Shown here in pieces: positions 1 through 64,000 of a DNA stretch of 64,000 nt (positions are counted from its first letter, which is position 1; every line of letters starts with the position of its first letter). Under the pieces are notes generated by a model. It made no database searches, was not told the DNA's origin, and was given only the letters and a program-made list of their open reading frames with translations. Made by a program: the position numbers and the translations under genes. Source of the DNA: Devosia indica. Its GTDB lineage: Bacteria; Pseudomonadota; Alphaproteobacteria; Rhizobiales; Devosiaceae. The stretch covers positions 1-64,000 of the forward strand of contig NZ_PYVZ01000018.1 of assembly GCF_003056405.1 (NCBI RefSeq). Reading direction: 5' to 3'.

Positions 1-127
1 CGCCGCGGCGCCCAAAACACGAAAGGAAAAACCCGCCACTTGACCGTCCCCGCAGCGCGGGAAACTATCGTCCAACCGGGTCAGTTCTCAATGACAATCC
101 CGGGTCAGTTCCTGGCGACAATCAACA
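1..127. mobile_element. Terminal segment of an IS21-like insertion sequence
   Basis: Two adjacent 24-bp repeats, 76-99 and 100-123, both start CCGGGTCAGTTC and end GACAATC. Read inward from position 127 the end begins TGTTGATTGTCGCCAGGAAC. IS21-family elements begin with TG and carry several such repeats (L/R repeats) inside each end, so this is read as one IS terminus with the body outside the window. An open frame entering at position 2 and stopping with TGA at 41-43 (ending KEKPAT) could be the C-terminus of the IstB ATPase, but too little is visible to prove it. The family call is from repeat architecture alone. Confidence 0.55.
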
Positions 128-442
128 AATAGTCGTCAGGCGGGCTCGTACGTGTGGTCTTCTGACCAGCCGTTCGACCCTGTCGTTGTGTTCTGGCGGT
201 CTCGCCCTTCGGAAGCACCAGATGCATCGCCGGTGCACAAAGAGGGGTGGGCTGATCCCGCTACCACGTTCCGATTTGGTGGACGGCTTCGACCGGCTCT
301 TGTTCGCCAATGGTGGTCAAGCTGACTAAGATTGTGACGTTATCTGGCGGATGAGGCGAAAGGCGCACGGCAGCCGTGGTGTCTCGCCAGATCAAGCCTT
401 AACCTTCAAGAAACTTGACCTTATCCCGTAAAAGGTATAAAT
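128..442. other. Gene-free stretch between IS end and toxin gene
   Basis: No recognisable protein is seen. Short open frames on the minus strand run into the IS end and resemble nothing known to me; they could be debris of a gene broken by the insertion. Just before the toxin start, AAGG at 432-435 lies seven bases from the ATG and serves as a ribosome binding site. No convincing promoter was found. Confidence 0.4.
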
Positions 443-910
443 ATGCCAGGAGTACAAAAGCCCCTGAGTTGGTTGACTCCGTCGATCAGCGAGCTCGTTG
501 ACCTTCCCAAGGCTGTCCGAAGGGAGTTCGGGTATAAGCTAAGTCTGCTGCAGCACGGTGATGAGCAGGAGAGCCCAGACATCAAGAGATTCGGTGAGGA
601 CGACAGGATCGCTCATCTCACGAAGGTGGTCGTCAACGGAGCCGATGGTAATACCTATAGGTTGGCAGCGACGGTTGAGTTCGAAGAGGGCATTTGGGTG
701 ATCGACGTTTTCGTCAAGAAATCCAGCTCTGGGATCAGCACACCACAGAAGGACATCGAAAGGATCGTCAGGCGGCTGAAGAGATTGAAGGAATTTCGGG
801 CTTCACCCGAAGGCCAGAAGATCATCCAGGAGATGAAAGCCGAATACGCTGAAGCGGTACGATTTAAAGAGACGACCGAGATGCCCGGGTCGAAGTACAG
901 GAGAAAATGA
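443..910 (+). CDS. Gp49/HigB-like type II toxin (RelE superfamily)
   Basis: 155 residues. The central part (about 50-110) fits the phage Gp49/HigB family: a YRLAATVEF strand, then the VFVKKSSSG segment where such toxins carry a conserved F-x-K-K, followed by a basic helix (IERIVRRLKRL). Known members are ribosome-associated mRNA endonucleases or close relatives. The stop overlaps the next start as ATGA (907-910), which couples translation to an XRE antitoxin; toxin-first order is the HigBA arrangement. The N-terminal 40 residues and C-terminal 40 residues are longer than in minimal RelE proteins. The neighbouring IS end suggests an accessory locus. The toxin call is inferred from motif and partner. 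Confidence 0.75.
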   Translation: MPGVQKPLSWLTPSISELVDLPKAVRREFGYKLSLLQHGDEQESPDIKRFGEDDRIAHLTKVVVNGADGNTYRLAATVEFEEGIWVIDVFVKKSSSGISTPQKDIERIVRRLKRLKEFRASPEGQKIIQEMKAEYAEAVRFKETTEMPGSKYRRK

Positions 911-1272
911 TGGACGAGAAGCTTGTCGCTTATAGAACCGGGAACGTGTTCGCGGACCTCGGTTTGGAAAATCCTGAAGAGGAGCTGGCAAAGTCACGGA
1001 TCGTTGCGAAGATCGCCAGTGTCATCCGAGAGCGTAACTTGACTCAGGCGCAGGCAGCATCGATCACCGGGATAGCTCAACCCAAGATTTCCAGCATGGT
1101 TCGGGGGCATTTCGAAGAGTTCAGCTCGGACCGCCTTTATCGCGTCCTCAATCGACTCGGTGTCAGCGTCATCCTGAAGTTCGAAGAAGAGCCCGAATGG
1201 AGTCCTGGTCGTACCCTGGTCGCAGATAGTGAGGAGAACTCCGAGGAGTCTGCGCCAGCCATGGCCTTTTAG
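907..1272 (+). CDS. XRE-family antitoxin, HigA-like helix-turn-helix protein
   Basis: 121 residues. A helix-turn-helix covers about 35-90: the LTQAQAASITGIAQPKISSM stretch is the recognition unit, followed by the FSSDRLYRVLNRLGVSV helix typical of HigA/HTH_37 antitoxins. It should bind and neutralise the upstream toxin and repress the shared promoter. It starts at the ATG inside ATGA shared with the toxin stop; a second Met follows directly. The last 25 residues are acidic and probably disordered. An unrelated XRE regulator is possible but unlikely given the overlap with a Gp49-type gene. Confidence 0.78.
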   Translation: MMDEKLVAYRTGNVFADLGLENPEEELAKSRIVAKIASVIRERNLTQAQAASITGIAQPKISSMVRGHFEEFSSDRLYRVLNRLGVSVILKFEEEPEWSPGRTLVADSEENSEESAPAMAF

Positions 1273-1363
1273 CGAGTCGCCAGGCTGTCGCAGCTTACCG
1301 GAATAATGATCGTCGTGCCCTTCGACCGGTCAACATGAACGCTTGAGGGCCAAGGCGCCGAAG

Positions 1364-1388
1364 CCTCCGCCTGAGGTTCAGGCGGAGG
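1364..1388. terminator. Strong hairpin after the toxin-antitoxin pair
   Basis: CCTCCGCCTGA (1364-1374), loop GGT, TCAGGCGGAGG (1378-1388): a perfect 11-bp stem. No T-run follows on either strand, so intrinsic termination is uncertain; it may protect RNA 3' ends. It overlaps the stop of the possible small gene on the minus strand. Confidence 0.5.
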
Positions 1389-1515
1389 AGGCGATTTGTC
1401 TTAGCGTTTTCGTCCCTTGAAGGGCGCGCACATCCACATCTTCGATAACCAGGCTTGCGCCTGCATGACCCTGGTCGCCCTTTTGGCGAACCGGGGATTT
1501 GATTTTGCCGCTCAT
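1378..1515 (-). CDS. Possible small protein of 45 residues, unknown function
   Basis: The frame begins MSGKIKSPVRQKGDQGHAGA and ends LRQIASSA. The only support is a good ribosome binding site, GGAGG about nine bases before the ATG at 1515, and a hairpin at the stop that could end the transcript. I recognise no family. The frame is open further upstream to 1566, but the extra residues lack a comparable binding site. The region upstream holds the GANTC cluster, which could contain its promoter. It may well be a chance frame in this high-GC DNA. Confidence 0.3.
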   Translation of the reverse strand: MSGKIKSPVRQKGDQGHAGASLVIEDVDVRALQGTKTLRQIASSA

Positions 1516-1542
1516 CCAGGCCACGCCTCCACTTCGGCACCC

Positions 1543-1681
1543 GATCGACTCATAAAACGTGGCCAAATCGGCCCAATCGACTCACGGTTCACGGTCGCGG
1601 GTCGAGAATCGACTCTTAAAACGTGGTCCAGTCGACTCTCGGCTTTTTGCCGAGCCCCAGAATGCGGGGGCGGATCGACTC
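1543..1681. repeat. Cluster of six GANTC sites with short repeated units
   Basis: GANTC occurs at 1547, 1579, 1606, 1611, 1634 and 1677 (first bases), six times in 135 bp against about one per 256 bp by chance. Most sit in a repeated ATCGACTC core. Two copies are longer: GATCGACTCATAAAACGTGG at 1543 and a closely matching AATCGACTCTTAAAACGTGG starting near 1607. GANTC is the target of the CcrM methyltransferase in alphaproteobacteria. Confidence 0.6.
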
Positions 1682-1819
1682 AACATTTTATGGTCGCATT
1701 ATCCCAGGCGCATATATGCCAGCACCGCGTGCGATGGCGCAGATCTTGGTCCAGTGGCTACCCAGCCCCGGAACGCATCCTGCGCGCCGCGGCGGGCCAT
1801 GGTCTGGCTGGTCTTGGCG

Positions 1820-2473
1820 TCAAGCAAAACGGCTTTGCGAGCGGAGAATGTGATTGCGCATGGCGTCTGCCGCGGCTTGCGGATCCGCCGCCGCGATCGC
1901 CTGGGCAATACGGCTGTGTTCCTCGATGGCGTCGGACACCGCTGTCGGTGGCTGCGACATGCGAAACAGATGCACATGGAGGTGCAGGGCGGACAGCGCG
2001 TCTTTTATGACGGTGTTGCCGCTGGCCACGGCGATGGTGTGGTGGAAGGTTTCGTCGAGGCGCGAGAAACCGGCATAGTCCTGAGGTGTATGGATGTCGT
2101 GATCGGACTCCATGCGCCGGCACTGCGCGAGCAGGCTGGTGCGCTCCTGCGTGCTCATTCTTTCTGCGGCGCGCGCCGCCATGTGCGGTTCGGTGAGCAG
2201 GCGAAACTCATAGATCTGTTCAAGGCGGTCCGGTGCGATGCGATCAGCGACGCGATAGCCGACCAGATGAACCTTGACGACCAGACCCTGGGCTTCAAGG
2301 CGCGCCAGCGCCTCGCGAATGGGGGTCTGAGAAACGTTGAGCGAGCGGGCCAAGGCATCGACCGAAAGCTTGGTGCCCGGCGCAATGCTGTGGGTCATCA
2401 ATTGCTCGAACAGCCTGGCATGAACCTCTTCGGTCAATGCCGGGGGGCGCCGGATGTCGGTCAATGAACGCAT
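1820..2473 (-). CDS. GntR-family (FCD subfamily) transcriptional regulator
   Basis: 217 residues from the ATG at 2473, preceded by GAGGG; an upstream in-frame extension to 2530 has no better signal. The N-terminal winged helix (about 12-65) contains DALARSLNVSQTPIREALAR, the usual GntR recognition helix. The C-terminal FCD domain has RLDETFHHTIA and the later His of DAMRNHI, which in this family bind a metal and a carboxylic-acid ligand. It is divergent from a dehydrogenase operon across an 80-bp gap holding the palindrome ATCCTATAGGAT, so it probably controls that operon and itself. Confidence 0.88.
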   Translation of the reverse strand: MRSLTDIRRPPALTEEVHARLFEQLMTHSIAPGTKLSVDALARSLNVSQTPIREALARLEAQGLVVKVHLVGYRVADRIAPDRLEQIYEFRLLTEPHMAARAAERMSTQERTSLLAQCRRMESDHDIHTPQDYAGFSRLDETFHHTIAVASGNTVIKDALSALHLHVHLFRMSQPPTAVSDAIEEHSRIAQAIAAADPQAAADAMRNHILRSQSRFA

Positions 2474-2487
2474 TGCCGTCCCTCGTC

Positions 2488-2548
2488 TTGACAGTGCCAG
2501 AGCAATACCACCAGTATGGCCCGGCGACAATCAGATATCCTATAGGAT
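2488..2548 (+). promoter_or_regulatory. Promoter and operator region of the Ldh2 operon
   Basis: TTGACA at 2488-2493 is a good -35; CAGTAT at 2512-2517 is a weak -10 after 18 bases. Two inverted repeats lie here: ATACCACCAGTAT (2505-2517), resembling ATACCACGGTAT at 7135-7146, and the perfect palindrome ATCCTATAGGAT (2537-2548). Both sit between divergent GntR and Ldh2 genes, as expected for GntR operators. Which regulator uses which site is unknown. Confidence 0.6.
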
Positions 2549-2553
2549 TTGGC

Positions 2554-3564
2554 GTGCCCCAAATTGATGTCAATGACCTGCGCCGGATTGCGACCAGCAT
2601 CCTGATGCATGCCGGCGTGCCGGAACCGCTGGCGGACTTGCAGGCGGACCTGCTGCTCGAGGCCGAGTTGCGCGGCGTCCCTTCCCACGGCCTGCTCCGG
2701 CTCCGCCGCATCGTGGAGCGTATCGCCAATGGCTGCGCCAATCCCGTTGCAACGGGGCATCACGTCTGGCGCCGGGACGCTTTCCTTGAAGTCGATGGGG
2801 AAATGGGGCTGGGGCCAGTGGTTGCCGATGCCGCGCTTCAGGCGGTCTGCGCCAAGGCCAGGCAGACGGGCATTGCTGTTGCGGCCATTCGCAATTCCAA
2901 CCATATCGGCATGCTGGGATTTTACGCCGAGCGGGTCGCTGCGGCTGGACAAACGGTGTTGGCCTTTTCCACCAGCGAGGCCCTGGTGCACCCCTGGGGC
3001 GGGCGAAAAGCCATGCTGGGGACCAATCCGATCGCAATTGGCGTCCCGACCAACGGGGCCCCCTTCGTCATGGACACGGCCACCAGTATCGTCTCGATGG
3101 GCGAGGTGCACGACTACGCCAATCGCGGCGAACCATTGAAGCAGGGCTGGGCACTGGATGCCGAGGGGAACCCGACCACCGATGCCGTTGCGGCGAAGTC
3201 CGGATCGCTCGCGCCCTTTGGCGGAGCCAAGGGTTATGCGCTCGGTCTGGCCTTCGGCCTGTTGACATCGAGCCTGGCGGGCGCAGCCCTTGGACGGGAT
3301 GTGCGCGGCACTCTGGATTCTGATGCGATCTGCAATAAGGGTGATCTGTTCATCGTCATCGATGGCCCGGCCACCGCGCTGGAAGATTATCTCGACCTGC
3401 TGCGGCAGACCGAACCGGCCGAGGGCGTAGAACAGGTCCTGATCCCCGGCGAGCGCGGGCGGGCCTGCCGGGCCAAACGCCTGCGCGACGGTGTGCCGCT
3501 GGCCGATGGCCTTTGGCAGGACCTGCAGCAATTGGCCGATGAGGCCGGGCACAGAGGAGCTTGA
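2554..3564 (+). CDS. Malate/L-lactate/ureidoglycolate dehydrogenase family oxidoreductase (Ldh2)
   Basis: 336 residues from GTG 2554, chosen because AGGA (2544-2547) lies seven bases upstream and the N-terminus then reads VPQIDVNDLRRIATSIL as usual for the family. Motifs: SHGLLRLRRIVERI near residue 44, the NSNHIGMLGFYAE segment near 115 that binds NAD(P) and substrate, and FGGAKGYALGLAFGLL near 225. Family members oxidise 2-hydroxyacids such as malate, sulfolactate, ureidoglycolate or 2,3-diketogulonate with NAD(P). The stop lies five bases before the next start, in an operon with two further dehydrogenases. The actual hydroxyacid is not readable from the sequence. Confidence 0.85.
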   Translation: MPQIDVNDLRRIATSILMHAGVPEPLADLQADLLLEAELRGVPSHGLLRLRRIVERIANGCANPVATGHHVWRRDAFLEVDGEMGLGPVVADAALQAVCAKARQTGIAVAAIRNSNHIGMLGFYAERVAAAGQTVLAFSTSEALVHPWGGRKAMLGTNPIAIGVPTNGAPFVMDTATSIVSMGEVHDYANRGEPLKQGWALDAEGNPTTDAVAAKSGSLAPFGGAKGYALGLAFGLLTSSLAGAALGRDVRGTLDSDAICNKGDLFIVIDGPATALEDYLDLLRQTEPAEGVEQVLIPGERGRACRAKRLRDGVPLADGLWQDLQQLADEAGHRGA

Positions 3565-3569
3565 GAGAC

Positions 3570-4826
3570 ATGCTGGAAACTGGCTTCGGCGTGGTCAGAG
3601 GACCGCGCAACCTGGTGTTCGGTGCAGGACAGCGCCTCGCCCTGCCTCAATTTGCCAAGGCTTTAGGCCAACGCGCCCTGCTGGTCACCGATGAGCGTAT
3701 GGCGGGAGAGGCGAGTTTTGGCGAATTGGTCCGGGCGGTAGAAGCGACCGGGGTCTCGGTTTCCATATTCTCCGGGGTCGAAGCGGAACTGCCAGCCGAA
3801 TGCATTGCCGCCGGCGTTGATCAGGGTGCGGCTTTTTCAACCGATCTGATCGTCGGGATTGGCGGCGGCAGTTGCCTGGATGCGGCCAAGATCATCGCGC
3901 TGCTGCTCGCCCATGGCGGTGATATTTCGGACTATTATGGCGAGTTCAAAGTGCCCGGCCCGGTGCTGCCGCTGATCGCATTGCCCACCACCGCCGGCAC
4001 CGGCTCTGAAGTCACTCCGGTGGCTGTGGTTTCCGACCAGAACCGCGCCGTCAAAGTCGGCATCGCCAGCCCGCATCTCATTCCGCATACCGCCATTTGC
4101 GATCCGGAACTGACCTATGGCTGCCCTCCCGGACTGACCGCCGTCTCCGGCGCCGATGCGCTGACGCATGCCATCGAGGCTTTCACGACGGCGCGGCGCC
4201 AGCCCGAAGCGTCAACTGTCCATGATCATGTCTTTCTGGGCAAGAACGCCCTGAGCGATTTCTATGCCCTGGAAGCCATCAGACTGATCGGTGGCAGTCT
4301 CGCCAAGGCTGTCGGTGACGGAACGGACCACGCAGCGCGCGCAGACATGATGCGCGGGGCGACGCTTGCGGGCCTGGCCTTTGGCACCGCTGGAACGGCT
4401 GCGGCTCATGCCGTGCAATATCCCGTCGGGGCATTGACCCACACTGCCCACGGCCTGGGTGTGGCGGCGATGATGCCCTATGTCATGGAATTCAACTTGC
4501 CGATGGCCCGGCCCGAGATGGCAGAAATCGCTGCCGCTTTGGGGGTGCCGGTCAATGAACTGAACCAGTCCCAGCGGGCCGCAGCAGCAGTAGATGGCGT
4601 GGCGGATCTGTTTGCCGGCATTGGTATTCCCCCCGATATCCGGTCGCTTGGCCTTGCCGAGGATAAGCTGGACTGGACAGCCGAGCAGGCGCTGGCGGCG
4701 ACGCGGCTGGTCAAAAACAATCCGCGGCCATTGGACGCCCAGTCCATGAAACGACTGGTGCAGGCTGCCTATCGCGGCGACCGCGCATCTCTGCGCAACG
4801 ACAATTTCGAACCTGAGGCGAACTGA
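3570..4826 (+). CDS. Iron-containing alcohol dehydrogenase
   Basis: 418 residues from ATG 3570, with GAGGAG at 3554-3559; a TTG at 3561 overlapping the upstream stop is possible. GGGSCLDAAKIIALL (about 95) is the dinucleotide-binding loop; PTTAGTGSEVTP (about 140) and DALTHAIEAFTT (about 195) are family signatures, and HAVQYPVGALTHTAHGLG holds the metal-binding histidines. Such enzymes interconvert an alcohol and an aldehyde or ketone (lactaldehyde, 4-hydroxybutyrate, maleylacetate types). It is one base from an SSADH-like gene, so an alcohol to aldehyde to acid sequence is plausible. The substrate is inferred only. Confidence 0.87.
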   Translation: MLETGFGVVRGPRNLVFGAGQRLALPQFAKALGQRALLVTDERMAGEASFGELVRAVEATGVSVSIFSGVEAELPAECIAAGVDQGAAFSTDLIVGIGGGSCLDAAKIIALLLAHGGDISDYYGEFKVPGPVLPLIALPTTAGTGSEVTPVAVVSDQNRAVKVGIASPHLIPHTAICDPELTYGCPPGLTAVSGADALTHAIEAFTTARRQPEASTVHDHVFLGKNALSDFYALEAIRLIGGSLAKAVGDGTDHAARADMMRGATLAGLAFGTAGTAAAHAVQYPVGALTHTAHGLGVAAMMPYVMEFNLPMARPEMAEIAAALGVPVNELNQSQRAAAAVDGVADLFAGIGIPPDIRSLGLAEDKLDWTAEQALAATRLVKNNPRPLDAQSMKRLVQAAYRGDRASLRNDNFEPEAN

Positions 4827-4827
4827 T

Positions 4828-6306
4828 ATGAGCATGGATCCGCAAATCTCCGGGCATCTGAGTTTTGATCCGGCCAGCATTCCCGGCCAGTTGTTCATTG
4901 GGGGGCAATGGCGGCCGGGCAGGGGCGGTGGCGATATCGATGTGATTGATCCCTCGACCGGCAGCGTCATCGGGCGGGTGGCTGATGCCAGCGTGGATGA
5001 CGCGATGGATGCCGTCGCGGCCGCTCATGATGCCCTGTCCGGCTGGGCCGCCACGGCTCCGCGCAAACGCAGTGAAATCCTGCGGCGCTGCTTTGAACTG
5101 ATGATCGAGCGCAAGCAGATGCTGGCGGAGCTCATTTCCCTTGAGAATGGCAAGGCGCTCGGCGATGCGCAGGGCGAAGTGGCCTATGCGGCAGAGTTCT
5201 TCCGCTGGTTTTCCGAGGAAGCTGTCCGGCTCAATGGTGATCTGTCCATTGCGCCGAGCGGCGCCAATCGCATTCTGGTGCAGCACCAACCTATAGGGGT
5301 CGCCGTGCTCGTCACGCCCTGGAACTTCCCGGCGGCCATGGCGACTCGCAAGATCGCACCGGCCCTGGCTGCCGGCTGCACCTGCGTGTTGAAGCCGGCG
5401 ACAGAAACCCCGTTGACGGCTTATGCCCTGGCGGAAATCTATCGCGAGGCGTGTGTGCCCGATGGCGTGGTCAATGTCATCACCACTTCCAAGGCGGGTG
5501 CCACTGTGAGCGCCATGCTGCATGATCCGCGCGTGCGGAAATTGTCGTTCACCGGGTCGACGGAAGTCGGACGCCGGCTGTTGCGGGAAGCCGCCGATAC
5601 GGTCATTTCCTGTTCAATGGAATTGGGCGGCAACGCGCCCTTCATCGTATTCGATGACGCCGACCTTGAGACGGCGCTGGATGGCGCCATGGTGGCCAAG
5701 ATGCGCAATGGCGGCGAGGCCTGCACCGCAGCCAATCGCTTCTATGTGCAGGAGGGCATCGCCGAAGCCTTCTCTGCCGGGCTTGCCGAGCGGATGAAGG
5801 CGCTCAAGGTCGGGCCGGGCTATGATGCAGCAACCCAGTGCGGTCCGCTGATCAACCAGGATGCGGTGTCGCGCATCGATGCCTGGATCGGCGAAGCGGT
5901 CGAGGGTGGCGCCAAGGTCCTGACCGGGGGCGAGGTGGGGAGCGGAGACGGATACTTCCTCTCGCCCACTGTGCTCACATCGGTTCCGGCGCAGGCAAAA
6001 CTGATGCGCGAGGAGATCTTTGGCCCGGTGGCTCCCATTGCGCTCTTCAAGACAGAGGACGAGGCCATCGCCCTTGCCAACAATACCGAATATGGCCTGA
6101 TCGCTTATGTGTTCACCCAGGATCTGGCGCGTGGCCTGCGCGTATCCGAAAAGGTGGAGTCAGGGATGGTCGGGCTCAATCGTGGCCTGGCATCCGACCC
6201 GGCGGCGCCCTTTGGAGGCACCAAGCAGAGCGGGCTGGGCCGTGAGGGCGCTCACCACGGCATTCTCGAATTCTGCGAGACCAAATATATCGCGGTTAGC
6301 TGGTAG
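4828..6306 (+). CDS. NAD(P)-dependent succinate-semialdehyde dehydrogenase-like aldehyde dehydrogenase
   Basis: 492 residues, full length for class GabD. TPWNFPAAMATRKIAPALAA, SFTGSTEVGRRLL, the catalytic Glu in MELGGNAPFIVFDDADLE and the catalytic Cys in NGGEACTAANRF are all present. The enzyme oxidises an aldehyde to a carboxylate in the cytosol; SSADH-like is the best subgroup match from GNAPFIVFDDAD, but other semialdehydes are possible. It starts one base after the alcohol dehydrogenase stop, and its 3' end overlaps the convergent GntR gene by 11 bp. It probably receives the aldehyde made by its neighbour. Confidence 0.86.
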   Translation: MSMDPQISGHLSFDPASIPGQLFIGGQWRPGRGGGDIDVIDPSTGSVIGRVADASVDDAMDAVAAAHDALSGWAATAPRKRSEILRRCFELMIERKQMLAELISLENGKALGDAQGEVAYAAEFFRWFSEEAVRLNGDLSIAPSGANRILVQHQPIGVAVLVTPWNFPAAMATRKIAPALAAGCTCVLKPATETPLTAYALAEIYREACVPDGVVNVITTSKAGATVSAMLHDPRVRKLSFTGSTEVGRRLLREAADTVISCSMELGGNAPFIVFDDADLETALDGAMVAKMRNGGEACTAANRFYVQEGIAEAFSAGLAERMKALKVGPGYDAATQCGPLINQDAVSRIDAWIGEAVEGGAKVLTGGEVGSGDGYFLSPTVLTSVPAQAKLMREEIFGPVAPIALFKTEDEAIALANNTEYGLIAYVFTQDLARGLRVSEKVESGMVGLNRGLASDPAAPFGGTKQSGLGREGAHHGILEFCETKYIAVSW

Positions 6307-7042
6307 GCGGGCTCCGGTCACGCTCGGCGGCCGCGCGCCGCTGATATTCAGTGCCGATCGCAAAGTGCTGCATCAGCAGGCGATCGGCGCTGTCAGCGTC
6401 TCTGGCGGCCACAGCCGCCAGCAATTCACGATGGTGTTCGACCAGATAGGTTTCGATGCCGTCCAGGCTGGTGATGCGTTCGCGGCGCTCCAGGTGTGAG
6501 CGCTTGAGCAGGACGGCTATTGCTGCATGAAGGCTTGCCAGGGTCGGGGAGTGTGCGGCCGCGATCAGCGCGGCGTGAAAGTCAAAGTCGGCATCGCCAC
6601 CGATCTGTGGGTCTTTCACGGTTTCCTCAACCCGCCGCAGCGCCTCGCCGAGCGCCGCAAGGTCAGATGAGGTCGCGCGCGCGCAGGCCAGTCTGATGGC
6701 CTGTCGCTCGATGGCGATGCGCGCTTCCATGACATCCTCGACCACCTCGCCCTGCTGGGCGAGCATCATGGTGAACAGGTCGCCCAACTCGGCGAAATCC
6801 GGGCGCCGGACGACGCTGCCATAGCCGTGGCGAATTTCGATCACGCCGATGGCGGCCAGCGCGCGCAGCACTTCGCGGATCACCGGCCGGCTGACGCCGA
6901 GCCGCGTGGCCAGTTCTCGCTCTGGCAGCAGCCGGTCGCCGGCCTTCATCTGTCCCGAGAGCAATTGTTCGCGCACAAAGGCGAACACCTGATCGTACCC
7001 GGTGGCCGCGTCGGCGGGTTCTCGCGTCAGTCCTGCTCCCAT
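6296..7042 (-). CDS. GntR-family (FadR/FCD) transcriptional regulator
   Basis: 248 residues from ATG 7042, preceded by AAGGA six bases away. The winged helix (about 15-80) has LATRLGVSRPVIREVLRALA; the FCD domain follows with FDFHAALIAAAHSPTLASL and a late His in VEHHRELLAAVAARDADSA. It diverges from the RpiB/RraA operon across a gap with TGGTAATACCA, a consensus FadR/PdhR-class operator, so it most likely represses that operon in the absence of an acid inducer. It converges with, and slightly overlaps, the aldehyde dehydrogenase gene. Confidence 0.88.
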   Translation of the reverse strand: MGAGLTREPADAATGYDQVFAFVREQLLSGQMKAGDRLLPERELATRLGVSRPVIREVLRALAAIGVIEIRHGYGSVVRRPDFAELGDLFTMMLAQQGEVVEDVMEARIAIERQAIRLACARATSSDLAALGEALRRVEETVKDPQIGGDADFDFHAALIAAAHSPTLASLHAAIAVLLKRSHLERRERITSLDGIETYLVEHHRELLAAVAARDADSADRLLMQHFAIGTEYQRRAAAERDRSPPTS

Positions 7043-7120
7043 CCCCGTCCTTCCCCGTTGTGCCGCGCGAATTGGCTGGCTTGGCCCGGTCCTGTCAAGC
7101 GCGGGATAAATTTCCGGTCC

Positions 7121-7149
7121 TTGTCAAAGTGGTAATACCACGGTATGAA
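7121..7149 (+). promoter_or_regulatory. Promoter with overlapping GntR operators upstream of rpiB-like gene
   Basis: TTGTCA (7121-7126) and TATGAA (7144-7149) are separated by 17 bases. The spacer and -10 carry TGGTAATACCA (7130-7140), a perfect TGGT-N3-ACCA site of the PdhR/LldR class, overlapping ATACCACGGTAT (7135-7146). Binding there would block RNA polymerase. The flanking GntR gene is the obvious regulator. Confidence 0.68.
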
Positions 7150-7174
7150 CTCATTGGAAACGAGGAGGATCGAC

Positions 7175-7672
7175 GTGACTGAGACGCTGTCAGCGAGGGG
7201 ATTGGAGATACCGCGCCGGGCCGCAATCGGACTGGCCTGTGACCATGCGGGCTTCCCGATGAAGCGGTTCATCCGGGACGTCCTGGCCCAGCATTGCGAT
7301 GAGGTAATCGAGATGGGCGCGACCTCGGAAGAGCCGGTGGACTTTCCCGATGTCACCCGTTCGGCCATCGGCCTGATCCAGAGGGGCAAGGTGGAGCGTG
7401 TGGTCCTGGTCTGTGGCACGGGCGCCGGTGCCTGCATTGCGGCCAACAAGATTGCGGGCATCCGGGCCGCAGTAGCCAATGACACCTATGTCGCCAGGCA
7501 ATGCGTCGAGCATGACAATGTCAATGTGCTCTGCATTGGCGGCTGGATCATCGGGCCGCAGATCGCAGCCGACGTCACCCGGGCATTCCTCGCCGCAGAA
7601 TTCAGCACAGAACCGCATTTCCGCCGCCGTGTAGAGAAGCTGGCCGAGATGGATCGCCAGCGCGGCGAATGA
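7175..7672 (+). CDS. RpiB/LacA/LacB-family sugar-phosphate isomerase
   Basis: 165 residues from GTG 7175: AGGAGG at 7163-7168 is ideally placed, so the ATG at 7145 is rejected. GLACDHAGFPMKRFI near residue 20 matches the family SDHAG motif; VCGTGAGACIAANKIAGIRA near 80 holds the catalytic Cys and phosphate loop, and NVLCIGGWIIG follows. RpiB proteins interconvert aldose and ketose phosphates; subgroups act on ribose, galactose, erythrulose or apulose phosphates. Its partner is an RraA-family protein rather than a pentose-phosphate gene, so a specialised catabolic isomerase is more likely than housekeeping RpiB. Confidence 0.83.
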   Translation: MTETLSARGLEIPRRAAIGLACDHAGFPMKRFIRDVLAQHCDEVIEMGATSEEPVDFPDVTRSAIGLIQRGKVERVVLVCGTGAGACIAANKIAGIRAAVANDTYVARQCVEHDNVNVLCIGGWIIGPQIAADVTRAFLAAEFSTEPHFRRRVEKLAEMDRQRGE

Positions 7673-7697
7673 GAGATCGTCAACAAGGGAGGCATCA

Positions 7698-8474
7698 ATG
7701 GACGCCAAGAAACGCAAGGAAATTCTTGACACAGTCGCCAAGCTCAGGGTGACCGATATCCGCGATGGCATGGATTGGGTCGGGCTGCATCATGTCGGTA
7801 CGGTCGACCCCGAAATCCGGCCGCTTTACCGCACCAAGGCAGCGGGCTTTGCCCAGACCTACCGGCACATTCCGACCCAGCAGCGGGTGCCGGAGCTGTC
7901 ACCAGAGGACTACACCAAGTGGGCCTATGAGTACTGGTATCGCCAGCTGTGGAACATGGGAGACTTTAAGGACCAGGTCGGCGAGGGCGATTTTCTGGTC
8001 ATTGACACCATGGGCCAGAAGACACCGGCCATTGGCTCGATGGACTCCATGGTCTGGGCCGCGAACGGGGTGAAGGGTGTCCTGACCAATGGCGGGGCCC
8101 GCGATACCGATGAACAGCTCTACCAGAAGGCCATGCCATGCTGGCATCGTTGGGTGGTGCAGCCGATGTATCAGGGGCGCGTCGAATTCGGGGAGCCCAA
8201 TTCAACGGTGGAGATCGGTGGCGCGACGGTCCGACCGGGCGATCTTGTGGTGGCCGATGGCGATGGCGCCATCGTGGTGCCCCAGGACGTGATTGATGAT
8301 GTGCTGTATTACGCCAAACAGGAATCCGAGAATGATCGCTACGACCGGGGGATGCTTTTCGAAGCGCTTGGCATTGCCCCCGATGAGTCCACCCAGTCCA
8401 TGTTCCCCGACATGCCGCCGCACCCCTACAAGAAGAACCGCGAGGATTTCATGAAGCGGCTGCGGAAGAAATAG
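7698..8474 (+). CDS. RraA-family protein, aldolase-like (first of three)
   Basis: 258 residues, ATG 7698 with GGGAGG upstream. The RraA fold is indicated by LRVTDIRDGMDWVG at the N-terminus, GVLTNGGARDTDE near 135 with the Arg-Asp pair that catalyses HMG/CHA aldolase chemistry, and VRPGDLVVADGDGAIVVPQDV near 180. Family enzymes cleave 4-hydroxy-4-methyl-2-oxoglutarate or 4-carboxy-4-hydroxy-2-oxoadipate to pyruvate plus a second keto acid. Insertions around residues 50-90 (rich in Trp/Tyr) are unlike plain RraA. It follows the RpiB-like gene by 25 bases and is closed by a terminator. Older databases mislabel this family as menaquinone methyltransferase. Confidence 0.82.
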   Translation: MDAKKRKEILDTVAKLRVTDIRDGMDWVGLHHVGTVDPEIRPLYRTKAAGFAQTYRHIPTQQRVPELSPEDYTKWAYEYWYRQLWNMGDFKDQVGEGDFLVIDTMGQKTPAIGSMDSMVWAANGVKGVLTNGGARDTDEQLYQKAMPCWHRWVVQPMYQGRVEFGEPNSTVEIGGATVRPGDLVVADGDGAIVVPQDVIDDVLYYAKQESENDRYDRGMLFEALGIAPDESTQSMFPDMPPHPYKKNREDFMKRLRKK

Positions 8475-8499
8475 CGGAGATCAGACGACAGGTTTCGAG

Positions 8500-8523
8500 G
8501 GGGCGCTGCAAGGCGCCCCTTTT
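8500..8523 (+). terminator. Rho-independent terminator of the rpiB-rraA operon
   Basis: GGGGCGC (8500-8506), loop TGCAAG, GCGCCCC (8513-8519), then TTTT: a perfect 7-bp GC stem with a short U-tract, 25 bases after the stop. Confidence 0.85.
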
Positions 8524-8551
8524 CGTTAAACCAATGCCCATCGACCAAAGC

Positions 8552-8584
8552 GAAGGCGCCGGCCCTTTCGGGCCAGGCGCCTTC
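8552..8584 (-). terminator. Long hairpin after the GH140-like gene
   Basis: GAAGGCGCC-GGCCC (8552-8565), loop TTTC, GGGCC-A-GGCGCCTTC (8570-8584): 14 paired bases with one bulged A. It lies 25 bases beyond the stop of the minus-strand gene and in front of the plus-strand terminator, so it probably ends the leftward transcript. The U-tract is poor. Confidence 0.6.
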
Positions 8585-8609
8585 ATTCCCTGGGAGGAAG
8601 TTCCGTTTT

Positions 8610-10367
8610 TCAGAGACGCTGCAGCATCAGGCCCCAATCCATCGCATCGGGACGGGGCGGCAAGGGCAGCACACCATTTCGCGGCACCGAAACCGCCTCG
8701 CCCGGTTCGTGCCATTTGCCGTTGCGCGGATCAAAGAAGCGTGGCTGGAACCGGTCACCCGGCTTAACGCCGCGCAGCCGTGCCTCCATCGGCGCGTCGG
8801 CCTCGAAATAGAGCATGACCAAGGAGCGGTCCGGCGTGGCCGCGCAATAGCTCCACCCCTTATAGGCATAGCCTGGCCCCGTCTTGTTGGGGACCACCAT
8901 TTCGGTGCAGGGCGTCAGCTCAAGATAACGCTGGCCCTCGACAGTGGCGAAGGTCTTGAGGTGCTGAACCTGACTGCCCGATTCCCAGCCGAAGCTGTCC
9001 CACATCTTATGCAGCGATTCCGGCTCGACGTCGGATTGCCAGATGCCCTCGGCCCCATAGATGAACCCGGCCAGTCCACCTGAGAGGAAGCTGCCGTATA
9101 GGCCGGAGCGGACATAGATGCGATCGTCCTCGCTGTCGGGCGGCACCCGCAATGGATAGGGCTCGCCGAGCTGGTGCAGGCCGGCATAATAGGGTTCGCC
9201 ATTGATCGCCGGCTTGCGCTCGGCCTCGAACATCTCGGTCAGGTACCAATAGGTATAGTGCTCGCGCACATTGCCCGATTGGTGTAGGTCAATCCAACTG
9301 TCCGGCCCGAAATTGACCAGCGTCGAAGGATTGGGATTGGCCGTCAGCAGGGTGCCGAATGGCGGCTTTCCATAGCGCTCGAGCGCCAGGTTGATCGGCA
9401 CATTATAGTCTTCTGCCGGGATCGTTTGTTCGTAGTAGTCGTAGTGGATGGGGCTCAGCAGCGTGATATGGGCCCCATAGCGGGCGATCATGTACTGCAC
9501 ATAGCGCGCGTAGGATTCCGGCCAGTCATGGAATTTATGCCAGCACTGGCCGCTGTCGCGCCGCGAGATCTCGATGAACGGCACCATGCCCTGGTCGTTG
9601 AGGTAGTCGATCTTGCGATCAAGAACCTTGAAATAGTCCGGATTGATGCGGTCCATGTCGGGAAATACGTCCTCGAAGCCTGGCACCTTGCCGGGGAATT
9701 CGAAGGGCCGGCCGCCTTCATTGTGCATGTCCTTGGCGGACTGGGTACCCGGCTGTTTCCAGGCGGCCCGCACCCAGGTGCCGTCATCCATTTGCAGGCT
9801 GTTCGGCTTGCCATCATTGGCCCAGGCGGGCTGGGCAGCAATCAGGCCGACGCAATTGAACCCCTGCGCCTTGCGCACGGCCACATAGTCGTTGAGCGTG
9901 GATTGGGGACCGAGCGTGCCAGTGGTCTCATTTGTCTCTGCAAGCGGAAAGCGGAAGCTGGGAAGCGACCACCATGTGTCGCCCAGAAGGAAGAACGGGG
10001 TGCCGTCGGCATATTGCAGCCCACGACCATTCGCGCTCGCCCCGATCATGCCGCGCCGGTTTGGATTGGCATCCAGCTCCGCGGCCGTCCAGCTCTCGGC
10101 GACAAACCTGCCGGATTGCCCCGATAGTCCGGTATCATTGAGGCTGCTGCCACTGGTCCAGTGCCACTCGCCCGGGGCGTTGGCAAGCACGCGGACGACC
10201 CACTCGTCTCCGCCGTTCCAGAACCCGTATACGCGCCTGGAGAAATCTGGCCCCTCAAGGTCCACCCAGACCAGCGCGTCGGCATAGGGGTTGTCGAAAT
10301 TGGTGCTGGCCCTGAAGGTTAGGTCAATCCTGGTCCAAACCTTGGTGCGGTTATTGGACGTGCTCAC
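8610..10367 (-). CDS. DUF4038/GH140-like glycoside hydrolase with DUF5060 and collagen-binding-like domains
   Basis: 585 residues from GTG 10367; AGGAGG sits six bases before it, whereas it abuts the ATG at 10373. The N-terminal beta-sandwich (about 1-95, VWTRIDLTFRA, GFWNGGDEW) resembles DUF5060. The TIM-barrel region (about 115-470) begins FFLLGDTWW, the DUF4038 hallmark, and has FIEISRRDSGQCWHKF, NGEPYYAG and SGGLAGFIYGAEGIW. The tail (about 490-585) resembles the collagen-binding-like domain paired with DUF4038. GH140 members include apiosidases acting on plant rhamnogalacturonan II. No signal peptide is seen, so it should act on imported oligosaccharide. It is alone in its strand between two catabolic operons. 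Substrate unproven. Confidence 0.72.
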   Translation of the reverse strand: MSTSNNRTKVWTRIDLTFRASTNFDNPYADALVWVDLEGPDFSRRVYGFWNGGDEWVVRVLANAPGEWHWTSGSSLNDTGLSGQSGRFVAESWTAAELDANPNRRGMIGASANGRGLQYADGTPFFLLGDTWWSLPSFRFPLAETNETTGTLGPQSTLNDYVAVRKAQGFNCVGLIAAQPAWANDGKPNSLQMDDGTWVRAAWKQPGTQSAKDMHNEGGRPFEFPGKVPGFEDVFPDMDRINPDYFKVLDRKIDYLNDQGMVPFIEISRRDSGQCWHKFHDWPESYARYVQYMIARYGAHITLLSPIHYDYYEQTIPAEDYNVPINLALERYGKPPFGTLLTANPNPSTLVNFGPDSWIDLHQSGNVREHYTYWYLTEMFEAERKPAINGEPYYAGLHQLGEPYPLRVPPDSEDDRIYVRSGLYGSFLSGGLAGFIYGAEGIWQSDVEPESLHKMWDSFGWESGSQVQHLKTFATVEGQRYLELTPCTEMVVPNKTGPGYAYKGWSYCAATPDRSLVMLYFEADAPMEARLRGVKPGDRFQPRFFDPRNGKWHEPGEAVSVPRNGVLPLPPRPDAMDWGLMLQRL

Positions 10368-10385
10368 AGTCATCCTCCTGCCGCT

Positions 10386-11174
10386 TCAGCGGCCTTGCCA
10401 TTCAGGCTTGGTTTTGTTGACGAACGCCTCGACGCCGCGCCGAAAATCCTCACTGCCATAGGTGAGGCCGATGAGGTCGTCCGCCGGGTCGATATCGCGG
10501 GCCAGGACGCGGCCTATGGCTGCCTTGCTGACACGCAAGGTAATGGGGGCATTTTCGAGCAGACGCTCGACCACCTCCTGCGCTGCCTCGTCGATTTCTT
10601 CGGGCTCTACCAGACGGGCAAGAAATCCTGCCGTCATGGCTTCCTCTGCCGCGATAAACTCGGCCAGCAGGAGCATGCGCTTGGCACGCGCTTCGCCAAA
10701 GCCACCAACGACACGGGCATAGGTCTGCATGGATACGCAATTGCCAATGGTGCGCGCGATCGGGCTGCCGAACCTGGCCCGGGTGCTGGCAATGCGGATA
10801 TCGCAGCACGCCGCAATATTGAGCCCGCCACCAACCGCCCAGCCATCCACAATAGCCACAGTGGGTACCGGTACCGCCAGGATGCGCTGGAAATAGCGGT
10901 TCATCTTGGCTTCATAGGCAATGCCATCGTCGCCGCCGCTGAATTCCCTGAATTGGGAAATATCGGACCCGGCAACGAAGGCCTTGCCACCGGCGCCCCG
11001 CAATGTCACGACCCGCAGCTCGCTATCCTGGCTTAAGGCAGCGAGAATGGCGTCGAGTTCTTCATACATGGCCCAGGTAAAGGCGTTGTGCGCCTTGGGC
11101 CGGTCAAAAGTTATCCGTGCGACGGCGCCATCCCGATCAAGACGCACGCGCCCCTGGTCAACGGGTTCTGTCAT
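10386..11174 (-). CDS. Enoyl-CoA hydratase/isomerase family protein
   Basis: 262 residues, crotonase fold. GGKAFVAGSDISQFREF near 65 and VDGWAVGGGLNIAACCDIRI near 110 form the oxyanion hole that binds the CoA thioester; SPIARTIGNCVS follows where many members hold a catalytic acid. Crotonase-fold enzymes hydrate, isomerise or hydrolyse acyl-CoAs. Its start overlaps the CoA-transferase stop as ATGA (11171-11174), so it probably acts on that enzyme's acyl-CoA product. It shares the GntR-controlled promoter near 12470. The exact reaction is not determinable. Confidence 0.85.
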   Translation of the reverse strand: MTEPVDQGRVRLDRDGAVARITFDRPKAHNAFTWAMYEELDAILAALSQDSELRVVTLRGAGGKAFVAGSDISQFREFSGGDDGIAYEAKMNRYFQRILAVPVPTVAIVDGWAVGGGLNIAACCDIRIASTRARFGSPIARTIGNCVSMQTYARVVGGFGEARAKRMLLLAEFIAAEEAMTAGFLARLVEPEEIDEAAQEVVERLLENAPITLRVSKAAIGRVLARDIDPADDLIGLTYGSEDFRRGVEAFVNKTKPEWQGR

Positions 11175-12397
11175 ACCGGGACCGCTTTGCGGTTCTGCTG
11201 GTCGATCAGGTCCAGTTCAGCCAGTATCTCTTCATTGTGCTGGCCCAGCAGAGGGGGCGGGCGACGGACCGCGGCGGGGGTGTGTGACAGCTTTGCCGGA
11301 AACCCCAATGCCTTGAAACTGCCCTCTACCGGATGCTCGATATCGATCACCGCCTTGCGGTGATGGACATGTTCATTGTCGAGCGCAACGCTGTAGTCAT
11401 TGATCGGGCCGGCGGGAACGCCAGCGCTCAGGAACAGATCGACCCATTCCTCGGCAGTGCGGGTGAGGAAAGTCGGACGCAGCTCGTCCGCCAACTCGCC
11501 GCGCCGCTGGACGCGGTCGATATTGTTGGCGTAGCGCGGGTCGTCCTTGAGTTCGGGGCGGCCGATCGCATCGCAGAAGATCAGCCAGAGCTTCTGATTG
11601 GCCGCGCCGACCACGAAGTAGCCATCCGATCCGGCAAAGGCCTGATATGGGGCACTCATGCGATTGGCGGTGCCCAGTGGTCCTGGCGACTTGCCTGTCG
11701 CCCAATATTCAGTGCTTTCCCAAACCGATAGCGCAAGAGCCGCGTCGAGTAGCGAGGTGTCTATGTACTGGCCCTTGCCGGTGCGCTCGCGCCCAAGCAC
11801 AGCCGAAAGGATGCCATAGCAAGCGAACATGCCGGCGCCGAGGTCGCCCACAGGAATGCCCGATTTGACCGGTTCTGCGCCTGGAATACCGGTGCCGCTG
11901 ATGACGCCGCCCATGGCCTGGGCAATCAAATCGAAACCGGGGCGCTGTGACCACGGCCCGGTCTGGCCAAAGCCCGAGATGCTGGCATAAATCAGTCGTG
12001 GGTTGATCCGCGACAGCGTCTCGAAGTCGGCACCAAGCTTCTTGCTGACCCCCGGACGGCTGTTCTCGACCAGGATGTCCGCGGTTTCGACCAGCTTGTG
12101 CAATGTGCGCTGGCCTTCCGGTGTCTTGAGATCAAGCGTGATGCTGCGCTTGTTGCGGTTGAGGGCCAGAAAACCAGGACTGTCCTCGCCCTTCATGCGA
12201 AAACCCATCGATTTTCTGGTCTGGTCGCCGGTGCCGGGTGGTTCCACCTTGATGACATCCGCGCCCATGTCACCCAGCAACATGCAGCAGAACGGGCCGG
12301 CCATGACCTGGCTGAGATCGAGCACGCGCAAGCCGGTCAATGGCGGCAGGTTATCGGGCGCTCCAGTTTGGCTGGAATTGGCAGCGCGTTCGGACAT
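11171..12397 (-). CDS. CaiB/BaiF family (class III) CoA-transferase
   Basis: 408 residues, ATG 12397 preceded by GGGAGGAGCC. LRVLDLSQVMAGPFCCMLLG near 23, ADVIKVEPPGTGDQTR, NRNKRSITLDLKTPEGQ near 80 and VGDLGAGMFACYGILSAV near 175 mark the family; the Asp of GDLGAG is the predicted catalytic residue that forms the aspartyl-CoA anhydride. These enzymes move CoA between carboxylic acids (formyl/oxalyl, carnitine, succinyl-type donors). It is first in a two-gene unit with a crotonase. The operator CTTGTATACAAG lies 54 bp upstream, shared with the divergent GntR gene. Confidence 0.88.
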   Translation of the reverse strand: MSERAANSSQTGAPDNLPPLTGLRVLDLSQVMAGPFCCMLLGDMGADVIKVEPPGTGDQTRKSMGFRMKGEDSPGFLALNRNKRSITLDLKTPEGQRTLHKLVETADILVENSRPGVSKKLGADFETLSRINPRLIYASISGFGQTGPWSQRPGFDLIAQAMGGVISGTGIPGAEPVKSGIPVGDLGAGMFACYGILSAVLGRERTGKGQYIDTSLLDAALALSVWESTEYWATGKSPGPLGTANRMSAPYQAFAGSDGYFVVGAANQKLWLIFCDAIGRPELKDDPRYANNIDRVQRRGELADELRPTFLTRTAEEWVDLFLSAGVPAGPINDYSVALDNEHVHHRKAVIDIEHPVEGSFKALGFPAKLSHTPAAVRRPPPLLGQHNEEILAELDLIDQQNRKAVPV

Positions 12398-12450
12398 CGG
12401 CTCCTCCCAAGTGCAGAAAGGCGGCGCCGAGCCCCTTCCTGTTGTCTATT

Positions 12451-12477
12451 CTTGTATACAAGACTGGTGTTGGTCGA
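12451..12477 (-). promoter_or_regulatory. Composite promoter/operator of the CoA-transferase operon
   Basis: CTTGTATACAAG (12451-12462) is a perfect palindrome. On the minus strand the layout is TCGACC (12477-12472), ten bases, TTGTATACAAGAATAGA, giving a -10 of AAGAAT 18 bases after the -35. The same layout occurs at 13325 and 16568 on the plus strand. It lies between the divergent GntR regulator and the CoA-transferase. Confidence 0.75.
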
Positions 12478-12520
12478 AAATCAAGGGTGGAAATCCGTGA
12501 TCTTGCTTTTTTTGTGAAAG

Positions 12521-12531
12521 CTGCATACGAG
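12521..12531 (+). promoter_or_regulatory. Degenerate operator just before the GntR start
   Basis: CTGCATACGAG matches TTGCATACAAG at nine of eleven positions and lies five bases before the ATG at 12537. It may serve autoregulation; the match could also be chance. Confidence 0.4.
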
Positions 12532-12536
12532 CAAGC

Positions 12537-13241
12537 ATGGACAAAACTGCAGAAAACGGCCCCTGGGCAGACGAATCCGGTGACACTTCAGGTCGGAAAA
12601 AGGGACAGTTGCATGCAGAAGCTGCCGGCAAACTGCGGAGCATGATCCTGTCCGGCGAGCTTCCGCCGGGTGAGCGGCTGCGAGAAATGCAGCTATGTGA
12701 ACAACTTGGCGTATCGCGCACGCCGGTCCGCGAGGCGCTGCGGACGCTGGCGGCGGAAGGGCTGGTTGATCTTTTGCCCAACCGCAGTGTCGTTGTGTCC
12801 GAACTGCACGCACCGGATCTGGAGCATCTTTTCGTCGTCTTTGGCGCGATTGAAGGGATTGCTGCAGAACTGGCCTGCCAGAAAATCACCGAAGCCGAGA
12901 TTGGCGAGATTGGCCGGTTGCTGGCGGAGATGATCGATTATCACGCCCGCAAGGAGCGGGCGCCCTATATGCAGATCAATCAGAAGATCCACCAAAGAAC
13001 GGTGGAAATTGCTGCGAACCCAGTGCTTTATACGGTATGGCAGTCGCTTGTGCCGAGGGTGGAGCGTGCGCGTGCCTTGGCCAATCTGGATACCGGCCGC
13101 TGGACCGGAGCGCTGTTCGAGCACACCAAGATGTTCACGGCGCTGGCGTCCCGTGATGGTCAATTGCTCGCGCAACTGACCAGGGAGCACTTCCTGAATA
13201 GCCTGCCATTCCTGCAGTCTCGCCTGGAAAATGACGACTAG
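12537..13241 (+). CDS. GntR-family (FCD) regulator, probable master of the TTGYATACAA regulon
   Basis: 234 residues from ATG 12537; the ribosome binding site is weak. The winged helix (about 25-85) holds LCEQLGVSRTPVREALRTLA and the wing LVDLLPNRSVVV. The FCD part has EIGEIGRLLAEMIDYHARKE, MQINQKIHQRTVEIA and a late His in LTREHFLNSLPFLQSR, the usual metal/acid-binding set. Operators of the TTGTATACAA type are typical of FCD GntR proteins, and near-identical copies stand before this gene and at three nearby promoters (12451, 13340, 16583). It therefore probably represses the CoA-transferase, RraA and ABC-importer operons. Confidence 0.88.
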   Translation: MDKTAENGPWADESGDTSGRKKGQLHAEAAGKLRSMILSGELPPGERLREMQLCEQLGVSRTPVREALRTLAAEGLVDLLPNRSVVVSELHAPDLEHLFVVFGAIEGIAAELACQKITEAEIGEIGRLLAEMIDYHARKERAPYMQINQKIHQRTVEIAANPVLYTVWQSLVPRVERARALANLDTGRWTGALFEHTKMFTALASRDGQLLAQLTREHFLNSLPFLQSRLENDD

Positions 13242-13324
13242 AGTAGCGGTGCGGCGTTCGCCCAGTTTTCGGGCATGATGCCTGGGTGAATTCCTGTTCG
13301 CCGAAAAATATGCGCCGAAAAGCG

Positions 13325-13354
13325 TTGACTCACTGAAACCTTGCATACAAGAAT
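13325..13354 (+). promoter_or_regulatory. Composite promoter/operator of the second RraA operon
   Basis: TTGACT (-35, 13325-13330), 18-base spacer, AAGAAT (-10, 13349-13354). The operator CTTGCATACAAG (13340-13351) overlaps the spacer and -10, so bound repressor would block polymerase. The geometry is identical to that at 16568. Confidence 0.75.
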
Positions 13355-13433
13355 GGTGTGTGGATCGGGGGGAGCCCATCCAAATCACTTCATTCAAAGG
13401 GTGGCGCCAATCGAGCGCCAGCAAGGATTCGTC

Positions 13434-14207
13434 ATGTCTTACGAGCCCAAGGATGCCGACGGCAACGCCGTGGATCCCTATCATATCCGCAAATTTTTCG
13501 AGCCCTTGCGCGTCGTCGATGTCGCGGACGCCATGGATGGCCTTGGTTATTTCAATATTGGTCTGGTGTCCCAGGATATTCGTCCGCTCTGGCTGGGCAT
13601 GAAGTTCTGGGGGCCTGCGGTCACCCAGCGCTGCGTTCCGGCCAACAAGCCGATGTGGCCGCTCGAAACGACCGAGGAAATCGTTGGTGCGCACGGTATC
13701 TGGTTCAACAAGCACGGGCACAATGGCCGCGGTCTCAATGACCTGGTGAAGGACGGCAGCGTCGTTGTCACCGATGTGGGCAGCTCGGGCGAGGTTGGTT
13801 TCTTCGGGTCCGAAAATGTCCTTGCCCTGCAAGCCGCCGGTGCAGTGGGTATCGTCACCAATGGCCATTGCCGCGACACCGGTGAAGTCACCATGCAGAA
13901 GACGCCGATGGTTTGCCGGGAGCGCGGCCGCACCATCATCCCCGGACGCATTGAGGTTGTCGAACTCAACACCACGATTGGCATCGGGGGCGCGCAGGTG
14001 CGTCCTGGCGACATTGTGGGCTGCGACGACGATGGCCTGATCGTCGTGCCGATCGAGATCGCCAAGCAGGTCGCCCTGCATGCCAAGGCGGTGCTGATCG
14101 CGGACATGAACGCCCGGCGCAAGCGCTACGATGCCCTTGGGCGGCCCCATGACGAGAGTGTCGATACCGGCGCCATTGATCGCTACTACGCTGAGCTTCA
14201 GGCCTAG
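13434..14207 (+). CDS. RraA-family protein, aldolase-like (second of three)
   Basis: 257 residues from ATG 13434 (AAGGA six bases upstream); the in-frame ATG at 13341 lies inside the operator and is rejected. PLRVVDVADAMDGLGYFNIG opens the domain, GIVTNGHCRDTGEV near 145 has the catalytic Arg-Asp pair, and VRPGDIVGCDDDGLIVVPIE near 190 is the RraA core. Expected chemistry is retro-aldol cleavage of a 4-hydroxy-2-oxo diacid to pyruvate, or oxaloacetate decarboxylation. It heads a four-gene unit under the GntR operator, followed by a lactonase-like hydrolase and a dehydrogenase. It is not an RNase E regulator by context. Confidence 0.82.
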   Translation: MSYEPKDADGNAVDPYHIRKFFEPLRVVDVADAMDGLGYFNIGLVSQDIRPLWLGMKFWGPAVTQRCVPANKPMWPLETTEEIVGAHGIWFNKHGHNGRGLNDLVKDGSVVVTDVGSSGEVGFFGSENVLALQAAGAVGIVTNGHCRDTGEVTMQKTPMVCRERGRTIIPGRIEVVELNTTIGIGGAQVRPGDIVGCDDDGLIVVPIEIAKQVALHAKAVLIADMNARRKRYDALGRPHDESVDTGAIDRYYAELQA

Positions 14208-14220
14208 CGATATCGATGTC

Positions 14221-14243
14221 GGGAGCCGGATGATCCGGCTCCC
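14221..14243. other. Intercistronic hairpin between rraA-like and amidohydrolase genes
   Basis: GGGAGCCGGA, loop TGA, TCCGGCTCCC: perfect 10-bp stem, 14 bases after the stop and 16 before the next start. No T-run follows, so it more likely adjusts mRNA stability than ends transcription. Confidence 0.6.
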
Positions 14244-14259
14244 GCAAGGGGAGGGGATT

Positions 14260-15171
14260 GTGCGGGTTATCGATGCACACCAGCATTTCTGGGATCTTGA
14301 CGCCAATTATCTGCCTTGGCTCGCCGACAAGCCGGTGAACTTTCGCTACGGCAATTACGATGCGCTCAAGCGCAATTATCTGCCTGGCGACTATCGGCGC
14401 GATGCCGCAGCGTTCGAGCTGGCCGGAAGCGTCTTCATCGAAACCGAATGGAATCCGGCTGATCCGCTCGGCGAGGTCGCCTGGGTCGAGGCGCTTCGCA
14501 AGAAGGAAGGGCTGCCGAGCGTGATGGTCGCGCAGGCCTGGCTGGACCGGGATGACGCTGCGTCCGTGCTTGAGGCGCATGGCCACACCGAATTTGTCCG
14601 TGGCATCCGGCACAAGCCAAAGGCAGCAGCGCGCCCCGAGGATGTTGAGAAAGGTGCGCCTGGCAGCATGGGTGACCCGGCCTTCCGGCGGGGTTTTGTC
14701 ATGCTGCAACCAAATGGTCTTAGCTTTGATCTGCAAACGCCCTGGTGGCATCTGGCGGAGGCCGCGGATCTGGCGGCGGCCTTCCCGGACACCCAGATCA
14801 TCATCAATCACACCGGCCTGCCTTCCGACCGCAGTGCGGATGGCCTCAATGCCTGGCGCAGTGCCCTGAAGCGGGCCGCCGCGTGTCCCAATATCGCGAT
14901 CAAGATTTCGGGGCTGGGTCAGAAGGATCTTCCCTGGACCGTCGAGGCAAATGGCCCTGTCGTGCGCGACACTATCGAAATCTTCGGTGTGGCGCGTTGC
15001 ATGTTCGCGTCCAATTTTCCGGTCGACAGCCTGGTGGCTGATTTCGGCACCATATTCAACGGGTTCATGGCTTGCGTGAGTGACCTGCCCGAACCGGACC
15101 AGCAGGCATTGTTCCATGACAATGCCGCCCGCATCTATCGTGTTCAGCCCCAGGAAGGAGTGGCGCCGTGA
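14260..15171 (+). CDS. Amidohydrolase-2 family hydrolase, probable sugar-acid lactonase
   Basis: 303 residues from GTG 14260, preceded by GGGGAGGGG; the longer frame to 14131 overlaps the RraA gene and the hairpin. VIDAHQHFWDLDANYLPWLA at the start carries the metal-binding HxH and matches L-fuconolactonase, L-rhamnonolactonase and 4-sulfomuconolactone hydrolase. FVRGIRHKP, IIINHTGLPSDR (second-metal-site His) and MFASNFPVDSL follow. It should open a lactone ring to the free acid. Its stop overlaps the next gene's start as GTGA. It probably feeds the dehydrogenase and RraA enzyme of the same operon; the lactone is unidentified. Confidence 0.82.
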   Translation: MRVIDAHQHFWDLDANYLPWLADKPVNFRYGNYDALKRNYLPGDYRRDAAAFELAGSVFIETEWNPADPLGEVAWVEALRKKEGLPSVMVAQAWLDRDDAASVLEAHGHTEFVRGIRHKPKAAARPEDVEKGAPGSMGDPAFRRGFVMLQPNGLSFDLQTPWWHLAEAADLAAAFPDTQIIINHTGLPSDRSADGLNAWRSALKRAAACPNIAIKISGLGQKDLPWTVEANGPVVRDTIEIFGVARCMFASNFPVDSLVADFGTIFNGFMACVSDLPEPDQQALFHDNAARIYRVQPQEGVAP

Positions 15172-16070
15172 CCGGACTTGCCTTCGACACCTCGACCCGC
15201 CTTGGCCTTGTGGGCCTGGGCATCATGGGGGCGCCCATTGCACAGCGGCTGCGAGAGCAAGGCTATGAGCTCACGGTCTGGAACCTGGAGCCGGAGCGTT
15301 TTGACACCGTCAGGGACAGCGGCGCGAAATGGGCCTCGAACCCGGCCGAAGTCTGGAAACACTCCGACGTTGTGTTTGTCTGCGTTCTGGGCGACGCAGC
15401 CATCGAAAGCGTCTGTTTCGGCGCGAGTGGCTTCGCCGCGGCTGGCCGTGGCGCACGGATGCTGGTTGATCTTTCGACCACTTCGCCGGAGGCGACGCTG
15501 GAGCTGGCAGGCCGTCTGGAAAAAGAGCTGGGCGCAAAATGGGTCGATGCGCCGATGTCTGGTGGTCCGGCACCGGCCCGCCAGGGGGAACTCACGGTCA
15601 TGGCGGGTGGTGATCCCTCGGCGTTCGGAGCTGTGGAGCCCTTGCTGCGCGCCATTGCACAGAACGTCACGCTGATGGGGCCGCTGGGCGCGGGTCAGAA
15701 GACCAAAATCCTGAATCAGGCAATCGTGGGCGCCAATTACATCCTTATGGCCGAGATACTTGCGAGCTGCCGCGCCGCCGGGATTGACCCGGATCTTCTG
15801 CCCGTCTGCCTCAAGGGCGGGCTCGCGGACAGCGCGATCCTGCAACGCATCTATACGCAGATGAGTGCCGAGGACTTCGACCCACCGCGCAGTTATGTGC
15901 GCCAGGTGAACAAGGACCTGAAATCGGTGGAGCATTTCGTGCACGATCTGGGGCTTGAATTGCCCCTGCTCGATGTCGCCGTGCGGCAATATCGTCTCTA
16001 TGCGGAAGCCGGCAACGAAATGGAAGACGGCGCGTCGGTGTCGCGCCTTTACCAAAAGACCACTGGCTAG
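15168..16070 (+). CDS. Beta-hydroxyacid dehydrogenase (3-hydroxyisobutyrate/tartronate-semialdehyde type)
   Basis: 300 residues from GTG 15168 in a GTGA overlap with the upstream stop. GLVGLGIMGAPIAQRL near 13 is the Rossmann GxGxxG; DLSTTSPEATLELAG near 103, VDAPMSGGPAPARQGELTVM near 125 and GQKTKILNQAIVGANYI near 180 (catalytic Lys) are family signatures. It oxidises or reduces a 3-hydroxy acid with NAD(P) in the cytosol: 3-hydroxyisobutyrate, tartronate semialdehyde or four-carbon sugar acids (LtnD/DenD type). Its place after a lactonase suggests it oxidises the released sugar acid at C2 or C3. Confidence 0.86.
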   Translation: MTGLAFDTSTRLGLVGLGIMGAPIAQRLREQGYELTVWNLEPERFDTVRDSGAKWASNPAEVWKHSDVVFVCVLGDAAIESVCFGASGFAAAGRGARMLVDLSTTSPEATLELAGRLEKELGAKWVDAPMSGGPAPARQGELTVMAGGDPSAFGAVEPLLRAIAQNVTLMGPLGAGQKTKILNQAIVGANYILMAEILASCRAAGIDPDLLPVCLKGGLADSAILQRIYTQMSAEDFDPPRSYVRQVNKDLKSVEHFVHDLGLELPLLDVAVRQYRLYAEAGNEMEDGASVSRLYQKTTG

Positions 16071-16084
16071 CCGGGGAGGGTGCA

Positions 16085-16381
16085 GTGCTGTTCATCGTCA
16101 GTGGCCGCGACAAGGCGGATGGCATGGCAGGCAGGCTGGAGCATCGCCTGCAGCACCGTGCCTATTATGCCGGACTGGACGAAGATCTCGTTCTTGCTGG
16201 TCCCTATCTAGATGCGGCTGGAGAGCCGATCGGCAGCATGATCGTGATGCGCGCGGCGTCGCAAGAGGCCGCCGAAAAATTTGCCTTTGCCGACCCATAT
16301 TGGACCCAGGGCGTGTTCGAAAGCCTCACAGTGTCCCGATGGGACTGGTTCATGAAGCGACCTGACGGACTGTCTGGATAG
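16085..16381 (+). CDS. YciI family protein
   Basis: 98 residues from GTG 16085. The ferredoxin-like YciI fold is indicated by LFIVSGRDK, RAYYAGLDEDLVLAGPYLD with the conserved His-region (LEHRLQHRAYY), and FADPYWTQGVFESLTVSRWDW, where YciI proteins carry the conserved F-x-D-P-y/f motif. Function in catabolic operons is unclear; relatives include muconolactone-isomerase-like and dehalogenase-like proteins. It is last in the operon, 15 bases after the dehydrogenase. A copy of the GntR operator abuts its stop codon. Confidence 0.8.
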   Translation: MLFIVSGRDKADGMAGRLEHRLQHRAYYAGLDEDLVLAGPYLDAAGEPIGSMIVMRAASQEAAEKFAFADPYWTQGVFESLTVSRWDWFMKRPDGLSG

Positions 16382-16391
16382 TTGCATACAA
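16382..16391. promoter_or_regulatory. Additional TTGCATACAA operator-like site
   Basis: TTGCATACAA begins right after the YciI stop codon, 202 bp before the operator of the ABC importer. It could be a distal site for DNA looping by the FCD regulator or the remains of a duplicated promoter. No matching -35 was found. Confidence 0.5.
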
Positions 16392-16567
16392 TAGTCTTTC
16401 GCCGATCGCGGTCGCCGAATGCGCCCTGCATCCCTGTACACACGTCCATAGGGGGCTCCTTGGTTTGATTTTCTCGCATTTCTTCCTTGTTGGACAAGGT
16501 GTGCAGAGTGATCTGCAGGGGAATCCGCGCCAGACAGGAGAAGCGACAAATTAGTGACTCATTATCG

Positions 16568-16597
16568 TTGACAGTGGCAGTTCTTGCATACAAGAAT
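16568..16597 (+). promoter_or_regulatory. Composite promoter/operator of the sugar ABC operon
   Basis: TTGACA (16568-16573), 18-base spacer, AAGAAT (16592-16597). TTCTTGCATACAAGAA (16581-16596) is palindromic except at its centre. Geometry equals that at 13325, and the core differs from it only in flanking bases. The remaining 120 bases to the start codon carry no other clear signal. Confidence 0.78.
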
Positions 16598-16719
16598 AGT
16601 CCAGCAACGAGGCGCCGAATTCTCGCGGAGGGGTGAGTGGCGTGTCGCGCCAGAACAGAAATTGCCTGCAGGCTGGTTGTCAGACGCGCAGGCGAGGGAA
16701 TGTGCAAAGGGAGGAAACC

Positions 16720-18066
16720 ATGCAAGAATTCCGTCTTAAGAAGAGGGTGGCTGGATCACTGCTCGCTACCTCGATCCTGGCTCTGTCCATGGCCGTTCTG
16801 CCAAACGGCGCGGCCGCGCAGGATAGTGACCTGCAGGGCGAGATCCGGTTTAGCTGGTGGGGTGGTCAGGTCCGCAACGACAAGACTGACCGGATCATCC
16901 AGCTTTTCGAAGGTCAGCACCCGAACGTTTCCATCGTTCGCGAGAACGCAGACTGGGCGCCTTACTGGGAGCGTCTGACGATCCAGTCGACGGGCAACAA
17001 CCAGCCCTGTGCCATCACCATGCAGACGCGTTGGCTGGCAACCTATGCGCGTCCCGACATCCTGATGCCACTCGATGAGCTGGTCGAGAACGGAACCCTG
17101 GATGTGTCGGGTATTCCTGAGCCCGTGCTGAACTCAGCGCGCGGTGCAGATGGCAATCTCTACATGATCCCGCATGGCGTGTTCTACTTTGCGCTCATGT
17201 ATAATGAGCAGATGGCGCAGACGGCCGCTGATGCCGGGGTTGCTCCGCTCGAATACCCCTACACTTGGGACGAGTTCGCTGAATATCTGACCGCCATCCT
17301 CCCGCACCTGCCCGAAGGGGCGGCCTCGGTGCACAATATGGGTCGCGAGCAGGATGCCTTCGTGACCTGGGTGCAGTCGCATGGCGAAGATGTGTTCGAC
17401 GGCTCGAATGTCGCCTTCAGCAAGGATATTGCCGTCCAGTGGTTCGAATATTGGGAAGCCCTGCGCACGGCCGGAGTCACCGAGCCTCCCGAGGTCATGA
17501 TCAGCGACAATAGTGCGTTGATCGAGGAATCCAACATTGCCAACAATCGTGGCTTCATGACCAACCGTCCGCCCAACCAGCTTGGTTCGGTGCAGACGAC
17601 CGTGGATACCGTGAGCCCCGGCACCACGATCGGGATCACGCCCTATCCGGTTGGTCCTGATGGAACGGTTGGCATGGATATCGGTGCCAATGGTATCGCG
17701 ATCGGTGCAAGCTGCGATGAGGCGCAAATCCCCGTGGCCGCCGAGTGGATCAATTTCTGGACGCAGAACGAAGAAGCGGCCGGGATCTACGAGTCGGATA
17801 ACGGCGTGGTGTCCATTCCCGCCCTGGCGACCGCGCAGGCCGAAGATCCGGATACGCAGCCGACCCAGGTACAGCATATCGAGCTTTATCAGCAGATTAT
17901 CGATACCGCCAATCCGGTGTTCTGGCCGGCCGGTGGATATCAGGCTCTGACCGATACGCTCAATCGCGCCTACGATGCGGTGGCCTTTGGTCAACTGACC
18001 CCCGAACAGGGTGCTGATCAGCTCATCGCCGATCTGCAGCAGCAGCTTTCTCAGGCTGCCCGCTAA
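16720..18066 (+). CDS. Sugar ABC transporter substrate-binding protein (MalE/UgpB class)
   Basis: 448 residues from ATG 16720 (AGGGAGGAAACC upstream); an earlier frame to 16633 lacks a signal peptide start. Residues 1-34 form a signal peptide (basic KKR, hydrophobic core, AAA cleavage site). The mature protein reads GEIRFSWWGG and later NQPCAITMQTRWLATYA and DIGANGIAIGASCDE, as in cluster-B solute-binding proteins for sugars. It captures a carbohydrate in the periplasm and delivers it to the permeases encoded next. It is first in a six-gene operon under the GntR operator. The ligand is not predictable from this sequence alone. Confidence 0.9.
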   Translation: MQEFRLKKRVAGSLLATSILALSMAVLPNGAAAQDSDLQGEIRFSWWGGQVRNDKTDRIIQLFEGQHPNVSIVRENADWAPYWERLTIQSTGNNQPCAITMQTRWLATYARPDILMPLDELVENGTLDVSGIPEPVLNSARGADGNLYMIPHGVFYFALMYNEQMAQTAADAGVAPLEYPYTWDEFAEYLTAILPHLPEGAASVHNMGREQDAFVTWVQSHGEDVFDGSNVAFSKDIAVQWFEYWEALRTAGVTEPPEVMISDNSALIEESNIANNRGFMTNRPPNQLGSVQTTVDTVSPGTTIGITPYPVGPDGTVGMDIGANGIAIGASCDEAQIPVAAEWINFWTQNEEAAGIYESDNGVVSIPALATAQAEDPDTQPTQVQHIELYQQIIDTANPVFWPAGGYQALTDTLNRAYDAVAFGQLTPEQGADQLIADLQQQLSQAAR

Positions 18067-18075
18067 TCTAGCGCT

Positions 18076-18105
18076 GGCGCGCGGGCCGGTGAGTGCCCGC
18101 GCGCC
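18076..18105 (+). other. Intercistronic hairpin after the substrate-binding protein gene
   Basis: GGCGCGCGGGC (18076-18086), 8-base loop, GCCCGCGCGCC (18095-18105): perfect 11-bp GC stem without a T-run. Such structures after binding-protein genes commonly protect the upstream message and lower permease expression. Confidence 0.72.
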
Positions 18106-18178
18106 CATTTCGGCGAATGGCCGAAGCTGATTTCGACCCAGCATGGTCTGCGTCAGGCAGGCGAAAAGGGAGACTGAA

Positions 18179-19156
18179 TTGAGCTCGATTGATGCCGCCA
18201 ATGATCCGGTACTGACCGCGTCGGAAACGGCGAAGTCCGTGCGGGAAATCCCTCGCAATAGAACCGGGTCTGCCCTCAAGAAGGCCGATAACAGGGCGGC
18301 CTATATGTTCCTCTTGCCCTGGTTTGCCGGCATCATCCTGATTACGGCCCTGCCTATGCTGGTTTCGCTCTACCTCAGCTTCACCAATTACGCGGTGATC
18401 GGCCTGCCCTCGTTTGTCGGGTTCGACAATTATGTGCGGCTGTTCACATCGGATCGGCGGTTCATCACCTCGATATGGGTGACGCTGAAATATGTGGGTT
18501 TCTCGGTGCCGCTGGTGCTGCTGTTCTCGCTGACCATTGCAGTTGCCCTCAATCGCGGCCTGCGGGGGCTGGCGATCTACCGCTCGCTCTTCTATGTGCC
18601 CTCACTTATCGGTGCCAGCGTCGGTATCGGCCTGCTCTGGAAGGAAGTGTTCGGCGAGCGTGGCGTCGTCAATGACATCCTGGCCCTGTTCGGTGTGGCT
18701 GGCCGTGGCTGGATCAACAATCCGACCTTTGCCTTGCCCTCGGTCATTGCGCTGAACGTCTGGACGTTCGGTGCGTCCATGGTGATCTTTCTGGCCGCGC
18801 TGCGGCAGATCCCGGAATCCTACTATGAGGCTGCCTCGATCGACGGGGCCAATGCCTGGCAGCGGTTCCGCAGGATCACCCTGCCGCTGATCACGCCGGT
18901 TATCTTCTTCAACACCGTGCTGCTGCTGATCAATTCGTTCCAGTCCTTCACCCAGGCCTTCGTGGTGTCCAACGGGCGGGGCGGGCCGGTGGATTCGACG
19001 CTGCTCTATTCACTCTATCTCTACCAGCAGGCGTTCCAGCAACTGCAGATGGGCTACGCCTCTGCGATGGCCTGGATCCTGCTGATCGCTATCGGCCTTG
19101 CAACGGCGCTGATGTTCTGGTCCTCACGCTATTGGGTGTTCTATGGCGACCGTTAA
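18179..19156 (+). CDS. Sugar ABC transporter permease (MalF type)
   Basis: 325 residues from TTG 18179, chosen because AAGGGAG (18166-18172) is correctly spaced; ATG 18143 would add 12 residues. The first membrane segment is AAYMFLLPWFAGIILITALP, and about six span the protein. The EAA loop YYEAASIDGANAWQRFRRIT near 220 contacts the ATPase. It forms the channel with the next permease, whose gene overlaps by 14 bp. Confidence 0.88.
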   Translation: MSSIDAANDPVLTASETAKSVREIPRNRTGSALKKADNRAAYMFLLPWFAGIILITALPMLVSLYLSFTNYAVIGLPSFVGFDNYVRLFTSDRRFITSIWVTLKYVGFSVPLVLLFSLTIAVALNRGLRGLAIYRSLFYVPSLIGASVGIGLLWKEVFGERGVVNDILALFGVAGRGWINNPTFALPSVIALNVWTFGASMVIFLAALRQIPESYYEAASIDGANAWQRFRRITLPLITPVIFFNTVLLLINSFQSFTQAFVVSNGRGGPVDSTLLYSLYLYQQAFQQLQMGYASAMAWILLIAIGLATALMFWSSRYWVFYGDR

Positions 19157-20039
19157 GACATACGATCCCGAGCTGCTGCGCGCCGAGCGGCGCAAGCGCG
19201 AAAATATCCGCCGGCTAAAGGGGTTGGGCCTGCATGCCCTGCTGATCACCATCCTGGGTGTCATGCTCTACCCGGTTATCTGGATGGTGCTGAGTGCGCT
19301 GCGCCCGGAGACCGAGATCTTCGGCGACATGGGGTTCATCCCCACCAACTGGACGCTCGAGAACTTCGTGCGCGGCTGGCAGCTCTATGGGGATCTCACG
19401 TTCACGCAGTTCTATGTGAACTCGTTCATCATCTGTGCCCTGGCGATTATCGGCAATCTTCTGGCCTGCTCGATGGCGGCCTATGCCTTTGCGCGGCTCG
19501 AATTCCGCGGCAAGTGGTGGCTCTTCGCCATCATGCTCGGCACCATGATGCTGCCGATCCACGTGCAGTTGATCCCGCAATATATCTTCTTTCTCAACAT
19601 CGGCTGGGTGAACACCATCCTGCCCCTGGTGGTGCCGAAATTCCTGGCGCACGATGCCTTTTTTATCTTCCTGATGGTCCAGTTCATGCGCTCATTGCCT
19701 AATGAACTGGAACAGGCAGCGATCGTTGACGGTGCGTCCTACTGGCAGCGCTACTGGCGGATCATTCTGCCGCTTTCCATGCCGGCTCTGGCCACCACGG
19801 CCGTGTTCACCTTCATCAACACCTACAACGACTTCTTCAGCCAGTTGATCTACCTCACCGACACCGACCGGATGACGGTTCCGGTAGCTCTGCGGCTTTT
19901 CCTCGATCCGAGTGGTGGTTCCTCCTCCTTTGGCGGACTGTTTGCGATGGTACTTGTCTCCATCGGACCGGTGCTCGGTTTCTTCCTCGCCTCGCAGCGA
20001 CTGCTCACCAAGGGCATCGCCACGCAAGGTTTCAAGTGA
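19143..20039 (+). CDS. Sugar ABC transporter permease (MalG type)
   Basis: 298 residues with a cytoplasmic basic N-terminus (ELLRAERRKRENIRRLKGLG) and six predicted membrane segments, the first ALLITILGVMLYPVIWMVLS. The EAA loop ELEQAAIVDGASYWQRYWRI near 195 is typical of MalG. It pairs with the preceding MalF-type subunit and overlaps its gene by 14 bp, implying coupled translation. Confidence 0.9.
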   Translation: MATVKTYDPELLRAERRKRENIRRLKGLGLHALLITILGVMLYPVIWMVLSALRPETEIFGDMGFIPTNWTLENFVRGWQLYGDLTFTQFYVNSFIICALAIIGNLLACSMAAYAFARLEFRGKWWLFAIMLGTMMLPIHVQLIPQYIFFLNIGWVNTILPLVVPKFLAHDAFFIFLMVQFMRSLPNELEQAAIVDGASYWQRYWRIILPLSMPALATTAVFTFINTYNDFFSQLIYLTDTDRMTVPVALRLFLDPSGGSSSFGGLFAMVLVSIGPVLGFFLASQRLLTKGIATQGFK

Positions 20040-20057
20040 TCCGCCCGGAGCAGACCC

Positions 20058-21236
20058 ATGGCCAGTGTAACGCTACAGAATTTGACCAAAACCTATGCCG
20101 GTGGACAGCTTCGCGCCGTCAACGATGTTTCCCTGGAGATCGAGGATGGGGAATTCCTCGTCCTGGTCGGCCCCTCGGGCTGCGGCAAGTCGACGGCCCT
20201 GCGCATGATCGCCGGACTTGAAGAGATCACCGACGGGGCCGTGTGGATCGGCGATGAGTTCGTCAACGACACGCATCCCAAGGATCGCGACATCGCCATG
20301 GTGTTCCAGTCTTATGCGCTCTACCCGCATATGAGCGTGTACGACAATATCGCCTTCCCGCTTCAGATCGCCAGGATGCCCAAGGAGGAGGTCGACAAGC
20401 GGGTGCAGGAAGCTGCGCGTGTGCTTGAACTCGAAGCCTATCTCAAGCGGCGTCCCGGCCAGCTATCCGGCGGCCAGCGCCAGCGCGTCGCGATGGGCCG
20501 GGCGATTGTTCGCAAGCCCTCCGTATTCCTGATGGACGAACCGCTGTCCAACCTGGATGCCAAGCTCCGGGTGCAGATGCGCGCGGAAATTGCGTCGATC
20601 CAGCACCGGCTGGGTGTCACGACCGTCTATGTGACCCATGATCAGGTGGAAGCGATGACCATGGGACACCGGGTGGCGCTGCTCAAGGATGGTGTGCTGC
20701 AGCAAGTCGATACCCCGTCCAATATCTACAACAAGCCGCGCAATACCTTCGTCGCCGCCTTTATCGGTTCGCCCACCATGAACATGTATTGGGCCGAACT
20801 CGAAAAGGAGAGCGATACGCTCTTCCTCCGGCTGGGCGACAATCGGTTGAAGCTTCCGGCAACGCTTGTCGAGCAATTTTCCAGCCTGTCGCAATATGCC
20901 GGACGCAAGCTGATCGTAGGTATTCGGCCCGAGGATCTTGCCGAGGCATCCTCGATTGCCAACGCCGATCCGTCCGATTGCATCGCCGCTGAAGTCGATC
21001 TGGTCGAAGCCCTTGGTTCGGATGTGATCGTCCATATCGGCATCGACGCAAAGCCGGCCGAGGTGCGCAGCTCGGACAGCCTGGACGAGATCAAGTCCAA
21101 GGCCGGCAAGGCGCGCTGCATCGCCCGCTTCAACGCCAAAAGCCAGGTGCGCCTGGGCGACACGGTGACTGTCTGGTTCGACACCACCCGCATGCATTTC
21201 TTCGACGGCGAGACCGGCCTGTCGATCCTCAACTGA
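20058..21236 (+). CDS. Sugar ABC transporter ATP-binding protein (MalK/UgpC/MsmX type)
   Basis: 392 residues. Walker A GPSGCGKST at 38-46, Q-loop region MVFQSYALYPHMSVYDNIAF, signature LSGGQRQRVAMGRA near 135, Walker B VFLMDEPLSNLDAK near 158, and the H-loop YVTHDQVEAMTMG. The C-terminal third (about 240-392) is the TOBE/regulatory region, including LIVGIRPEDL. It powers the importer from the cytoplasmic face. The gene follows malG by 18 bases. Confidence 0.92.
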   Translation: MASVTLQNLTKTYAGGQLRAVNDVSLEIEDGEFLVLVGPSGCGKSTALRMIAGLEEITDGAVWIGDEFVNDTHPKDRDIAMVFQSYALYPHMSVYDNIAFPLQIARMPKEEVDKRVQEAARVLELEAYLKRRPGQLSGGQRQRVAMGRAIVRKPSVFLMDEPLSNLDAKLRVQMRAEIASIQHRLGVTTVYVTHDQVEAMTMGHRVALLKDGVLQQVDTPSNIYNKPRNTFVAAFIGSPTMNMYWAELEKESDTLFLRLGDNRLKLPATLVEQFSSLSQYAGRKLIVGIRPEDLAEASSIANADPSDCIAAEVDLVEALGSDVIVHIGIDAKPAEVRSSDSLDEIKSKAGKARCIARFNAKSQVRLGDTVTVWFDTTRMHFFDGETGLSILN

Positions 21237-21244
21237 GCTCATCA

Positions 21245-21264
21245 GCGCCCGCATGTGCGGGCGC
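21245..21264 (+). other. Intercistronic hairpin between ATPase and third rraA-like gene
   Basis: GCGCCCGCA, TG, TGCGGGCGC: perfect 9-bp inverted repeat (effective loop of four bases), eight bases after the stop. It has no T-run; likely a message-stability or partial-termination element. Confidence 0.6.
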
Positions 21265-21297
21265 CGTCAAACCTGAAATCACCAGAAGGAAAGTAAT

Positions 21298-22023
21298 ATG
21301 GCTATCAATAGCAGCACACTCGAGATCCTGCGTAAGGTACGCACCTCAGATGTGACCGACGCCCTGGATTCCATGGGCTACATGAATACCTATGAGATGG
21401 ATCCGCGGCTGCGCCCAATGTTCCCCGGCATCTTTTTTGCCGGCATTGCCACGACCGCCGAGTTCAACATCATCAACCGCACCATCCCGGCGATGAGCTA
21501 TGAAGAGTTCGACGATCGCCAGTACAAGCGCAATCCGGACCGCAGCACGCACCCTGACGCCCTATGGCCGGCTGGCCATAGTTTCGGTGCTCCTGATGAA
21601 GTGCACGTCGTGGACACCAAACAGTCCCGCTGTGGCCTGCTGGGCTCGAACAACTTGCTCGATGCGCGTGTCAAAGGGTCGGTCGGCTTCATCATTGACG
21701 GCGCCTGCCGCGACTCGGGTGAATGCATCATGCAGAAGGATCCGGTGTTCTGCTCGGTCCGCTCCATGCGCCACATGGCGGGCCGGCTCGAGCTCTCCTC
21801 AATGGGCAAGCCGATCACCTGCGGTGGGGTCTATGTGCGGCCGGGCGACGGTGTGATTGCCGATGACGACGGGATCGTGGTGATCCCACAGGAAGACGGC
21901 GAAGAAATCGCCAAGCGGGCCTGGATGGTTCAGGACAAGGACCGCCGCATGCGCCGCGCCTTCTATGAGAAGCTGGGCATGCCCTTCGACAAGACTGTCG
22001 AATTGGAAGAACGCCCCTGGTAA
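21298..22023 (+). CDS. RraA-family protein, aldolase-like (third of three)
   Basis: 241 residues, ATG 21298 with AGAAGGAAAG upstream. LRKVRTSDVTDALDSMGYMN at the start, GFIIDGACRDSGEC near 135 with the catalytic Arg-Asp, and VRPGDGVIADDDGIVVIPQE near 180. Its expected role is retro-aldol cleavage of a 4-hydroxy-2-oxo acid to pyruvate, or decarboxylation of oxaloacetate. Its place between the importer and the D-lactate dehydrogenase ties it to the imported substrate. It is clearly a diverged paralogue of the proteins at 7698 and 13434 rather than a recent copy. Confidence 0.83.
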   Translation: MAINSSTLEILRKVRTSDVTDALDSMGYMNTYEMDPRLRPMFPGIFFAGIATTAEFNIINRTIPAMSYEEFDDRQYKRNPDRSTHPDALWPAGHSFGAPDEVHVVDTKQSRCGLLGSNNLLDARVKGSVGFIIDGACRDSGECIMQKDPVFCSVRSMRHMAGRLELSSMGKPITCGGVYVRPGDGVIADDDGIVVIPQEDGEEIAKRAWMVQDKDRRMRRAFYEKLGMPFDKTVELEERPW

Positions 22024-22032
22024 AGCGGATAT

Positions 22033-22054
22033 GCAGGCGTCTTCGGGCGCCTGC
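22033..22054 (+). other. Intercistronic hairpin before the D-lactate dehydrogenase gene
   Basis: GCAGGCG, 8-base loop, CGCCTGC, then TCTT. The stem is perfect but short and the T-content low, so it is read as a weak terminator or processing site; the next gene starts 20 bases later. Confidence 0.5.
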
Positions 22055-22074
22055 TCTTACCGCCGGGAGATGAC

Positions 22075-23760
22075 GTGCACCCGCTTATCGAGACGTTTCA
22101 AACCATCGTCGGGCGCCGTCATGTTCTGGTGGGAGACCGGCAGACGCGGCGTTTCCGCAAGGGTTATCGCTTCGGCGAGGGCCGCGTGCTCGCTGCCGTG
22201 CGCCCCGGCTCCCTGGTCGAGCAATGGCGGATCATCCAGGCTTGCGTGGCCCATGACGTCATCGTCATCGTGCAAGCGGCCAATACGGGCCTGACAGGAG
22301 GCTCAACGCCGGATCGTGAGGGCTATGATCGCCCCATTGTCATCATCAATACCATGCGCATGGACCGCGTTGACCTGCTGGACGAGGGCCGGCAGGTCCT
22401 CTGCCTGCCCGGGGCGACACTGGACAAGCTGGAAAAGCGTTTGCGGAATATCGGTCGGGAGCCGCATTCGGTCATCGGCTCGTCCTGCATCGGCGCTTCG
22501 GTGACAGGCGGCGTCTGCAACAATTCAGGCGGCTCGCTGATCCGGCGTGGACCGGCCTATACGCAACTTGCCCTGTTTGCGCAGGTCGACAGCGCCGGAA
22601 AGCTGCACCTGGTCAATCATCTGGGGATCGAACTTGGCGGCGATGCCGAGGAGATCTTGCAGCGTCTGGACAAGGCAGATTATAGCCCGGCCGATGTGCT
22701 GGGCAGCGACAATCAATGGGCCTCGGACCGTGGCTATCACGAACATCTCCGGGACGTTGATGCGTCAACGCCCGCCCGCTTCAACGCAGATCCGCGACGG
22801 CACTATGAAGCCTCGGGATCGGCAGGCAAGATTGCCGTGTTCGCCCTCAGGCTCGATACCTTCGAGGCCGACAAGGATGTGACGGTTTTCTATGTTGGCA
22901 GCAATGATCCTTCGGAACTGGCGACCATCCGGCGCGACATCCTCACCGACTTCGAGCATCTGCCTATTGCCGGCGAATACATGCATCGCGGCGCCTATGA
23001 GTTGTCGCAGGATTACGGCAAGGATCTGTTTCTGTTCGTTAAATACTTTGGGACGGACCATGTACCCGCTGCCTTCGGGGTCAAGAGCTGGCTGGACGGG
23101 TTGACCGAAAGCATCGGCCTGGGCGGCCATCTCACCGATCGATTGCTGCAGGCGGTCATGCGCTTGTTGCCGGAGCATCTGCCGCAACGACTGAACAATT
23201 ACCGGGACCGCTATGAGCATCATCTGCTGCTCAAGATGGGCGGTGGGGGCGTCGAGGAAGCACGCCGATATCTCTCCTCCCGTTTTCCGACGGCCAGCGG
23301 AAACTATCTTGAGTGCACCCGGACCGAGGGGCAGGACGCATTCCTCAACCGCTTTGCCGTCGGTGGCTCTGTCGTAAGGTTCCGCGACGTGCATCCGGCC
23401 CAGGTTGAGGACATCCTGGCCCTCGATATTGCCTTGCCGCGCAACACCAGGGACTGGTTTGAAACCCTGCCGGCGGCGCTCGAGAGCCAGTTCGTGCGCA
23501 AGATGTATTGCGGGCACTTCTTCTGCCACGTCATGCATCAGGAATATCTCGTGCAAAGGGGCGGAGATCTGGAGGCGATAGAGCAACAGTTGCTCTATCT
23601 GCTGGACCAGCGCGGCGCGGAGTATCCGGCCGAGCACAATGTCGGCCATCTCTATCATGCCAAGCCGGCATTGCGTGATTTCTACCGCGCGCTCGATCCG
23701 ACCAACAGTTTCAATCCGGGTATCGGCAAGACCTCGAAGAAGAAGGACTGGGCGCATTGA
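22075..23760 (+). CDS. dld: Quinone-dependent D-lactate dehydrogenase
   Basis: 561 residues from GTG 22075 (GGGAGA upstream), close to the 571 of E. coli Dld. The FAD-binding half contains VQAANTGLTGGSTPDREGYD near 64 and REPHSVIGSSCIGASVTGGV near 130, nearly the E. coli sequence. The membrane-binding C-terminal domain follows, ending LDPTNSFNPGIGKTSKKKDW. It is a peripheral inner-membrane flavoprotein oxidising D-lactate to pyruvate and passing electrons to quinone. As the last gene of the sugar-importer operon it suggests that D-lactate is an intermediate or co-substrate of the pathway. Confidence 0.93.
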   Translation: MHPLIETFQTIVGRRHVLVGDRQTRRFRKGYRFGEGRVLAAVRPGSLVEQWRIIQACVAHDVIVIVQAANTGLTGGSTPDREGYDRPIVIINTMRMDRVDLLDEGRQVLCLPGATLDKLEKRLRNIGREPHSVIGSSCIGASVTGGVCNNSGGSLIRRGPAYTQLALFAQVDSAGKLHLVNHLGIELGGDAEEILQRLDKADYSPADVLGSDNQWASDRGYHEHLRDVDASTPARFNADPRRHYEASGSAGKIAVFALRLDTFEADKDVTVFYVGSNDPSELATIRRDILTDFEHLPIAGEYMHRGAYELSQDYGKDLFLFVKYFGTDHVPAAFGVKSWLDGLTESIGLGGHLTDRLLQAVMRLLPEHLPQRLNNYRDRYEHHLLLKMGGGGVEEARRYLSSRFPTASGNYLECTRTEGQDAFLNRFAVGGSVVRFRDVHPAQVEDILALDIALPRNTRDWFETLPAALESQFVRKMYCGHFFCHVMHQEYLVQRGGDLEAIEQQLLYLLDQRGAEYPAEHNVGHLYHAKPALRDFYRALDPTNSFNPGIGKTSKKKDWAH

Positions 23761-24005
23761 TGCTGCATCGCCCTCCCGGCGGTGGCGAACAGGCTGGCGC
23801 CGTTCAGCGGATATGGCCGGAACCTACCCGCGATGGCCTTGTTCAACTTCGAATTGGCCCTCATGGTGGCGCTAATCCTGCCCGGTATCATGCTGTGGCA
23901 TAGGATGCCGTCTACACGTGCGCGGAACGCAGCAAGGGACCGTGGCGCGGCGTCGCGGCCAATGCTGATCAGTCCGGGTGGAGTTTCGTTTGGGAGGAGA
24001 CCGAG

Positions 24006-24557
24006 ATGCCCCTTTATGCCCTTGATGGACATGCACCGAAAATCGACCCGCAAGCGGCCTGGATAGCGCCAACGGCGGTTCTGGTGGGCAAGATCGTCAT
24101 GCACGCCGACGCCAGCGTCTGGTTTGGGGTGGTCGCGCGTGGAGACAATGAAGAGATCACGATTGGGGTGGGCAGCAATGTGCAAGAGAATACGGTCCTG
24201 CACACCGATATGGGGCATCCGCTGACGATCGGGAAAGGCTGCACCATCGGCCACAAGGCGATGCTGCATGGCTGCACGATCGGCGACAATACCCTGATCG
24301 GCATGGGCGCGACCGTGCTCAATGGCGCGCGTATTGGCCGTGACTGTCTGATTGGAGCCGGCGCGTTGATCACGGAAGGCAAGGAGATCCCGGATGGGTC
24401 ACTGGTTGTTGGTAGCCCCGGAAAGGTGCTCCGGACACTGGATGCAGATGCAATCGCCTCCCTCAAGCGCTCTGCATCAGGCTATGTGCAGAACGCGCGC
24501 CGCTTCGCCAAGGGTCTGGTGCCCATAACTTCCTTTGCAGGCTTCGACCCTGCCTGA
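24006..24557 (+). CDS. Gamma-class carbonic anhydrase-like protein
   Basis: 183 residues, ATG 24006 with GGGAGGAGACC upstream. Left-handed beta-helix hexapeptide repeats fill about 55-140 ([33 protein letters not shown]). Candidate zinc histidines are in [15 protein letters not shown] and LHGC. The QENTVLH and [10 protein letters not shown] segments fit the Cam/YrdA/CaiE group. Probably a cytoplasmic zinc protein; bacterial YrdA-type members often lack strong carbonic anhydrase activity. The 245 bases before it hold no credible gene, and it appears to be a single-gene unit. Confidence 0.88.
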
Positions 24558-24821
24558 GTGTGCTGGAAAGCCGCGGTGCAATCGCTTTGTCATCAGCGCC
24601 CGCTCGCTCGAGTGATCGTGAGCGTCAAGCCGCCGCCTCAATCCTGATGACCGGCGGCAGTCGGTCGGTGACGACGGCAATCAACGCATGGTCTGCAAGC
24701 ATCGGCTGTTTTGTTGGCGACACGTCTCCGGGGCCCGGATCGCCGCGTGCGCCCGATCGGTTCTTCATATTCATCCCTCACTAACCTTCTGCCCCTTCGC
24801 CAAAGCGCCAGCATTTACTTC
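24558..24821. other. Non-coding stretch before the efflux regulator
   Basis: No gene, RNA or clear terminator is seen. It contains weak short inverted repeats only. The operator that follows at 24822 is listed separately. Confidence 0.5.
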
Positions 24822-24848
24822 GTTCAGTTCATTCAGTATGAATTGAAC
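24822..24848. promoter_or_regulatory. Inverted-repeat operator before the MarR/GbsR-like regulator
   Basis: GTTCAGTTCAT, five bases, ATGAATTGAAC: arms match at ten of eleven positions. It ends 18 bases before the regulator's start, so autorepression of the regulator-efflux operon is likely. Confidence 0.65.
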
Positions 24849-24866
24849 GATAAGGTGAGGTGCAGC

Positions 24867-25334
24867 TTGAGCGCGACGACGCGGTTTATCGAGGAAATGG
24901 GGCTGATTGCCCAGGAGCGGGGGGAATCGCGGATTTCCGGCCGTCTGATCGGCTTGATGGTGGTCGAGGGGCAGGAACTCAACCTGGTGCAGATCAGCGA
25001 GAAGCTATCGATCAGCCGGGCGAGCGCGAGCACGAACGCGCGCGACCTGGCGCGCAAGGGCATTCTCAAGCTGCGCACCCATGCCGGGGACCGGCAGGAT
25101 TATTACCAACTTGTCAGCCTTAGCGAGATCGATGTGGTGGGCGACCTTGCCGCGCAATTCGAGCGACAGGCGCAAACAATCAAAAACTGTGTCGAGGACA
25201 TGCAGGCCGAGGACGCTGAGGCGGCCCGGCGCGCGGCGGTGGTCCAGAGCTTTCTGGCGCAGTCTGCCGAAATCCTGACCCATTGGGTGACGACGCTCCG
25301 TGCTGCGGACGAGCATAAGAAGGACGAGAAATGA
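24867..25334 (+). CDS. MarR/GbsR-like transcriptional regulator of the efflux operon
   Basis: 155 residues from TTG 24867, chosen for GAGG six bases upstream; GTG 24855 is an alternative and the frame stays open to 24711. A winged helix-turn-helix spans about 30-85 (LMVVEGQELNLVQISEKLSI, RASASTNARDLARKGIL, THAGDRQDYYQL), the layout of GbsR/MarR proteins; a helical dimerisation tail follows. Its stop overlaps the adaptor start as ATGA, so it most likely controls the RND pump from the inverted repeat upstream and senses a pump substrate. Confidence 0.82.
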   Translation: MSATTRFIEEMGLIAQERGESRISGRLIGLMVVEGQELNLVQISEKLSISRASASTNARDLARKGILKLRTHAGDRQDYYQLVSLSEIDVVGDLAAQFERQAQTIKNCVEDMQAEDAEAARRAAVVQSFLAQSAEILTHWVTTLRAADEHKKDEK

Positions 25335-26527
25335 CCGACGCGCTGACCAAGCCCGAATGGGCGCAGAGCCGCCGCGAAAAGGAAAACGCGGCGCGCGTGG
25401 CACAGGGTCTCAAGCCCAAGCGCCGGATCATGCCCTGGATCATCCTGGCGGTGATCGTTGCCGGGGTGGTGGGTTTTGTGGTGCTGCGGCCGGCCGAGGC
25501 GCCGGTGACCGAAATGACCGAAACCGGCCCAGTGGTCATGCAGGTCCGGCAGTCCGAAACCACGACGATAGCGCCCGAGACCCTTCGCGAAACGGTGAAG
25601 GTGACCGGGACACTGGTGCCGGCGCGTCAGTCCGACGTGGCCTCGCAGGCCTCGGGCAGGGTTATGGCGGTCATGGTGCGGCCGGGCGAAGCGGTCAGCG
25701 AGGGCGATGTGCTGGCGCAGATCGACCGGGCGCCGCTTGAGTTGCAGCTCAACCAGCAACGCGCCACCGCCAATGCAACCCGGGCCCAGCTCAATTCATC
25801 CGAGCAGAGCCTGACGCGGACCGAGGAGCTGGCGCGGCAGGGGCTGGCCAGTCCTTCGACACTGGATCAGGCGCGGTCTTCGACCGAAGCGCTGCGCGCC
25901 AATCTGGCGGCGCTGGAAAGTGCTGTGGAGTCGGCGGAACTGGCCCTGAGCAACGCGACGGTCAAGTCGCCGCTTGACGGCGTGGTTTCCTCGCGCTCGG
26001 TGGATACGGGCCAGACGGTTTCGGCCGGCACGCCGCTGTTCACCATCGTCAATCTTGATGAAATGGAGTTCGATGCGACGGCCTCGGTTACGTCGAGCGC
26101 CCGTGTCGCGCCTGGCCAGCAGGTGGCCATCGATGTCACCGGGCTCGACGGCCAGAGCTTTGAGGGCACAGTAACGCGGGTCAATCCGGTTTCGCTCAGC
26201 GGTACACGCACGGTGCCGATCTATGTCGAGCTCAGCAATGAAGGCGGCCAATTGCGCGGCGGCATGTTTGCCACAGGGCACATTACGGTCGAGCAGGCAG
26301 AGGAGGCTATTGCCGTGCCTGCTGCGGCTTTGCGCGAAGATGCGGAGGGACCGTTTGTGCTCAAGCTGGTGGATGGCACGCTGGAGCGCCAGGAGATCGA
26401 AGTGGTGCGCGAATGGGAGCGTGGCCGGCTGATCGAAGTGACGGGTCTCAACACTGGTGACGTGATCGTTTCGGCACCATTATCCGAGCTTGAGGCCGGA
26501 AACGCCTACACACTCGTGGAAGGGTAA
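25331..26527 (+). CDS. RND efflux periplasmic adaptor (membrane fusion protein)
   Basis: 398 residues. A cytoplasmic basic N-terminus precedes one membrane anchor (about 36-54, IMPWIILAVIVAGVVGFVVL). Then come the biotinyl-lipoyl half ARQSDVASQASGRVMAVMVR, a coiled-coil hairpin (about 140-205), the second half NATVKSPLDGVVSSRSVDTG and the beta-barrel. It links the inner-membrane pump to an outer-membrane channel. No TolC-like gene lies nearby, so a shared channel is probable. It overlaps the regulator by four bases and lies three bases from the pump gene. Confidence 0.9.
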   Translation: MTDALTKPEWAQSRREKENAARVAQGLKPKRRIMPWIILAVIVAGVVGFVVLRPAEAPVTEMTETGPVVMQVRQSETTTIAPETLRETVKVTGTLVPARQSDVASQASGRVMAVMVRPGEAVSEGDVLAQIDRAPLELQLNQQRATANATRAQLNSSEQSLTRTEELARQGLASPSTLDQARSSTEALRANLAALESAVESAELALSNATVKSPLDGVVSSRSVDTGQTVSAGTPLFTIVNLDEMEFDATASVTSSARVAPGQQVAIDVTGLDGQSFEGTVTRVNPVSLSGTRTVPIYVELSNEGGQLRGGMFATGHITVEQAEEAIAVPAAALREDAEGPFVLKLVDGTLERQEIEVVREWERGRLIEVTGLNTGDVIVSAPLSELEAGNAYTLVEG

Positions 26528-26530
26528 GCC

Positions 26531-29500
26531 ATGTTTCTGACCCGCATCAGCGTCAATCATCCCGTGTTTGCGACCATGATCATGGTCGCAATCATGGTGT
26601 TCGGTGTCTATTCCTATCAGCGCCTGCCGATCGAGCAATTGCCCGATATCGACTTTCCGGTCGTGGCCGTCGTCGTCAGCTATCCCGGCGCGTCTCCGGA
26701 GGCGGTCGAGGCCGATGTGATCGAACCCATCGAGGATGCGGTCAATACGATCGCCGGGCTGGACACCATCCAGTCCACTGCACAGGCCGGTCAGGCCATG
26801 GTGCTGATGATCTTCAATCTCGAAGCGGATTCGCAGCAAAAGGCGCTCGACGTTCGCGACAAGATCGACCCGATCAAGGCCTTGCTTCCCGATGGGGCGG
26901 GGGATCCGCGCGTATTGCGCTTTGATCCGAGTGCTTTGCCGGTGCTCTCGCTGGCTGTCAGCTCGGATACATTGTCGGATCGGGACCTGACGGCATTGAC
27001 CGAAGATGTCATTGCCCGCCGCATTTCCAATATTGACGGCGTGGGCAGCGCGACCGTGGTCGGTGGCGTGCCGCGCCAGCTCAATATCGAGATCGACCCG
27101 GACCGGCTGGCCGCGTTCAATATCAGCCCGGGCTCCGTGGTGTCGGCGCTGCAGGCAGCCAATAAGGACCTGGCGGCCGGCTCGATTACCCAGGACAGCA
27201 TCGTCCAGTCGATCCAGGTGCTGGGTCGGCTCGAAGACGAACAGGATTTCTATGAGGTTACCGTGGGCAACCAGGGCGGCCAGCCGGTGACGCTGCGCGA
27301 CGTGGCTACCATTGTCGATGGGACCGGCGAGGCATCCAGCCTGGCCATTCTCAATGGCCAGCGGGCGCTGGCGGTGGATATTCTCAAGACCCAGGGCGCC
27401 AACACCGTCGGCGTTGCCGAGGAGATCCGCCACACCATTGAAGATCTTCTCGAGAGTGAACTGCCCGATGGGGTCAATATCGAGGTCGTGGTCGACAATG
27501 CCGAGCCGGTGGAAAATTCCTTCCACGCGGTTCAGAACATGCTGATCGAAGGCGCGATCCTGGCCGTCGTCATCGTGTTCCTGTTCCTCAATTCCTGGCG
27601 GTCCACGGTCATCACTGGGCTGACCCTGCCGATCTCGATCATCGGCACGATGATCGCGCTCAATTTTCTCGGCTTCACGCTCAACATGATGACCCTGCTG
27701 GCGCTGTCGCTGGCGGTGGGTATCTTGATCGACGATGCCATTGTGGTGCGCGAGAACATCACCCGGCACCTGCATATGGGCAAATCGCACAGGCAGGCGG
27801 CGTTTGACGGCACCAATGAAATCGGCCTGGCAGTGATGGCCACCACCTTGTCCATCGTGGCGGTGTTCCTGCCCGTCGCCTTCATGGACGGGATCATGGG
27901 GCGCTTCTTCCTGCAGTTCGGTGTCACCGTTTCGGTGGCCGTGCTGATCTCGCTGTTCGTGGCCTTCACGCTCGACCCGATGATGTCGAGTGTGTGGTAT
28001 GATCCGGCGGCCAATCCCAATGCCAAACGCGGGCCGATCGGCCGTGCGGTGCATCAGTTCGACCGGCTCTTCACCTGGTTCACCCAGGGCTATCGTCACC
28101 TGATCCGCTGGGGGCTGAAGTTCCGCAAGTCGGTGCTGCTGATTGCGCTGATGTCCTTTGTTGGCACCTTCTTCCTGTTTCCGCAGGTGGGTGTGGAGTT
28201 CATTCCGGTGACGGACAATGGCAATTTCACCATTTCGGTGGAAACGCCGTCCGGCTCCTCCAAGGAGGCGACGGCGGCCAAGCTCTACCAGGCCGAAACG
28301 GTCATCAACAGCTTCCCCGAGGTCGAAACGATCTATTCCACCATTGGTGGCGGGGTGGCTGCTGCCGGGGCCAATTCGGGCACGATGACGGTGACGCTGG
28401 TCGACAAGGCGCTGCGCGACATCACACCGGTCGAGCTGATGCCGCGGGTCCGCGCGGCGCTGGAGGCGGTGCCAGGCGCCACCTTCCAGGTGTCGGCGGC
28501 CTCCGGCATGGGCGGGAGTTCGGCGCCGGTCTCGGTGACACTTTACGGCGACAGCTTTGAAGTGCTTGGCCGGCTGGGCGACGAGCTCGAAGCCAGGATG
28601 GCCGAGATACCGGGCCTGATTGATATATCATCAAGCCTGGATGAAGCGCAGGCGGTTGTCGGCATTCGTATCAATCGCGACCTGGCCGACGATCTCGGCG
28701 TGTCCATGGGCCAGATTGCAGCCACGCTCGGGCCGCTGATTGCAGGCGAGGATGTTGCCGACTGGACGGCCCAGAACGGTCAGGTCTATTCGGTCGTGGT
28801 GCGCCTGCCCGAATCCCTGCGCAACGATGCGACTTCGCTGGCAAACCTGCCCATCGCTCAATCCGGCGCCACTGGCTCAAACCAGATGGTGACGCTTGGC
28901 CAGGTCGCAGATGTGGTGGAAAGCGTCGGTCCAGCCACCATCAACCGCCAGGATCTGCAGCGTGGCGTGACCGTCGAAGCCCATCTCGAAGGGGTGGAAC
29001 TGGGGACCGTAACGCCGCAATTGCAGGCGGCCGTGGCGGCGTTGACGCTGCCCACAGGCTACCGCACCTCGTTTGGCGGCGACGTCGAACAGATTGCCGA
29101 GACCATGGGCGCAGTTGGTTCGGCCCTGCTGCTGGCGGTGATCTTTATCTACCTGGTGCTGGCCAGCCAGTTCGGCAGCTTCCTGCAACCGATTGCCATC
29201 ATGGGCTCGCTGCCGCTGGCCCTGATCGGGGTGATGGTGGGGCTGCTGGTTGGCGGGTCGACGCTCAACATGTTCTCGGCCATCGGGTTCATCATGCTGA
29301 TGGGTCTGGTGGTGAAGAACGCCATCCTGCTGGTCGACAACGCCAATCAGCACGTCAAGGAGGGCTGGAACCTCTATGAGGCGCTGGTGGAAGCGGGCTC
29401 GACGCGGTTCCGGCCGATCATCATGACGACGCTGGCGATGATCTTCGGCATGTTGCCGCTGGCCCTCAACCTGCATGGCGGCAGCGGCGAAAATGCTCCG

Positions 29501-29659
29501 ATGGCCCATGCTGTGATCGGCGGGTTGATCAGTTCGACCGCCCTGACGCTGCTCGTGGTGCCGGTGTTGCTGACCTATATCGACCAGTTCAGCCGCTTCA
29601 TCGGCCGCTTCCTGCCCAAGGCGCCGGATGATGGCGAACATGCGCAAGTGCCAATGTAA
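26531..29659 (+). CDS. RND-family multidrug efflux pump (AcrB/HAE-1 class)
   Basis: 1042 residues, full length. The N-terminus FLTRISVNHPVFATMIMVAI is the first of 12 membrane segments. Two large periplasmic loops (about 35-335 and 560-870) are present. LAVGILIDDAIVVRENITRH near 400 carries the proton-relay Asp pair, and VVKNAILLVDNANQHV near 935 the matching second-half motif. It exports hydrophobic or amphipathic compounds driven by the proton gradient, together with the adaptor encoded just upstream. A strong terminator follows. Specificity is not predictable. Confidence 0.93.
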   Translation: MFLTRISVNHPVFATMIMVAIMVFGVYSYQRLPIEQLPDIDFPVVAVVVSYPGASPEAVEADVIEPIEDAVNTIAGLDTIQSTAQAGQAMVLMIFNLEADSQQKALDVRDKIDPIKALLPDGAGDPRVLRFDPSALPVLSLAVSSDTLSDRDLTALTEDVIARRISNIDGVGSATVVGGVPRQLNIEIDPDRLAAFNISPGSVVSALQAANKDLAAGSITQDSIVQSIQVLGRLEDEQDFYEVTVGNQGGQPVTLRDVATIVDGTGEASSLAILNGQRALAVDILKTQGANTVGVAEEIRHTIEDLLESELPDGVNIEVVVDNAEPVENSFHAVQNMLIEGAILAVVIVFLFLNSWRSTVITGLTLPISIIGTMIALNFLGFTLNMMTLLALSLAVGILIDDAIVVRENITRHLHMGKSHRQAAFDGTNEIGLAVMATTLSIVAVFLPVAFMDGIMGRFFLQFGVTVSVAVLISLFVAFTLDPMMSSVWYDPAANPNAKRGPIGRAVHQFDRLFTWFTQGYRHLIRWGLKFRKSVLLIALMSFVGTFFLFPQVGVEFIPVTDNGNFTISVETPSGSSKEATAAKLYQAETVINSFPEVETIYSTIGGGVAAAGANSGTMTVTLVDKALRDITPVELMPRVRAALEAVPGATFQVSAASGMGGSSAPVSVTLYGDSFEVLGRLGDELEARMAEIPGLIDISSSLDEAQAVVGIRINRDLADDLGVSMGQIAATLGPLIAGEDVADWTAQNGQVYSVVVRLPESLRNDATSLANLPIAQSGATGSNQMVTLGQVADVVESVGPATINRQDLQRGVTVEAHLEGVELGTVTPQLQAAVAALTLPTGYRTSFGGDVEQIAETMGAVGSALLLAVIFIYLVLASQFGSFLQPIAIMGSLPLALIGVMVGLLVGGSTLNMFSAIGFIMLMGLVVKNAILLVDNANQHVKEGWNLYEALVEAGSTRFRPIIMTTLAMIFGMLPLALNLHGGSGENAPMAHAVIGGLISSTALTLLVVPVLLTYIDQFSRFIGRFLPKAPDDGEHAQVPM

Positions 29660-29667
29660 GACGACAG

Positions 29668-29698
29668 GCGCCCGGCCCGGTGCCGGGCGCTTGCTTTT
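29668..29698 (+). terminator. Rho-independent terminator of the RND operon
   Basis: GCGCCCGGC (29668-29676), loop CCGGT, GCCGGGCGC (29682-29690), then TTGCTTTT. Perfect 9-bp stem nine bases after the stop. Confidence 0.85.
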
Positions 29699-29878
29699 GG
29701 CGGGGGAGCAGCGTATCCGGTCAGGAGGTCTGCAGTTCACCGAGGCGTCGCCGTCCCGACAAGGGAAGCTAAACCTGCCTGATCTCGATCTTCGACTCGC
29801 ACTTTCCTCGTGCCCGTCGCAAGCCGGCGACCACCGACACTGCCCTTCAGGCAGCTCTGGGCACGCTGAGGATGCGCC

Positions 29879-30400
29879 ATGTCGAGACAGATTCAATCCC
29901 TGACCATTCCCGATCTATCGGCCTTCGCCAAATCGCTGCGGACCCAGCTTGCCGGTGCCGATGACACGCCCAGCCACGTCGAAATGCTGACCATGCTGGC
30001 GCGGGCCGCGGGGTTCCGCAACTACCAGCATTTCAAGGCGGCCAGTGCGGAGCGGCCACCGGCCGAACCCGTGGATTTGACGCTGGTGGAGAAAGTGTCC
30101 CGGCACTTCGATGCCCAGGGCGTGCTGATGCGCTGGCCGTCGCGGAACAGCCTGCAGCCGCTATGCCTATGGGCACTTTGGGCCAGGATGGAGCCGGGGC
30201 GGGATTATGCCGACCGGGAAAATACCGAATTGCTCAATGGTCTGGCCAGTTTTGGCGACCATGCCCTGTTGCGGCGTGCGCTGGTGGATATGGGCTATGT
30301 CGCGCGGACGCGCGACGGGCGCACCTATCGGCGCATAGAACAGAAGCCGCCCGCGGAACTGTCCGCATTGCTGCGGCGCATCACGCCCATCCAAGGCTAG
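29879..30400 (+). CDS. DUF2087 domain-containing protein
   Basis: 173 residues. The C-terminal half (about 68-155) looks like DUF2087: VSRHFDAQGVLMRWPSRNSL, LWALWARMEPGRDYADREN, then DHALLRRALVDMGYVARTRD and TYRRIEQ, a small winged-helix-like unit also found fused to GNAT or MarR-type regulators. The N-terminal half has FAKSLRTQLAGADDTPSHVE and ARAAGFRNYQHFKA, resembling glyoxalase-superfamily-like or DUF-type regulatory caps. It could be a DNA-binding or RNA-associated regulator; function unknown. Its stop shares the four bases CTAG with the stop of the convergent small gene. Confidence 0.6.
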   Translation: MSRQIQSLTIPDLSAFAKSLRTQLAGADDTPSHVEMLTMLARAAGFRNYQHFKAASAERPPAEPVDLTLVEKVSRHFDAQGVLMRWPSRNSLQPLCLWALWARMEPGRDYADRENTELLNGLASFGDHALLRRALVDMGYVARTRDGRTYRRIEQKPPAELSALLRRITPIQG

Positions 30401-30615
30401 ACGCGTTTGGAAATACGCTGCATGGCAACCTTGGAGACAAGGTTCCCAATCGCCACCGCCTGGTTCTGCTGGATTGCCGCGAGGCTATTGGCGAGGGCGG
30501 CCTGCTTCTGCGCCATGGCCAAAGCCTCCGCCCTGCGGCCACGCTGATACTGCAGCCGCTCGTAGGATGAGAGCTCATACATGTTGAAGCGCGTAATCTT
30601 GCCTGAATAGCTCAT
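30397..30615 (-). CDS. Small conserved protein, 72 residues (paralogue A)
   Basis: No domain is recognised. It aligns with the 73-residue protein at 30731-30952 over 67 positions with about 41 identities, including YERxQYQR and the C-terminal AMQRISK. It is basic, helical and glutamine-rich (ALANSLAAIQQNQAVAIGNL), with no signal peptide or membrane segment. The strong conservation between copies argues for a real protein. I know of no assigned function. Confidence 0.72.
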   Translation of the reverse strand: MSYSGKITRFNMYELSSYERLQYQRGRRAEALAMAQKQAALANSLAAIQQNQAVAIGNLVSKVAMQRISKRV

Positions 30616-30730
30616 GGCGCAAGCCTGAACCTTGGCGCTTTACGGCAAGTAAATTTGTTCGGTCTGTTTTGTGGCGGCTGCGCAGTGCTTCGCTAGACCA
30701 AACAGGTTTTCAAGTAAATCAGTCAGATAT

Positions 30731-30952
30731 TCAGGCGGTCTTGGAGATGCGCTGCATGGCCATCTTGGAAAACAGATTGCCGGTTTCCACTGCGCTATTG
30801 CTCTGAATCGAGGCGAAGCTATTCGCCATGCTGGCATTTCTCTGGGTGATCTCGGCGGCAGCGGCCCGGCGCTCGCGCTGATACTGTATCCGCTCATAAG
30901 GGGAGAGCTGATGCATGTTGTAGCGGTTGATCTTGGTGCTGCCGTACGCCAT
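30731..30952 (-). CDS. Small conserved protein, 73 residues (paralogue B)
   Basis: Paralogue of the protein encoded 115 bp further left. It shares the KIxRxNM start, LSxYERIQYQRERR, ANSxAxIQ and SKMAMQRISK. The C-terminal motif is the most conserved block and may bind a partner. It is predicted cytoplasmic and largely helical. The two genes form a tandem duplication old enough for nearly 40 percent divergence, each with its own intergenic space. Confidence 0.72.
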   Translation of the reverse strand: MAYGSTKINRYNMHQLSPYERIQYQRERRAAAAEITQRNASMANSFASIQSNSAVETGNLFSKMAMQRISKTA

Positions 30953-31013
30953 GCATCAAGCTTCGCCGATTATGGTTAATCGGGCGTTAAATGGTTAGCG
31001 ACTGGTAAAGGCG

Positions 31014-31625
31014 TCAGTGCTGGGTCACCACGAGGCCGGCGGCGCCAGCCATCATGGCGCCGGCGGTCTTGTTGAGGCGGCCAAGGGCTTTTTCGCTGCG
31101 GAACATGTCACGCGCGGCGGAGGCCAGCCAGGCATAGCCGCAGCCGATCAACAGCAGCACGACCACAACGATCGCCGTCAACTCGATGAAGGCCAGCGGG
31201 GTCATCTCGCCCAGCGGCACGACTGTAGGCAGGATCGCCAGATAGAAGACAATGGTCTTGGGATTGCCCATGGTCAGCGAAAATCCGGCCAGGAATGTCT
31301 TCCAGCGGCCTTCGTTCTTAGGTTTCATCTGTTCGGAGCCGGGGCGGGCAGTCCAGAATTTATAGGCGATATAGAGCAGGTAGGCGGCGCCGGCCCAGCG
31401 CACGATGGTGAAGACCGGGCCGAACCAGGTGGCGATGGCGGCCAGGCCAAAAACGGCAAAGAAGAAATAGACCAAATCGCCGGCCAGAATGCCCAGCACC
31501 ATGGGGAAGGCGCCCTTGAAGCCGCCGCCAAGGGCGCGGGCGACGACAGCCGCAACGCCGGGCCCCGGCACCAGAACGGCGATGGCATAGGCGATGGTGA
31601 AGGCGGAAAGGGTAAACAGGTCCAT
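31014..31625 (-). CDS. LysE/RhtB-family amino-acid exporter
   Basis: 203 residues from ATG 31625 (a TTG at 31640 would add five). LTLSAFTIAYAIAVLVPGPG-type start: the VPGPGVAAVVARALGGG motif near 22 marks the LysE/RhtB family, then about six membrane segments, with GFSLTMGNPKTIVFYLAILP near 115 as second signature. It exports amino acids or related small molecules across the inner membrane. No LysG-type regulator lies beside it. Confidence 0.88.
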   Translation of the reverse strand: MDLFTLSAFTIAYAIAVLVPGPGVAAVVARALGGGFKGAFPMVLGILAGDLVYFFFAVFGLAAIATWFGPVFTIVRWAGAAYLLYIAYKFWTARPGSEQMKPKNEGRWKTFLAGFSLTMGNPKTIVFYLAILPTVVPLGEMTPLAFIELTAIVVVVLLLIGCGYAWLASAARDMFRSEKALGRLNKTAGAMMAGAAGLVVTQH

Positions 31626-31690
31626 GGCGGCATCCGGCAATATGTGGTGGCGGACACTAGCCCCGCGTCAGCCATTTGGCCAGCAGGAGG

Positions 31691-31728
31691 TTGACGCAGC
31701 CGCTGGCTCGATTAAGTAAGAGCCAGCG
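31691..31728. promoter_or_regulatory. Palindrome and possible promoter upstream of the ABC-F gene
   Basis: CGCTGGCTC (31701-31709), ten bases, GAGCCAGCG (31720-31728): perfect arms. TTGACG at 31691-31696 could be a -35, but the -10 is poor. The element may be an operator for an unknown regulator or part of a leader structure. A 33-codon frame starting at 31751 overlaps the ABC-F start in another frame. Confidence 0.45.
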
Positions 31729-31808
31729 CAACTCGACCGGACGGTTCCCAATGGATCGCATCCTCACAGCAACGCCCATCTGCCTTGCCCCTGAGGATAT
31801 GACGAACC

Positions 31809-33386
31809 ATGCCTTCCGTGACGCTTTCTCAACTGACCTATTCCGGCCCTGACGGCCGGCCGCTTTTCTCCAATCTCGATCTCAGCTTTGGCACCGGTCG
31901 CACCGGGCTAGTCGGCCGCAATGGCGTGGGCAAGACCACGCTGCTGCGCCTGATAACCGGCGAGCTGACACCGGGTTCCGGGACCATCAATCTGGTTGGC
32001 CGGATTGGTGTGTTGCGCCAGTCCGTGCAGCCTGGGCCCGATGAAACCATTGCCGATCTGTTTGGCGTTCGGGCCGGGCTGGATCTGCTCGCACGCGCCA
32101 TGGCGGGAGCAGCCGATGCCGATGAATTGGCAGAGGCCGACTGGACGCTTGAGGCGCGACTGGCCGAGGCACTCGATGCACTTGCGCTGGAAGTCGGACC
32201 TGACACTTTGCTCTGGACGCTTTCCGGCGGCCAGCGCACTCGAGCGGCGCTGGCGGCTCTGGTCTTCGATGCGCCCGATCTGATCCTGCTCGACGAGCCG
32301 ACCAATAATCTGGACGCCGATGGCCGCGCAGCCGTCGCCGACATGCTGGCGCAATGGCGGGGTGCCGCCATCGTCATCAGTCATGACCGCGATCTGCTAG
32401 ACCGTATGGATGCCATCGTCGAGCTGACCAGTCTCGGCGCTACCACCTATGGGGGCAATTTCAGCCATTACCGGGAGCGGAAGGCCTCGGAGCTCGCGGC
32501 GGTCCAGCGTGACCTCAGCGTTGCCGAGCGCCAGGTGCGCGATGCAGCGCGGGCGGCGCAGGACGCGCGCGAACGTCAGGCCCGGCGCGATGCCGGCGGC
32601 CGCAAGAAGGCGGCCAAGGGCGACATGCCCAAGATCCTGCTCGGTGGCATGAAGCGGCGCGCCGAAGCGACCGCCGGCGGGCTGGATCGTCTGGCCGAGA
32701 AGCAGGCAGATGCGGCACAGATCCAAGCGGCCGAGGCCCGCTCAAAAATCGAGGTGCTGTCGCCCTTTGCGGTGAAGCTGGCGCCAAGCCGACTGCCGGC
32801 GGGAAAGGTGGTTCTGCGCGCCAGCGACCTGACAGGCGGCTATGACCCGGAAGCGCCGATCATCAAAAATGCCAGTCTTGAAATGATCGGCCCAGAGCGC
32901 GTTGCCATCACCGGTCCGAACGGGTCGGGCAAGACCACATTGCTCAAGCTGCTGACCGGCGCCTTGCAGCCGCGTGGCGGGAATGTGCATATTGGCGGGC
33001 CAATGGCCCTGCTGGACCAGCAGGTCGGGCTGCTGGAGCGGCGCGACACCGTCCTGGCCAATTTCCAGCGACTCAATCCGGACAGCACAGTCAATGATTG
33101 CCGCTCGGTGCTGGCCGCGTTCAAGTTCCGCAATGACGCGGCCCTGCAGAGCGTTGGCACGCTGAGCGGTGGGGAAATGCTGCGCGCGGGCCTGGCCTGT
33201 GTGCTGGGTGGGAAGACCCCGCCCATGCTGGTGGTGCTGGATGAGCCGACCAACCACCTCGACATCGAGGCGATCGAGATCGTGGAGGCCGGGCTTCGCG
33301 CCTATGATGGCGCGCTGCTGGTGATCAGCCACGACCGCTCATTTCTGGAAAATATCGGGGTGACCCGCGAGTTTGCGCTGGTCTAG
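31809..33386 (+). CDS. ABC-F family ATPase (ribosome-associated, Uup/EttA-like)
   Basis: 525 residues with two fused ABC domains and no membrane segments. First: Walker A GRNGVGKTTLL near 37, LSGGQRTRAALAALV, LILLDEPTNNLDADG. Second: GPNGSGKTTLLKLL near 373, LSGGEMLRAGLACVLG, MLVVLDEPTNHLDIEAIEI. The linker (about 215-310) is charged and helical (YRERKASELAAVQRD), the P-site-interaction motif region. Such proteins rescue or modulate ribosomes, and some give antibiotic resistance. It sits alone, upstream of a bidirectional terminator. Confidence 0.9.
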   Translation: MPSVTLSQLTYSGPDGRPLFSNLDLSFGTGRTGLVGRNGVGKTTLLRLITGELTPGSGTINLVGRIGVLRQSVQPGPDETIADLFGVRAGLDLLARAMAGAADADELAEADWTLEARLAEALDALALEVGPDTLLWTLSGGQRTRAALAALVFDAPDLILLDEPTNNLDADGRAAVADMLAQWRGAAIVISHDRDLLDRMDAIVELTSLGATTYGGNFSHYRERKASELAAVQRDLSVAERQVRDAARAAQDARERQARRDAGGRKKAAKGDMPKILLGGMKRRAEATAGGLDRLAEKQADAAQIQAAEARSKIEVLSPFAVKLAPSRLPAGKVVLRASDLTGGYDPEAPIIKNASLEMIGPERVAITGPNGSGKTTLLKLLTGALQPRGGNVHIGGPMALLDQQVGLLERRDTVLANFQRLNPDSTVNDCRSVLAAFKFRNDAALQSVGTLSGGEMLRAGLACVLGGKTPPMLVVLDEPTNHLDIEAIEIVEAGLRAYDGALLVISHDRSFLENIGVTREFALV

Positions 33387-33399
33387 ATGCGCACGCGGA

Positions 33400-33432
33400 A
33401 ACGGGCCCTGCCATATCGCAGCAGGACCCGTT
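33400..33432. terminator. Bidirectional terminator between ABC-F and fasciclin genes
   Basis: AACGGGCCCTGC (33400-33411), 9-base loop, GCAGGACCCGTT (33421-33432): a 12-base stem with one C-A mismatch between two convergent genes. It has short T-richness on the plus side only. Confidence 0.7.
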
Positions 33433-33451
33433 CTCGCGCCGGGAGGAAGGA

Positions 33452-34003
33452 TTATCGCGGCAGCAAGACGTCGTCGACGACGTGAATCACACCATTGGAC
33501 TGATTGACATCGGCAATGGTCACCAGGGCCGCGCCGCCAGCTTCATCATAGATATAGACATGCGAGCCGCGCACTTCGGCGGTGAGGGCATCGCCACTGA
33601 CGGTCTGCATGTTGTAGCGGCCACCATTGGCGCGGGCGCGGCTGACCAGATCGCCTGCGGAAAGCTTGCCGGCCACGACATGGGCGGTCAACACCTTGAC
33701 TAGCTGGTCCTTGTTTTCTTCCATCAACAGCGTGTCGACGGTACCATCGGGCAGCTTGCCAAAGGCATCATTGGTGGGGGCGAACACGGTGAACGGGCCG
33801 GGGCTCTGGAGCGTTTCGACAAGGCCGGCAGCCGTGACAGCGGCGACAAGCGTGGTGTGGTCGGCCGAGTTGACGGCGTTTTCGACAATGTTCTTGTCGG
33901 CAAACATGGCGGCGCCGCCGACCATGGGATTGTCCTGAGCAATAGCGACGCTCGAGGCAAAGGCAAAAACGGCAGCGGCGATGGACGCCTTGGCAAATGA
34001 CAT
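33452..34003 (-). CDS. Fasciclin (FAS1) domain secreted protein
   Basis: 183 residues from ATG 34003 (GGGAGAA upstream). Residues 1-22 are a signal peptide (FAKASIAAAVFAFASSVAIA). One FAS1 domain follows: DHTTLVAAVTAAGLVETLQS, FTVFAPTNDAFGKLPDGTVD and the C-terminal IADVNQSNGVIHVVDDVLLP. The FAPTNDAF and VIHVVD motifs are canonical. FAS1 proteins are secreted adhesion-type modules; in rhizobia a relative (Nex18) is exported and symbiosis-linked. Single gene. Confidence 0.9.
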   Translation of the reverse strand: MSFAKASIAAAVFAFASSVAIAQDNPMVGGAAMFADKNIVENAVNSADHTTLVAAVTAAGLVETLQSPGPFTVFAPTNDAFGKLPDGTVDTLLMEENKDQLVKVLTAHVVAGKLSAGDLVSRARANGGRYNMQTVSGDALTAEVRGSHVYIYDEAGGAALVTIADVNQSNGVIHVVDDVLLPR

Positions 34004-34116
34004 GACTTTTCTCCCTGTTGTGTCGACCGGCGATTTCTTGTTCGCCGGTCCGATCACAGAGAGCTACGCGGCGCTTGTGAGGGCAGTTTCAGCCCCCACA
34101 TCACGCTCGCGTGAAG

Positions 34117-35058
34117 TCAGGGCAGCCGGGCGAGACGCTCGGTCAGCAGGGCATAGAAGCCATTCGCGTCGCCGCTGCGGATCCATGTTGCGTTGTAGCT
34201 GCGGCCGGTTACATGCCAGAAATCGGCCACGGTCATGCCCATGGTCAGCTCGCTTGCCGTTTCGATGGTCACATTGCAGTGGCGGCCCTCAAACAGCTCG
34301 GGCTGCAGCAGATAGGCGATGACTGTCGGATCGTGCAGGGGCGCGCCATCCCATCCGTACTTTTCGAGATCGAACGTCTCGGAGAAGGTCAACATGGCAT
34401 GCACGGCCTCGCCCGACTGGTTGCCCAGCGCCTTGATGGCTTTGAGGCGCGCCGGGGTCGACTGGATCATATGGGTGACATCAAGCGACAGGACGGTGAT
34501 CGGGGCACCGCAGCGCATCACCACATCGGCGGCTTCGGGGTCGACATAGATGTTGAATTCGGCTGCCGGGGTGATGTTGCCGACCTCGAAATAGGCCCCA
34601 CCCATCATCACGATTTCCTGGATGCGCTCGGCAATGGCCGGCTGTTTGACCAGGGCCATGGCGATGTTGGTCAGGGGACCCAGTGTGCACAGGGTGATGG
34701 TCTTCGGTTCGGCGTTCATCAGCGTTTCGATGATGTAGTCGACGCCGTGCTGGGCCTGCAGCGGGATGACAGGATCTGGTAGTTCGGGGCCGTTGAGACC
34801 GGTTTCGCCGTGCACATGTTCGGCGGTGACGAGATGGCGGCGCATCGGACGCGAGCAGCCGGCATATACTGGAATATCGGTGCGGCCGGACAGCTCGACG
34901 ACCTTGCGGGCATTGATCGCATTCTGCGCCAGTCCGACATTGCCGGCCACCGCGACAATGCCCAGCACATCGAGCTCTTCGGGCGAAGCCAGGGCGAGAA
35001 GGATGGCGACGGCATCGTCCTGTCCGGGGTCGGTGTCGATAATGATCTTGCGGGACAT
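34117..35058 (-). CDS. Inosine/uridine-preferring nucleoside hydrolase
   Basis: 313 residues from ATG 35058 (GGAAG six bases upstream). The calcium-binding N-terminus IIIDTDPGQDDAVAILLA is diagnostic, followed by GNVGLAQNAINARKVVEL, LCTLGPLTNIAMALVK, MGGAYFEVGNITPAAEFNIY and the late DPTVIAYLL with its conserved Asp. The enzyme hydrolyses the N-glycosidic bond of ribonucleosides to base and ribose. It is divergent from the AI-2E-type permease and has no visible partner transporter. Base preference is not assigned. Confidence 0.9.
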   Translation of the reverse strand: MSRKIIIDTDPGQDDAVAILLALASPEELDVLGIVAVAGNVGLAQNAINARKVVELSGRTDIPVYAGCSRPMRRHLVTAEHVHGETGLNGPELPDPVIPLQAQHGVDYIIETLMNAEPKTITLCTLGPLTNIAMALVKQPAIAERIQEIVMMGGAYFEVGNITPAAEFNIYVDPEAADVVMRCGAPITVLSLDVTHMIQSTPARLKAIKALGNQSGEAVHAMLTFSETFDLEKYGWDGAPLHDPTVIAYLLQPELFEGRHCNVTIETASELTMGMTVADFWHVTGRSYNATWIRSGDANGFYALLTERLARLP

Positions 35059-35202
35059 GAAGGCTTCCAAAAGACTCAGGCGTTGATTTTGGGCCGGAGT
35101 TTATCCAAGGCCGTGGGCGCGGTCGATGCACCAACTGGTCGCGGCGGAACGAAAGCTGCTCGAGACGCGTTTTTGCAGTTCCTCCCAGTTGTGGAAATCC
35201 AA

Positions 35203-36453
35203 ATGCGTCATCCCCATGCCGGCCTTCCCGCCGATGTCGATCAAAGCCAGTTTGAGCGTGTGCTGAACAATGCCGCGCGCCTGGCCGTGGTCGGTATTGG
35301 GTTTGCCGTGCTGCTGACAGTGTTGCAGGCAGGGCAAGTGTTTCTTGCTCCTGTCATGCTGGCGATTGTGGTCGGCCTGATGTTCGGGCCGGTGGCTGAC
35401 CGGGTGGAAAGCTGGGGCGTGCCGCCAGCGCTTTCGGCTGGCGTCGTGGTGCTGCTGCTGCTTACGGTTATTGCAGGGTTCGCCACACTGTTCGCCGTGC
35501 CGCTGAGCGAATGGGTGGCGCGCGCCCCCTTGATCTGGGAGAAGCTGCAGGCGCAACTGGCCAATCTGAAAGAGCCGCTGGAGTCGATCGGCCAGTTCCA
35601 GGAGCAGTTGACCTCGGTCCTCGGCACAGATGGCGCGATGTCCGTGCAGGTGGAAGATGCCAGCACGGTGACGGGTGTGGCCATGCTGGCTCCCGCGGCG
35701 CTGGCGCAGGTGGCGATCTTCCTGGCCAGTCTCTACTTCTTCGTTGCCACGCGCGATCATATCCGCATGTCGGTGCTTTCCATGTGCGTAACGCGGCGCA
35801 TGCGCTGGCGCACGGCTCATGTTTTCCGCGATGTCGAACTCAAGGTCAGCCGGTTTTTGCTCTCGGTCACCCTGATTAATCTATGCGTCGGCACGGCGGT
35901 GTCGATTGCCATGTGGGCCATCGGCATGCCGTCGCCGCTCCTGTGGGGCGCCATGGCGGCTGTCCTCAACTACATTCCTTATGTGGGCCAGGCGATCATG
36001 GTCACGGTGTTGATCGCGGTGGGCCTGGGGACGCAGACCGAGCTCTGGCAGATCCTGTTGCCGGTCGCCTGCTACGCAGGGATCAATTTTATCGAAGGTC
36101 AGATCTTCACGCCGCATTTCATTGGCCGATCGCTAACGCTCAATCCGTTCATCATCTTTCTCTCGATCACCTTCTGGATCTGGGCCTGGGGCCCGGTTGG
36201 CGGGCTCGTGGCGGTGCCAACCTTGCTGATTGCCCAGTCGGTGATTGCCCATGCCCTGCCCAGCAAGCCAGTCGCGCCGCGCAAGCCGGTGCGCCGTACG
36301 CGCCAGATGAGCGACCGCGAAGAGTTGCTGGCCAATGCGGCTCAGGCGATAGCCGAGAAGCGCCAGGACGAAGAGAGCGAGGCCCGCAAGCAGGAGCGCG
36401 AGGAGCCGCCTCAAGGTACGGGACCAACCGGGGTCGAGCCCTCCACCAGCTAG
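35203..36453 (+). CDS. AI-2E family transporter (PerM-like)
   Basis: 416 residues from ATG 35203. The frame is open back to 34810, but that part lies antisense to the nucleoside hydrolase and is excluded. About eight membrane segments: two near 30-75, one near 85-110, then a cytoplasmic region with LKEPLESIGQFQEQLTSVLG and a cluster from 190 onward with FIEGQIFTPHFIGRSLTLNP, the family signature. The last 60 residues are highly charged. Family members export varied solutes or act as Na+/H+ antiporters; the AI-2 link is only a name. Confidence 0.82.
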   Translation: MRHPHAGLPADVDQSQFERVLNNAARLAVVGIGFAVLLTVLQAGQVFLAPVMLAIVVGLMFGPVADRVESWGVPPALSAGVVVLLLLTVIAGFATLFAVPLSEWVARAPLIWEKLQAQLANLKEPLESIGQFQEQLTSVLGTDGAMSVQVEDASTVTGVAMLAPAALAQVAIFLASLYFFVATRDHIRMSVLSMCVTRRMRWRTAHVFRDVELKVSRFLLSVTLINLCVGTAVSIAMWAIGMPSPLLWGAMAAVLNYIPYVGQAIMVTVLIAVGLGTQTELWQILLPVACYAGINFIEGQIFTPHFIGRSLTLNPFIIFLSITFWIWAWGPVGGLVAVPTLLIAQSVIAHALPSKPVAPRKPVRRTRQMSDREELLANAAQAIAEKRQDEESEARKQEREEPPQGTGPTGVEPSTS

Positions 36454-36537
36454 GAAGCTGCCATCCGCTCCCAAGCGCTTGACGGCATCGGTCTGACACA
36501 CCAGTGTCCAGCCGAATAACGGCGACGGGGAAAAGCC

Positions 36538-38394
36538 ATGGCAGGTGAAGTAGCGGCCCATGCGGCAGAGGCAGCCCATCACGGTCTCGACCTTGTGCCG
36601 GTTGTGGCCTTGCTGGCAGCAGGAACCATCGCAGTTCCGATATTTCGGCGAATCGGTCTCGGTTCGGTGCTTGGCTATCTGGCGGCGGGCCTGCTGCTTG
36701 GGCCCTCGGGCATCGGCCTGATTTCAGATCCGGCCTCGGTGCTGCACGCGGCCGAACTGGGCGTAGTGCTGTTTCTCTTTATCATCGGGCTGGAAATGGA
36801 GCCGGGCCGGCTCTGGTCCCTGCGCCAGCAGATCTTTGGCCTGGGCGTCATTCAGGTCGCGGTCTCAGGTGCGCTGTTGACCGGAATCGGCGTGTTGCTG
36901 GGCTTCGCGCCCGTCGTCGCCTTTGTCTTCGGCATGGGTTTTGTGCTGACCTCGACCGCGATCGTCATGCAGATCCTGGGCGAACGCGGTGAGCTGGCGA
37001 CACCCGGCGGCCAGAAAATGGTGTCGGTGCTGCTGCTCGAAGACCTCGCCATCGTGCCGCTGCTGGCCGTTGTCACGTTGATGGCGCCCTCGACCGGCGA
37101 TGTCAGCATGACCGCCCGGCTGGTTTCCTTCGGTGTCGCCGTCGGCGCGATCGTACTGCTGATCTTCCTCGGGCGGCGGATCATGAATCCGTTTTTCGCG
37201 CTGCTGGCCCAGGCCAAGGTGCGCGAGGTGATGACGGCGGCAGCGCTGCTGGTGGTGCTGGGCGCCGCCTTGCTGTTCCAGGTCAGCGGGTTGTCCATGG
37301 CCATGGGCGCGTTCCTCGCCGGCGTATTGCTGTCGACTTCGACATTCAAGCATCAGCTCGAGGCCGACGTGGAACCCTTCAGGGGACTGCTGCTGGGCCT
37401 GTTCTTCCTGGCGGTCGGCATGTCGCTCGACCTGTCCGTCGTCGGTGAAAACTGGGGTCTAATTGCGATCAGCGTCGTAAGCTATATGCTGGTCAAGGCG
37501 GCAGCGATCTATGTCATTGCACGGCTGCTGAAGTCGGATCATGCGGAGGCGCTTGAGCGCGCCGTGTTGATGGGGCAGGGCGGCGAATTCGCCTTTGTGC
37601 TCTACACCACCGCCGCCACCAGCGGCCTGATCGACGCGCCCACCAATGCGATCTTCACGGCAACGGTGATCATCTCGATGGTGATCACGCCCTTTGCCAT
37701 CATCGGCATGCGCTATCTGATGCCAAAAGCGGTGCAGTCCATGGATGGAGTGGAAGAGGCCGATGGTCTGAGCGGCAAGGTGCTGATTATCGGCTTTGGC
37801 CGTTTCGGACAGATTGTCAGCCAGCCGCTGCTGGCCCTCAAACACACTGTGTCTATTATCGACAACGATACGGATATGATCAGGGCCGCGGCGCAGATCG
37901 GATTCAAGGTCCATTATGGCGACGGGACGCGGCTCGATATCCTTCGGGCGGCGGGCGCATCGACGGCCGACCTGATCCTGATCTGTACCGATCAGCGCGC
38001 GCAGACCACGCGAATTGCCGAATTGCTGCGCGATGAGTTTCCTCTCGCGCGGGTGATGGCGCGGGCCTTTGATCGCTCGCACGGCATCGAGCTGGTGCGG
38101 GCAGGGGTGGAATACCAAATTCGCGAGACCTTTGAGTCGGCGATCAACTTTGGTGGCGAGGCGATCCGGATGCTTGGTGCAACCGATGAAGAGGCCGATG
38201 AAGTCATCGAGGGCGTGCGCAGCCGCGACCGGCAGCGTTTCGAGCTGCAACTGGGTGGCGAGGACTGGCGCAACCTGACCCAATTGCTGATCAGCAATGC
38301 GCGGGATCAGGCGCGTGAGGGTGGCGTGTCCATTCCCGAGGAGACGGCAGAGGCTGCTGCAAGCCAGTCCGCGGAACAAGCGCGGGGCAGCTAG
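36538..38394 (+). CDS. CPA2 monovalent cation:proton antiporter with TrkA-N domain (KefB/KefC-like)
   Basis: 618 residues. The first 390 hold 12-13 membrane segments, including IIGLEMEPGRLWSLRQQIFG, FVLTSTAIVMQILGERGELA and MLLGLFFLAVGMSLDLSVV-like motifs of CPA2. A cytoplasmic RCK/TrkA-N domain starts near 410 with VLIIGFGRFGQIVSQPLLAL (Rossmann GxGxxG) and ends near 530. The protein exchanges K+ (or Na+) for protons. The C-terminal tail after 570 is Ala/Glu rich. No KefF/KefG ancillary gene is adjacent. The gene starts 85 bp after the permease gene. Confidence 0.9.
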   Translation: MAGEVAAHAAEAAHHGLDLVPVVALLAAGTIAVPIFRRIGLGSVLGYLAAGLLLGPSGIGLISDPASVLHAAELGVVLFLFIIGLEMEPGRLWSLRQQIFGLGVIQVAVSGALLTGIGVLLGFAPVVAFVFGMGFVLTSTAIVMQILGERGELATPGGQKMVSVLLLEDLAIVPLLAVVTLMAPSTGDVSMTARLVSFGVAVGAIVLLIFLGRRIMNPFFALLAQAKVREVMTAAALLVVLGAALLFQVSGLSMAMGAFLAGVLLSTSTFKHQLEADVEPFRGLLLGLFFLAVGMSLDLSVVGENWGLIAISVVSYMLVKAAAIYVIARLLKSDHAEALERAVLMGQGGEFAFVLYTTAATSGLIDAPTNAIFTATVIISMVITPFAIIGMRYLMPKAVQSMDGVEEADGLSGKVLIIGFGRFGQIVSQPLLALKHTVSIIDNDTDMIRAAAQIGFKVHYGDGTRLDILRAAGASTADLILICTDQRAQTTRIAELLRDEFPLARVMARAFDRSHGIELVRAGVEYQIRETFESAINFGGEAIRMLGATDEEADEVIEGVRSRDRQRFELQLGGEDWRNLTQLLISNARDQAREGGVSIPEETAEAAASQSAEQARGS

Positions 38395-38491
38395 TCACCA
38401 ATGAAATATTCGGGGGCTTTCCCCTGCATAAATTAAGTGCAACACTGCACCTATTCTGAGGGGAACATCGATATGAACACTGGATTGCGAG

Positions 38492-40963
38492 ATGCCGCAA
38501 AAGCCGATCGTTTACGATGCGCCCACACCCGAACCCCGCGCGATAACAGTTGAGGCCATTCAGGCCGAGATCCTTGAAAAGCTGATCTATTCGGTCGGCA
38601 AGGATCCGATTGTCGCCCGACCGCATGACTGGTTGCGCGCCACCATTCTGGCCGTGCGCGACCGGATCATGGACCGCTGGATGGAGAGTTCGCGCGAGAC
38701 GTGGCGAACCTCGAACAAGCGGGTCTACTATCTCAGCCTTGAGTTCCTCATCGGGCGGCTGATGCGCGATGCCATGAGCAATGTCGGGTTGATGGAGCCG
38801 GTGGCCGAAGCGCTGAAAAATCTCGATGTCGATCTGGGCGATCTGATCAATCTCGAGCCAGACGCAGCGCTGGGCAATGGCGGCCTTGGGCGCCTGGCGG
38901 CCTGTTTCCTCGAGTCCATGTCCTCGGTGAAAATCCCGGCCTATGGCTATGGTATTCGCTATGTGCATGGCCTGTTCCGGCAGGAAATGAGCGAAGGCTG
39001 GCAGGTCGAACTGCCCGAGGAATGGCTGGCTCACGGCAATCCCTGGGAGTTCGAGCGACGCGAGAGTGCCTATGAAGTCGGGTTTGGCGGCCATGTCGAG
39101 CCGGTCACCGATCCCGATGGTGAGGTGCGTCAGGAATGGCGGCCGAATGAGCATCTTCTGGCCGTGGCCTTTGATACGCCGATTGTCGGCTGGCGCGGGG
39201 CGCGGGTGAATACGCTCCGTCTCTGGAGCGCGCAACCCATCGACCCGATCCTGCTCGACAAGTTCAATTCCGGTGACCATATCGGGGCGCTCGAAGAAAG
39301 CGCCAAGGCGGAAGCCATCACCCGCGTGCTCTACCCTGCAGACTCGACAGCGGCGGGGCAGGAGCTGCGCTTGCGCCAGGAGTTCTTCTTCTCCTCGGCC
39401 TCACTGCAGGACATCGTCCGCCGCCATCTGCAGCAATATGGTGATCTGGGCTCGCTGGCCGACAAGGTGGCGATTCAGCTCAACGATACGCATCCCGCCA
39501 TTTCCGTGGCCGAGCTGATGCGCATTCTGGTCGATGACAACGGGATCAAATGGGCCAAGGCCTGGCAGATCACCAGGGGCACGTTCGGCTATACCAACCA
39601 TACCCTGCTGCCCGAGGCGCTGGAGAGCTGGCCGGTGGCCCTGCTCGAACGCCTGCTGCCGCGTCACATGCAGATCGTCTATCAGATCAATGCCGATGTG
39701 CTGGCCGAAGCGCGCAACAAGACGAAGTTCTCCGATCAGCAGATCGCCAATGTGTCGCTGATTGACGAGCATGGCGGCCGCCGGGTGCGCATGGGCCAAC
39801 TGGCCTTTGTCGGATCACATTCGATCAATGGCGTGTCGGCGCTGCATACCGAACTGATGAAGCAGACGGTGTTTGCCGATCTGCACAGGCTCTATCCCGA
39901 GCGCATCAATAACAAGACCAATGGCATCACCCCGCGGCGCTGGCTGATGCAGTGCAACCCGACGCTGACGCGACTGGTGTCGGACCGGATCGGGCCGGAA
40001 TTCCTGGATGATATCGACAAGCTGCACCAGCTTTTGCCACACGCCGAGGATCCCAGCTTCCAGAAGCAGTTCGCCGAGGTAAAACTCAATAACAAGAAGA
40101 AGCTGGCCAAGCTCATCAAGGACCGGCTGAACATCACCGTGTCCCCCGATGCCATGTTCGATGTGCAGATCAAGCGCATCCACGAATACAAGCGGCAATT
40201 GCTCAACATCATCCATGCCGTGGCGCTCTACGATGAAATCCGCGCCCATCCGGAAAAGGAATGGGTGCCACGGGTCAAGATCTTCGCGGGCAAGGCGGCG
40301 CCGAGTTACTGGAACGCCAAGCTGATCATCAAGCTGATCAACGACGTCGCGCGGGTCATCAATAACGACCCGGCGGTGCGTGGCCTGCTCAAGGTGGTGT
40401 TCCTGCCCAATTACAATGTGAGCCTGGCCGAGGTCATCGTGCCGGCGGCGGATCTGTCGGAACAGATATCGACCGCGGGCATGGAAGCCTCGGGCACCGG
40501 CAACATGAAGTTCATGGCCAATGGCGCCATCACCATCGGCACCATGGATGGGGCCAATGTGGAGATGCACAAGGAGGTTGGCGAGAAGAATATCGTCATC
40601 TTCGGGCTGACCACGGACGAGGTCGAGGACAAGCGGGCCCGTTCAGAAGTGCCGCGTGCAGCGATAGACGCGTCGCCGCGCTTGCGCGAGGCGCTGGATT
40701 CCATCTCCACCGGTGTGTTCTCTCCGGATGATCCGCATCGCTATCGCGATCTGATTGGCGGGCTCTATGATCATGACTGGTTCATGGTGGCGCGGGACTT
40801 CGATGCCTATGTGGCGGCGCAGGCCAAGGTCGATGCCATCTGGCGCGACAAGAAGAAGTGGACGGCCATGGCCATCCGCAACACCGCGAGCGTGGGCTTT
40901 TTCTCGTCGGACAGGACGATCCGGCAATATGCAGAAGATATCTGGGGCGTATCGACGTCCTAG
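38492..40963 (+). CDS. glgP: Glycogen/starch phosphorylase
   Basis: 823 residues, GT35 family. TSNKRVYYLSLEFLIGRLMR and LEPDAALGNGGLGRLAACFL near 115 match the phosphorylase core. The PLP lysine lies in EASGTGNMKFMANGAITIGT near 670, preceded by QISTAGME. It releases glucose-1-phosphate from the ends of glycogen in the cytosol. It is first in the glycogen cluster, and a terminator-like hairpin separates it from glgB, so it can be expressed apart. Start ATG 38492; an upstream ATG at 38473 is out of frame. Confidence 0.95.
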   Translation: MPQKPIVYDAPTPEPRAITVEAIQAEILEKLIYSVGKDPIVARPHDWLRATILAVRDRIMDRWMESSRETWRTSNKRVYYLSLEFLIGRLMRDAMSNVGLMEPVAEALKNLDVDLGDLINLEPDAALGNGGLGRLAACFLESMSSVKIPAYGYGIRYVHGLFRQEMSEGWQVELPEEWLAHGNPWEFERRESAYEVGFGGHVEPVTDPDGEVRQEWRPNEHLLAVAFDTPIVGWRGARVNTLRLWSAQPIDPILLDKFNSGDHIGALEESAKAEAITRVLYPADSTAAGQELRLRQEFFFSSASLQDIVRRHLQQYGDLGSLADKVAIQLNDTHPAISVAELMRILVDDNGIKWAKAWQITRGTFGYTNHTLLPEALESWPVALLERLLPRHMQIVYQINADVLAEARNKTKFSDQQIANVSLIDEHGGRRVRMGQLAFVGSHSINGVSALHTELMKQTVFADLHRLYPERINNKTNGITPRRWLMQCNPTLTRLVSDRIGPEFLDDIDKLHQLLPHAEDPSFQKQFAEVKLNNKKKLAKLIKDRLNITVSPDAMFDVQIKRIHEYKRQLLNIIHAVALYDEIRAHPEKEWVPRVKIFAGKAAPSYWNAKLIIKLINDVARVINNDPAVRGLLKVVFLPNYNVSLAEVIVPAADLSEQISTAGMEASGTGNMKFMANGAITIGTMDGANVEMHKEVGEKNIVIFGLTTDEVEDKRARSEVPRAAIDASPRLREALDSISTGVFSPDDPHRYRDLIGGLYDHDWFMVARDFDAYVAAQAKVDAIWRDKKKWTAMAIRNTASVGFFSSDRTIRQYAEDIWGVSTS

Positions 40964-40972
40964 AGCGCAAGC

Positions 40973-41020
40973 GCGCGCAGTCGCACCTGACGCAAGATCA
41001 GGATTGCGCGCAGAGTTTTT
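40973..41020 (+). terminator. Terminator or attenuator between glgP and glgB
   Basis: GCGCGCA (40973-40979) pairs with TGCGCGC (41005-41011); an inner stem CCTGA/TCAGG (40986-40990, 41098-less: 40998-41002) fits inside, and TTTTT follows at 41016-41020. The stem carries an internal loop, so termination may be partial, which would lower biosynthetic gene expression relative to glgP. Confidence 0.6.
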
Positions 41021-41066
41021 GTTGGGCCGGCCGGGATGATTGGCAGGCCGTTGGGGGAGCGTGAGA

Positions 41067-43262
41067 GTGAGTGTGAGCAAGGAAAGCTGGCAGGCGGACG
41101 AACGGGAAATCGAAGCCATTGTGGCGGGGCGCCACAGCAATGCCTTTGCCTTTCTTGGGCTTCACGAGGTGGCCGGGCACCGGGTGCTACGGGCCTTCGT
41201 GCCCCATGCGGACACGCTGAACGCCTTTACGCTCGACGGGGCGCCACTCGGGCACATGATCCCGCGCCATAAGGGCGGGTTCTTTGAGGCCAAGGTGGAC
41301 ATCACCGAGCGGCAGCCGATCCGCTATGAGGCCAAAAATGCCGGCGGAAGCTGGACGGTCTATGATCCCTATTCCTTCGGCCCCGTGCTCGGTCCGATGG
41401 ACGACTACTACATCGGTGAAGGCAGCCATTTGCGGCTGTTCGACAAGATGGGCGCCCACGAAATGGAGTTCGAGGGCATCCACGGCACGCATTTCGCCGT
41501 CTGGGCCCCCAATGCGCAACGCGTTTCCGTGGTGGGACCATGGAATGATTGGGATGGCCGGCGCCACCCGATGCGCAATCGCCAGGGCATCTGGGAAGTG
41601 TTCATCCCGGTGCTGGGCACGGGCACCATCTACAAGTACGAGATCGTCGGGCCAAACGGGCAGGTCCTGCCGTTGAAAGCGGACCCCTATGCCCGACAGG
41701 CGGAAATGCGGCCGCGAACCGCTTCGGTGGTCCCCGACCCGACGCCGTTCACCTGGACCGACCAGAAATATATGGAAGAACGCGCAACGCGTGACTGGCG
41801 CCGCACGCCCATGTCCATTTACGAGGTACATCTGGGGTCCTGGCGGCGGCGACCCGACGGCAGCTTCATGTCCTATGACCAGCTTGCCGAGCAACTCGTG
41901 CCCTATGCGGCTGACATGGGGTACACCCATCTCGAATTGATGCCGATCTCCGAGCATCCGTTCGATCCGAGCTGGGGCTATCAACCGACCGGGCTTTATG
42001 CCCCGACGGCGCGGTTCGGCGATCCGGCCGGGTTTGCGCGACTGGTCAATGCAGCCCATGAGGCAGGGCTGGGAGTGATCCTGGATTGGGTGCCAGCGCA
42101 TTTCCCGACGGACGAGCATGGCCTGTCGCATTTCGACGGCACCGCGCTCTATGAGCATGAAGACCCGCGCCAGGGCTTTCATCCGGACTGGAACACAGCG
42201 ATCTACAATTTCGGGCGCAAGGAGGTTTCGGCCTACCTCACGAACAATGCCCTGTTCTGGTTCGACCAGTTCCATATCGACGGGCTGCGGGTCGATGCGG
42301 TCGCCTCAATGCTCTATCTCGACTATTCGCGACAGCCCGGCGAGTGGGTGCCCAACCAGCATGGCGGCAACCAGAACCTGGAGGCCGTGGCCTTTCTGCA
42401 GCGGGTCAATGCCGAGGTCTATCGCCAGTACCCCGGTGCTTTCATGATCGCAGAAGAATCGACGGCATGGCCCGGTGTGAGCTCACCGACCTATGCCGGA
42501 GGGCTGGGTTTCGGGTTCAAGTGGAACATGGGTTTCATGAACGATACCCTGCGGTTCATGAGCCGGGAAACGATCCATCGCCGGTTCCACCACAACGATA
42601 TGACCTTCGGGCTGATGTACGCGTTTACTGAGAATTTCGTGCTGCCGCTAAGCCATGACGAGGTGGTGCACGGCAAGGGCGCGCTGCTTTCGAAAATGCC
42701 TGGAGACGACTGGCAGCAATTTGCAAATCTGCGCGCCTATCTGGCCTTCATGTGGGGCCATCCGGGCAAGAAACTGCTGTTCATGGGCCAGGAGTTCGCT
42801 CAGCGCGAAGAATGGTCCGAGAGTCAGGCGCTTGACTGGTATCTGCTCGACGCGCCGAGCCATGAAGGCATGCGGCGATTGGTGGCGGACCTCAATGCGG
42901 CCTATCGCAGCCTGCCGGCGCTGTACGAACGCGATTGCGAGCCAGAGGGGTTCGAATGGGTGATCGGCAATGATCAGGCCAATTCGGTCCTGGCCTGGCT
43001 GCGCAAGGCGCCAGATGCCGATCCGGTGCTGGTGATCTCCAATTTCACGCCAGTGCCACGCAGTCACTACAAGGTACCACTGCCCAAGGCCGGGCGCTGG
43101 GTGGAGCGGATCAATACCGATGCCGGTTGGTATTCGGGTGGCAACACCGGCAACCAGGGCGCGGTCGTTGCCAAGGCTGTCGAGGGGCAGCACTGGCCGG
43201 CCGAGGCGGAAATCTATCTGCCGCCATTGGCGACACTGTTTCTGAAATATGAGCCGGCCTGA
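41067..43262 (+). CDS. glgB: 1,4-alpha-glucan branching enzyme
   Basis: 731 residues from GTG 41067, seven bases after GGGGAG; GTG 41061 and TTG 41040 are alternatives. An N-terminal CBM48-type region (about 15-210) precedes the GH13 barrel. Catalytic residues: nucleophile Asp in GLRVDAVASMLYLDYS, acid Glu in MIAEESTAWPGVSSP, and the stabilising Asp in LPLSHDEVVHGKGALLSK. It forms alpha-1,6 branches in glycogen. It works with glgC and glgA next to it. Confidence 0.95.
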   Translation: MSVSKESWQADEREIEAIVAGRHSNAFAFLGLHEVAGHRVLRAFVPHADTLNAFTLDGAPLGHMIPRHKGGFFEAKVDITERQPIRYEAKNAGGSWTVYDPYSFGPVLGPMDDYYIGEGSHLRLFDKMGAHEMEFEGIHGTHFAVWAPNAQRVSVVGPWNDWDGRRHPMRNRQGIWEVFIPVLGTGTIYKYEIVGPNGQVLPLKADPYARQAEMRPRTASVVPDPTPFTWTDQKYMEERATRDWRRTPMSIYEVHLGSWRRRPDGSFMSYDQLAEQLVPYAADMGYTHLELMPISEHPFDPSWGYQPTGLYAPTARFGDPAGFARLVNAAHEAGLGVILDWVPAHFPTDEHGLSHFDGTALYEHEDPRQGFHPDWNTAIYNFGRKEVSAYLTNNALFWFDQFHIDGLRVDAVASMLYLDYSRQPGEWVPNQHGGNQNLEAVAFLQRVNAEVYRQYPGAFMIAEESTAWPGVSSPTYAGGLGFGFKWNMGFMNDTLRFMSRETIHRRFHHNDMTFGLMYAFTENFVLPLSHDEVVHGKGALLSKMPGDDWQQFANLRAYLAFMWGHPGKKLLFMGQEFAQREEWSESQALDWYLLDAPSHEGMRRLVADLNAAYRSLPALYERDCEPEGFEWVIGNDQANSVLAWLRKAPDADPVLVISNFTPVPRSHYKVPLPKAGRWVERINTDAGWYSGGNTGNQGAVVAKAVEGQHWPAEAEIYLPPLATLFLKYEPA

Positions 43263-43283
43263 GGCGGCTCGGGTGAGATAAGA

Positions 43284-43299
43284 CCCGGCAGAAGCCGGG
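43284..43299 (+). other. Short hairpin between glgB and glgC
   Basis: CCCGGC, loop AGAA, GCCGGG; the stem is followed by the glgC ribosome binding site region rather than T residues. It may modulate mRNA decay. Confidence 0.45.
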
Positions 43300-43319
43300 C
43301 TCAAGCGGAGGGAAATAAT

Positions 43320-44587
43320 ATGGCTGACTATCGAGTACCATCGCCGCTGGCGCGTGAGGCCATGGCCTATGTGCTGGCGGGTGGGCGCGGTACGCGTCTG
43401 ATGGAACTGACCGACCGGCGTGCCAAGCCGGCGGTGTATTTTGGCGGCAAGTCGCGCATCATCGACTTTGCGCTTTCCAATGCCATCAATTCGGGCATTC
43501 GCCGTATCTCAGTGGCCACGCAGTATCAGGCGCATTCCCTGATCCGTCACCTGTCGCGCGGATGGAACTTCCTCAGGCCCGAACGCAATGAGAGCTTTGA
43601 CGTGCTGCCGGCCAGCCAGCGGGTGCGCGAGGACATGTGGTATGCCGGCACTGCCGATGCGGTGTACCAGAACATGGACATCATCGAGGATTCCGGTGCC
43701 CGCTACATCGTTATTCTTGCGGGCGACCACATCTACAAGATGGACTACGAAATCATGCTCCGCCAGCATGTGGACACGGGCGCGGATGTTACCATCGGCT
43801 GCCTCGAGGTCCCGCGCATGGAAGCCACCGGTTTCGGCGTGATGCATGTCGATGGCCGCGATCGGGTGGTTGATTTCGTCGAAAAGCCCAAGGATCCTCC
43901 GGGCATTCCCGACAAGCCCGACATGGCGCTGGCCTCAATGGGCATCTATGTGTTCGAGACGCGCTTCCTGATGGAGCAGCTCAAGCGCGATGCGGCGACC
44001 GAAGGGTCCAATCGCGACTTCGGCAAGGACATCATCCCCTATATCGTCAAGAACGGCACTGCCTGGGCGCACCGCTTCCCGCGTTCCTGCGTCCGCTCGA
44101 GCAATGAAGAAGTCAGCTATTGGCGCGATGTGGGCACAATCGACGCCTACTGGAAAGCGTCCATCGACCTGACCGACATCAAGCCGCAGCTCGATCTTTA
44201 TGATCGCGACTGGCCGATCTGGACCTATGCCGAGATCACCCCGCCAGCCAAGTTCGTACACGATTTCGACGGCCGCCGCGGCTCCGCCGTCAACTCGCTG
44301 GTTTCTGGCGACTGCATCATCTCGGGCGGGCATCTGCAGCGCACGCTGCTGTCGACCGGCTCCAGAGTGCACTCCTATTCCATGCTCGAGGAAGCAGTCG
44401 TGCTGCCCTATTGCGATATCGGTCGCAATGCGCGGCTCAAGCGGGTGGTGATTGATCGCGGTGTCAACATTCCCGAAGGCCTGGTGGTGGGCGAAGATCC
44501 CGAGTTCGACGCCAAATGGTTCCGCCGGTCCGATGAAGGCGTGACGCTGATTACCCAGGCCATGATCAACAGATATCTGGCGGATCG

Positions 44588-44591
<4 letters not shown>
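43320..44591 (+). CDS. glgC: Glucose-1-phosphate adenylyltransferase
   Basis: 423 residues, ATG 43320 with GGAGGG upstream. [20 protein letters not shown] near 14 is the nucleotide-binding loop, [20 protein letters not shown] the allosteric/substrate segment and [20 protein letters not shown] the G1P-binding Lys region; the left-handed helix domain fills the C-terminus. It makes ADP-glucose, the committed and allosterically controlled step of glycogen synthesis. Its stop overlaps the glgA start as ATGA. Confidence 0.96.
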
Positions 44592-49682
<5,091 letters not shown>

Positions 49683-49686
<4 letters not shown>

Positions 49687-50264
49687 GCGCCGCCAAACTC
49701 CCGGCGCAATTCGGCGATGGCAAGATCGAGGTAGTCGATGATCGGCCTCGTGCTGCCATCGCTGCGCCACGCATCGAGTGACAGGCGTGTCAGGCCGATC
49801 GCCATCTGGGCAGCAAGGCGCAGGGACATGTCGCTTTCCTCTGGCCAGCGTTCACGCAGCGCCTCAAGCAGCAAATGCTCGTCGCGGATGTAGTTCGCCT
49901 GCTTGCGCGACTGCACCGCTTCGATCGACATCATCAGCTTGTCTATGGCTACCAGTTCTTCCAGCGGATAGGACGCTGCGATCTTCCGCATGGCTGCCTG
50001 CAGGGTCTCTGCGGGTGAACCGCGAGTGGGTTCGGATGCCAGAGCCCCCACCAGTTGCTCACCCAGTCCGGCCTGCTGGGAGAGCAGAATTTCATCCTTG
50101 GACTTGAAATAGTGAAAGAAGGTTCGCCGCGAAATGCCTGCGGCCTCCGCAATGGCGTCTAGCGTCGTTGCCTCGTAGCCGTGTTTGGTAAACAGACTCA
50201 TGGCGCTCTGGGTGATGCGCTTGAGGGTCTGTTGCCGCTTTTCTTCCCGGAGTCCCATTTTCAT
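49683..50264 (-). CDS. TetR-family transcriptional regulator
   Basis: 193 residues from ATG 50264 (AGGA eight bases upstream; Met3 is an alternative). The helix-turn-helix is TLDAIAEAAGISRRTFFHYF near 37, followed by KSKDEILL as usual. The ligand domain is all-helical. It diverges from an SDR oxidoreductase gene, and two identical palindromes TGCACTGAGTGCA lie in the 107-bp gap, so it most likely represses both genes and responds to a small molecule the SDR modifies. Confidence 0.88.
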
Positions 50265-50314
50265 CCCAAGTGTCCTGACGCTGTCCTATCGCGGAAGGCG
50301 CCCTCTTGCAATTG

Positions 50315-50351
50315 TGCACTGAGTGCAATATTTAATTCTGCACTGAGTGCA
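50315..50351. promoter_or_regulatory. Tandem TetR operators between regulator and SDR genes
   Basis: TGCACTGAGTGCA occurs exactly at 50315-50327 and 50339-50351, centres 24 bp apart. Each is a perfect 6+1+6 inverted repeat. TTGCAA (50306-50311) and TATTTA (50329-50334) could be the SDR promoter, placing one site in the spacer and the other just after the -10. Confidence 0.75.
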
Positions 50352-50371
50352 AAATCGGAAGGGCTAGACAG

Positions 50372-51295
50372 ATGAACAGATGGACTGCGGCGGATATGCC
50401 TCCGCAAGAAGGACGTGTGGCAGTGGTCACTGGAACGGGCGGCCTGGGGCTTGAGGATGCGCTGGCCTTGGCGCGGGCCGGGGCGGAGGTGATCATTGCC
50501 GGGCGCAGTGCCCGCAAGGGTGCCCAAGCGGTAGACAGGATCCGCAGCGAGGTGCCGGGCGCCAAAGTCCAGTTCGGGGAGATCGACCTGGCAAGTCTCA
50601 AATCGGTTGCGACCTTTGTCGCACGGCTTGATCAGCAGCGGAGCCATATCGACCTCCTGATCAACAATGCCGGGGTGATGGTGCCACCGCAGCGCAAGGA
50701 AACCGCGGACGGATTCGAGTTGCAGTTGGGGACCAATTATCTCGGGCACTTCGCCCTGACGGCGGGTTTGATGCCGCTCCTGCGCAAGAGCAAGCAACCG
50801 CGCGTGGTGACTCTTTCCAGCGTTGCGGCCCGCAACGGCCAGATCAATTTTGCCGATCTGCAATATGCGTCGGGATATGTGCCGATGGAGGTCTATGGCC
50901 AATCCAAATTGGCCTGCCTGATGTTTGCGTTCGAACTGCAACGCAGGAGCCTGGCCGGCAATTGGGGCATCACCAGCATCGCCGCCCATCCCGGCGTGTC
51001 ACGCACTGATCTGCTGCATAACGCTCCGGGGCGGATGAGCGCGCAGGGGCTGGTCAGGACCTATCTGTGGTTCCTGTTCCAGCCGGCGGCACAGGGCGCC
51101 TTGCCGACGCTTTATGCGGCGACGGCGCCGGATGCCGAGGGCGGCGGCTATTACGGCCCCAATGGATTGTCGGAAACCCGCGGCTATCCGGCACCATCGA
51201 AAGTGCCGCAGCAGGCGCTGGACAAAGCGGTCGCCGGGCGGCTCTGGACCCTGTCCGAGCAGATGACCGGCATCACCTTTGGCGAATATGCCTGA
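50372..51295 (+). CDS. Short-chain dehydrogenase/reductase
   Basis: 307 residues. The cofactor motif VTGTGGLGLEDALALARAGA (near 20) is a variant of TGxxxGxG, and the Arg of AGRSARKG suggests NADP. LLINNAGVMVPP near 99, the catalytic Ser of TLSSVAARNG and the YGQSK motif near 174 are present. The length and layout resemble retinol-dehydrogenase/WWOX-like SDRs. It is under the adjacent TetR repressor; its substrate is unknown. Its 3' end abuts the convergent ureG with three bases between. Confidence 0.85.
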   Translation: MNRWTAADMPPQEGRVAVVTGTGGLGLEDALALARAGAEVIIAGRSARKGAQAVDRIRSEVPGAKVQFGEIDLASLKSVATFVARLDQQRSHIDLLINNAGVMVPPQRKETADGFELQLGTNYLGHFALTAGLMPLLRKSKQPRVVTLSSVAARNGQINFADLQYASGYVPMEVYGQSKLACLMFAFELQRRSLAGNWGITSIAAHPGVSRTDLLHNAPGRMSAQGLVRTYLWFLFQPAAQGALPTLYAATAPDAEGGGYYGPNGLSETRGYPAPSKVPQQALDKAVAGRLWTLSEQMTGITFGEYA

Positions 51296-51298
51296 GCG

Positions 51299-51931
51299 CT
51301 ATTCCGCCGCCGCGGCGACAAACCCACCATGCTTTTCAATAAAGCCGATGATCTGGTCGAGGCTTTCGCGGCGCAGCAGGTCGGTGAAGACATAGGGCCG
51401 GCCCTCGCGCACCTTCTGCGTGTCGCTTTCCATCACCTCGAGGCTGGCGCCGACATAGGGCGCCAGGTCGGTATGGGTGATGATCAGGAGGTCAGAGCGC
51501 GAAATTGCGGGGCCGCCCTTGCGCGGGATCTTTTCGCCCTGGGCGACCGAAATCACATAGATGGTGAGGTCAGCCAGGTCGGGCGAGAAGGTGGCCGCCA
51601 GATTATCCCCGCCGCTCTCGATCAGCACGATGTCCAGATCGGGGAACTTGCGGTTGAGATCGTCGATGGCGGCCAGGTTCAGCGAGGCGTCTTCGCGGAT
51701 GGCGGTATGCGGGCAGCCGCCGGTTTCGACGCCGACAATGCGGTCCTCGGAAATGGCCTGGGCGCGCGAGAGGATCAGCGCGTCCTCCTGAGTGTAGATG
51801 TCATTGGTCACCACGGCCATGGAATAGCGGTCGCGCATCGCCTTGAGCAGCATTTCACACAAGGTGGTCTTGCCCGAGCCGACAGGCCCGCCAATGCCGA
51901 TACGCAGGGGTCCGTTGAGGCTCTTGGACAT
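51299..51931 (-). CDS. ureG: Urease accessory GTPase UreG
   Basis: 210 residues from ATG 51931 (GGAG six bases upstream); upstream in-frame codons are excluded. The P-loop [10 protein letters not shown] is at 14-23, the nickel-binding CPH at 73-75 in [14 protein letters not shown], and [20 protein letters not shown] near 115. UreG hydrolyses GTP to deliver nickel to the urease apoenzyme with UreD, UreF and UreE. It is last in the operon. A normal-length family member. Confidence 0.96.
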
Positions 51932-51950
51932 GACTTGCTCCATGTGTGTT

Positions 51951-52382
51951 TCAGATGAGACGCAGATAGATGAGTAGCAGGAAGCCCAGCCCCAGGAACA
52001 GGCAGAGCGGGGAATAGACCCGGCGGTCATTGAGACGGAAATTGGGTTCGGGCGTCACCCCCGCCCACCAGGGCGTATAGCCGATGATGCCGCGGGCCAG
52101 GAACACGGCAGCGAAGCCGAAACCGGTCAGATTGAGCTGCCATCCGCCGCTGTCGTGATCGGCCAGGGCCAGGGCAAAACAACCGGCGGTGAATGTGGCC
52201 ACGGCGACAGCGAGCGAAGCCAGTCTGGGCGGCATGCGCTCGATGTCCTTGAAGCCCACCACCGTCTGGGCCAGCAGTTTCTCATCGCGGATCGGCCAGG
52301 TGCGGCCGAGGGCCCACATCAGATGGGCAATCGAGACAGAAAACAGGCCGATGAACATCAATGAGGCGAAAAGCATGTTCAT
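51951..52382 (-). CDS. DUF3995 membrane protein in the urease operon
   Basis: 143 residues from ATG 52382, which overlaps the ureF stop as ATGA. Four predicted membrane segments, starting [40 protein letters not shown] after the first segment and the [10 protein letters not shown] motif near 105 match the DUF3995 family. Role unknown. Translational coupling to ureF and location before ureG suggest a link to urease maturation or urea/ammonia handling, or simple co-transcription. Confidence 0.72.
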
Positions 52383-53035
52383 GACCGGAAAATCCTCGTT
52401 CTGAGCGTTTCGTGCTGCATCTGCGCAATATCTGCGCCATAGGCCACGCCGCCAATATCGTCCAGTGCGGCATGAAGGCACAGATCGGCCATTTGCGCGA
52501 TGGCCGGTTCGAGCGCCGCCATGATGGCGAGGCCGTCAGTCTGGCCGATGGGCACGAGGCGGACGGCCACCGACACCTGGCTATGGGCGGTTGTGGTGAG
52601 GAAGGCGATCAGCGTGTCGCGGCGATCGATGCCATGGGCACGAGCCAAGGCGCCAATGGCGATGGGGTAGGGGCAGGGCACGGGGAGCGGCACCGGCGTT
52701 GCGGCCGGCCATGCCGCGCTGGCGAGCACGAAGGCGTTCCCGGTGATGGTGGTTTCGGCGTGCCGCTCATGGGCGGCGGTCAAGGCGAGGCATAGATCGG
52801 CAAGTTCGGCCAGCTTTGCCTTGTCGGCATGAGCCTTATGGGCATGGCCGAGCAGGATCGCGTCGGTCTTGAGGGTGCCGTGATGCAGCACGCCGGAAAT
52901 CCAGTCCTGGGCGGTCGCGCGGTCGGACACGGTGCCCTGCGCAATAGCGGTCTCAAGACCGGCGGACCAGGCAAAGGCCCCGACCGGGAAGGCCGGGGAC
53001 ATCCAGGTCAGCAGCTTTTGCAGGTCGGCGCTCAC
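52379..53035 (-). CDS. ureF: Urease accessory protein UreF
   Basis: 218 residues, all helical. [20 protein letters not shown] at the N-terminus is the family signature. [20 protein letters not shown] and the C-terminal [20 protein letters not shown] follow. UreF bridges UreD and UreG in the nickel-insertion complex. It overlaps ureE by four bases at its start and the DUF3995 gene at its stop. Confidence 0.93.
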
Positions 53036-53505
53036 TTGCGGTTCAACAGGGCGTGGCCGCCATCGCCATGGGTGTGGGCATGATAGGCGCCATGTTCGGC
53101 AAAGAACGGTTCGGTGACATTTGCGACGCTGGCGCCCAGCCCTTCCAGCATGGTCTTGAGGACGTGATCGCGCTTGATCAGGATGCGGTCGGGTTCCAGT
53201 TGCGCCGGGGTATGTCGATTGCCGATATGCCAGGCGAGGCGCAGCAAATGGCCAGCATCCCGGGCGCGAATTTCGTAGAGCGGTTCCTGGGCCGCCAACA
53301 CGCCGACCAGCTCGCCGCCCTCCAGTTCCAGCGCCCCGTTATGGTCGAGGGTCACTGTGCCGGGAAAATCCACCATGACTTCAGTGCCCTTGGCGCCGGT
53401 CAGCAGTTTGCGCCGTAGCCGGCGCTCGTCATGGGCCAGGGTGATGGTGTCGATGATGGGGGTCTTGCCGTGATTGGCGGGCAAATGAGCAGTGGCGCGG
53501 CGCAT
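53032..53505 (-). CDS. ureE: Urease nickel metallochaperone UreE
   Basis: 157 residues from ATG 53505; the longer frame upstream is antisense-like overlap with the next gene and lacks family sequence. The UreE N-terminal domain has [20 protein letters not shown] and [20 protein letters not shown]; the metal-binding part [20 protein letters not shown] follows. The C-terminus has a modest His cluster, [14 protein letters not shown], for nickel. The ribosome binding site is weak. Confidence 0.93.
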
Positions 53506-53510
53506 GGAAA

Positions 53511-54098
53511 CTAACTGACCGTGTTGAAATAGCGGATGATGAGGAAGATTTGATAGGCGATATGCACCGCCACAATACTGAGGTGCAGGCGCTTGTCGGC
53601 ACTGCGCCAAGCCAGGACACAGAGCAGAATCCCCAGGGGCACCTGACCGAAATAGCTCCAGTCGAACTGAGCCCAATGGGCCTGGCCCTTGATCAGCGTA
53701 TCGATCGTGTCGAGCACGAAGGTGGCGCCCAACAGGCCGAAGAACCAGTGTCGCCGCTGGAGGAAGAAGTCTTCGTAGCCAGTATATTCGGAGATGGAAT
53801 CGGGTGAGAGCAGGGCCGTCATCAGGAACAGCGTGGTGGCGTATCCCATGATGAAGAGCACGAGGCCAAAGTACCAGACGGCGATCTCGTGCAAGGCAAA
53901 TTCCCACCACCAGAACAGCACCAGCTCAAGCAGCATCGAGCCGATCCAGAGCAGGTGCAAAAGCGAGCGTTTGGCGCGGTGTGGATGCTGGATGATGCCC
54001 GCAATGGTCATCAGCAGCCGGGTGATCCCCAGGCCGATGATCGTCCCCATGACGATGCGTATATGGGGAAACAGTTGCTGGGCAATGTCGGGCACCAT
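53511..54098 (-). CDS. Uncharacterised multi-pass membrane protein in the urease operon
   Basis: 195 residues with about five membrane segments (for example MGTIIGLGITRLLMTIAGII, ELVLFWWWEFALHEIAVWYF and LGILLCVLAWRSA). No family is recognised by me. Tryptophan-rich segments and a conserved-looking HWFFGLLGATFVLDTIDTL are visible. It lies between the MliC-like gene and ureE with 5-7 bp gaps, so it is co-transcribed with urease. A role in nickel, urea or ammonium passage is possible but unsupported. Confidence 0.75.
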   Translation of the reverse strand: MVPDIAQQLFPHIRIVMGTIIGLGITRLLMTIAGIIQHPHRAKRSLLHLLWIGSMLLELVLFWWWEFALHEIAVWYFGLVLFIMGYATTLFLMTALLSPDSISEYTGYEDFFLQRRHWFFGLLGATFVLDTIDTLIKGQAHWAQFDWSYFGQVPLGILLCVLAWRSADKRLHLSIVAVHIAYQIFLIIRYFNTVS

Positions 54099-54105
54099 GG
54101 GCGGA

Positions 54106-54528
54106 TCAGGGCGTGTTGCTGGCTTCGGTGCAGGTAACGAGCGGCACGGCGTCCTCGTCCTGCATCAGGTCGCGCAGGGTGGCTTCGCCCTGATGGCTCC
54201 ACCACTCATAGGGCCCAGAAACATAGCGCGCCCCCGAGGCCGAAAGCGTCGTGGCAAAGACCAGGTTCTGGCCTTCGACCGGTACAATCGCCAGGAAATT
54301 AGGGGCGGCGTTGATATATTGCACGCTCAACGCGGACTCGTCGTTGCAGAGATAGCTGACTGTGCGGCGCTCGATATTGCTGGCGCTTTCCAGCGTCAGG
54401 GTCAGCGCGGCCGAAGCTGCGGGCGTCGTCGGTACCGTGGCGAGCGTGGTCACGTCAGCCTGGGCAAGGGCCGCCGGAACGGCGAGCAGGGAAAATCCGA
54501 CGGCAATCAGGGCTTTGGGCGAGAGCAT
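54106..54528 (-). CDS. MliC-domain secreted protein (lysozyme-inhibitor like)
   Basis: 140 residues from ATG 54528. Residues 1-22 are a signal peptide (ALIAVGFSLLAVPAALAQ). The MliC fold is shown by RRTVSYLCNDESALSVQYIN, then ARYVSGPYEWWSHQGEATL near 100 and a late Cys in VPLVTCTEAS, which would pair with the YLC cysteine. Known members inhibit c-type lysozyme in the periplasm. There is no lipobox. Why it lies inside a urease operon is unclear. Confidence 0.82.
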   Translation of the reverse strand: MLSPKALIAVGFSLLAVPAALAQADVTTLATVPTTPAASAALTLTLESASNIERRTVSYLCNDESALSVQYINAAPNFLAIVPVEGQNLVFATTLSASGARYVSGPYEWWSHQGEATLRDLMQDEDAVPLVTCTEASNTP

Positions 54529-54610
54529 GGAAGTGTCCTTTGGCAGCAGGGCAGTCATTGCGCGCCCATAATCATGGCGTTTGCGGGGAGAGACAATCTC
54601 TGCCGGTCGA

Positions 54611-54892
54611 TCAGCCATTGAATCGCTGTGCCAGATCTTCGAAGTCGCCTTGCGAGGCAAGGTGAATTTCACGGATGATCCGCAAAATTGGTTTGAAGGC
54701 GAAAAAGGCCGATCCAGCAACAAAACACCAGATCGCCGGGGTCTCGAGCGCATTGTAGAAGAACATGATCGACCCGACGAGAAAGAGCAGGGCAGCCGAC
54801 ACATCGATCAGCGTGTAGGCCAGTTCGTAAAGCGCATAGAGCTTGCGTTGCGAGGGTGTCCGGGTCCCGCGGTCGCGCTGGAAATAGGGCAT
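54611..54892 (-). CDS. YrhK-domain membrane protein
   Basis: 93 residues from ATG 54892, eight bases after GAGGAG; an ATG at 54916 would add eight. LYALYELAYTLIDVSAALLF and VGSIMFFYNALETPAIWCFV are two membrane hairpin segments, with AFFAFKPILRIIREIHLA after them, matching the YrhK domain. Function unknown. It lies 110-130 bp from both ureC and the MliC gene, in the urease cluster. Confidence 0.78.
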   Translation of the reverse strand: MPYFQRDRGTRTPSQRKLYALYELAYTLIDVSAALLFLVGSIMFFYNALETPAIWCFVAGSAFFAFKPILRIIREIHLASQGDFEDLAQRFNG

Positions 54893-55025
54893 GGTCTGGC
54901 TCCTCGATTCTTGCATGGTCTATCTTGCCCGAGGGGAGTGACAGAGTGAAAGCTCTCGCGGGGAAACAGGGTTCCGCCTTATTTGTCCAACATTTGCCGG
55001 CTCGCGAACAACAATTGCCTTGCCA

Positions 55026-56735
55026 TCAGAACAGGAAATAGCGCTGCGCCATGGGCAATACCGTCGCCGGCTCACAGGTGAGCAATTCACCGTCGGCACG
55101 GACCTCATAGGTTTCAGGGTGCACGTCGATTTCCGGGGTCGCCGTATTGAGCTTCATGGCCGCCTTGCCAATGCCGCCACGGGTATTGGAGACAGGCAGC
55201 AACTGCTTGTCGACGCCGAGGCGATTGCGCAGGCCTGCGTCATGCGCGGCCTGGGAGATGAACACGACCGATGAGCGGCTGACCAGTTTGCCATAGGCGC
55301 CGAACATGGGCCGGTAGTGCATGGGCTGTGGCGTCGGGATCGAGGCGTTGGGATCGCCCATGGGCGCAGCCGCAATGGAGCCGCCAAGCAGCACCATTTC
55401 GGGCTTCACGCCAAAAAAGGCCGGGTTCCAGAGCACCAGATCAGCGCGCTTTCCCACTTCCACCGAGCCGATGTGCTGGCTCATGCCATGCGCGATAGCC
55501 GGGTTGATGGTGTATTTGGCGACGTAGCGACGGACGCGGAAATTGTCATTGTCGCCGGTTTCCTGCGGCAGGCGCCCGCGCTGGCGCTTCATCTTGTCGG
55601 CGGTCTGCCAGGTGCGGATCAGCACTTCGCCGACACGGCCCATGGCCTGGCTGTCCGACGCAATGATCGAAAGCGCGCCCATATCGTGCAGGATATCCTC
55701 GGCGGCGATGGTCTCCTTGCGAATACGCGATTCAGCGAAGGCAACGTCCTCTGGGATCGACTGATCGAGGTGGTGGCACACCATGAGCATGTCGAGATGC
55801 TCTGCAATGGTGTTGACCGTGTAGGGGCGGGTCGGATTGGTCGAGGAGGGAATGACATTGGGCAGGCCCGCGACCTTCAGGATATCCGGGGCGTGGCCAC
55901 CACCTGCGCCTTCCGTGTGGAAGGCGTGGATGGTGCGGTTCTTGAAGGCGCCGACGGTGTCTTCGACGAAGCCGCTTTCATTGAGGGTATCGGTGTGGAT
56001 CATCACCTGCACGTCATAGGCGTCGGCGACCGAGAGGCAGTTGTCGATGGCCGCCGGGGTCGTGCCCCAGTCTTCATGCAGCTTGAGGCAGGAGGCGCCC
56101 GAAAGGATCATTTCCTCGAGCGGCGCCGCGACTGCTGCATTGCCCTTGCCGGCCAGGGCCAGGTTCATCGGGAAGGCGTCGAAGCTTTCGATCATGCGCT
56201 CGATATGCCAGGCGCCGGTGCAGGTGGTGGCCAGCGTGCCATGGGCGGGACCGGAGCCGCCGCCAAGCATGGTGGTGACCCCGCTCATCAGCGCTTCCTC
56301 GATCTGCTGGGGGCAGATGAAGTGGATGTGCGCGTCCATGCCGCCGGCGGTGATGATCTTGCCTTCGCCGGCAATGGCCTCGGTCGAGGGCCCGATGATG
56401 ATGTCGATATTGGGCTGGGTGTCGGGATTGCCCGCCTTGCCGATGCCGGCGATAAGCCCATTCTTGAGGCCGATATCGGCCTTGTAGATGCCGGTGTGGT
56501 CGACAATCAGCGCATTGGTGATGACCGTGTCGACGGCCCCTTCGGCCCGGGTGCGCTGGGACTGGCCCATGCCGTCGCGAATGACCTTGCCGCCACCGAA
56601 TTTGACCTCCTCACCATAGGTGGTGAAATCCTTCTCCACCTCGATGAAGAGTTCGGTATCGGCGAGGCGGACGCGGTCACCCGTGGTGGGGCCGTACATA
56701 TCGGCGTAAGTGGCGCGAGAAATCCGTGCTGGCAT
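55026..56735 (-). CDS. ureC: Urease subunit alpha (catalytic)
   Basis: 569 residues from ATG 56735. All active-site residues are present: His136 and His138 (GMDAHIHF), the carbamylated Lys218 and His220 (SCLKLHEDW), His247 (MIHTDT), His273 (AFHTEG), the flap Cys320-His321 (VCHHLDQS) and Asp361 (ASDSQAMGR). The dinuclear nickel centre hydrolyses urea to ammonia and carbamate. It has the separate-alpha form of bacterial three-subunit ureases. Confidence 0.98.
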
Positions 56736-56853
56736 GTCGTGTCCCGTTCGAATGGCCCGGAACAAAGGCTTCCCGGGCGTGACTTTGGCCTATGGTGTCC
56801 GGACTGGCAAGGGCCCGGAACACACCGTTCAAGCCAGTCGCGCCCCTGCCCAA

Positions 56854-57255
56854 TCAGTGCTTGGGACGGACCTGGCGGTATCGCGTGGCGGCCTGGTCGA
56901 TCAGCTGGTCCACCAGCTTTTCACCGGCCGCAATGTCGGCGTCGTTGCGCTGGGTAAAGGCAATCAGCGAAACGCTCAGAAGCTGGATGGCGTAGGCCAG
57001 TTTGGTGCGGCCATCCTTGTAATATTCATTGCCGCGCTTCTGGAAAGTCGCGAGCAGTTCGTCATAGATGGCCGGGGTCATGCTCTGCTTGACCGCGACC
57101 CAGCTCTTCTGCTTGAGCGCATCGGACAGTTCGACCGCCAGTCCTCCGATATGCGCCATGGCTTCCGGGTCATTGATGCCGTTCTGCCGCAGATCCGCCA
57201 CGACGGAAATGAAGCGTTGCTTGAACTGGGCTTCCTTGCTGGGTTCGGTGGTCAT
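56854..57255 (-). CDS. Hypothetical protein between ureB and ureC, 133 residues
   Basis: A soluble, mostly helical protein (FKQRFISVVADLRQNGINDP, VELSDALKQKSWVAVKQSMT, KLVDQLIDQAATRYRQ). No domain is recognised; no signal or membrane segment. The gene is in the urease transcript, about 95 bp after ureB and 120 bp before ureC. Similar unassigned genes are common at this place in rhizobial urease operons. Function unknown. Confidence 0.75.
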   Translation of the reverse strand: MTTEPSKEAQFKQRFISVVADLRQNGINDPEAMAHIGGLAVELSDALKQKSWVAVKQSMTPAIYDELLATFQKRGNEYYKDGRTKLAYAIQLLSVSLIAFTQRNDADIAAGEKLVDQLIDQAATRYRQVRPKH

Positions 57256-57349
57256 GGCACGATCCTCTTTTTCGAGACGTGCCCTTTAACCAGCTTTCAC
57301 CTGGCTGCGCCATGCCCCGCCGGGACAATATCGCGCCCGGCCACAGGGT

Positions 57350-57655
57350 TCAGAGATCTCCCATGATCTGTTGCCGGAAACCGAAAATGCGCCGGTCGCC
57401 CGAGATCGGCACCAGCCGGACCTCGCGCGCCTGGCCGGGCTCGAAACGCACCGCCGTGCCCGCCGCGATATCGAGGCGCATACCGCGCGCCTGAGCGCGG
57501 TCAAAGCGCAGACCCGCATTGGCTTCGAAGAAATGATAGTGCGAACCGACCTGGATCGGGCGGTCGCCGGTATTGGCGACTTCCAGCACGATCTGTTCTG
57601 CGCCGGCATTGAGCTCGATATCGCCATTGGCGGGAATGATTTCTCCGGGGATCAT
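57350..57655 (-). CDS. ureB: Urease subunit beta
   Basis: 101 residues, usual length. [20 protein letters not shown] at the N-terminus, the conserved [18 protein letters not shown] near 37 and [15 protein letters not shown] near 86. A structural subunit that packs with UreA and UreC. The ureB and hupE genes are ten bases apart. Confidence 0.96.
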
Positions 57656-57665
57656 GCGCGTCTCC

Positions 57666-58244
57666 TCAGCCGCCGATTGCCAGGTACAGACCGCCCAGCG
57701 CCGTTGCTGCGCCGGCGATGCGGGTCAGGACCTTGCCGCTGAACTGCGCCAGCATCAGGCCAGCGCCGATGCCCGTCGCATGCAGTGCGGCGGTGGCAAT
57801 AACAAAGCCAATGGCGAATTCCCAGGCGCCGGCCCCACCCAGTTCACCGCCATGGGCATGGCCATGGAAGAAAGCGAAGAACCCGACCATGGCGGCGACT
57901 GCGGAGGTGGGAACCGGCAGGGCCAGTGCAATCGCAATGCCGATAAAGATCACCGACGCCAGGATAACCGGTTCGACAAAGGGCAATGGCATGCCGGCGA
58001 TGGCGGCGGCAAAACCCAGCGCCATGGTGCCGACAAAGGCGGCCGGAACCAGCCAGAGCGCGCGGCCACCCTGCGTGGCTGCCCAAAGGCCGACGGCGAC
58101 CATGGCCAGGATATGGTCAAGGCCGAACAGGGGGTGGCTGAAGCCGGCGGCAAACGAACCATGTTCAGCCGGGTCTAGATGGGCAAAGGCCGGCAAGGTT
58201 GCGGCGATGGAAATTGCCAGGGTCAGCAGGCTGCGCTTGAGCAT
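57666..58244 (-). CDS. ureJ: HupE/UreJ family nickel/cobalt permease-like protein
   Basis: 192 residues. A signal peptide ([17 protein letters not shown]) precedes [20 protein letters not shown] near 33, the HupE/UreJ His motif. Six membrane segments follow, with the second His block [20 protein letters not shown] near 115. It probably imports nickel or cobalt for urease across the inner membrane. It lies between ureA and ureB, 11 bases from ureA. Confidence 0.9.
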
Positions 58245-58255
58245 GGGTGGCCTCG

Positions 58256-58558
58256 TTATCGGATCGGCTGGTGGACGGTGACGAGCTTGGTGCCGTCGGG
58301 GAAAGTGGCTTCGACCTGCACGTCGTGGATCATTTCGGCAACGCCTTCCATGACCTGGTCGCGGGTGATGACATGAGCGCCGGCCTCCATGAGTTCGGAG
58401 ACGGCGCGGCCGTCCCGCGCGCCTTCAACAACGAAGTCGGTGATCAGCGCGATGGCTTCGGGATGGTTGAGCTTGACGCCGCGTTCGAGGCGCCGGCGCG
58501 CGACCATGGCGGCCATCGAGATGAGCAGTTTGTCTTTTTCGCGAGGCGTGAGATTCAT
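58256..58558 (-). CDS. ureA: Urease subunit gamma
   Basis: 100 residues. [40 protein letters not shown] and the C-terminal [20 protein letters not shown] are the canonical gamma-subunit sequence. A structural subunit of the trimeric (alpha-beta-gamma) urease. The ureD gene ends nine bases upstream. Confidence 0.97.
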
Positions 58559-58567
58559 CTTCCGGTC

Positions 58568-59410
58568 CTAGAGATGCCAGAGGCGGGGCAGGCTGCCCGC
58601 GGCGGTGAGTTCGAGCAAGACTGGTACGATCATGCGGCGCAGGGCAAGCCCGGATTGGGCCATGGCACGTATGACCAGACGCGATTGATTGACGCTGATG
58701 CCGATCGCCCTGTCCGCCGGAAGCATGGCGCGGACCCGGTTGCCGATGGCGCTGGCGCGGTCCGGCGTCGCGGCAATGTGCAGGACGCTGCCGAAGGCCC
58801 GGTTTCCATTCAATAGCGAAAGACTTTGCCGCTCCTCAGCGGTTGCGTGCAATTGGGTGGCCTCGGCGTGGATCAGTTGGCCATTGCGACGGATACGCCA
58901 ATTGTCGCGCAGCAGGGCGTCGGCGGCATCCTCGCCCATGGCATCCCGGCCCAGCAGCACCGCCTCGATCGCGGTCAGAGTGGCGCCTTCGTCCAGATCC
59001 ACCTCCAGCCGGCGGTCCAGCTTGCTGGCAGCGAACAGTATGGTCTCCTGGGGCAGCCAGTCGAGATGGCCACCGGCACCGACTTTCAGCCTGGTCTCAA
59101 CGCGACCGAAATCGCCGGTGGAGCGATAGCTGCGCTCGCAGGCCTGGGTGGTCAGGACCATGTGGCCGCCCGGTGCCAGCTCGGCGCCCCAGTGCAGATG
59201 GTCGCCACCGGTAATGCCGCCCGCCGTATTGATCAGCACCGCCTCCAGGCTGCTCGAATGGGTATTGGGCAGGCGGATCTTGCCACACCCTTCCTGGAAC
59301 AAAGTGTCCAGGCGCGTGCGTTCGCCGACCTGCTTGGCCGCGATGCGTCCGATGCCGCGCGCCCGTTGCAGCGCCGGGCCGTTCACATTTTTCGCTTCGG
59401 CAAATTTCAC
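58568..59410 (-). CDS. ureD: Urease accessory protein UreD
   Basis: 280 residues from GTG 59410, eight bases after AGGA. NTHSSSLEAVLINTAGGITG near 49, GGHMVLTTQACERSYRSTGD near 83 and LDWLPQETILFAASKLDRRL near 118 define UreD. It binds apourease first and forms the nickel tunnel with UreF and UreG. It is first in the ure block. Confidence 0.95.
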   Translation of the reverse strand: MKFAEAKNVNGPALQRARGIGRIAAKQVGERTRLDTLFQEGCGKIRLPNTHSSSLEAVLINTAGGITGGDHLHWGAELAPGGHMVLTTQACERSYRSTGDFGRVETRLKVGAGGHLDWLPQETILFAASKLDRRLEVDLDEGATLTAIEAVLLGRDAMGEDAADALLRDNWRIRRNGQLIHAEATQLHATAEERQSLSLLNGNRAFGSVLHIAATPDRASAIGNRVRAMLPADRAIGISVNQSRLVIRAMAQSGLALRRMIVPVLLELTAAGSLPRLWHL

Positions 59411-59488
59411 TGCAACGATCCTGGCAAACCGCCGTTATGGGGTTGAGCAAACGCTCTTTCAGAGATGATTTTCAAAAGGTTATACCAA

Positions 59489-59824
59489 ATGACCATTAAG
59501 TCTGCACTTTCCGTTATCGCCCTTTCCGCCGGCCTGATTGCAACCCCGGCTTTTGCCCAGGGCATGATGATCGGCACCCAGACCGTCGCCGAAACCGATG
59601 TCGAGGCCGTTGCGGCCCGCTGCGCCGACCTGCAGCTCGCGGCCGAGACCGAGTCGCTGTCTTCGGGCTCTGAAGAAGACTCCGATAGCAGCGAAGACGA
59701 TTCGGTGGCCGGTGATGCCGCGATCGGCGACGTCCCCGCCACAGACTCCGAAACGGCCACTTCTGTCGACCTGGGTATCATTACCCTTGCTGAATGTGAG
59801 GCCGACGGCTGGTTCGACATGTAA
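59489..59824 (+). CDS. Secreted acidic protein between the urt and ure blocks
   Basis: 111 residues from ATG 59489 (AAGG nine bases upstream); ATG 59465 lacks a site. Residues 1-24 are a signal peptide (IALSAGLIATPAFAQ). The mature part has two cysteines (ARCADLQ and ECEADGW) and a long Ser/Glu/Asp run (about 55-75: SGSEEDSDSSEDDS). No family is recognised. It is on the plus strand, against the urease transcripts, and has its own strong terminator. The acidic run could bind cations. Confidence 0.75.
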   Translation: MTIKSALSVIALSAGLIATPAFAQGMMIGTQTVAETDVEAVAARCADLQLAAETESLSSGSEEDSDSSEDDSVAGDAAIGDVPATDSETATSVDLGIITLAECEADGWFDM

Positions 59825-59846
59825 TTGGATCACTTCCGTTTTCGAG

Positions 59847-59876
59847 GCGCCCGGTTTTGGCCGGGCGCTTTTTTTT
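59847..59876 (+). terminator. Strong Rho-independent terminator
   Basis: GCGCCCGG (59847-59854), loop TTTTGG, CCGGGCGC (59861-59868), then eight T. It ends the acidic-protein gene; read leftward it also lies just after the urtE stop, with the run of A then upstream, so it may terminate urt transcription less well. Confidence 0.92.
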
Positions 59877-59880
59877 GTCT

Positions 59881-60585
59881 CTAGACCATCAAGTGCTTGC
59901 GCACTTCGGGCAGGTCGAGGTCGCTGGCGGGGCCGGTATGCATGATCTCGCCGCGATCCATGACATAGATGTCGTCGGCAATTTCCCGGCAGAAATCGAG
60001 AAACTGTTCTACCAGCAGGATCGTCATGCCCTTCTCATCGCGCAGGAATTGCAGCGCGCGGCCGATATCCTTGATGATCGAGGGCTGAATGCCCTCGGTG
60101 GGCTCGTCCAGCACCAGCACCTTGGGCCGGGTAACCAGCGCGCGGCCGATGGCCAATTGCTGCTGTTGCCCGCCCGAAAGGTCGCCGCCCCGCCGGCCAA
60201 GCATGGATTTGAGCACCGGGAACAGCTCGAAGATGTATTCGGGGACGTTGCGCTCGGACCGGGCCAGGCCGGCATAGCCGGTTTCCAGGTTTTCCTTGAC
60301 CGTGAGCAGCGGAAAGATCTCGCGGCCCTGCGGCACATAGCCGATGCCCATGCGGGCGCGTTTATAGGGCGGGGAGCGCTTGAGCACATCATCGCCAAAG
60401 GTGATATCGCCGGCGGAGATGTGGTTGATGCCGGTGATTGCCCTGAGGGTCGAGGATTTGCCCACCCCATTGCGGCCCAGCACAGCGGTGATCTTGCCCG
60501 GCTGGCAGGTGATGGATATGCCCTTGAGCGCCTGGGCAGCGCCATAGTGCAAATCGATGGTGTTGACGGACAGGGCAGTGGTCAT
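59881..60585 (-). CDS. urtE: Urea ABC transporter ATP-binding protein UrtE
   Basis: 234 residues, LivF-like. Walker A GRNGVGKSSTLRAITG near 36, signature LSGGQQQQLAIGRALVT near 138, and Walker B VLVLDEPTEGIQPSIIKDIG near 160; the GIQPSIIKDIG extension is typical for UrtE. It energises urea import with UrtD. It overlaps urtD as ATGA (60582-60585). Confidence 0.94.
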   Translation of the reverse strand: MTTALSVNTIDLHYGAAQALKGISITCQPGKITAVLGRNGVGKSSTLRAITGINHISAGDITFGDDVLKRSPPYKRARMGIGYVPQGREIFPLLTVKENLETGYAGLARSERNVPEYIFELFPVLKSMLGRRGGDLSGGQQQQLAIGRALVTRPKVLVLDEPTEGIQPSIIKDIGRALQFLRDEKGMTILLVEQFLDFCREIADDIYVMDRGEIMHTGPASDLDLPEVRKHLMV

Positions 60586-61331
60586 CGTCCCAGATACCTC
60601 TCAATGACAACCGGATTGGCGCTGACCTGGTCGAGCGAGCCTTCGGCGAGGACCGACCCCTCGGCCAGGCAGACGACGCGCGAGCCGAGGTCACGGACAA
60701 AGCTCATATCGTGTTCCACCACGACCACCGAACGGGTCTTTGAAATCTCGCGTAGCAGCTTGGCGGTTTCTTCGGTTTCGCTGTCGGTCATCCCGGCCAC
60801 CGGCTCGTCCACAAGCAGCAGCTTGGGGTCCTGTGCCAGCAGCATGCCGATTTCGAGCCATTGCTTCTGGCCGTGGCTGAGATTGGCGGCGAACTCGTCC
60901 TTGCGGGCGATGAGCCGAACCGTTTCGAGGATTTCGGTGATCCGCGCCACATCGTCGTCACTGGCGGTGTAGAACAGCGTCGAAAAGATGCCACGCGGCT
61001 TTTTCAGCGCCATCTCCAGATTGTCCCAGACCGTATGGCTCTCGAACACGGCCGGTTTCTGGAACTTGCGGCCAATGCCCAGATTGGCGATGGCGGCTTC
61101 GTCCAGCCTGGTCAGGTCAGTGCGGCCGTCGAACAGCACTTGACCAGCATCGGGCCGGGTCTTGCCGGTGATGATATCCATCATCGTGGTCTTGCCCGCG
61201 CCATTGGGGCCGATAATCGCCAGCATCTCGGCCGGCTTGACGATAATGGCGAGGTTGTTGATGGCCTTGAAGCCGTCAAAGGCCACCGAGACGCCGTCGA
61301 GATAGAGCATGGTGTCGGTATGCGCGCTCAT
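60582..61331 (-). CDS. urtD: Urea ABC transporter ATP-binding protein UrtD
   Basis: 249 residues from ATG 61331; the 74 upstream frame residues lie over urtC and are excluded. Walker A GPNGAGKTTMMDIITG near 43, signature LSHGQKQWLEIGMLLAQ near 150, Walker B LLLVDEPVAGMTDSETEETA near 173. LSHGQKQWLEIG and AGMTDSETEETA identify UrtD among LivG-type proteins. It is five bases from urtC and works in the cytoplasm. Confidence 0.95.
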   Translation of the reverse strand: MSAHTDTMLYLDGVSVAFDGFKAINNLAIIVKPAEMLAIIGPNGAGKTTMMDIITGKTRPDAGQVLFDGRTDLTRLDEAAIANLGIGRKFQKPAVFESHTVWDNLEMALKKPRGIFSTLFYTASDDDVARITEILETVRLIARKDEFAANLSHGQKQWLEIGMLLAQDPKLLLVDEPVAGMTDSETEETAKLLREISKTRSVVVVEHDMSFVRDLGSRVVCLAEGSVLAEGSLDQVSANPVVIERYLGR

Positions 61332-61336
61332 GGCCT

Positions 61337-62548
61337 TCACTCCGCCGGTTTGGGTTGGGCTTCGTGGCCGAAGCTGGCGGGGTCTTCGCCGCGCTCGATA
61401 TCCGCCGACTGGGCAGGCGTGGGGGGCTCGGGCCTCTCCTCGGGCTCGGTTCTGCGGCGCATCCTGTCCCGCGCCTGGTGCCACAGGCCCACAATGCCCT
61501 TGGGCAGGAACAGGGTGGTAAAGACGAACAGCGCGCCCAGGGCAAACAGCCACAGCTCGGGCAGGGTGGTGGTGAACCAGGACTTGCCCAGATTGACCAC
61601 GATGGCGCCGATGATCGGGCCGATCAGCGTGCCGCGTCCACCCACCGCCGTCCAGATCACCACTTCGATGGAATTGGCCGGGTCGAACTCGGACGGGTTG
61701 ATGATGCCCACCTGCGGCACATAAAGCGCCCCGGCAATGCCGGCCATGATCGCCGAGACGGTGAAGGCAAAGAGCTTTACATACTCCACCCGATAGCCAA
61801 GGAAGCGCGTGCGGCTTTCCGCATCGCGGACCGCGACCATCACCTTGCCGAGTTTGGAATTGACGATCATCGAACAGACCAGCACCGAGAGTGCCAGGGC
61901 AATGGCGGTGGCGGCGAACAGTGTGGCGCGGGTGCTTTGCGCCTGTACGGACACACCCAGGATGTCCTTGAAGTCTGTCAGCCCGTTATTGCCGCCAAAG
62001 CCCATGTCGTTGCGGAAAAAAGCCAGCAGCAGGGCAAAGGTCATCGCCTGGGTGATGATGGAGAGATAGACGCCCGTAACCCGGCTGCGGAAGGCAAAGA
62101 AGCCGAATACGAAGGCCAGGAGGCCCGGCACGAACACGACCATCAGCATGGCGAACCAGAAATTGTCCATGCCCAGCCAGAACCAGGGCAGTTCGGAATA
62201 GTTCAGGAACACCATGAAGTCGGGCAGCACTGGATGTCCATAGACCCCGCGGGTGCCGATCTGGCGCATGAGATACATGCCCATCGCATAGCCGCCCAGG
62301 GCGAAAAAGGCGCCATGCCCCAGCGAAAGAATGCCGCAATAACCCCAGACAAGGTCGAGAGCGAGGGCGAGGATGGCATAGGCCAGGTACTTGCCCATCA
62401 GCGAGACGAGATAGGTGGGCACATGACCGAACTGCCCCGGTGGGATCAGCAGATTGGCCATGGGCACGAGTACGGCGACAGCCAGGAAGATGGCAATGAC
62501 CCAGATGGCCTTCTTGTCGAGCGCGCGGAACAGGGCTTGGGTCAGCAT
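61337..62548 (-). CDS. urtC: Urea ABC transporter permease UrtC
   Basis: 403 residues, ATG 62548 with GGAGACAT upstream. About ten membrane segments; YAILALALDLVWGYCGILSL and FFALGGYAMGMYLMRQIGTR near 70-95, and QVGIINPSEFDPANSIEVVI near 285 are UrtC motifs. The C-terminal 40 residues are charged and Pro-rich. It forms the urea channel with UrtB. Confidence 0.94.
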   Translation of the reverse strand: MLTQALFRALDKKAIWVIAIFLAVAVLVPMANLLIPPGQFGHVPTYLVSLMGKYLAYAILALALDLVWGYCGILSLGHGAFFALGGYAMGMYLMRQIGTRGVYGHPVLPDFMVFLNYSELPWFWLGMDNFWFAMLMVVFVPGLLAFVFGFFAFRSRVTGVYLSIITQAMTFALLLAFFRNDMGFGGNNGLTDFKDILGVSVQAQSTRATLFAATAIALALSVLVCSMIVNSKLGKVMVAVRDAESRTRFLGYRVEYVKLFAFTVSAIMAGIAGALYVPQVGIINPSEFDPANSIEVVIWTAVGGRGTLIGPIIGAIVVNLGKSWFTTTLPELWLFALGALFVFTTLFLPKGIVGLWHQARDRMRRRTEPEERPEPPTPAQSADIERGEDPASFGHEAQPKPAE

Positions 62549-62574
62549 GGGATGTCTCCGTGCGTAGAAAGAAA

Positions 62575-62699
62575 CCCCTCACCCGCCTTTCGGGCACCCT
62601 CTTCCACAAGGGGAGAGGGGGGCATCGAGATTGAGACGAGTGCCGAGTTTCCCTTCTCCCTTTGTGGGAGAAGGTGGCGCGGAGCGCCGGATGAGGGGG
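62575..62699. repeat. Pair of inverted alphaproteobacterial palindromic repeats between urtC and urtB
   Basis: Left unit 62575-62620 starts CCCCTCACCCGCC and contains CCACAAGGGGAGAGGGG; right unit 62651-62699 holds CCCTTCTCCCTTTGTGGGAG and GGCGCGGAGCGCCGGATGAG. Each has internal dyad symmetry, and the two are in opposite orientation around about 30 bases. The sequence type is the repetitive palindromic element scattered in rhizobial genomes. It can fold into strong stems within the urt message. Confidence 0.75.
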
Positions 62700-62717
62700 G
62701 CTTAAAGGACAGGGCGC

Positions 62718-64000
62718 TCACTGTTCCACCGCCCTTCCCTTGAGCGCGAACAGCCCTCTTGGACGCCGCTGGATGAAGAGGATGATCAGCACCAGGATCA
62801 GGATCTTGCCCAGCACCGCGCCGGCATAAGGTTCGAGGAACTTGTTGGCGACACCAAGGGTGATCGCCCCGACCAGCGTGCCCCAGAGATTGCCGACACC
62901 GCCAAAGACCACGACCATGAAGCTATCGATGATGTAGTTCTGCCCCAGATTGGGGGAGATGTTGTCGATCTGGGTCAGGGCCACGCCGGCCAGGCCGGCA
63001 ATGCCCGAGCCGAGGCCGAAGGTCATGGCGTCGACAAAGGGTGTGCGGATGCCCATGGCCGAGGCCATGCGGCGGTTCTGCGTCACCGCCCGCATCTGCA
63101 GTCCGAGCGGCGTGCGGTTGAGGATCAAGAGCAGCATGAAGAACACGATCAGCGCAAAGATGACGATCCAGAACCGGCCATAGGTAATCGAGAGACCGAA
63201 GAATTCGGTCGAGCCGGACATCCAGGTCGGGGCGATGACCATCTGGTTGGTGGGGCCGAAGATCGAGCGCACGGTCTGCTGCAGGATCAGCGACAGGCCC
63301 CAGGTAGCGAGCAGGGTTTCGAGCGGGCGGCCATAGAGCCACCGGATGATGCCGCGCTCGATGCCCACCCCGATTGCGCCGGTGACCAGGAAGGCGCAGG
63401 GCAGCGCGATGAGCAGGGAATAATCGAGCAGGCCGGGGAAGTTCTGGCGGATGACCAACTGGACGATGAAGGTGGTGTAGGCCCCCAGCATGACCATTTC
63501 GCCATGCGCCATGTTGATGACACCCATCACCCCAAAGGTGATGGCGAGGCCAATGGCCGCGAGCAGCAGGACCGAACCGAGCGAGAGGCCGAACCAGACA
63601 TTCTGCAGAGCACTCCAGATGGCGCGCTCCTGCTCGAGGCCGGCAATGGCCGACTGAATGGTGGACGCCAGCTCTTCAGGCGCGTCAATGAGCGCCGCAT
63701 TGAGGACAGTCAGGGCATTGCGGCCGCCGCCCGAGGCGACCAGCGGCACGGCGGCTTGGCGATCCGCGACGCTTTGCTCCTCATCGCCCAGGATGGTGAC
63801 GGCACGGGCAGCCTGCATGGCGGCAAGCACATTGGCGTCGGTCTCAGCGGCAATGGCTTCGTCGAGCAGCGGGATATTGGCCGGATCGGGGTTGGCCATA
63901 AATCCTTGTGCGGCAGTCAGGCGGCGGGCCGGGTTGTCGCTCATCAGCGTCATGCCGGCGAGGGCGGCCGCAATGTCGCGCCTGAGGCCGTTATTGACGC
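62718..64000 (-). CDS. urtB: Urea ABC transporter permease UrtB (5' end beyond the window)
   Basis: Frame open from 62718 to the window end. The residues before the ATG at 63953 (VNNGLRRDIAAALAG) still look like UrtB, so the start is outside. The visible N-terminal part is helical, rich in Ala, periplasmic-repeat-like (ARRLTAAQGFMANPDPANIP, AMQAARAVTILGDE), as in UrtB; then LSLGSVLLLAAIGLAITFGV and NMAHGEMVMLGAYTTFIVQL start the LivH-like membrane domain. It pairs with UrtC. The binding protein UrtA is expected beyond the edge. Confidence 0.93.
   Translation of the reverse strand, partial: VNNGLRRDIAAALAGMTLMSDNPARRLTAAQGFMANPDPANIPLLDEAIAAETDANVLAAMQAARAVTILGDEEQSVADRQAAVPLVASGGGRNALTVLNAALIDAPEELASTIQSAIAGLEQERAIWSALQNVWFGLSLGSVLLLAAIGLAITFGVMGVINMAHGEMVMLGAYTTFIVQLVIRQNFPGLLDYSLLIALPCAFLVTGAIGVGIERGIIRWLYGRPLETLLATWGLSLILQQTVRSIFGPTNQMVIAPTWMSGSTEFFGLSITYGRFWIVIFALIVFFMLLLILNRTPLGLQMRAVTQNRRMASAMGIRTPFVDAMTFGLGSGIAGLAGVALTQIDNISPNLGQNYIIDSFMVVVFGGVGNLWGTLVGAITLGVANKFLEPYAGAVLGKILILVLIILFIQRRPRGLFALKGRAVEQ

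Follow-up and report, generated by a model that had tools for sequence, protein, structure and literature searches.

A palindrome over predicted −10 elements and a putative VanR-type GntR regulon in Devosia indica

Does a short palindrome, repeated at the promoters of neighbouring catabolic transcripts, mark the regulon of the GntR gene that lies among them? The question was raised by a 64,000-nucleotide stretch of the Devosia indica genome (contig NZ_PYVZ01000018.1; hereafter, the window), in which a first-pass annotation had described the palindrome TTGYATACAAG at three promoters and had assigned it to a single FCD-family GntR gene at 12537.

The palindrome and its gene cluster

The sequence TTGYATACAAGAAT was found at 12448–12461 (minus strand), 13341–13354 (plus strand) and 16584–16597 (plus strand), three occurrences against none in 100 shuffles of the window, and the annotated palindrome was followed by AAT at all three promoters. 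A scan of the whole 3.95 Mb genome, as the annotation had proposed, located the exact TTGYATACAAG at these three places only. The core TTGYATRCAA occurred four times in the window, against a shuffle mean of 0.11, and at six places in the genome, four of them being the cluster sites. Both remaining matches were on contig C23: one, ATTGTATGCAAT, is related to the palindrome and lies upstream of another FCD GntR gene, and the other lies upstream of a solute-binding protein gene with an adjoining LacI-like gene, as judged by eye. Neither looks like a member of the 12537 regulon. With two mismatches allowed, the window count of 13 was at the chance level of 12.3, so that weak sites are supported by conservation rather than by score.

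The sites lie among the following genes.

8610–10373, minus strand: apiosidase-like glycoside hydrolase (PF13204, PF16586), third gene of the minus-strand unit
10386–11174, minus strand: enoyl-CoA hydratase/isomerase family protein (PF00378), overlapping the CoA-transferase gene
11171–12397, minus strand: family III CoA-transferase, CaiB type (PF02515)
12537–13241, plus strand: FCD-family GntR regulator, VanR-like (PF00392, PF07729), predicted cluster repressor
13434–14207, plus strand: RraA-like aldolase family protein (PF03737)
14230–15171, plus strand: amidohydrolase 2, lactonase-like (PF04909)
15168–16070, plus strand: 3-hydroxyisobutyrate/tartronate-semialdehyde reductase family dehydrogenase (PF03446, PF14833)
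16085–16381, plus strand: YciI-like protein (PF03795)
16720–21236, plus strand: sugar ABC importer with a YesO-like binding protein, two permeases and a MalK-type ATPase (PF01547, PF00528 twice, PF00005)
21298–22023, plus strand: RraA-like protein of the importer unit (PF03737)
22075–23760, plus strand: quinone-type D-lactate dehydrogenase (PF09330; NF008387 at 897.7 bits, exceeding its cut-off), with which the importer unit probably ends

The predicted co-regulated set comprises 13 genes plus the regulator. Both genes of the CoA-transferase/crotonase unit were present as annotated, but the unit is longer, continuing after a 12-base gap into the glycoside-hydrolase-like gene. Among the NCBIfam matches listed for ten scanned proteins, only two proteins cleared a cut-off: the D-lactate dehydrogenase and, for a broad subfamily, the enoyl-CoA hydratase. 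The protein encoded at 14230 reached 94.8 of 400 bits with the L-fucono-1,5-lactonase profile, far under the cut-off, and the importer binding protein matched YesO (5z6b, 1.8e-31).

Promoters and weaker sites

Six sites were considered, with −10 boxes that are predictions.

12451–12462, minus strand: operator 1, the perfect palindrome CTTGTATACAAG, covering AAGAAT, the −10 predicted for the CoA-transferase unit
12520–12531, plus strand: operator 2, GCTGCATACGAG, covering TACGAG, the −10 predicted for the promoter of the regulator itself
12608–12619, plus strand: operator-like intragenic site GTTGCATGCAGA in regulator codons 24–28
13325–13354, plus strand: promoter and operator 3 (TTGACT, 18 bases, AAGAAT; CTTGCATACAAG at 13340–13351), predicted driver of the RraA/lactonase/dehydrogenase/YciI unit
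16381–16392, plus strand: operator 4, GTTGCATACAAT, without an adjacent −35, candidate auxiliary operator
16568–16597, plus strand: promoter and operator 5 (TTGACA, 18 bases, AAGAAT; CTTGCATACAAG at 16583–16594), predicted driver of the importer unit

The three main operator 12-mers were 0.92–0.98 identical across eight loci, against 0.30–0.53 in the flanks and in the bases that separate −35 from operator. Operator 1 itself (0.92, against 0.30–0.53 in its surroundings in eight loci) was present in all 13 ortholog loci tabulated, with T at the first position in two. The promoter layout was less uniform than annotated. A shared −35, 18-base spacer and AAGAAT held at 13325 and 16568, as did a −35 starting 16 bases before the palindrome (11 of 11 and 8 of 9 loci, respectively, the distance from TTGAC to operator 5 being 15 bases in locus L005), whereas neither the conservation of the −35 nor its spacing held for the minus-strand promoter. 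Its claimed −35, TCGACC at 12477, was present in two of the nine close loci, namely the window and a near-twin, while the remaining seven carried other hexamers; identity at this position was 0.30, the −35 positions of the two plus-strand promoters reaching 0.90 and 0.76, and a single conserved module at all three is ruled out. A promoter scan returned three promoter-like sites, where shuffled sequence gave 1.6 on average, and the minus-strand promoter was absent from its listing. A possible alternative −35, TTGATT, lies 23 bases before the TTG in seven of the nine close loci, and the hexamer 17 bases on from it is TTGTAT, without the usual A at position 2. Since four distant loci (L098–L101) carry TTGAC 15–17 bases before the operator 1 palindrome, the minus-strand −35 may have degenerated within the close clade.

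The two further sites of the annotation were recovered with qualifications: the one at 12520 (operator 2) is degenerate, and the one at 16382 (operator 4) has a perfect core with other outer bases. The regulator's own predicted promoter consists of TTGCTT at 12503, a 17-base spacer and the −10 TACGAG overlapped by operator 2. Because the ATG follows only 5 bases downstream, a leaderless mRNA is predicted, and the arrangement suggests that the 12537 gene is both leaderless and self-repressed. The layout of operator 2 was alike in all nine close loci, always 69 bases from operator 1.

The intragenic site at 12608 had been missed by the annotation. Codons 25–27 were the sole run of at least three codons with the third base identical in all eight loci compared (220 usable columns), and such a run arose in 1.3% of shuffles. 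The Thr codon within the site was ACA in all seven loci with Thr there, while ACA makes up 4.5–14.7% of the Thr codons of those loci; this codon argument is built on related sequences. The site was missing or degraded in L098, L100 and L101, and a six-codon stretch near the end of the gene had a mean third-base identity above that at the site. Operator 4 scored 10–11 of 12 in each of nine loci. Shuffling the same interval gave P values of only 0.003–0.031 when each locus was taken alone, and as the loci are kin to one another, the support for an origin other than chance is moderate. Its distance to operator 5 varied from 85 to 202 bases among the loci; no fixed phasing of the two sites was observed, and a rigid loop is not favoured by this.

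Conservation and the identity of the regulator

Eight related loci had the five annotated sites in unchanged order, and D. subaequoris also has this cluster. An ortholog of the 12537 regulator (at least 61% identity) was found in 12 of 136 family genomes, and the motif as an exact 15-mer occurred in 10 of these 12, versus 3 of the 124 others (Fisher P 4e-11, kinship ignored); the other two ortholog genomes carried CTTGYATRCAAA before the AAT instead. In another genome set, the palindrome was present in six of six ortholog genomes versus none of 95 others. These sets share genomes with each other and with the order-level sample below, so they are not independent, and kinship is ignored in the Fisher tests. 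Because the cluster genes travel together, the co-occurrence is partly that of the whole cluster. With exact sites confined to the cluster, conserved in eight other loci and tracking the ortholog, the compact palindrome-marked regulon of the annotation was supported.

The motif is not unique to this ortholog group. Three family genomes carried the 15-mer without an ortholog; none of the window's genes was near it in two (G059, G026), and the third (G009) had a partial GntR match (37%, residues 29–110) about 190 bases away. In the order-level sample, 11 of the 393 genomes that lack a close ortholog had the 15-mer; in eight of them another GntR match lay no more than about 110 bases away (tblastn, 28–46% identity), and in three no tblastn GntR match was nearby. 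In two of the eight, the cluster also retains matches to CoA-transferase, crotonase, dehydrogenase and lactonase.

The protein encoded at 12537 belongs to the FCD-family GntR regulators, with PF00392 (72.0 bits) and PF07729 (80.4 bits) both over their cut-offs and PDB relatives that include a Brucella protein (7u5q) and Atu1419 (6z74). The FCD effector domain has six helices in the VanR subgroup and seven in FadR. The structure model, a weak one (mean pLDDT 69.2), contained six effector-domain helices (95–116, 119–137, 141–159, 162–181, 188–207, 210–232), and on helix count the modelled protein fits the VanR subgroup. The nearest structures included Atu1419 and AlkR, with TM-scores below 0.45 among the matches listed. 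Residues N148, H152, H196 and H218 align with the Atu1419 metal ligands Asn137, His141, His192 and His214 and were invariant across eight aligned regulator sequences, and R61 aligns with the base-contacting Arg45.

The annotation erred in calling this regulator the single FCD GntR, as the window holds at least two more such genes, at 6299–7042 and 1823–2530. Together with the C23 regulator that has ATTGTATGCAAT upstream, they make cross-talk possible, above all at operator 4. They also favour the reading that the palindrome is bound by another FCD GntR encoded in this genome, or by more than one, and that 12537 is a bystander, as does the motif's position beside GntR matches of only 28–32% identity in other genomes of the order. 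We consider this reading improbable, because the motif tracks the 12537 ortholog, because L098–L101 keep the palindrome between the regulator and CoA-transferase genes although the rest of their cluster differs, and because a distinct candidate site of the neighbour at 6299–7042, TGGTAATACCA, lies at 7130.

Should the 12537 protein bind these sites, it might act mainly as an activator, for which the poor −10 elements (AAGAAT) and the one promoter without a conserved −35 could speak. This is very improbable: the palindrome covers the −10, and its centre, about 15 bases ahead of the predicted start, is placed as for a repressor, as in Atu1419 and AlkR, which repress from there (PMC7797058, PMC12042122). 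A further reading denies the repeats any regulatory role and takes them for recent copies of a single promoter or for sequence that has merely not changed. It is hardly credible: two promoters do resemble copies of one module, but among loci whose regulators are 73–95% identical to the window's (L002–L007), operator and −35 at sites 3 and 5 were 0.76–0.98 identical and the intervening bases only 0.32–0.34, which argues for selection on these elements.

Proposed repression and related systems

We consider it very probable that 12537 encodes a VanR-type repressor acting on the −10 elements of its own gene and of the three neighbouring transcripts, like Atu1419. The two winged helices would bind the two halves of CTTGYATRCAAG at the three catabolic promoters and at the regulator's apparently leaderless gene, and binding over the −10 elements would block RNA polymerase. 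Induction would come from an intermediate of the pathway, probably some small carboxylate sitting in the Asn/His metal pocket: it would release the repressor and switch on together the CoA-transferase/crotonase/glycoside hydrolase unit, the RraA/lactonase/dehydrogenase/YciI unit and the sugar importer/RraA/D-lactate dehydrogenase unit. The weak sites at 16381 and 12608, which lack promoters of their own, would probably serve as auxiliary operators, possibly bridged by a tetramer. A larger joint claim, in which a tetrameric VanR-type protein bridges all six sites, the intragenic one and the promoterless one between two units included, into a single repression complex spanning about 4 kb, with a leaderless message and an undescribed sugar pathway joining glycoside hydrolase and lactonase to CoA-thioester chemistry, is doubtful.

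Atu1419 of Agrobacterium fabrum is a VanR-type FCD GntR that represses its own gene and adjacent catabolic genes through the palindrome ATGTATACAT, around GTATAC, which overlaps −10 boxes; a second site lies 190 bases away and a degenerate site lies inside a coding region (PMC7797058). It controls a hydroxycinnamate pathway, responds to methylenetetrahydrofolate and is a proven tetramer (PMC7797058). The 12537 system shares with it the FCD GntR, a short palindrome around GTATAC over the −10, predicted repression of the regulator's gene and its catabolic neighbours, candidate further sites that include one within a coding region, and the aligned Asn/His ligands and base-contacting Arg, but its palindrome is CTTGYATRCAAG and only about a quarter of the residues are identical in the structural alignment. 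AlkR of Pseudomonas aeruginosa is likewise a VanR-type FCD GntR repressor, a dimer that responds to fatty acyl-CoA and binds a 13-base operator, ATTGTCAGACAAT, over −10 regions; besides the main operator it has two additional weak sites, and its palindrome has the same TTGT...ACAA arms but a longer centre (PMC12042122).

Literature searches, to which any claim of absence from print is confined, returned no GntR regulator paper for the palindrome in four spellings (by title and abstract start), no GntR operator paper for TTGTATACAA among the matches listed (by title) and nothing on point by title for Devosia GntR regulons. Searches on apiose catabolism with GntR, on FCD motifs in Rhizobiales and on RraA, CoA-transferase, lactonase, GntR and sugar ABC transporter together found none. 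GntR, FCD, GTATAC and operator gave Atu1419 only, and VanR, GntR, TTGTATAC and palindrome gave AlkR and Atu1419 as the papers on point.

The arrangement is ordinary in kind and well conserved here. As Atu1419 was, by its paper's own account, the first VanR member solved with DNA (PMC7797058), further members with defined operators would be useful. CTTGYATRCAAG offers a testable operator for a set of VanR-type GntR regulators of this order, and learning which compound lifts the repression could lead to the substrate of the predicted co-regulated genes. The candidate intragenic operator and the predicted leaderless, self-repressed gene add to this in a small way that can be checked. A related case comes from a different family of the order, in which two genomes (G484, G424) have a 43–46% identical GntR next to CTTGCATACAAG. 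Like the 12537 cluster, theirs contain CoA-transferase, crotonase, dehydrogenase and lactonase; unlike it, they gave no RraA match and an importer ATPase match of only 32% within the 20 kb read. Each of these genomes carries one more perfect site on another contig.

Candidate operators and their promoters

The palindrome TTGYATACAAG, which the first-pass annotation had placed at three promoters, was present at all three, followed in each case by AAT; shuffling the window 100 times never produced this combination. A scan of the whole genome (3,953,940 bases in 69 contigs) limited the exact 11-mer to these same three places. With one mismatch allowed, 35 genome matches were obtained versus 17 for the reversed control pattern, and the relaxed core TTGYATRCAA had six matches, of which four are inside this cluster, versus none for the control.

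Candidate operators and predicted target units
12451, minus strand: site 1, ahead of CoA-transferase, crotonase, and apiosidase-like hydrolase genes (minus strand, spacing of one operon)
12520: site 2, ahead of the regulator gene (FCD-family GntR, 12537-13241, plus strand)
12608-12619: GTTGCATGCAGA, sixth, intragenic operator-like site within codons 24-28 of the regulator
13340: site 3, ahead of RraA, lactonase-like, dehydrogenase, and YciI genes (first plus-strand unit)
16381: site 4
16583, plus strand: site 5, ahead of importer, RraA, and D-lactate dehydrogenase genes (plus strand, after the YciI unit)

The -35 spacing said to be shared by the three promoters held at sites 3 and 5 and failed at site 1. 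TTGAC lies 16 bases upstream of the palindrome's TTG in 11/11 loci at site 3 and in 8/9 at site 5 (15 bases in L005). At site 1, TTGAC was absent within 60 bases in all nine close loci and present in all four distant loci, at 15, 16, 17, and 17 bases. In a -10 element, the two most important bases are A at position 2 and T at position 6. Both were kept at the palindrome end in 13/13 loci at site 1, 10/11 at site 3, and 9/9 at site 5, and in only 4/9 at site 4. Sites 1, 3, and 5 therefore look like promoter-bound candidate operators and site 4 looks like a candidate operator without a promoter.

The imperfect site noted ahead of the regulator gene (site 2) proved degenerate yet conserved. In 9/9 close loci, a TTG 18 bases upstream and a 17-base spacer precede TACGAG, TACGAA, or TACCAG inside the operator, and the regulator ATG follows site 2 by 5 bases (6 in L098 and 20 in L099, both distant ortholog loci). 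A transcription start after the site-2 -10 element would leave no room for a ribosome-binding sequence ahead of this ATG, a putative start codon, and so predicts a leaderless regulator message. The spacing between sites 1 and 2 is exactly 69 bases in 9/9 close loci; two of the distant loci have 70 and 71 bases. Between the divergent promoters, AAAATCAAGGG (TTGATTTT on the minus strand) occupies 12477-12487, and its TTGATT part is kept in 7/9 close loci.

Conservation of the sites

The window resembles Devosia most closely, and the regulator was 99% identical to that of Devosia marina, the nearest titled locus. Searching the titled genome collection with the regulator protein gave seven loci with the five sites at matching positions, site 2 being under the listing threshold in some of them and taken from the surrounding context; L097 was an eighth such locus. 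The seven have a common gene order from a ribose isomerase-like gene through the importer unit's RraA gene. Over eight loci (the window, L002-L007, and L097), operator identity was 0.98 at site 3, 0.96 at site 5, 0.92 at site 1, 0.85 at site 2, and 0.75 at site 4, with 0.24-0.53 in the surrounding stretches, -35 and -10 positions excepted.

At the sixth site, codons 25-27 form the sole three-codon run with a uniform third base, which was uniform over the eight loci in only 10 of 220 usable codon columns of the regulator; a run of three anywhere arose in 1.3% of shuffles. The Thr codon there is ACA in 7/7 loci having Thr, and ACA makes up 4.5-14.7% of Thr codons in matched genes of those loci. 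The site is not kept in the distant loci L098, L100, and L101. The unusual predictions (an operator inside the regulator gene, another lacking a promoter, and a leaderless regulator message) are modest ones.

Co-occurrence of palindrome and regulator

The composite pattern occurred in six of 101 genomes, the same six that have a regulator ortholog (74% or more). Orthologs at 61% or more were found in 12 of 136 family genomes, and the 15-mer (the exact extended palindrome) in 10/12 of these versus 3/124 of the others, compared by Fisher test; the two ortholog-bearing exceptions carry a palindrome with one base changed. In 13 loci with paralogs 37-43% identical to the regulator (L102-L114), the kilobase on either side of the paralog contained no exact core. 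L109 carries a core with a single mismatch 33 bases upstream, the core in L112 is roughly 7 kb distant, and L106 includes part of the G055 copy of the regulator's cluster. The proposed link between palindrome and 12537 regulator is supported by co-occurrence and conservation, and a local, autoregulated FCD-GntR regulon is a well-supported prediction from comparative evidence.

In a 397-genome sample of the order, the ortholog at the cut-off used occurred in four genomes and the 15-mer in 15. Of the 11 with the 15-mer and no ortholog, eight have it adjoining another putative GntR gene, matched by tblastn at 28-46% identity; G357, G186, and G026 have no adjoining GntR match. Two of the eight, from a different family, again have a cluster with CoA-transferase, crotonase, dehydrogenase, and lactonase matches, and a second palindrome ahead of the CoA-transferase. 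These sequence comparisons make the palindrome a putative operator type shared among a wider set of FCD regulators; its assignment to the 12537 protein is strengthened as a result, and no uniqueness is claimed.

Related regulators and further sites

Pfam, a weak structure model, and structure matches place the regulator with VanR-type FCD regulators. Atu1419 (PMC7797058) recognises ATGTATACAT overlapping -10 boxes and represses both its own gene and adjacent catabolic genes; it has two sites 190 bases apart plus one degenerate intragenic site, is a tetramer, and has been proposed to act by looping. AlkR likewise covers -10 regions (PMC12042122). By analogy, the regulator would act as a repressor, with a pathway metabolite as the releasing signal. 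The nearest PDB relative of the importer binding protein is YesO, and from the hydrolase and importer our guess at the substrate is a plant-wall sugar or sugar acid.

A different palindrome, TGGTAATACCA, lies at 7130-7140, directly ahead of the ribose isomerase-like gene (ATG 7145) and divergent from an FCD GntR gene at 6299-7042. We take this motif to be FadR-type, and it is a candidate operator of a second, separate regulon. Elsewhere in the genome, ATTGTATGCAAT (L122:1500-1511, contig C23:219525) has another FCD GntR gene on one side and, by eye, an ABC-type ATPase gene on the other. Its core is identical to that of the cluster sites and its outer bases are different, which suggests that the outer base separates regulators.

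In two genomes of another family, the palindrome also recurs (L145:7421 and L146:7790) on a different contig from the regulator gene. It lies there, by eye, between one gene resembling nicotinate-nucleotide pyrophosphorylase and another with a product that starts with a cysteine-rich stretch. In G059 (L115:907) and G026 (L116:7281), the exact palindrome is followed by ATTTCTCTCCCCT on one strand. None of the window's genes has a match nearby, and the sequence resembles a shared repeat rather than an operator. The L005 contig, labelled as a MAG of the cyanobacterium Kaiparowitsia implicata, bears this Devosia-type cluster with an 82% identical regulator and is probably misbinned.
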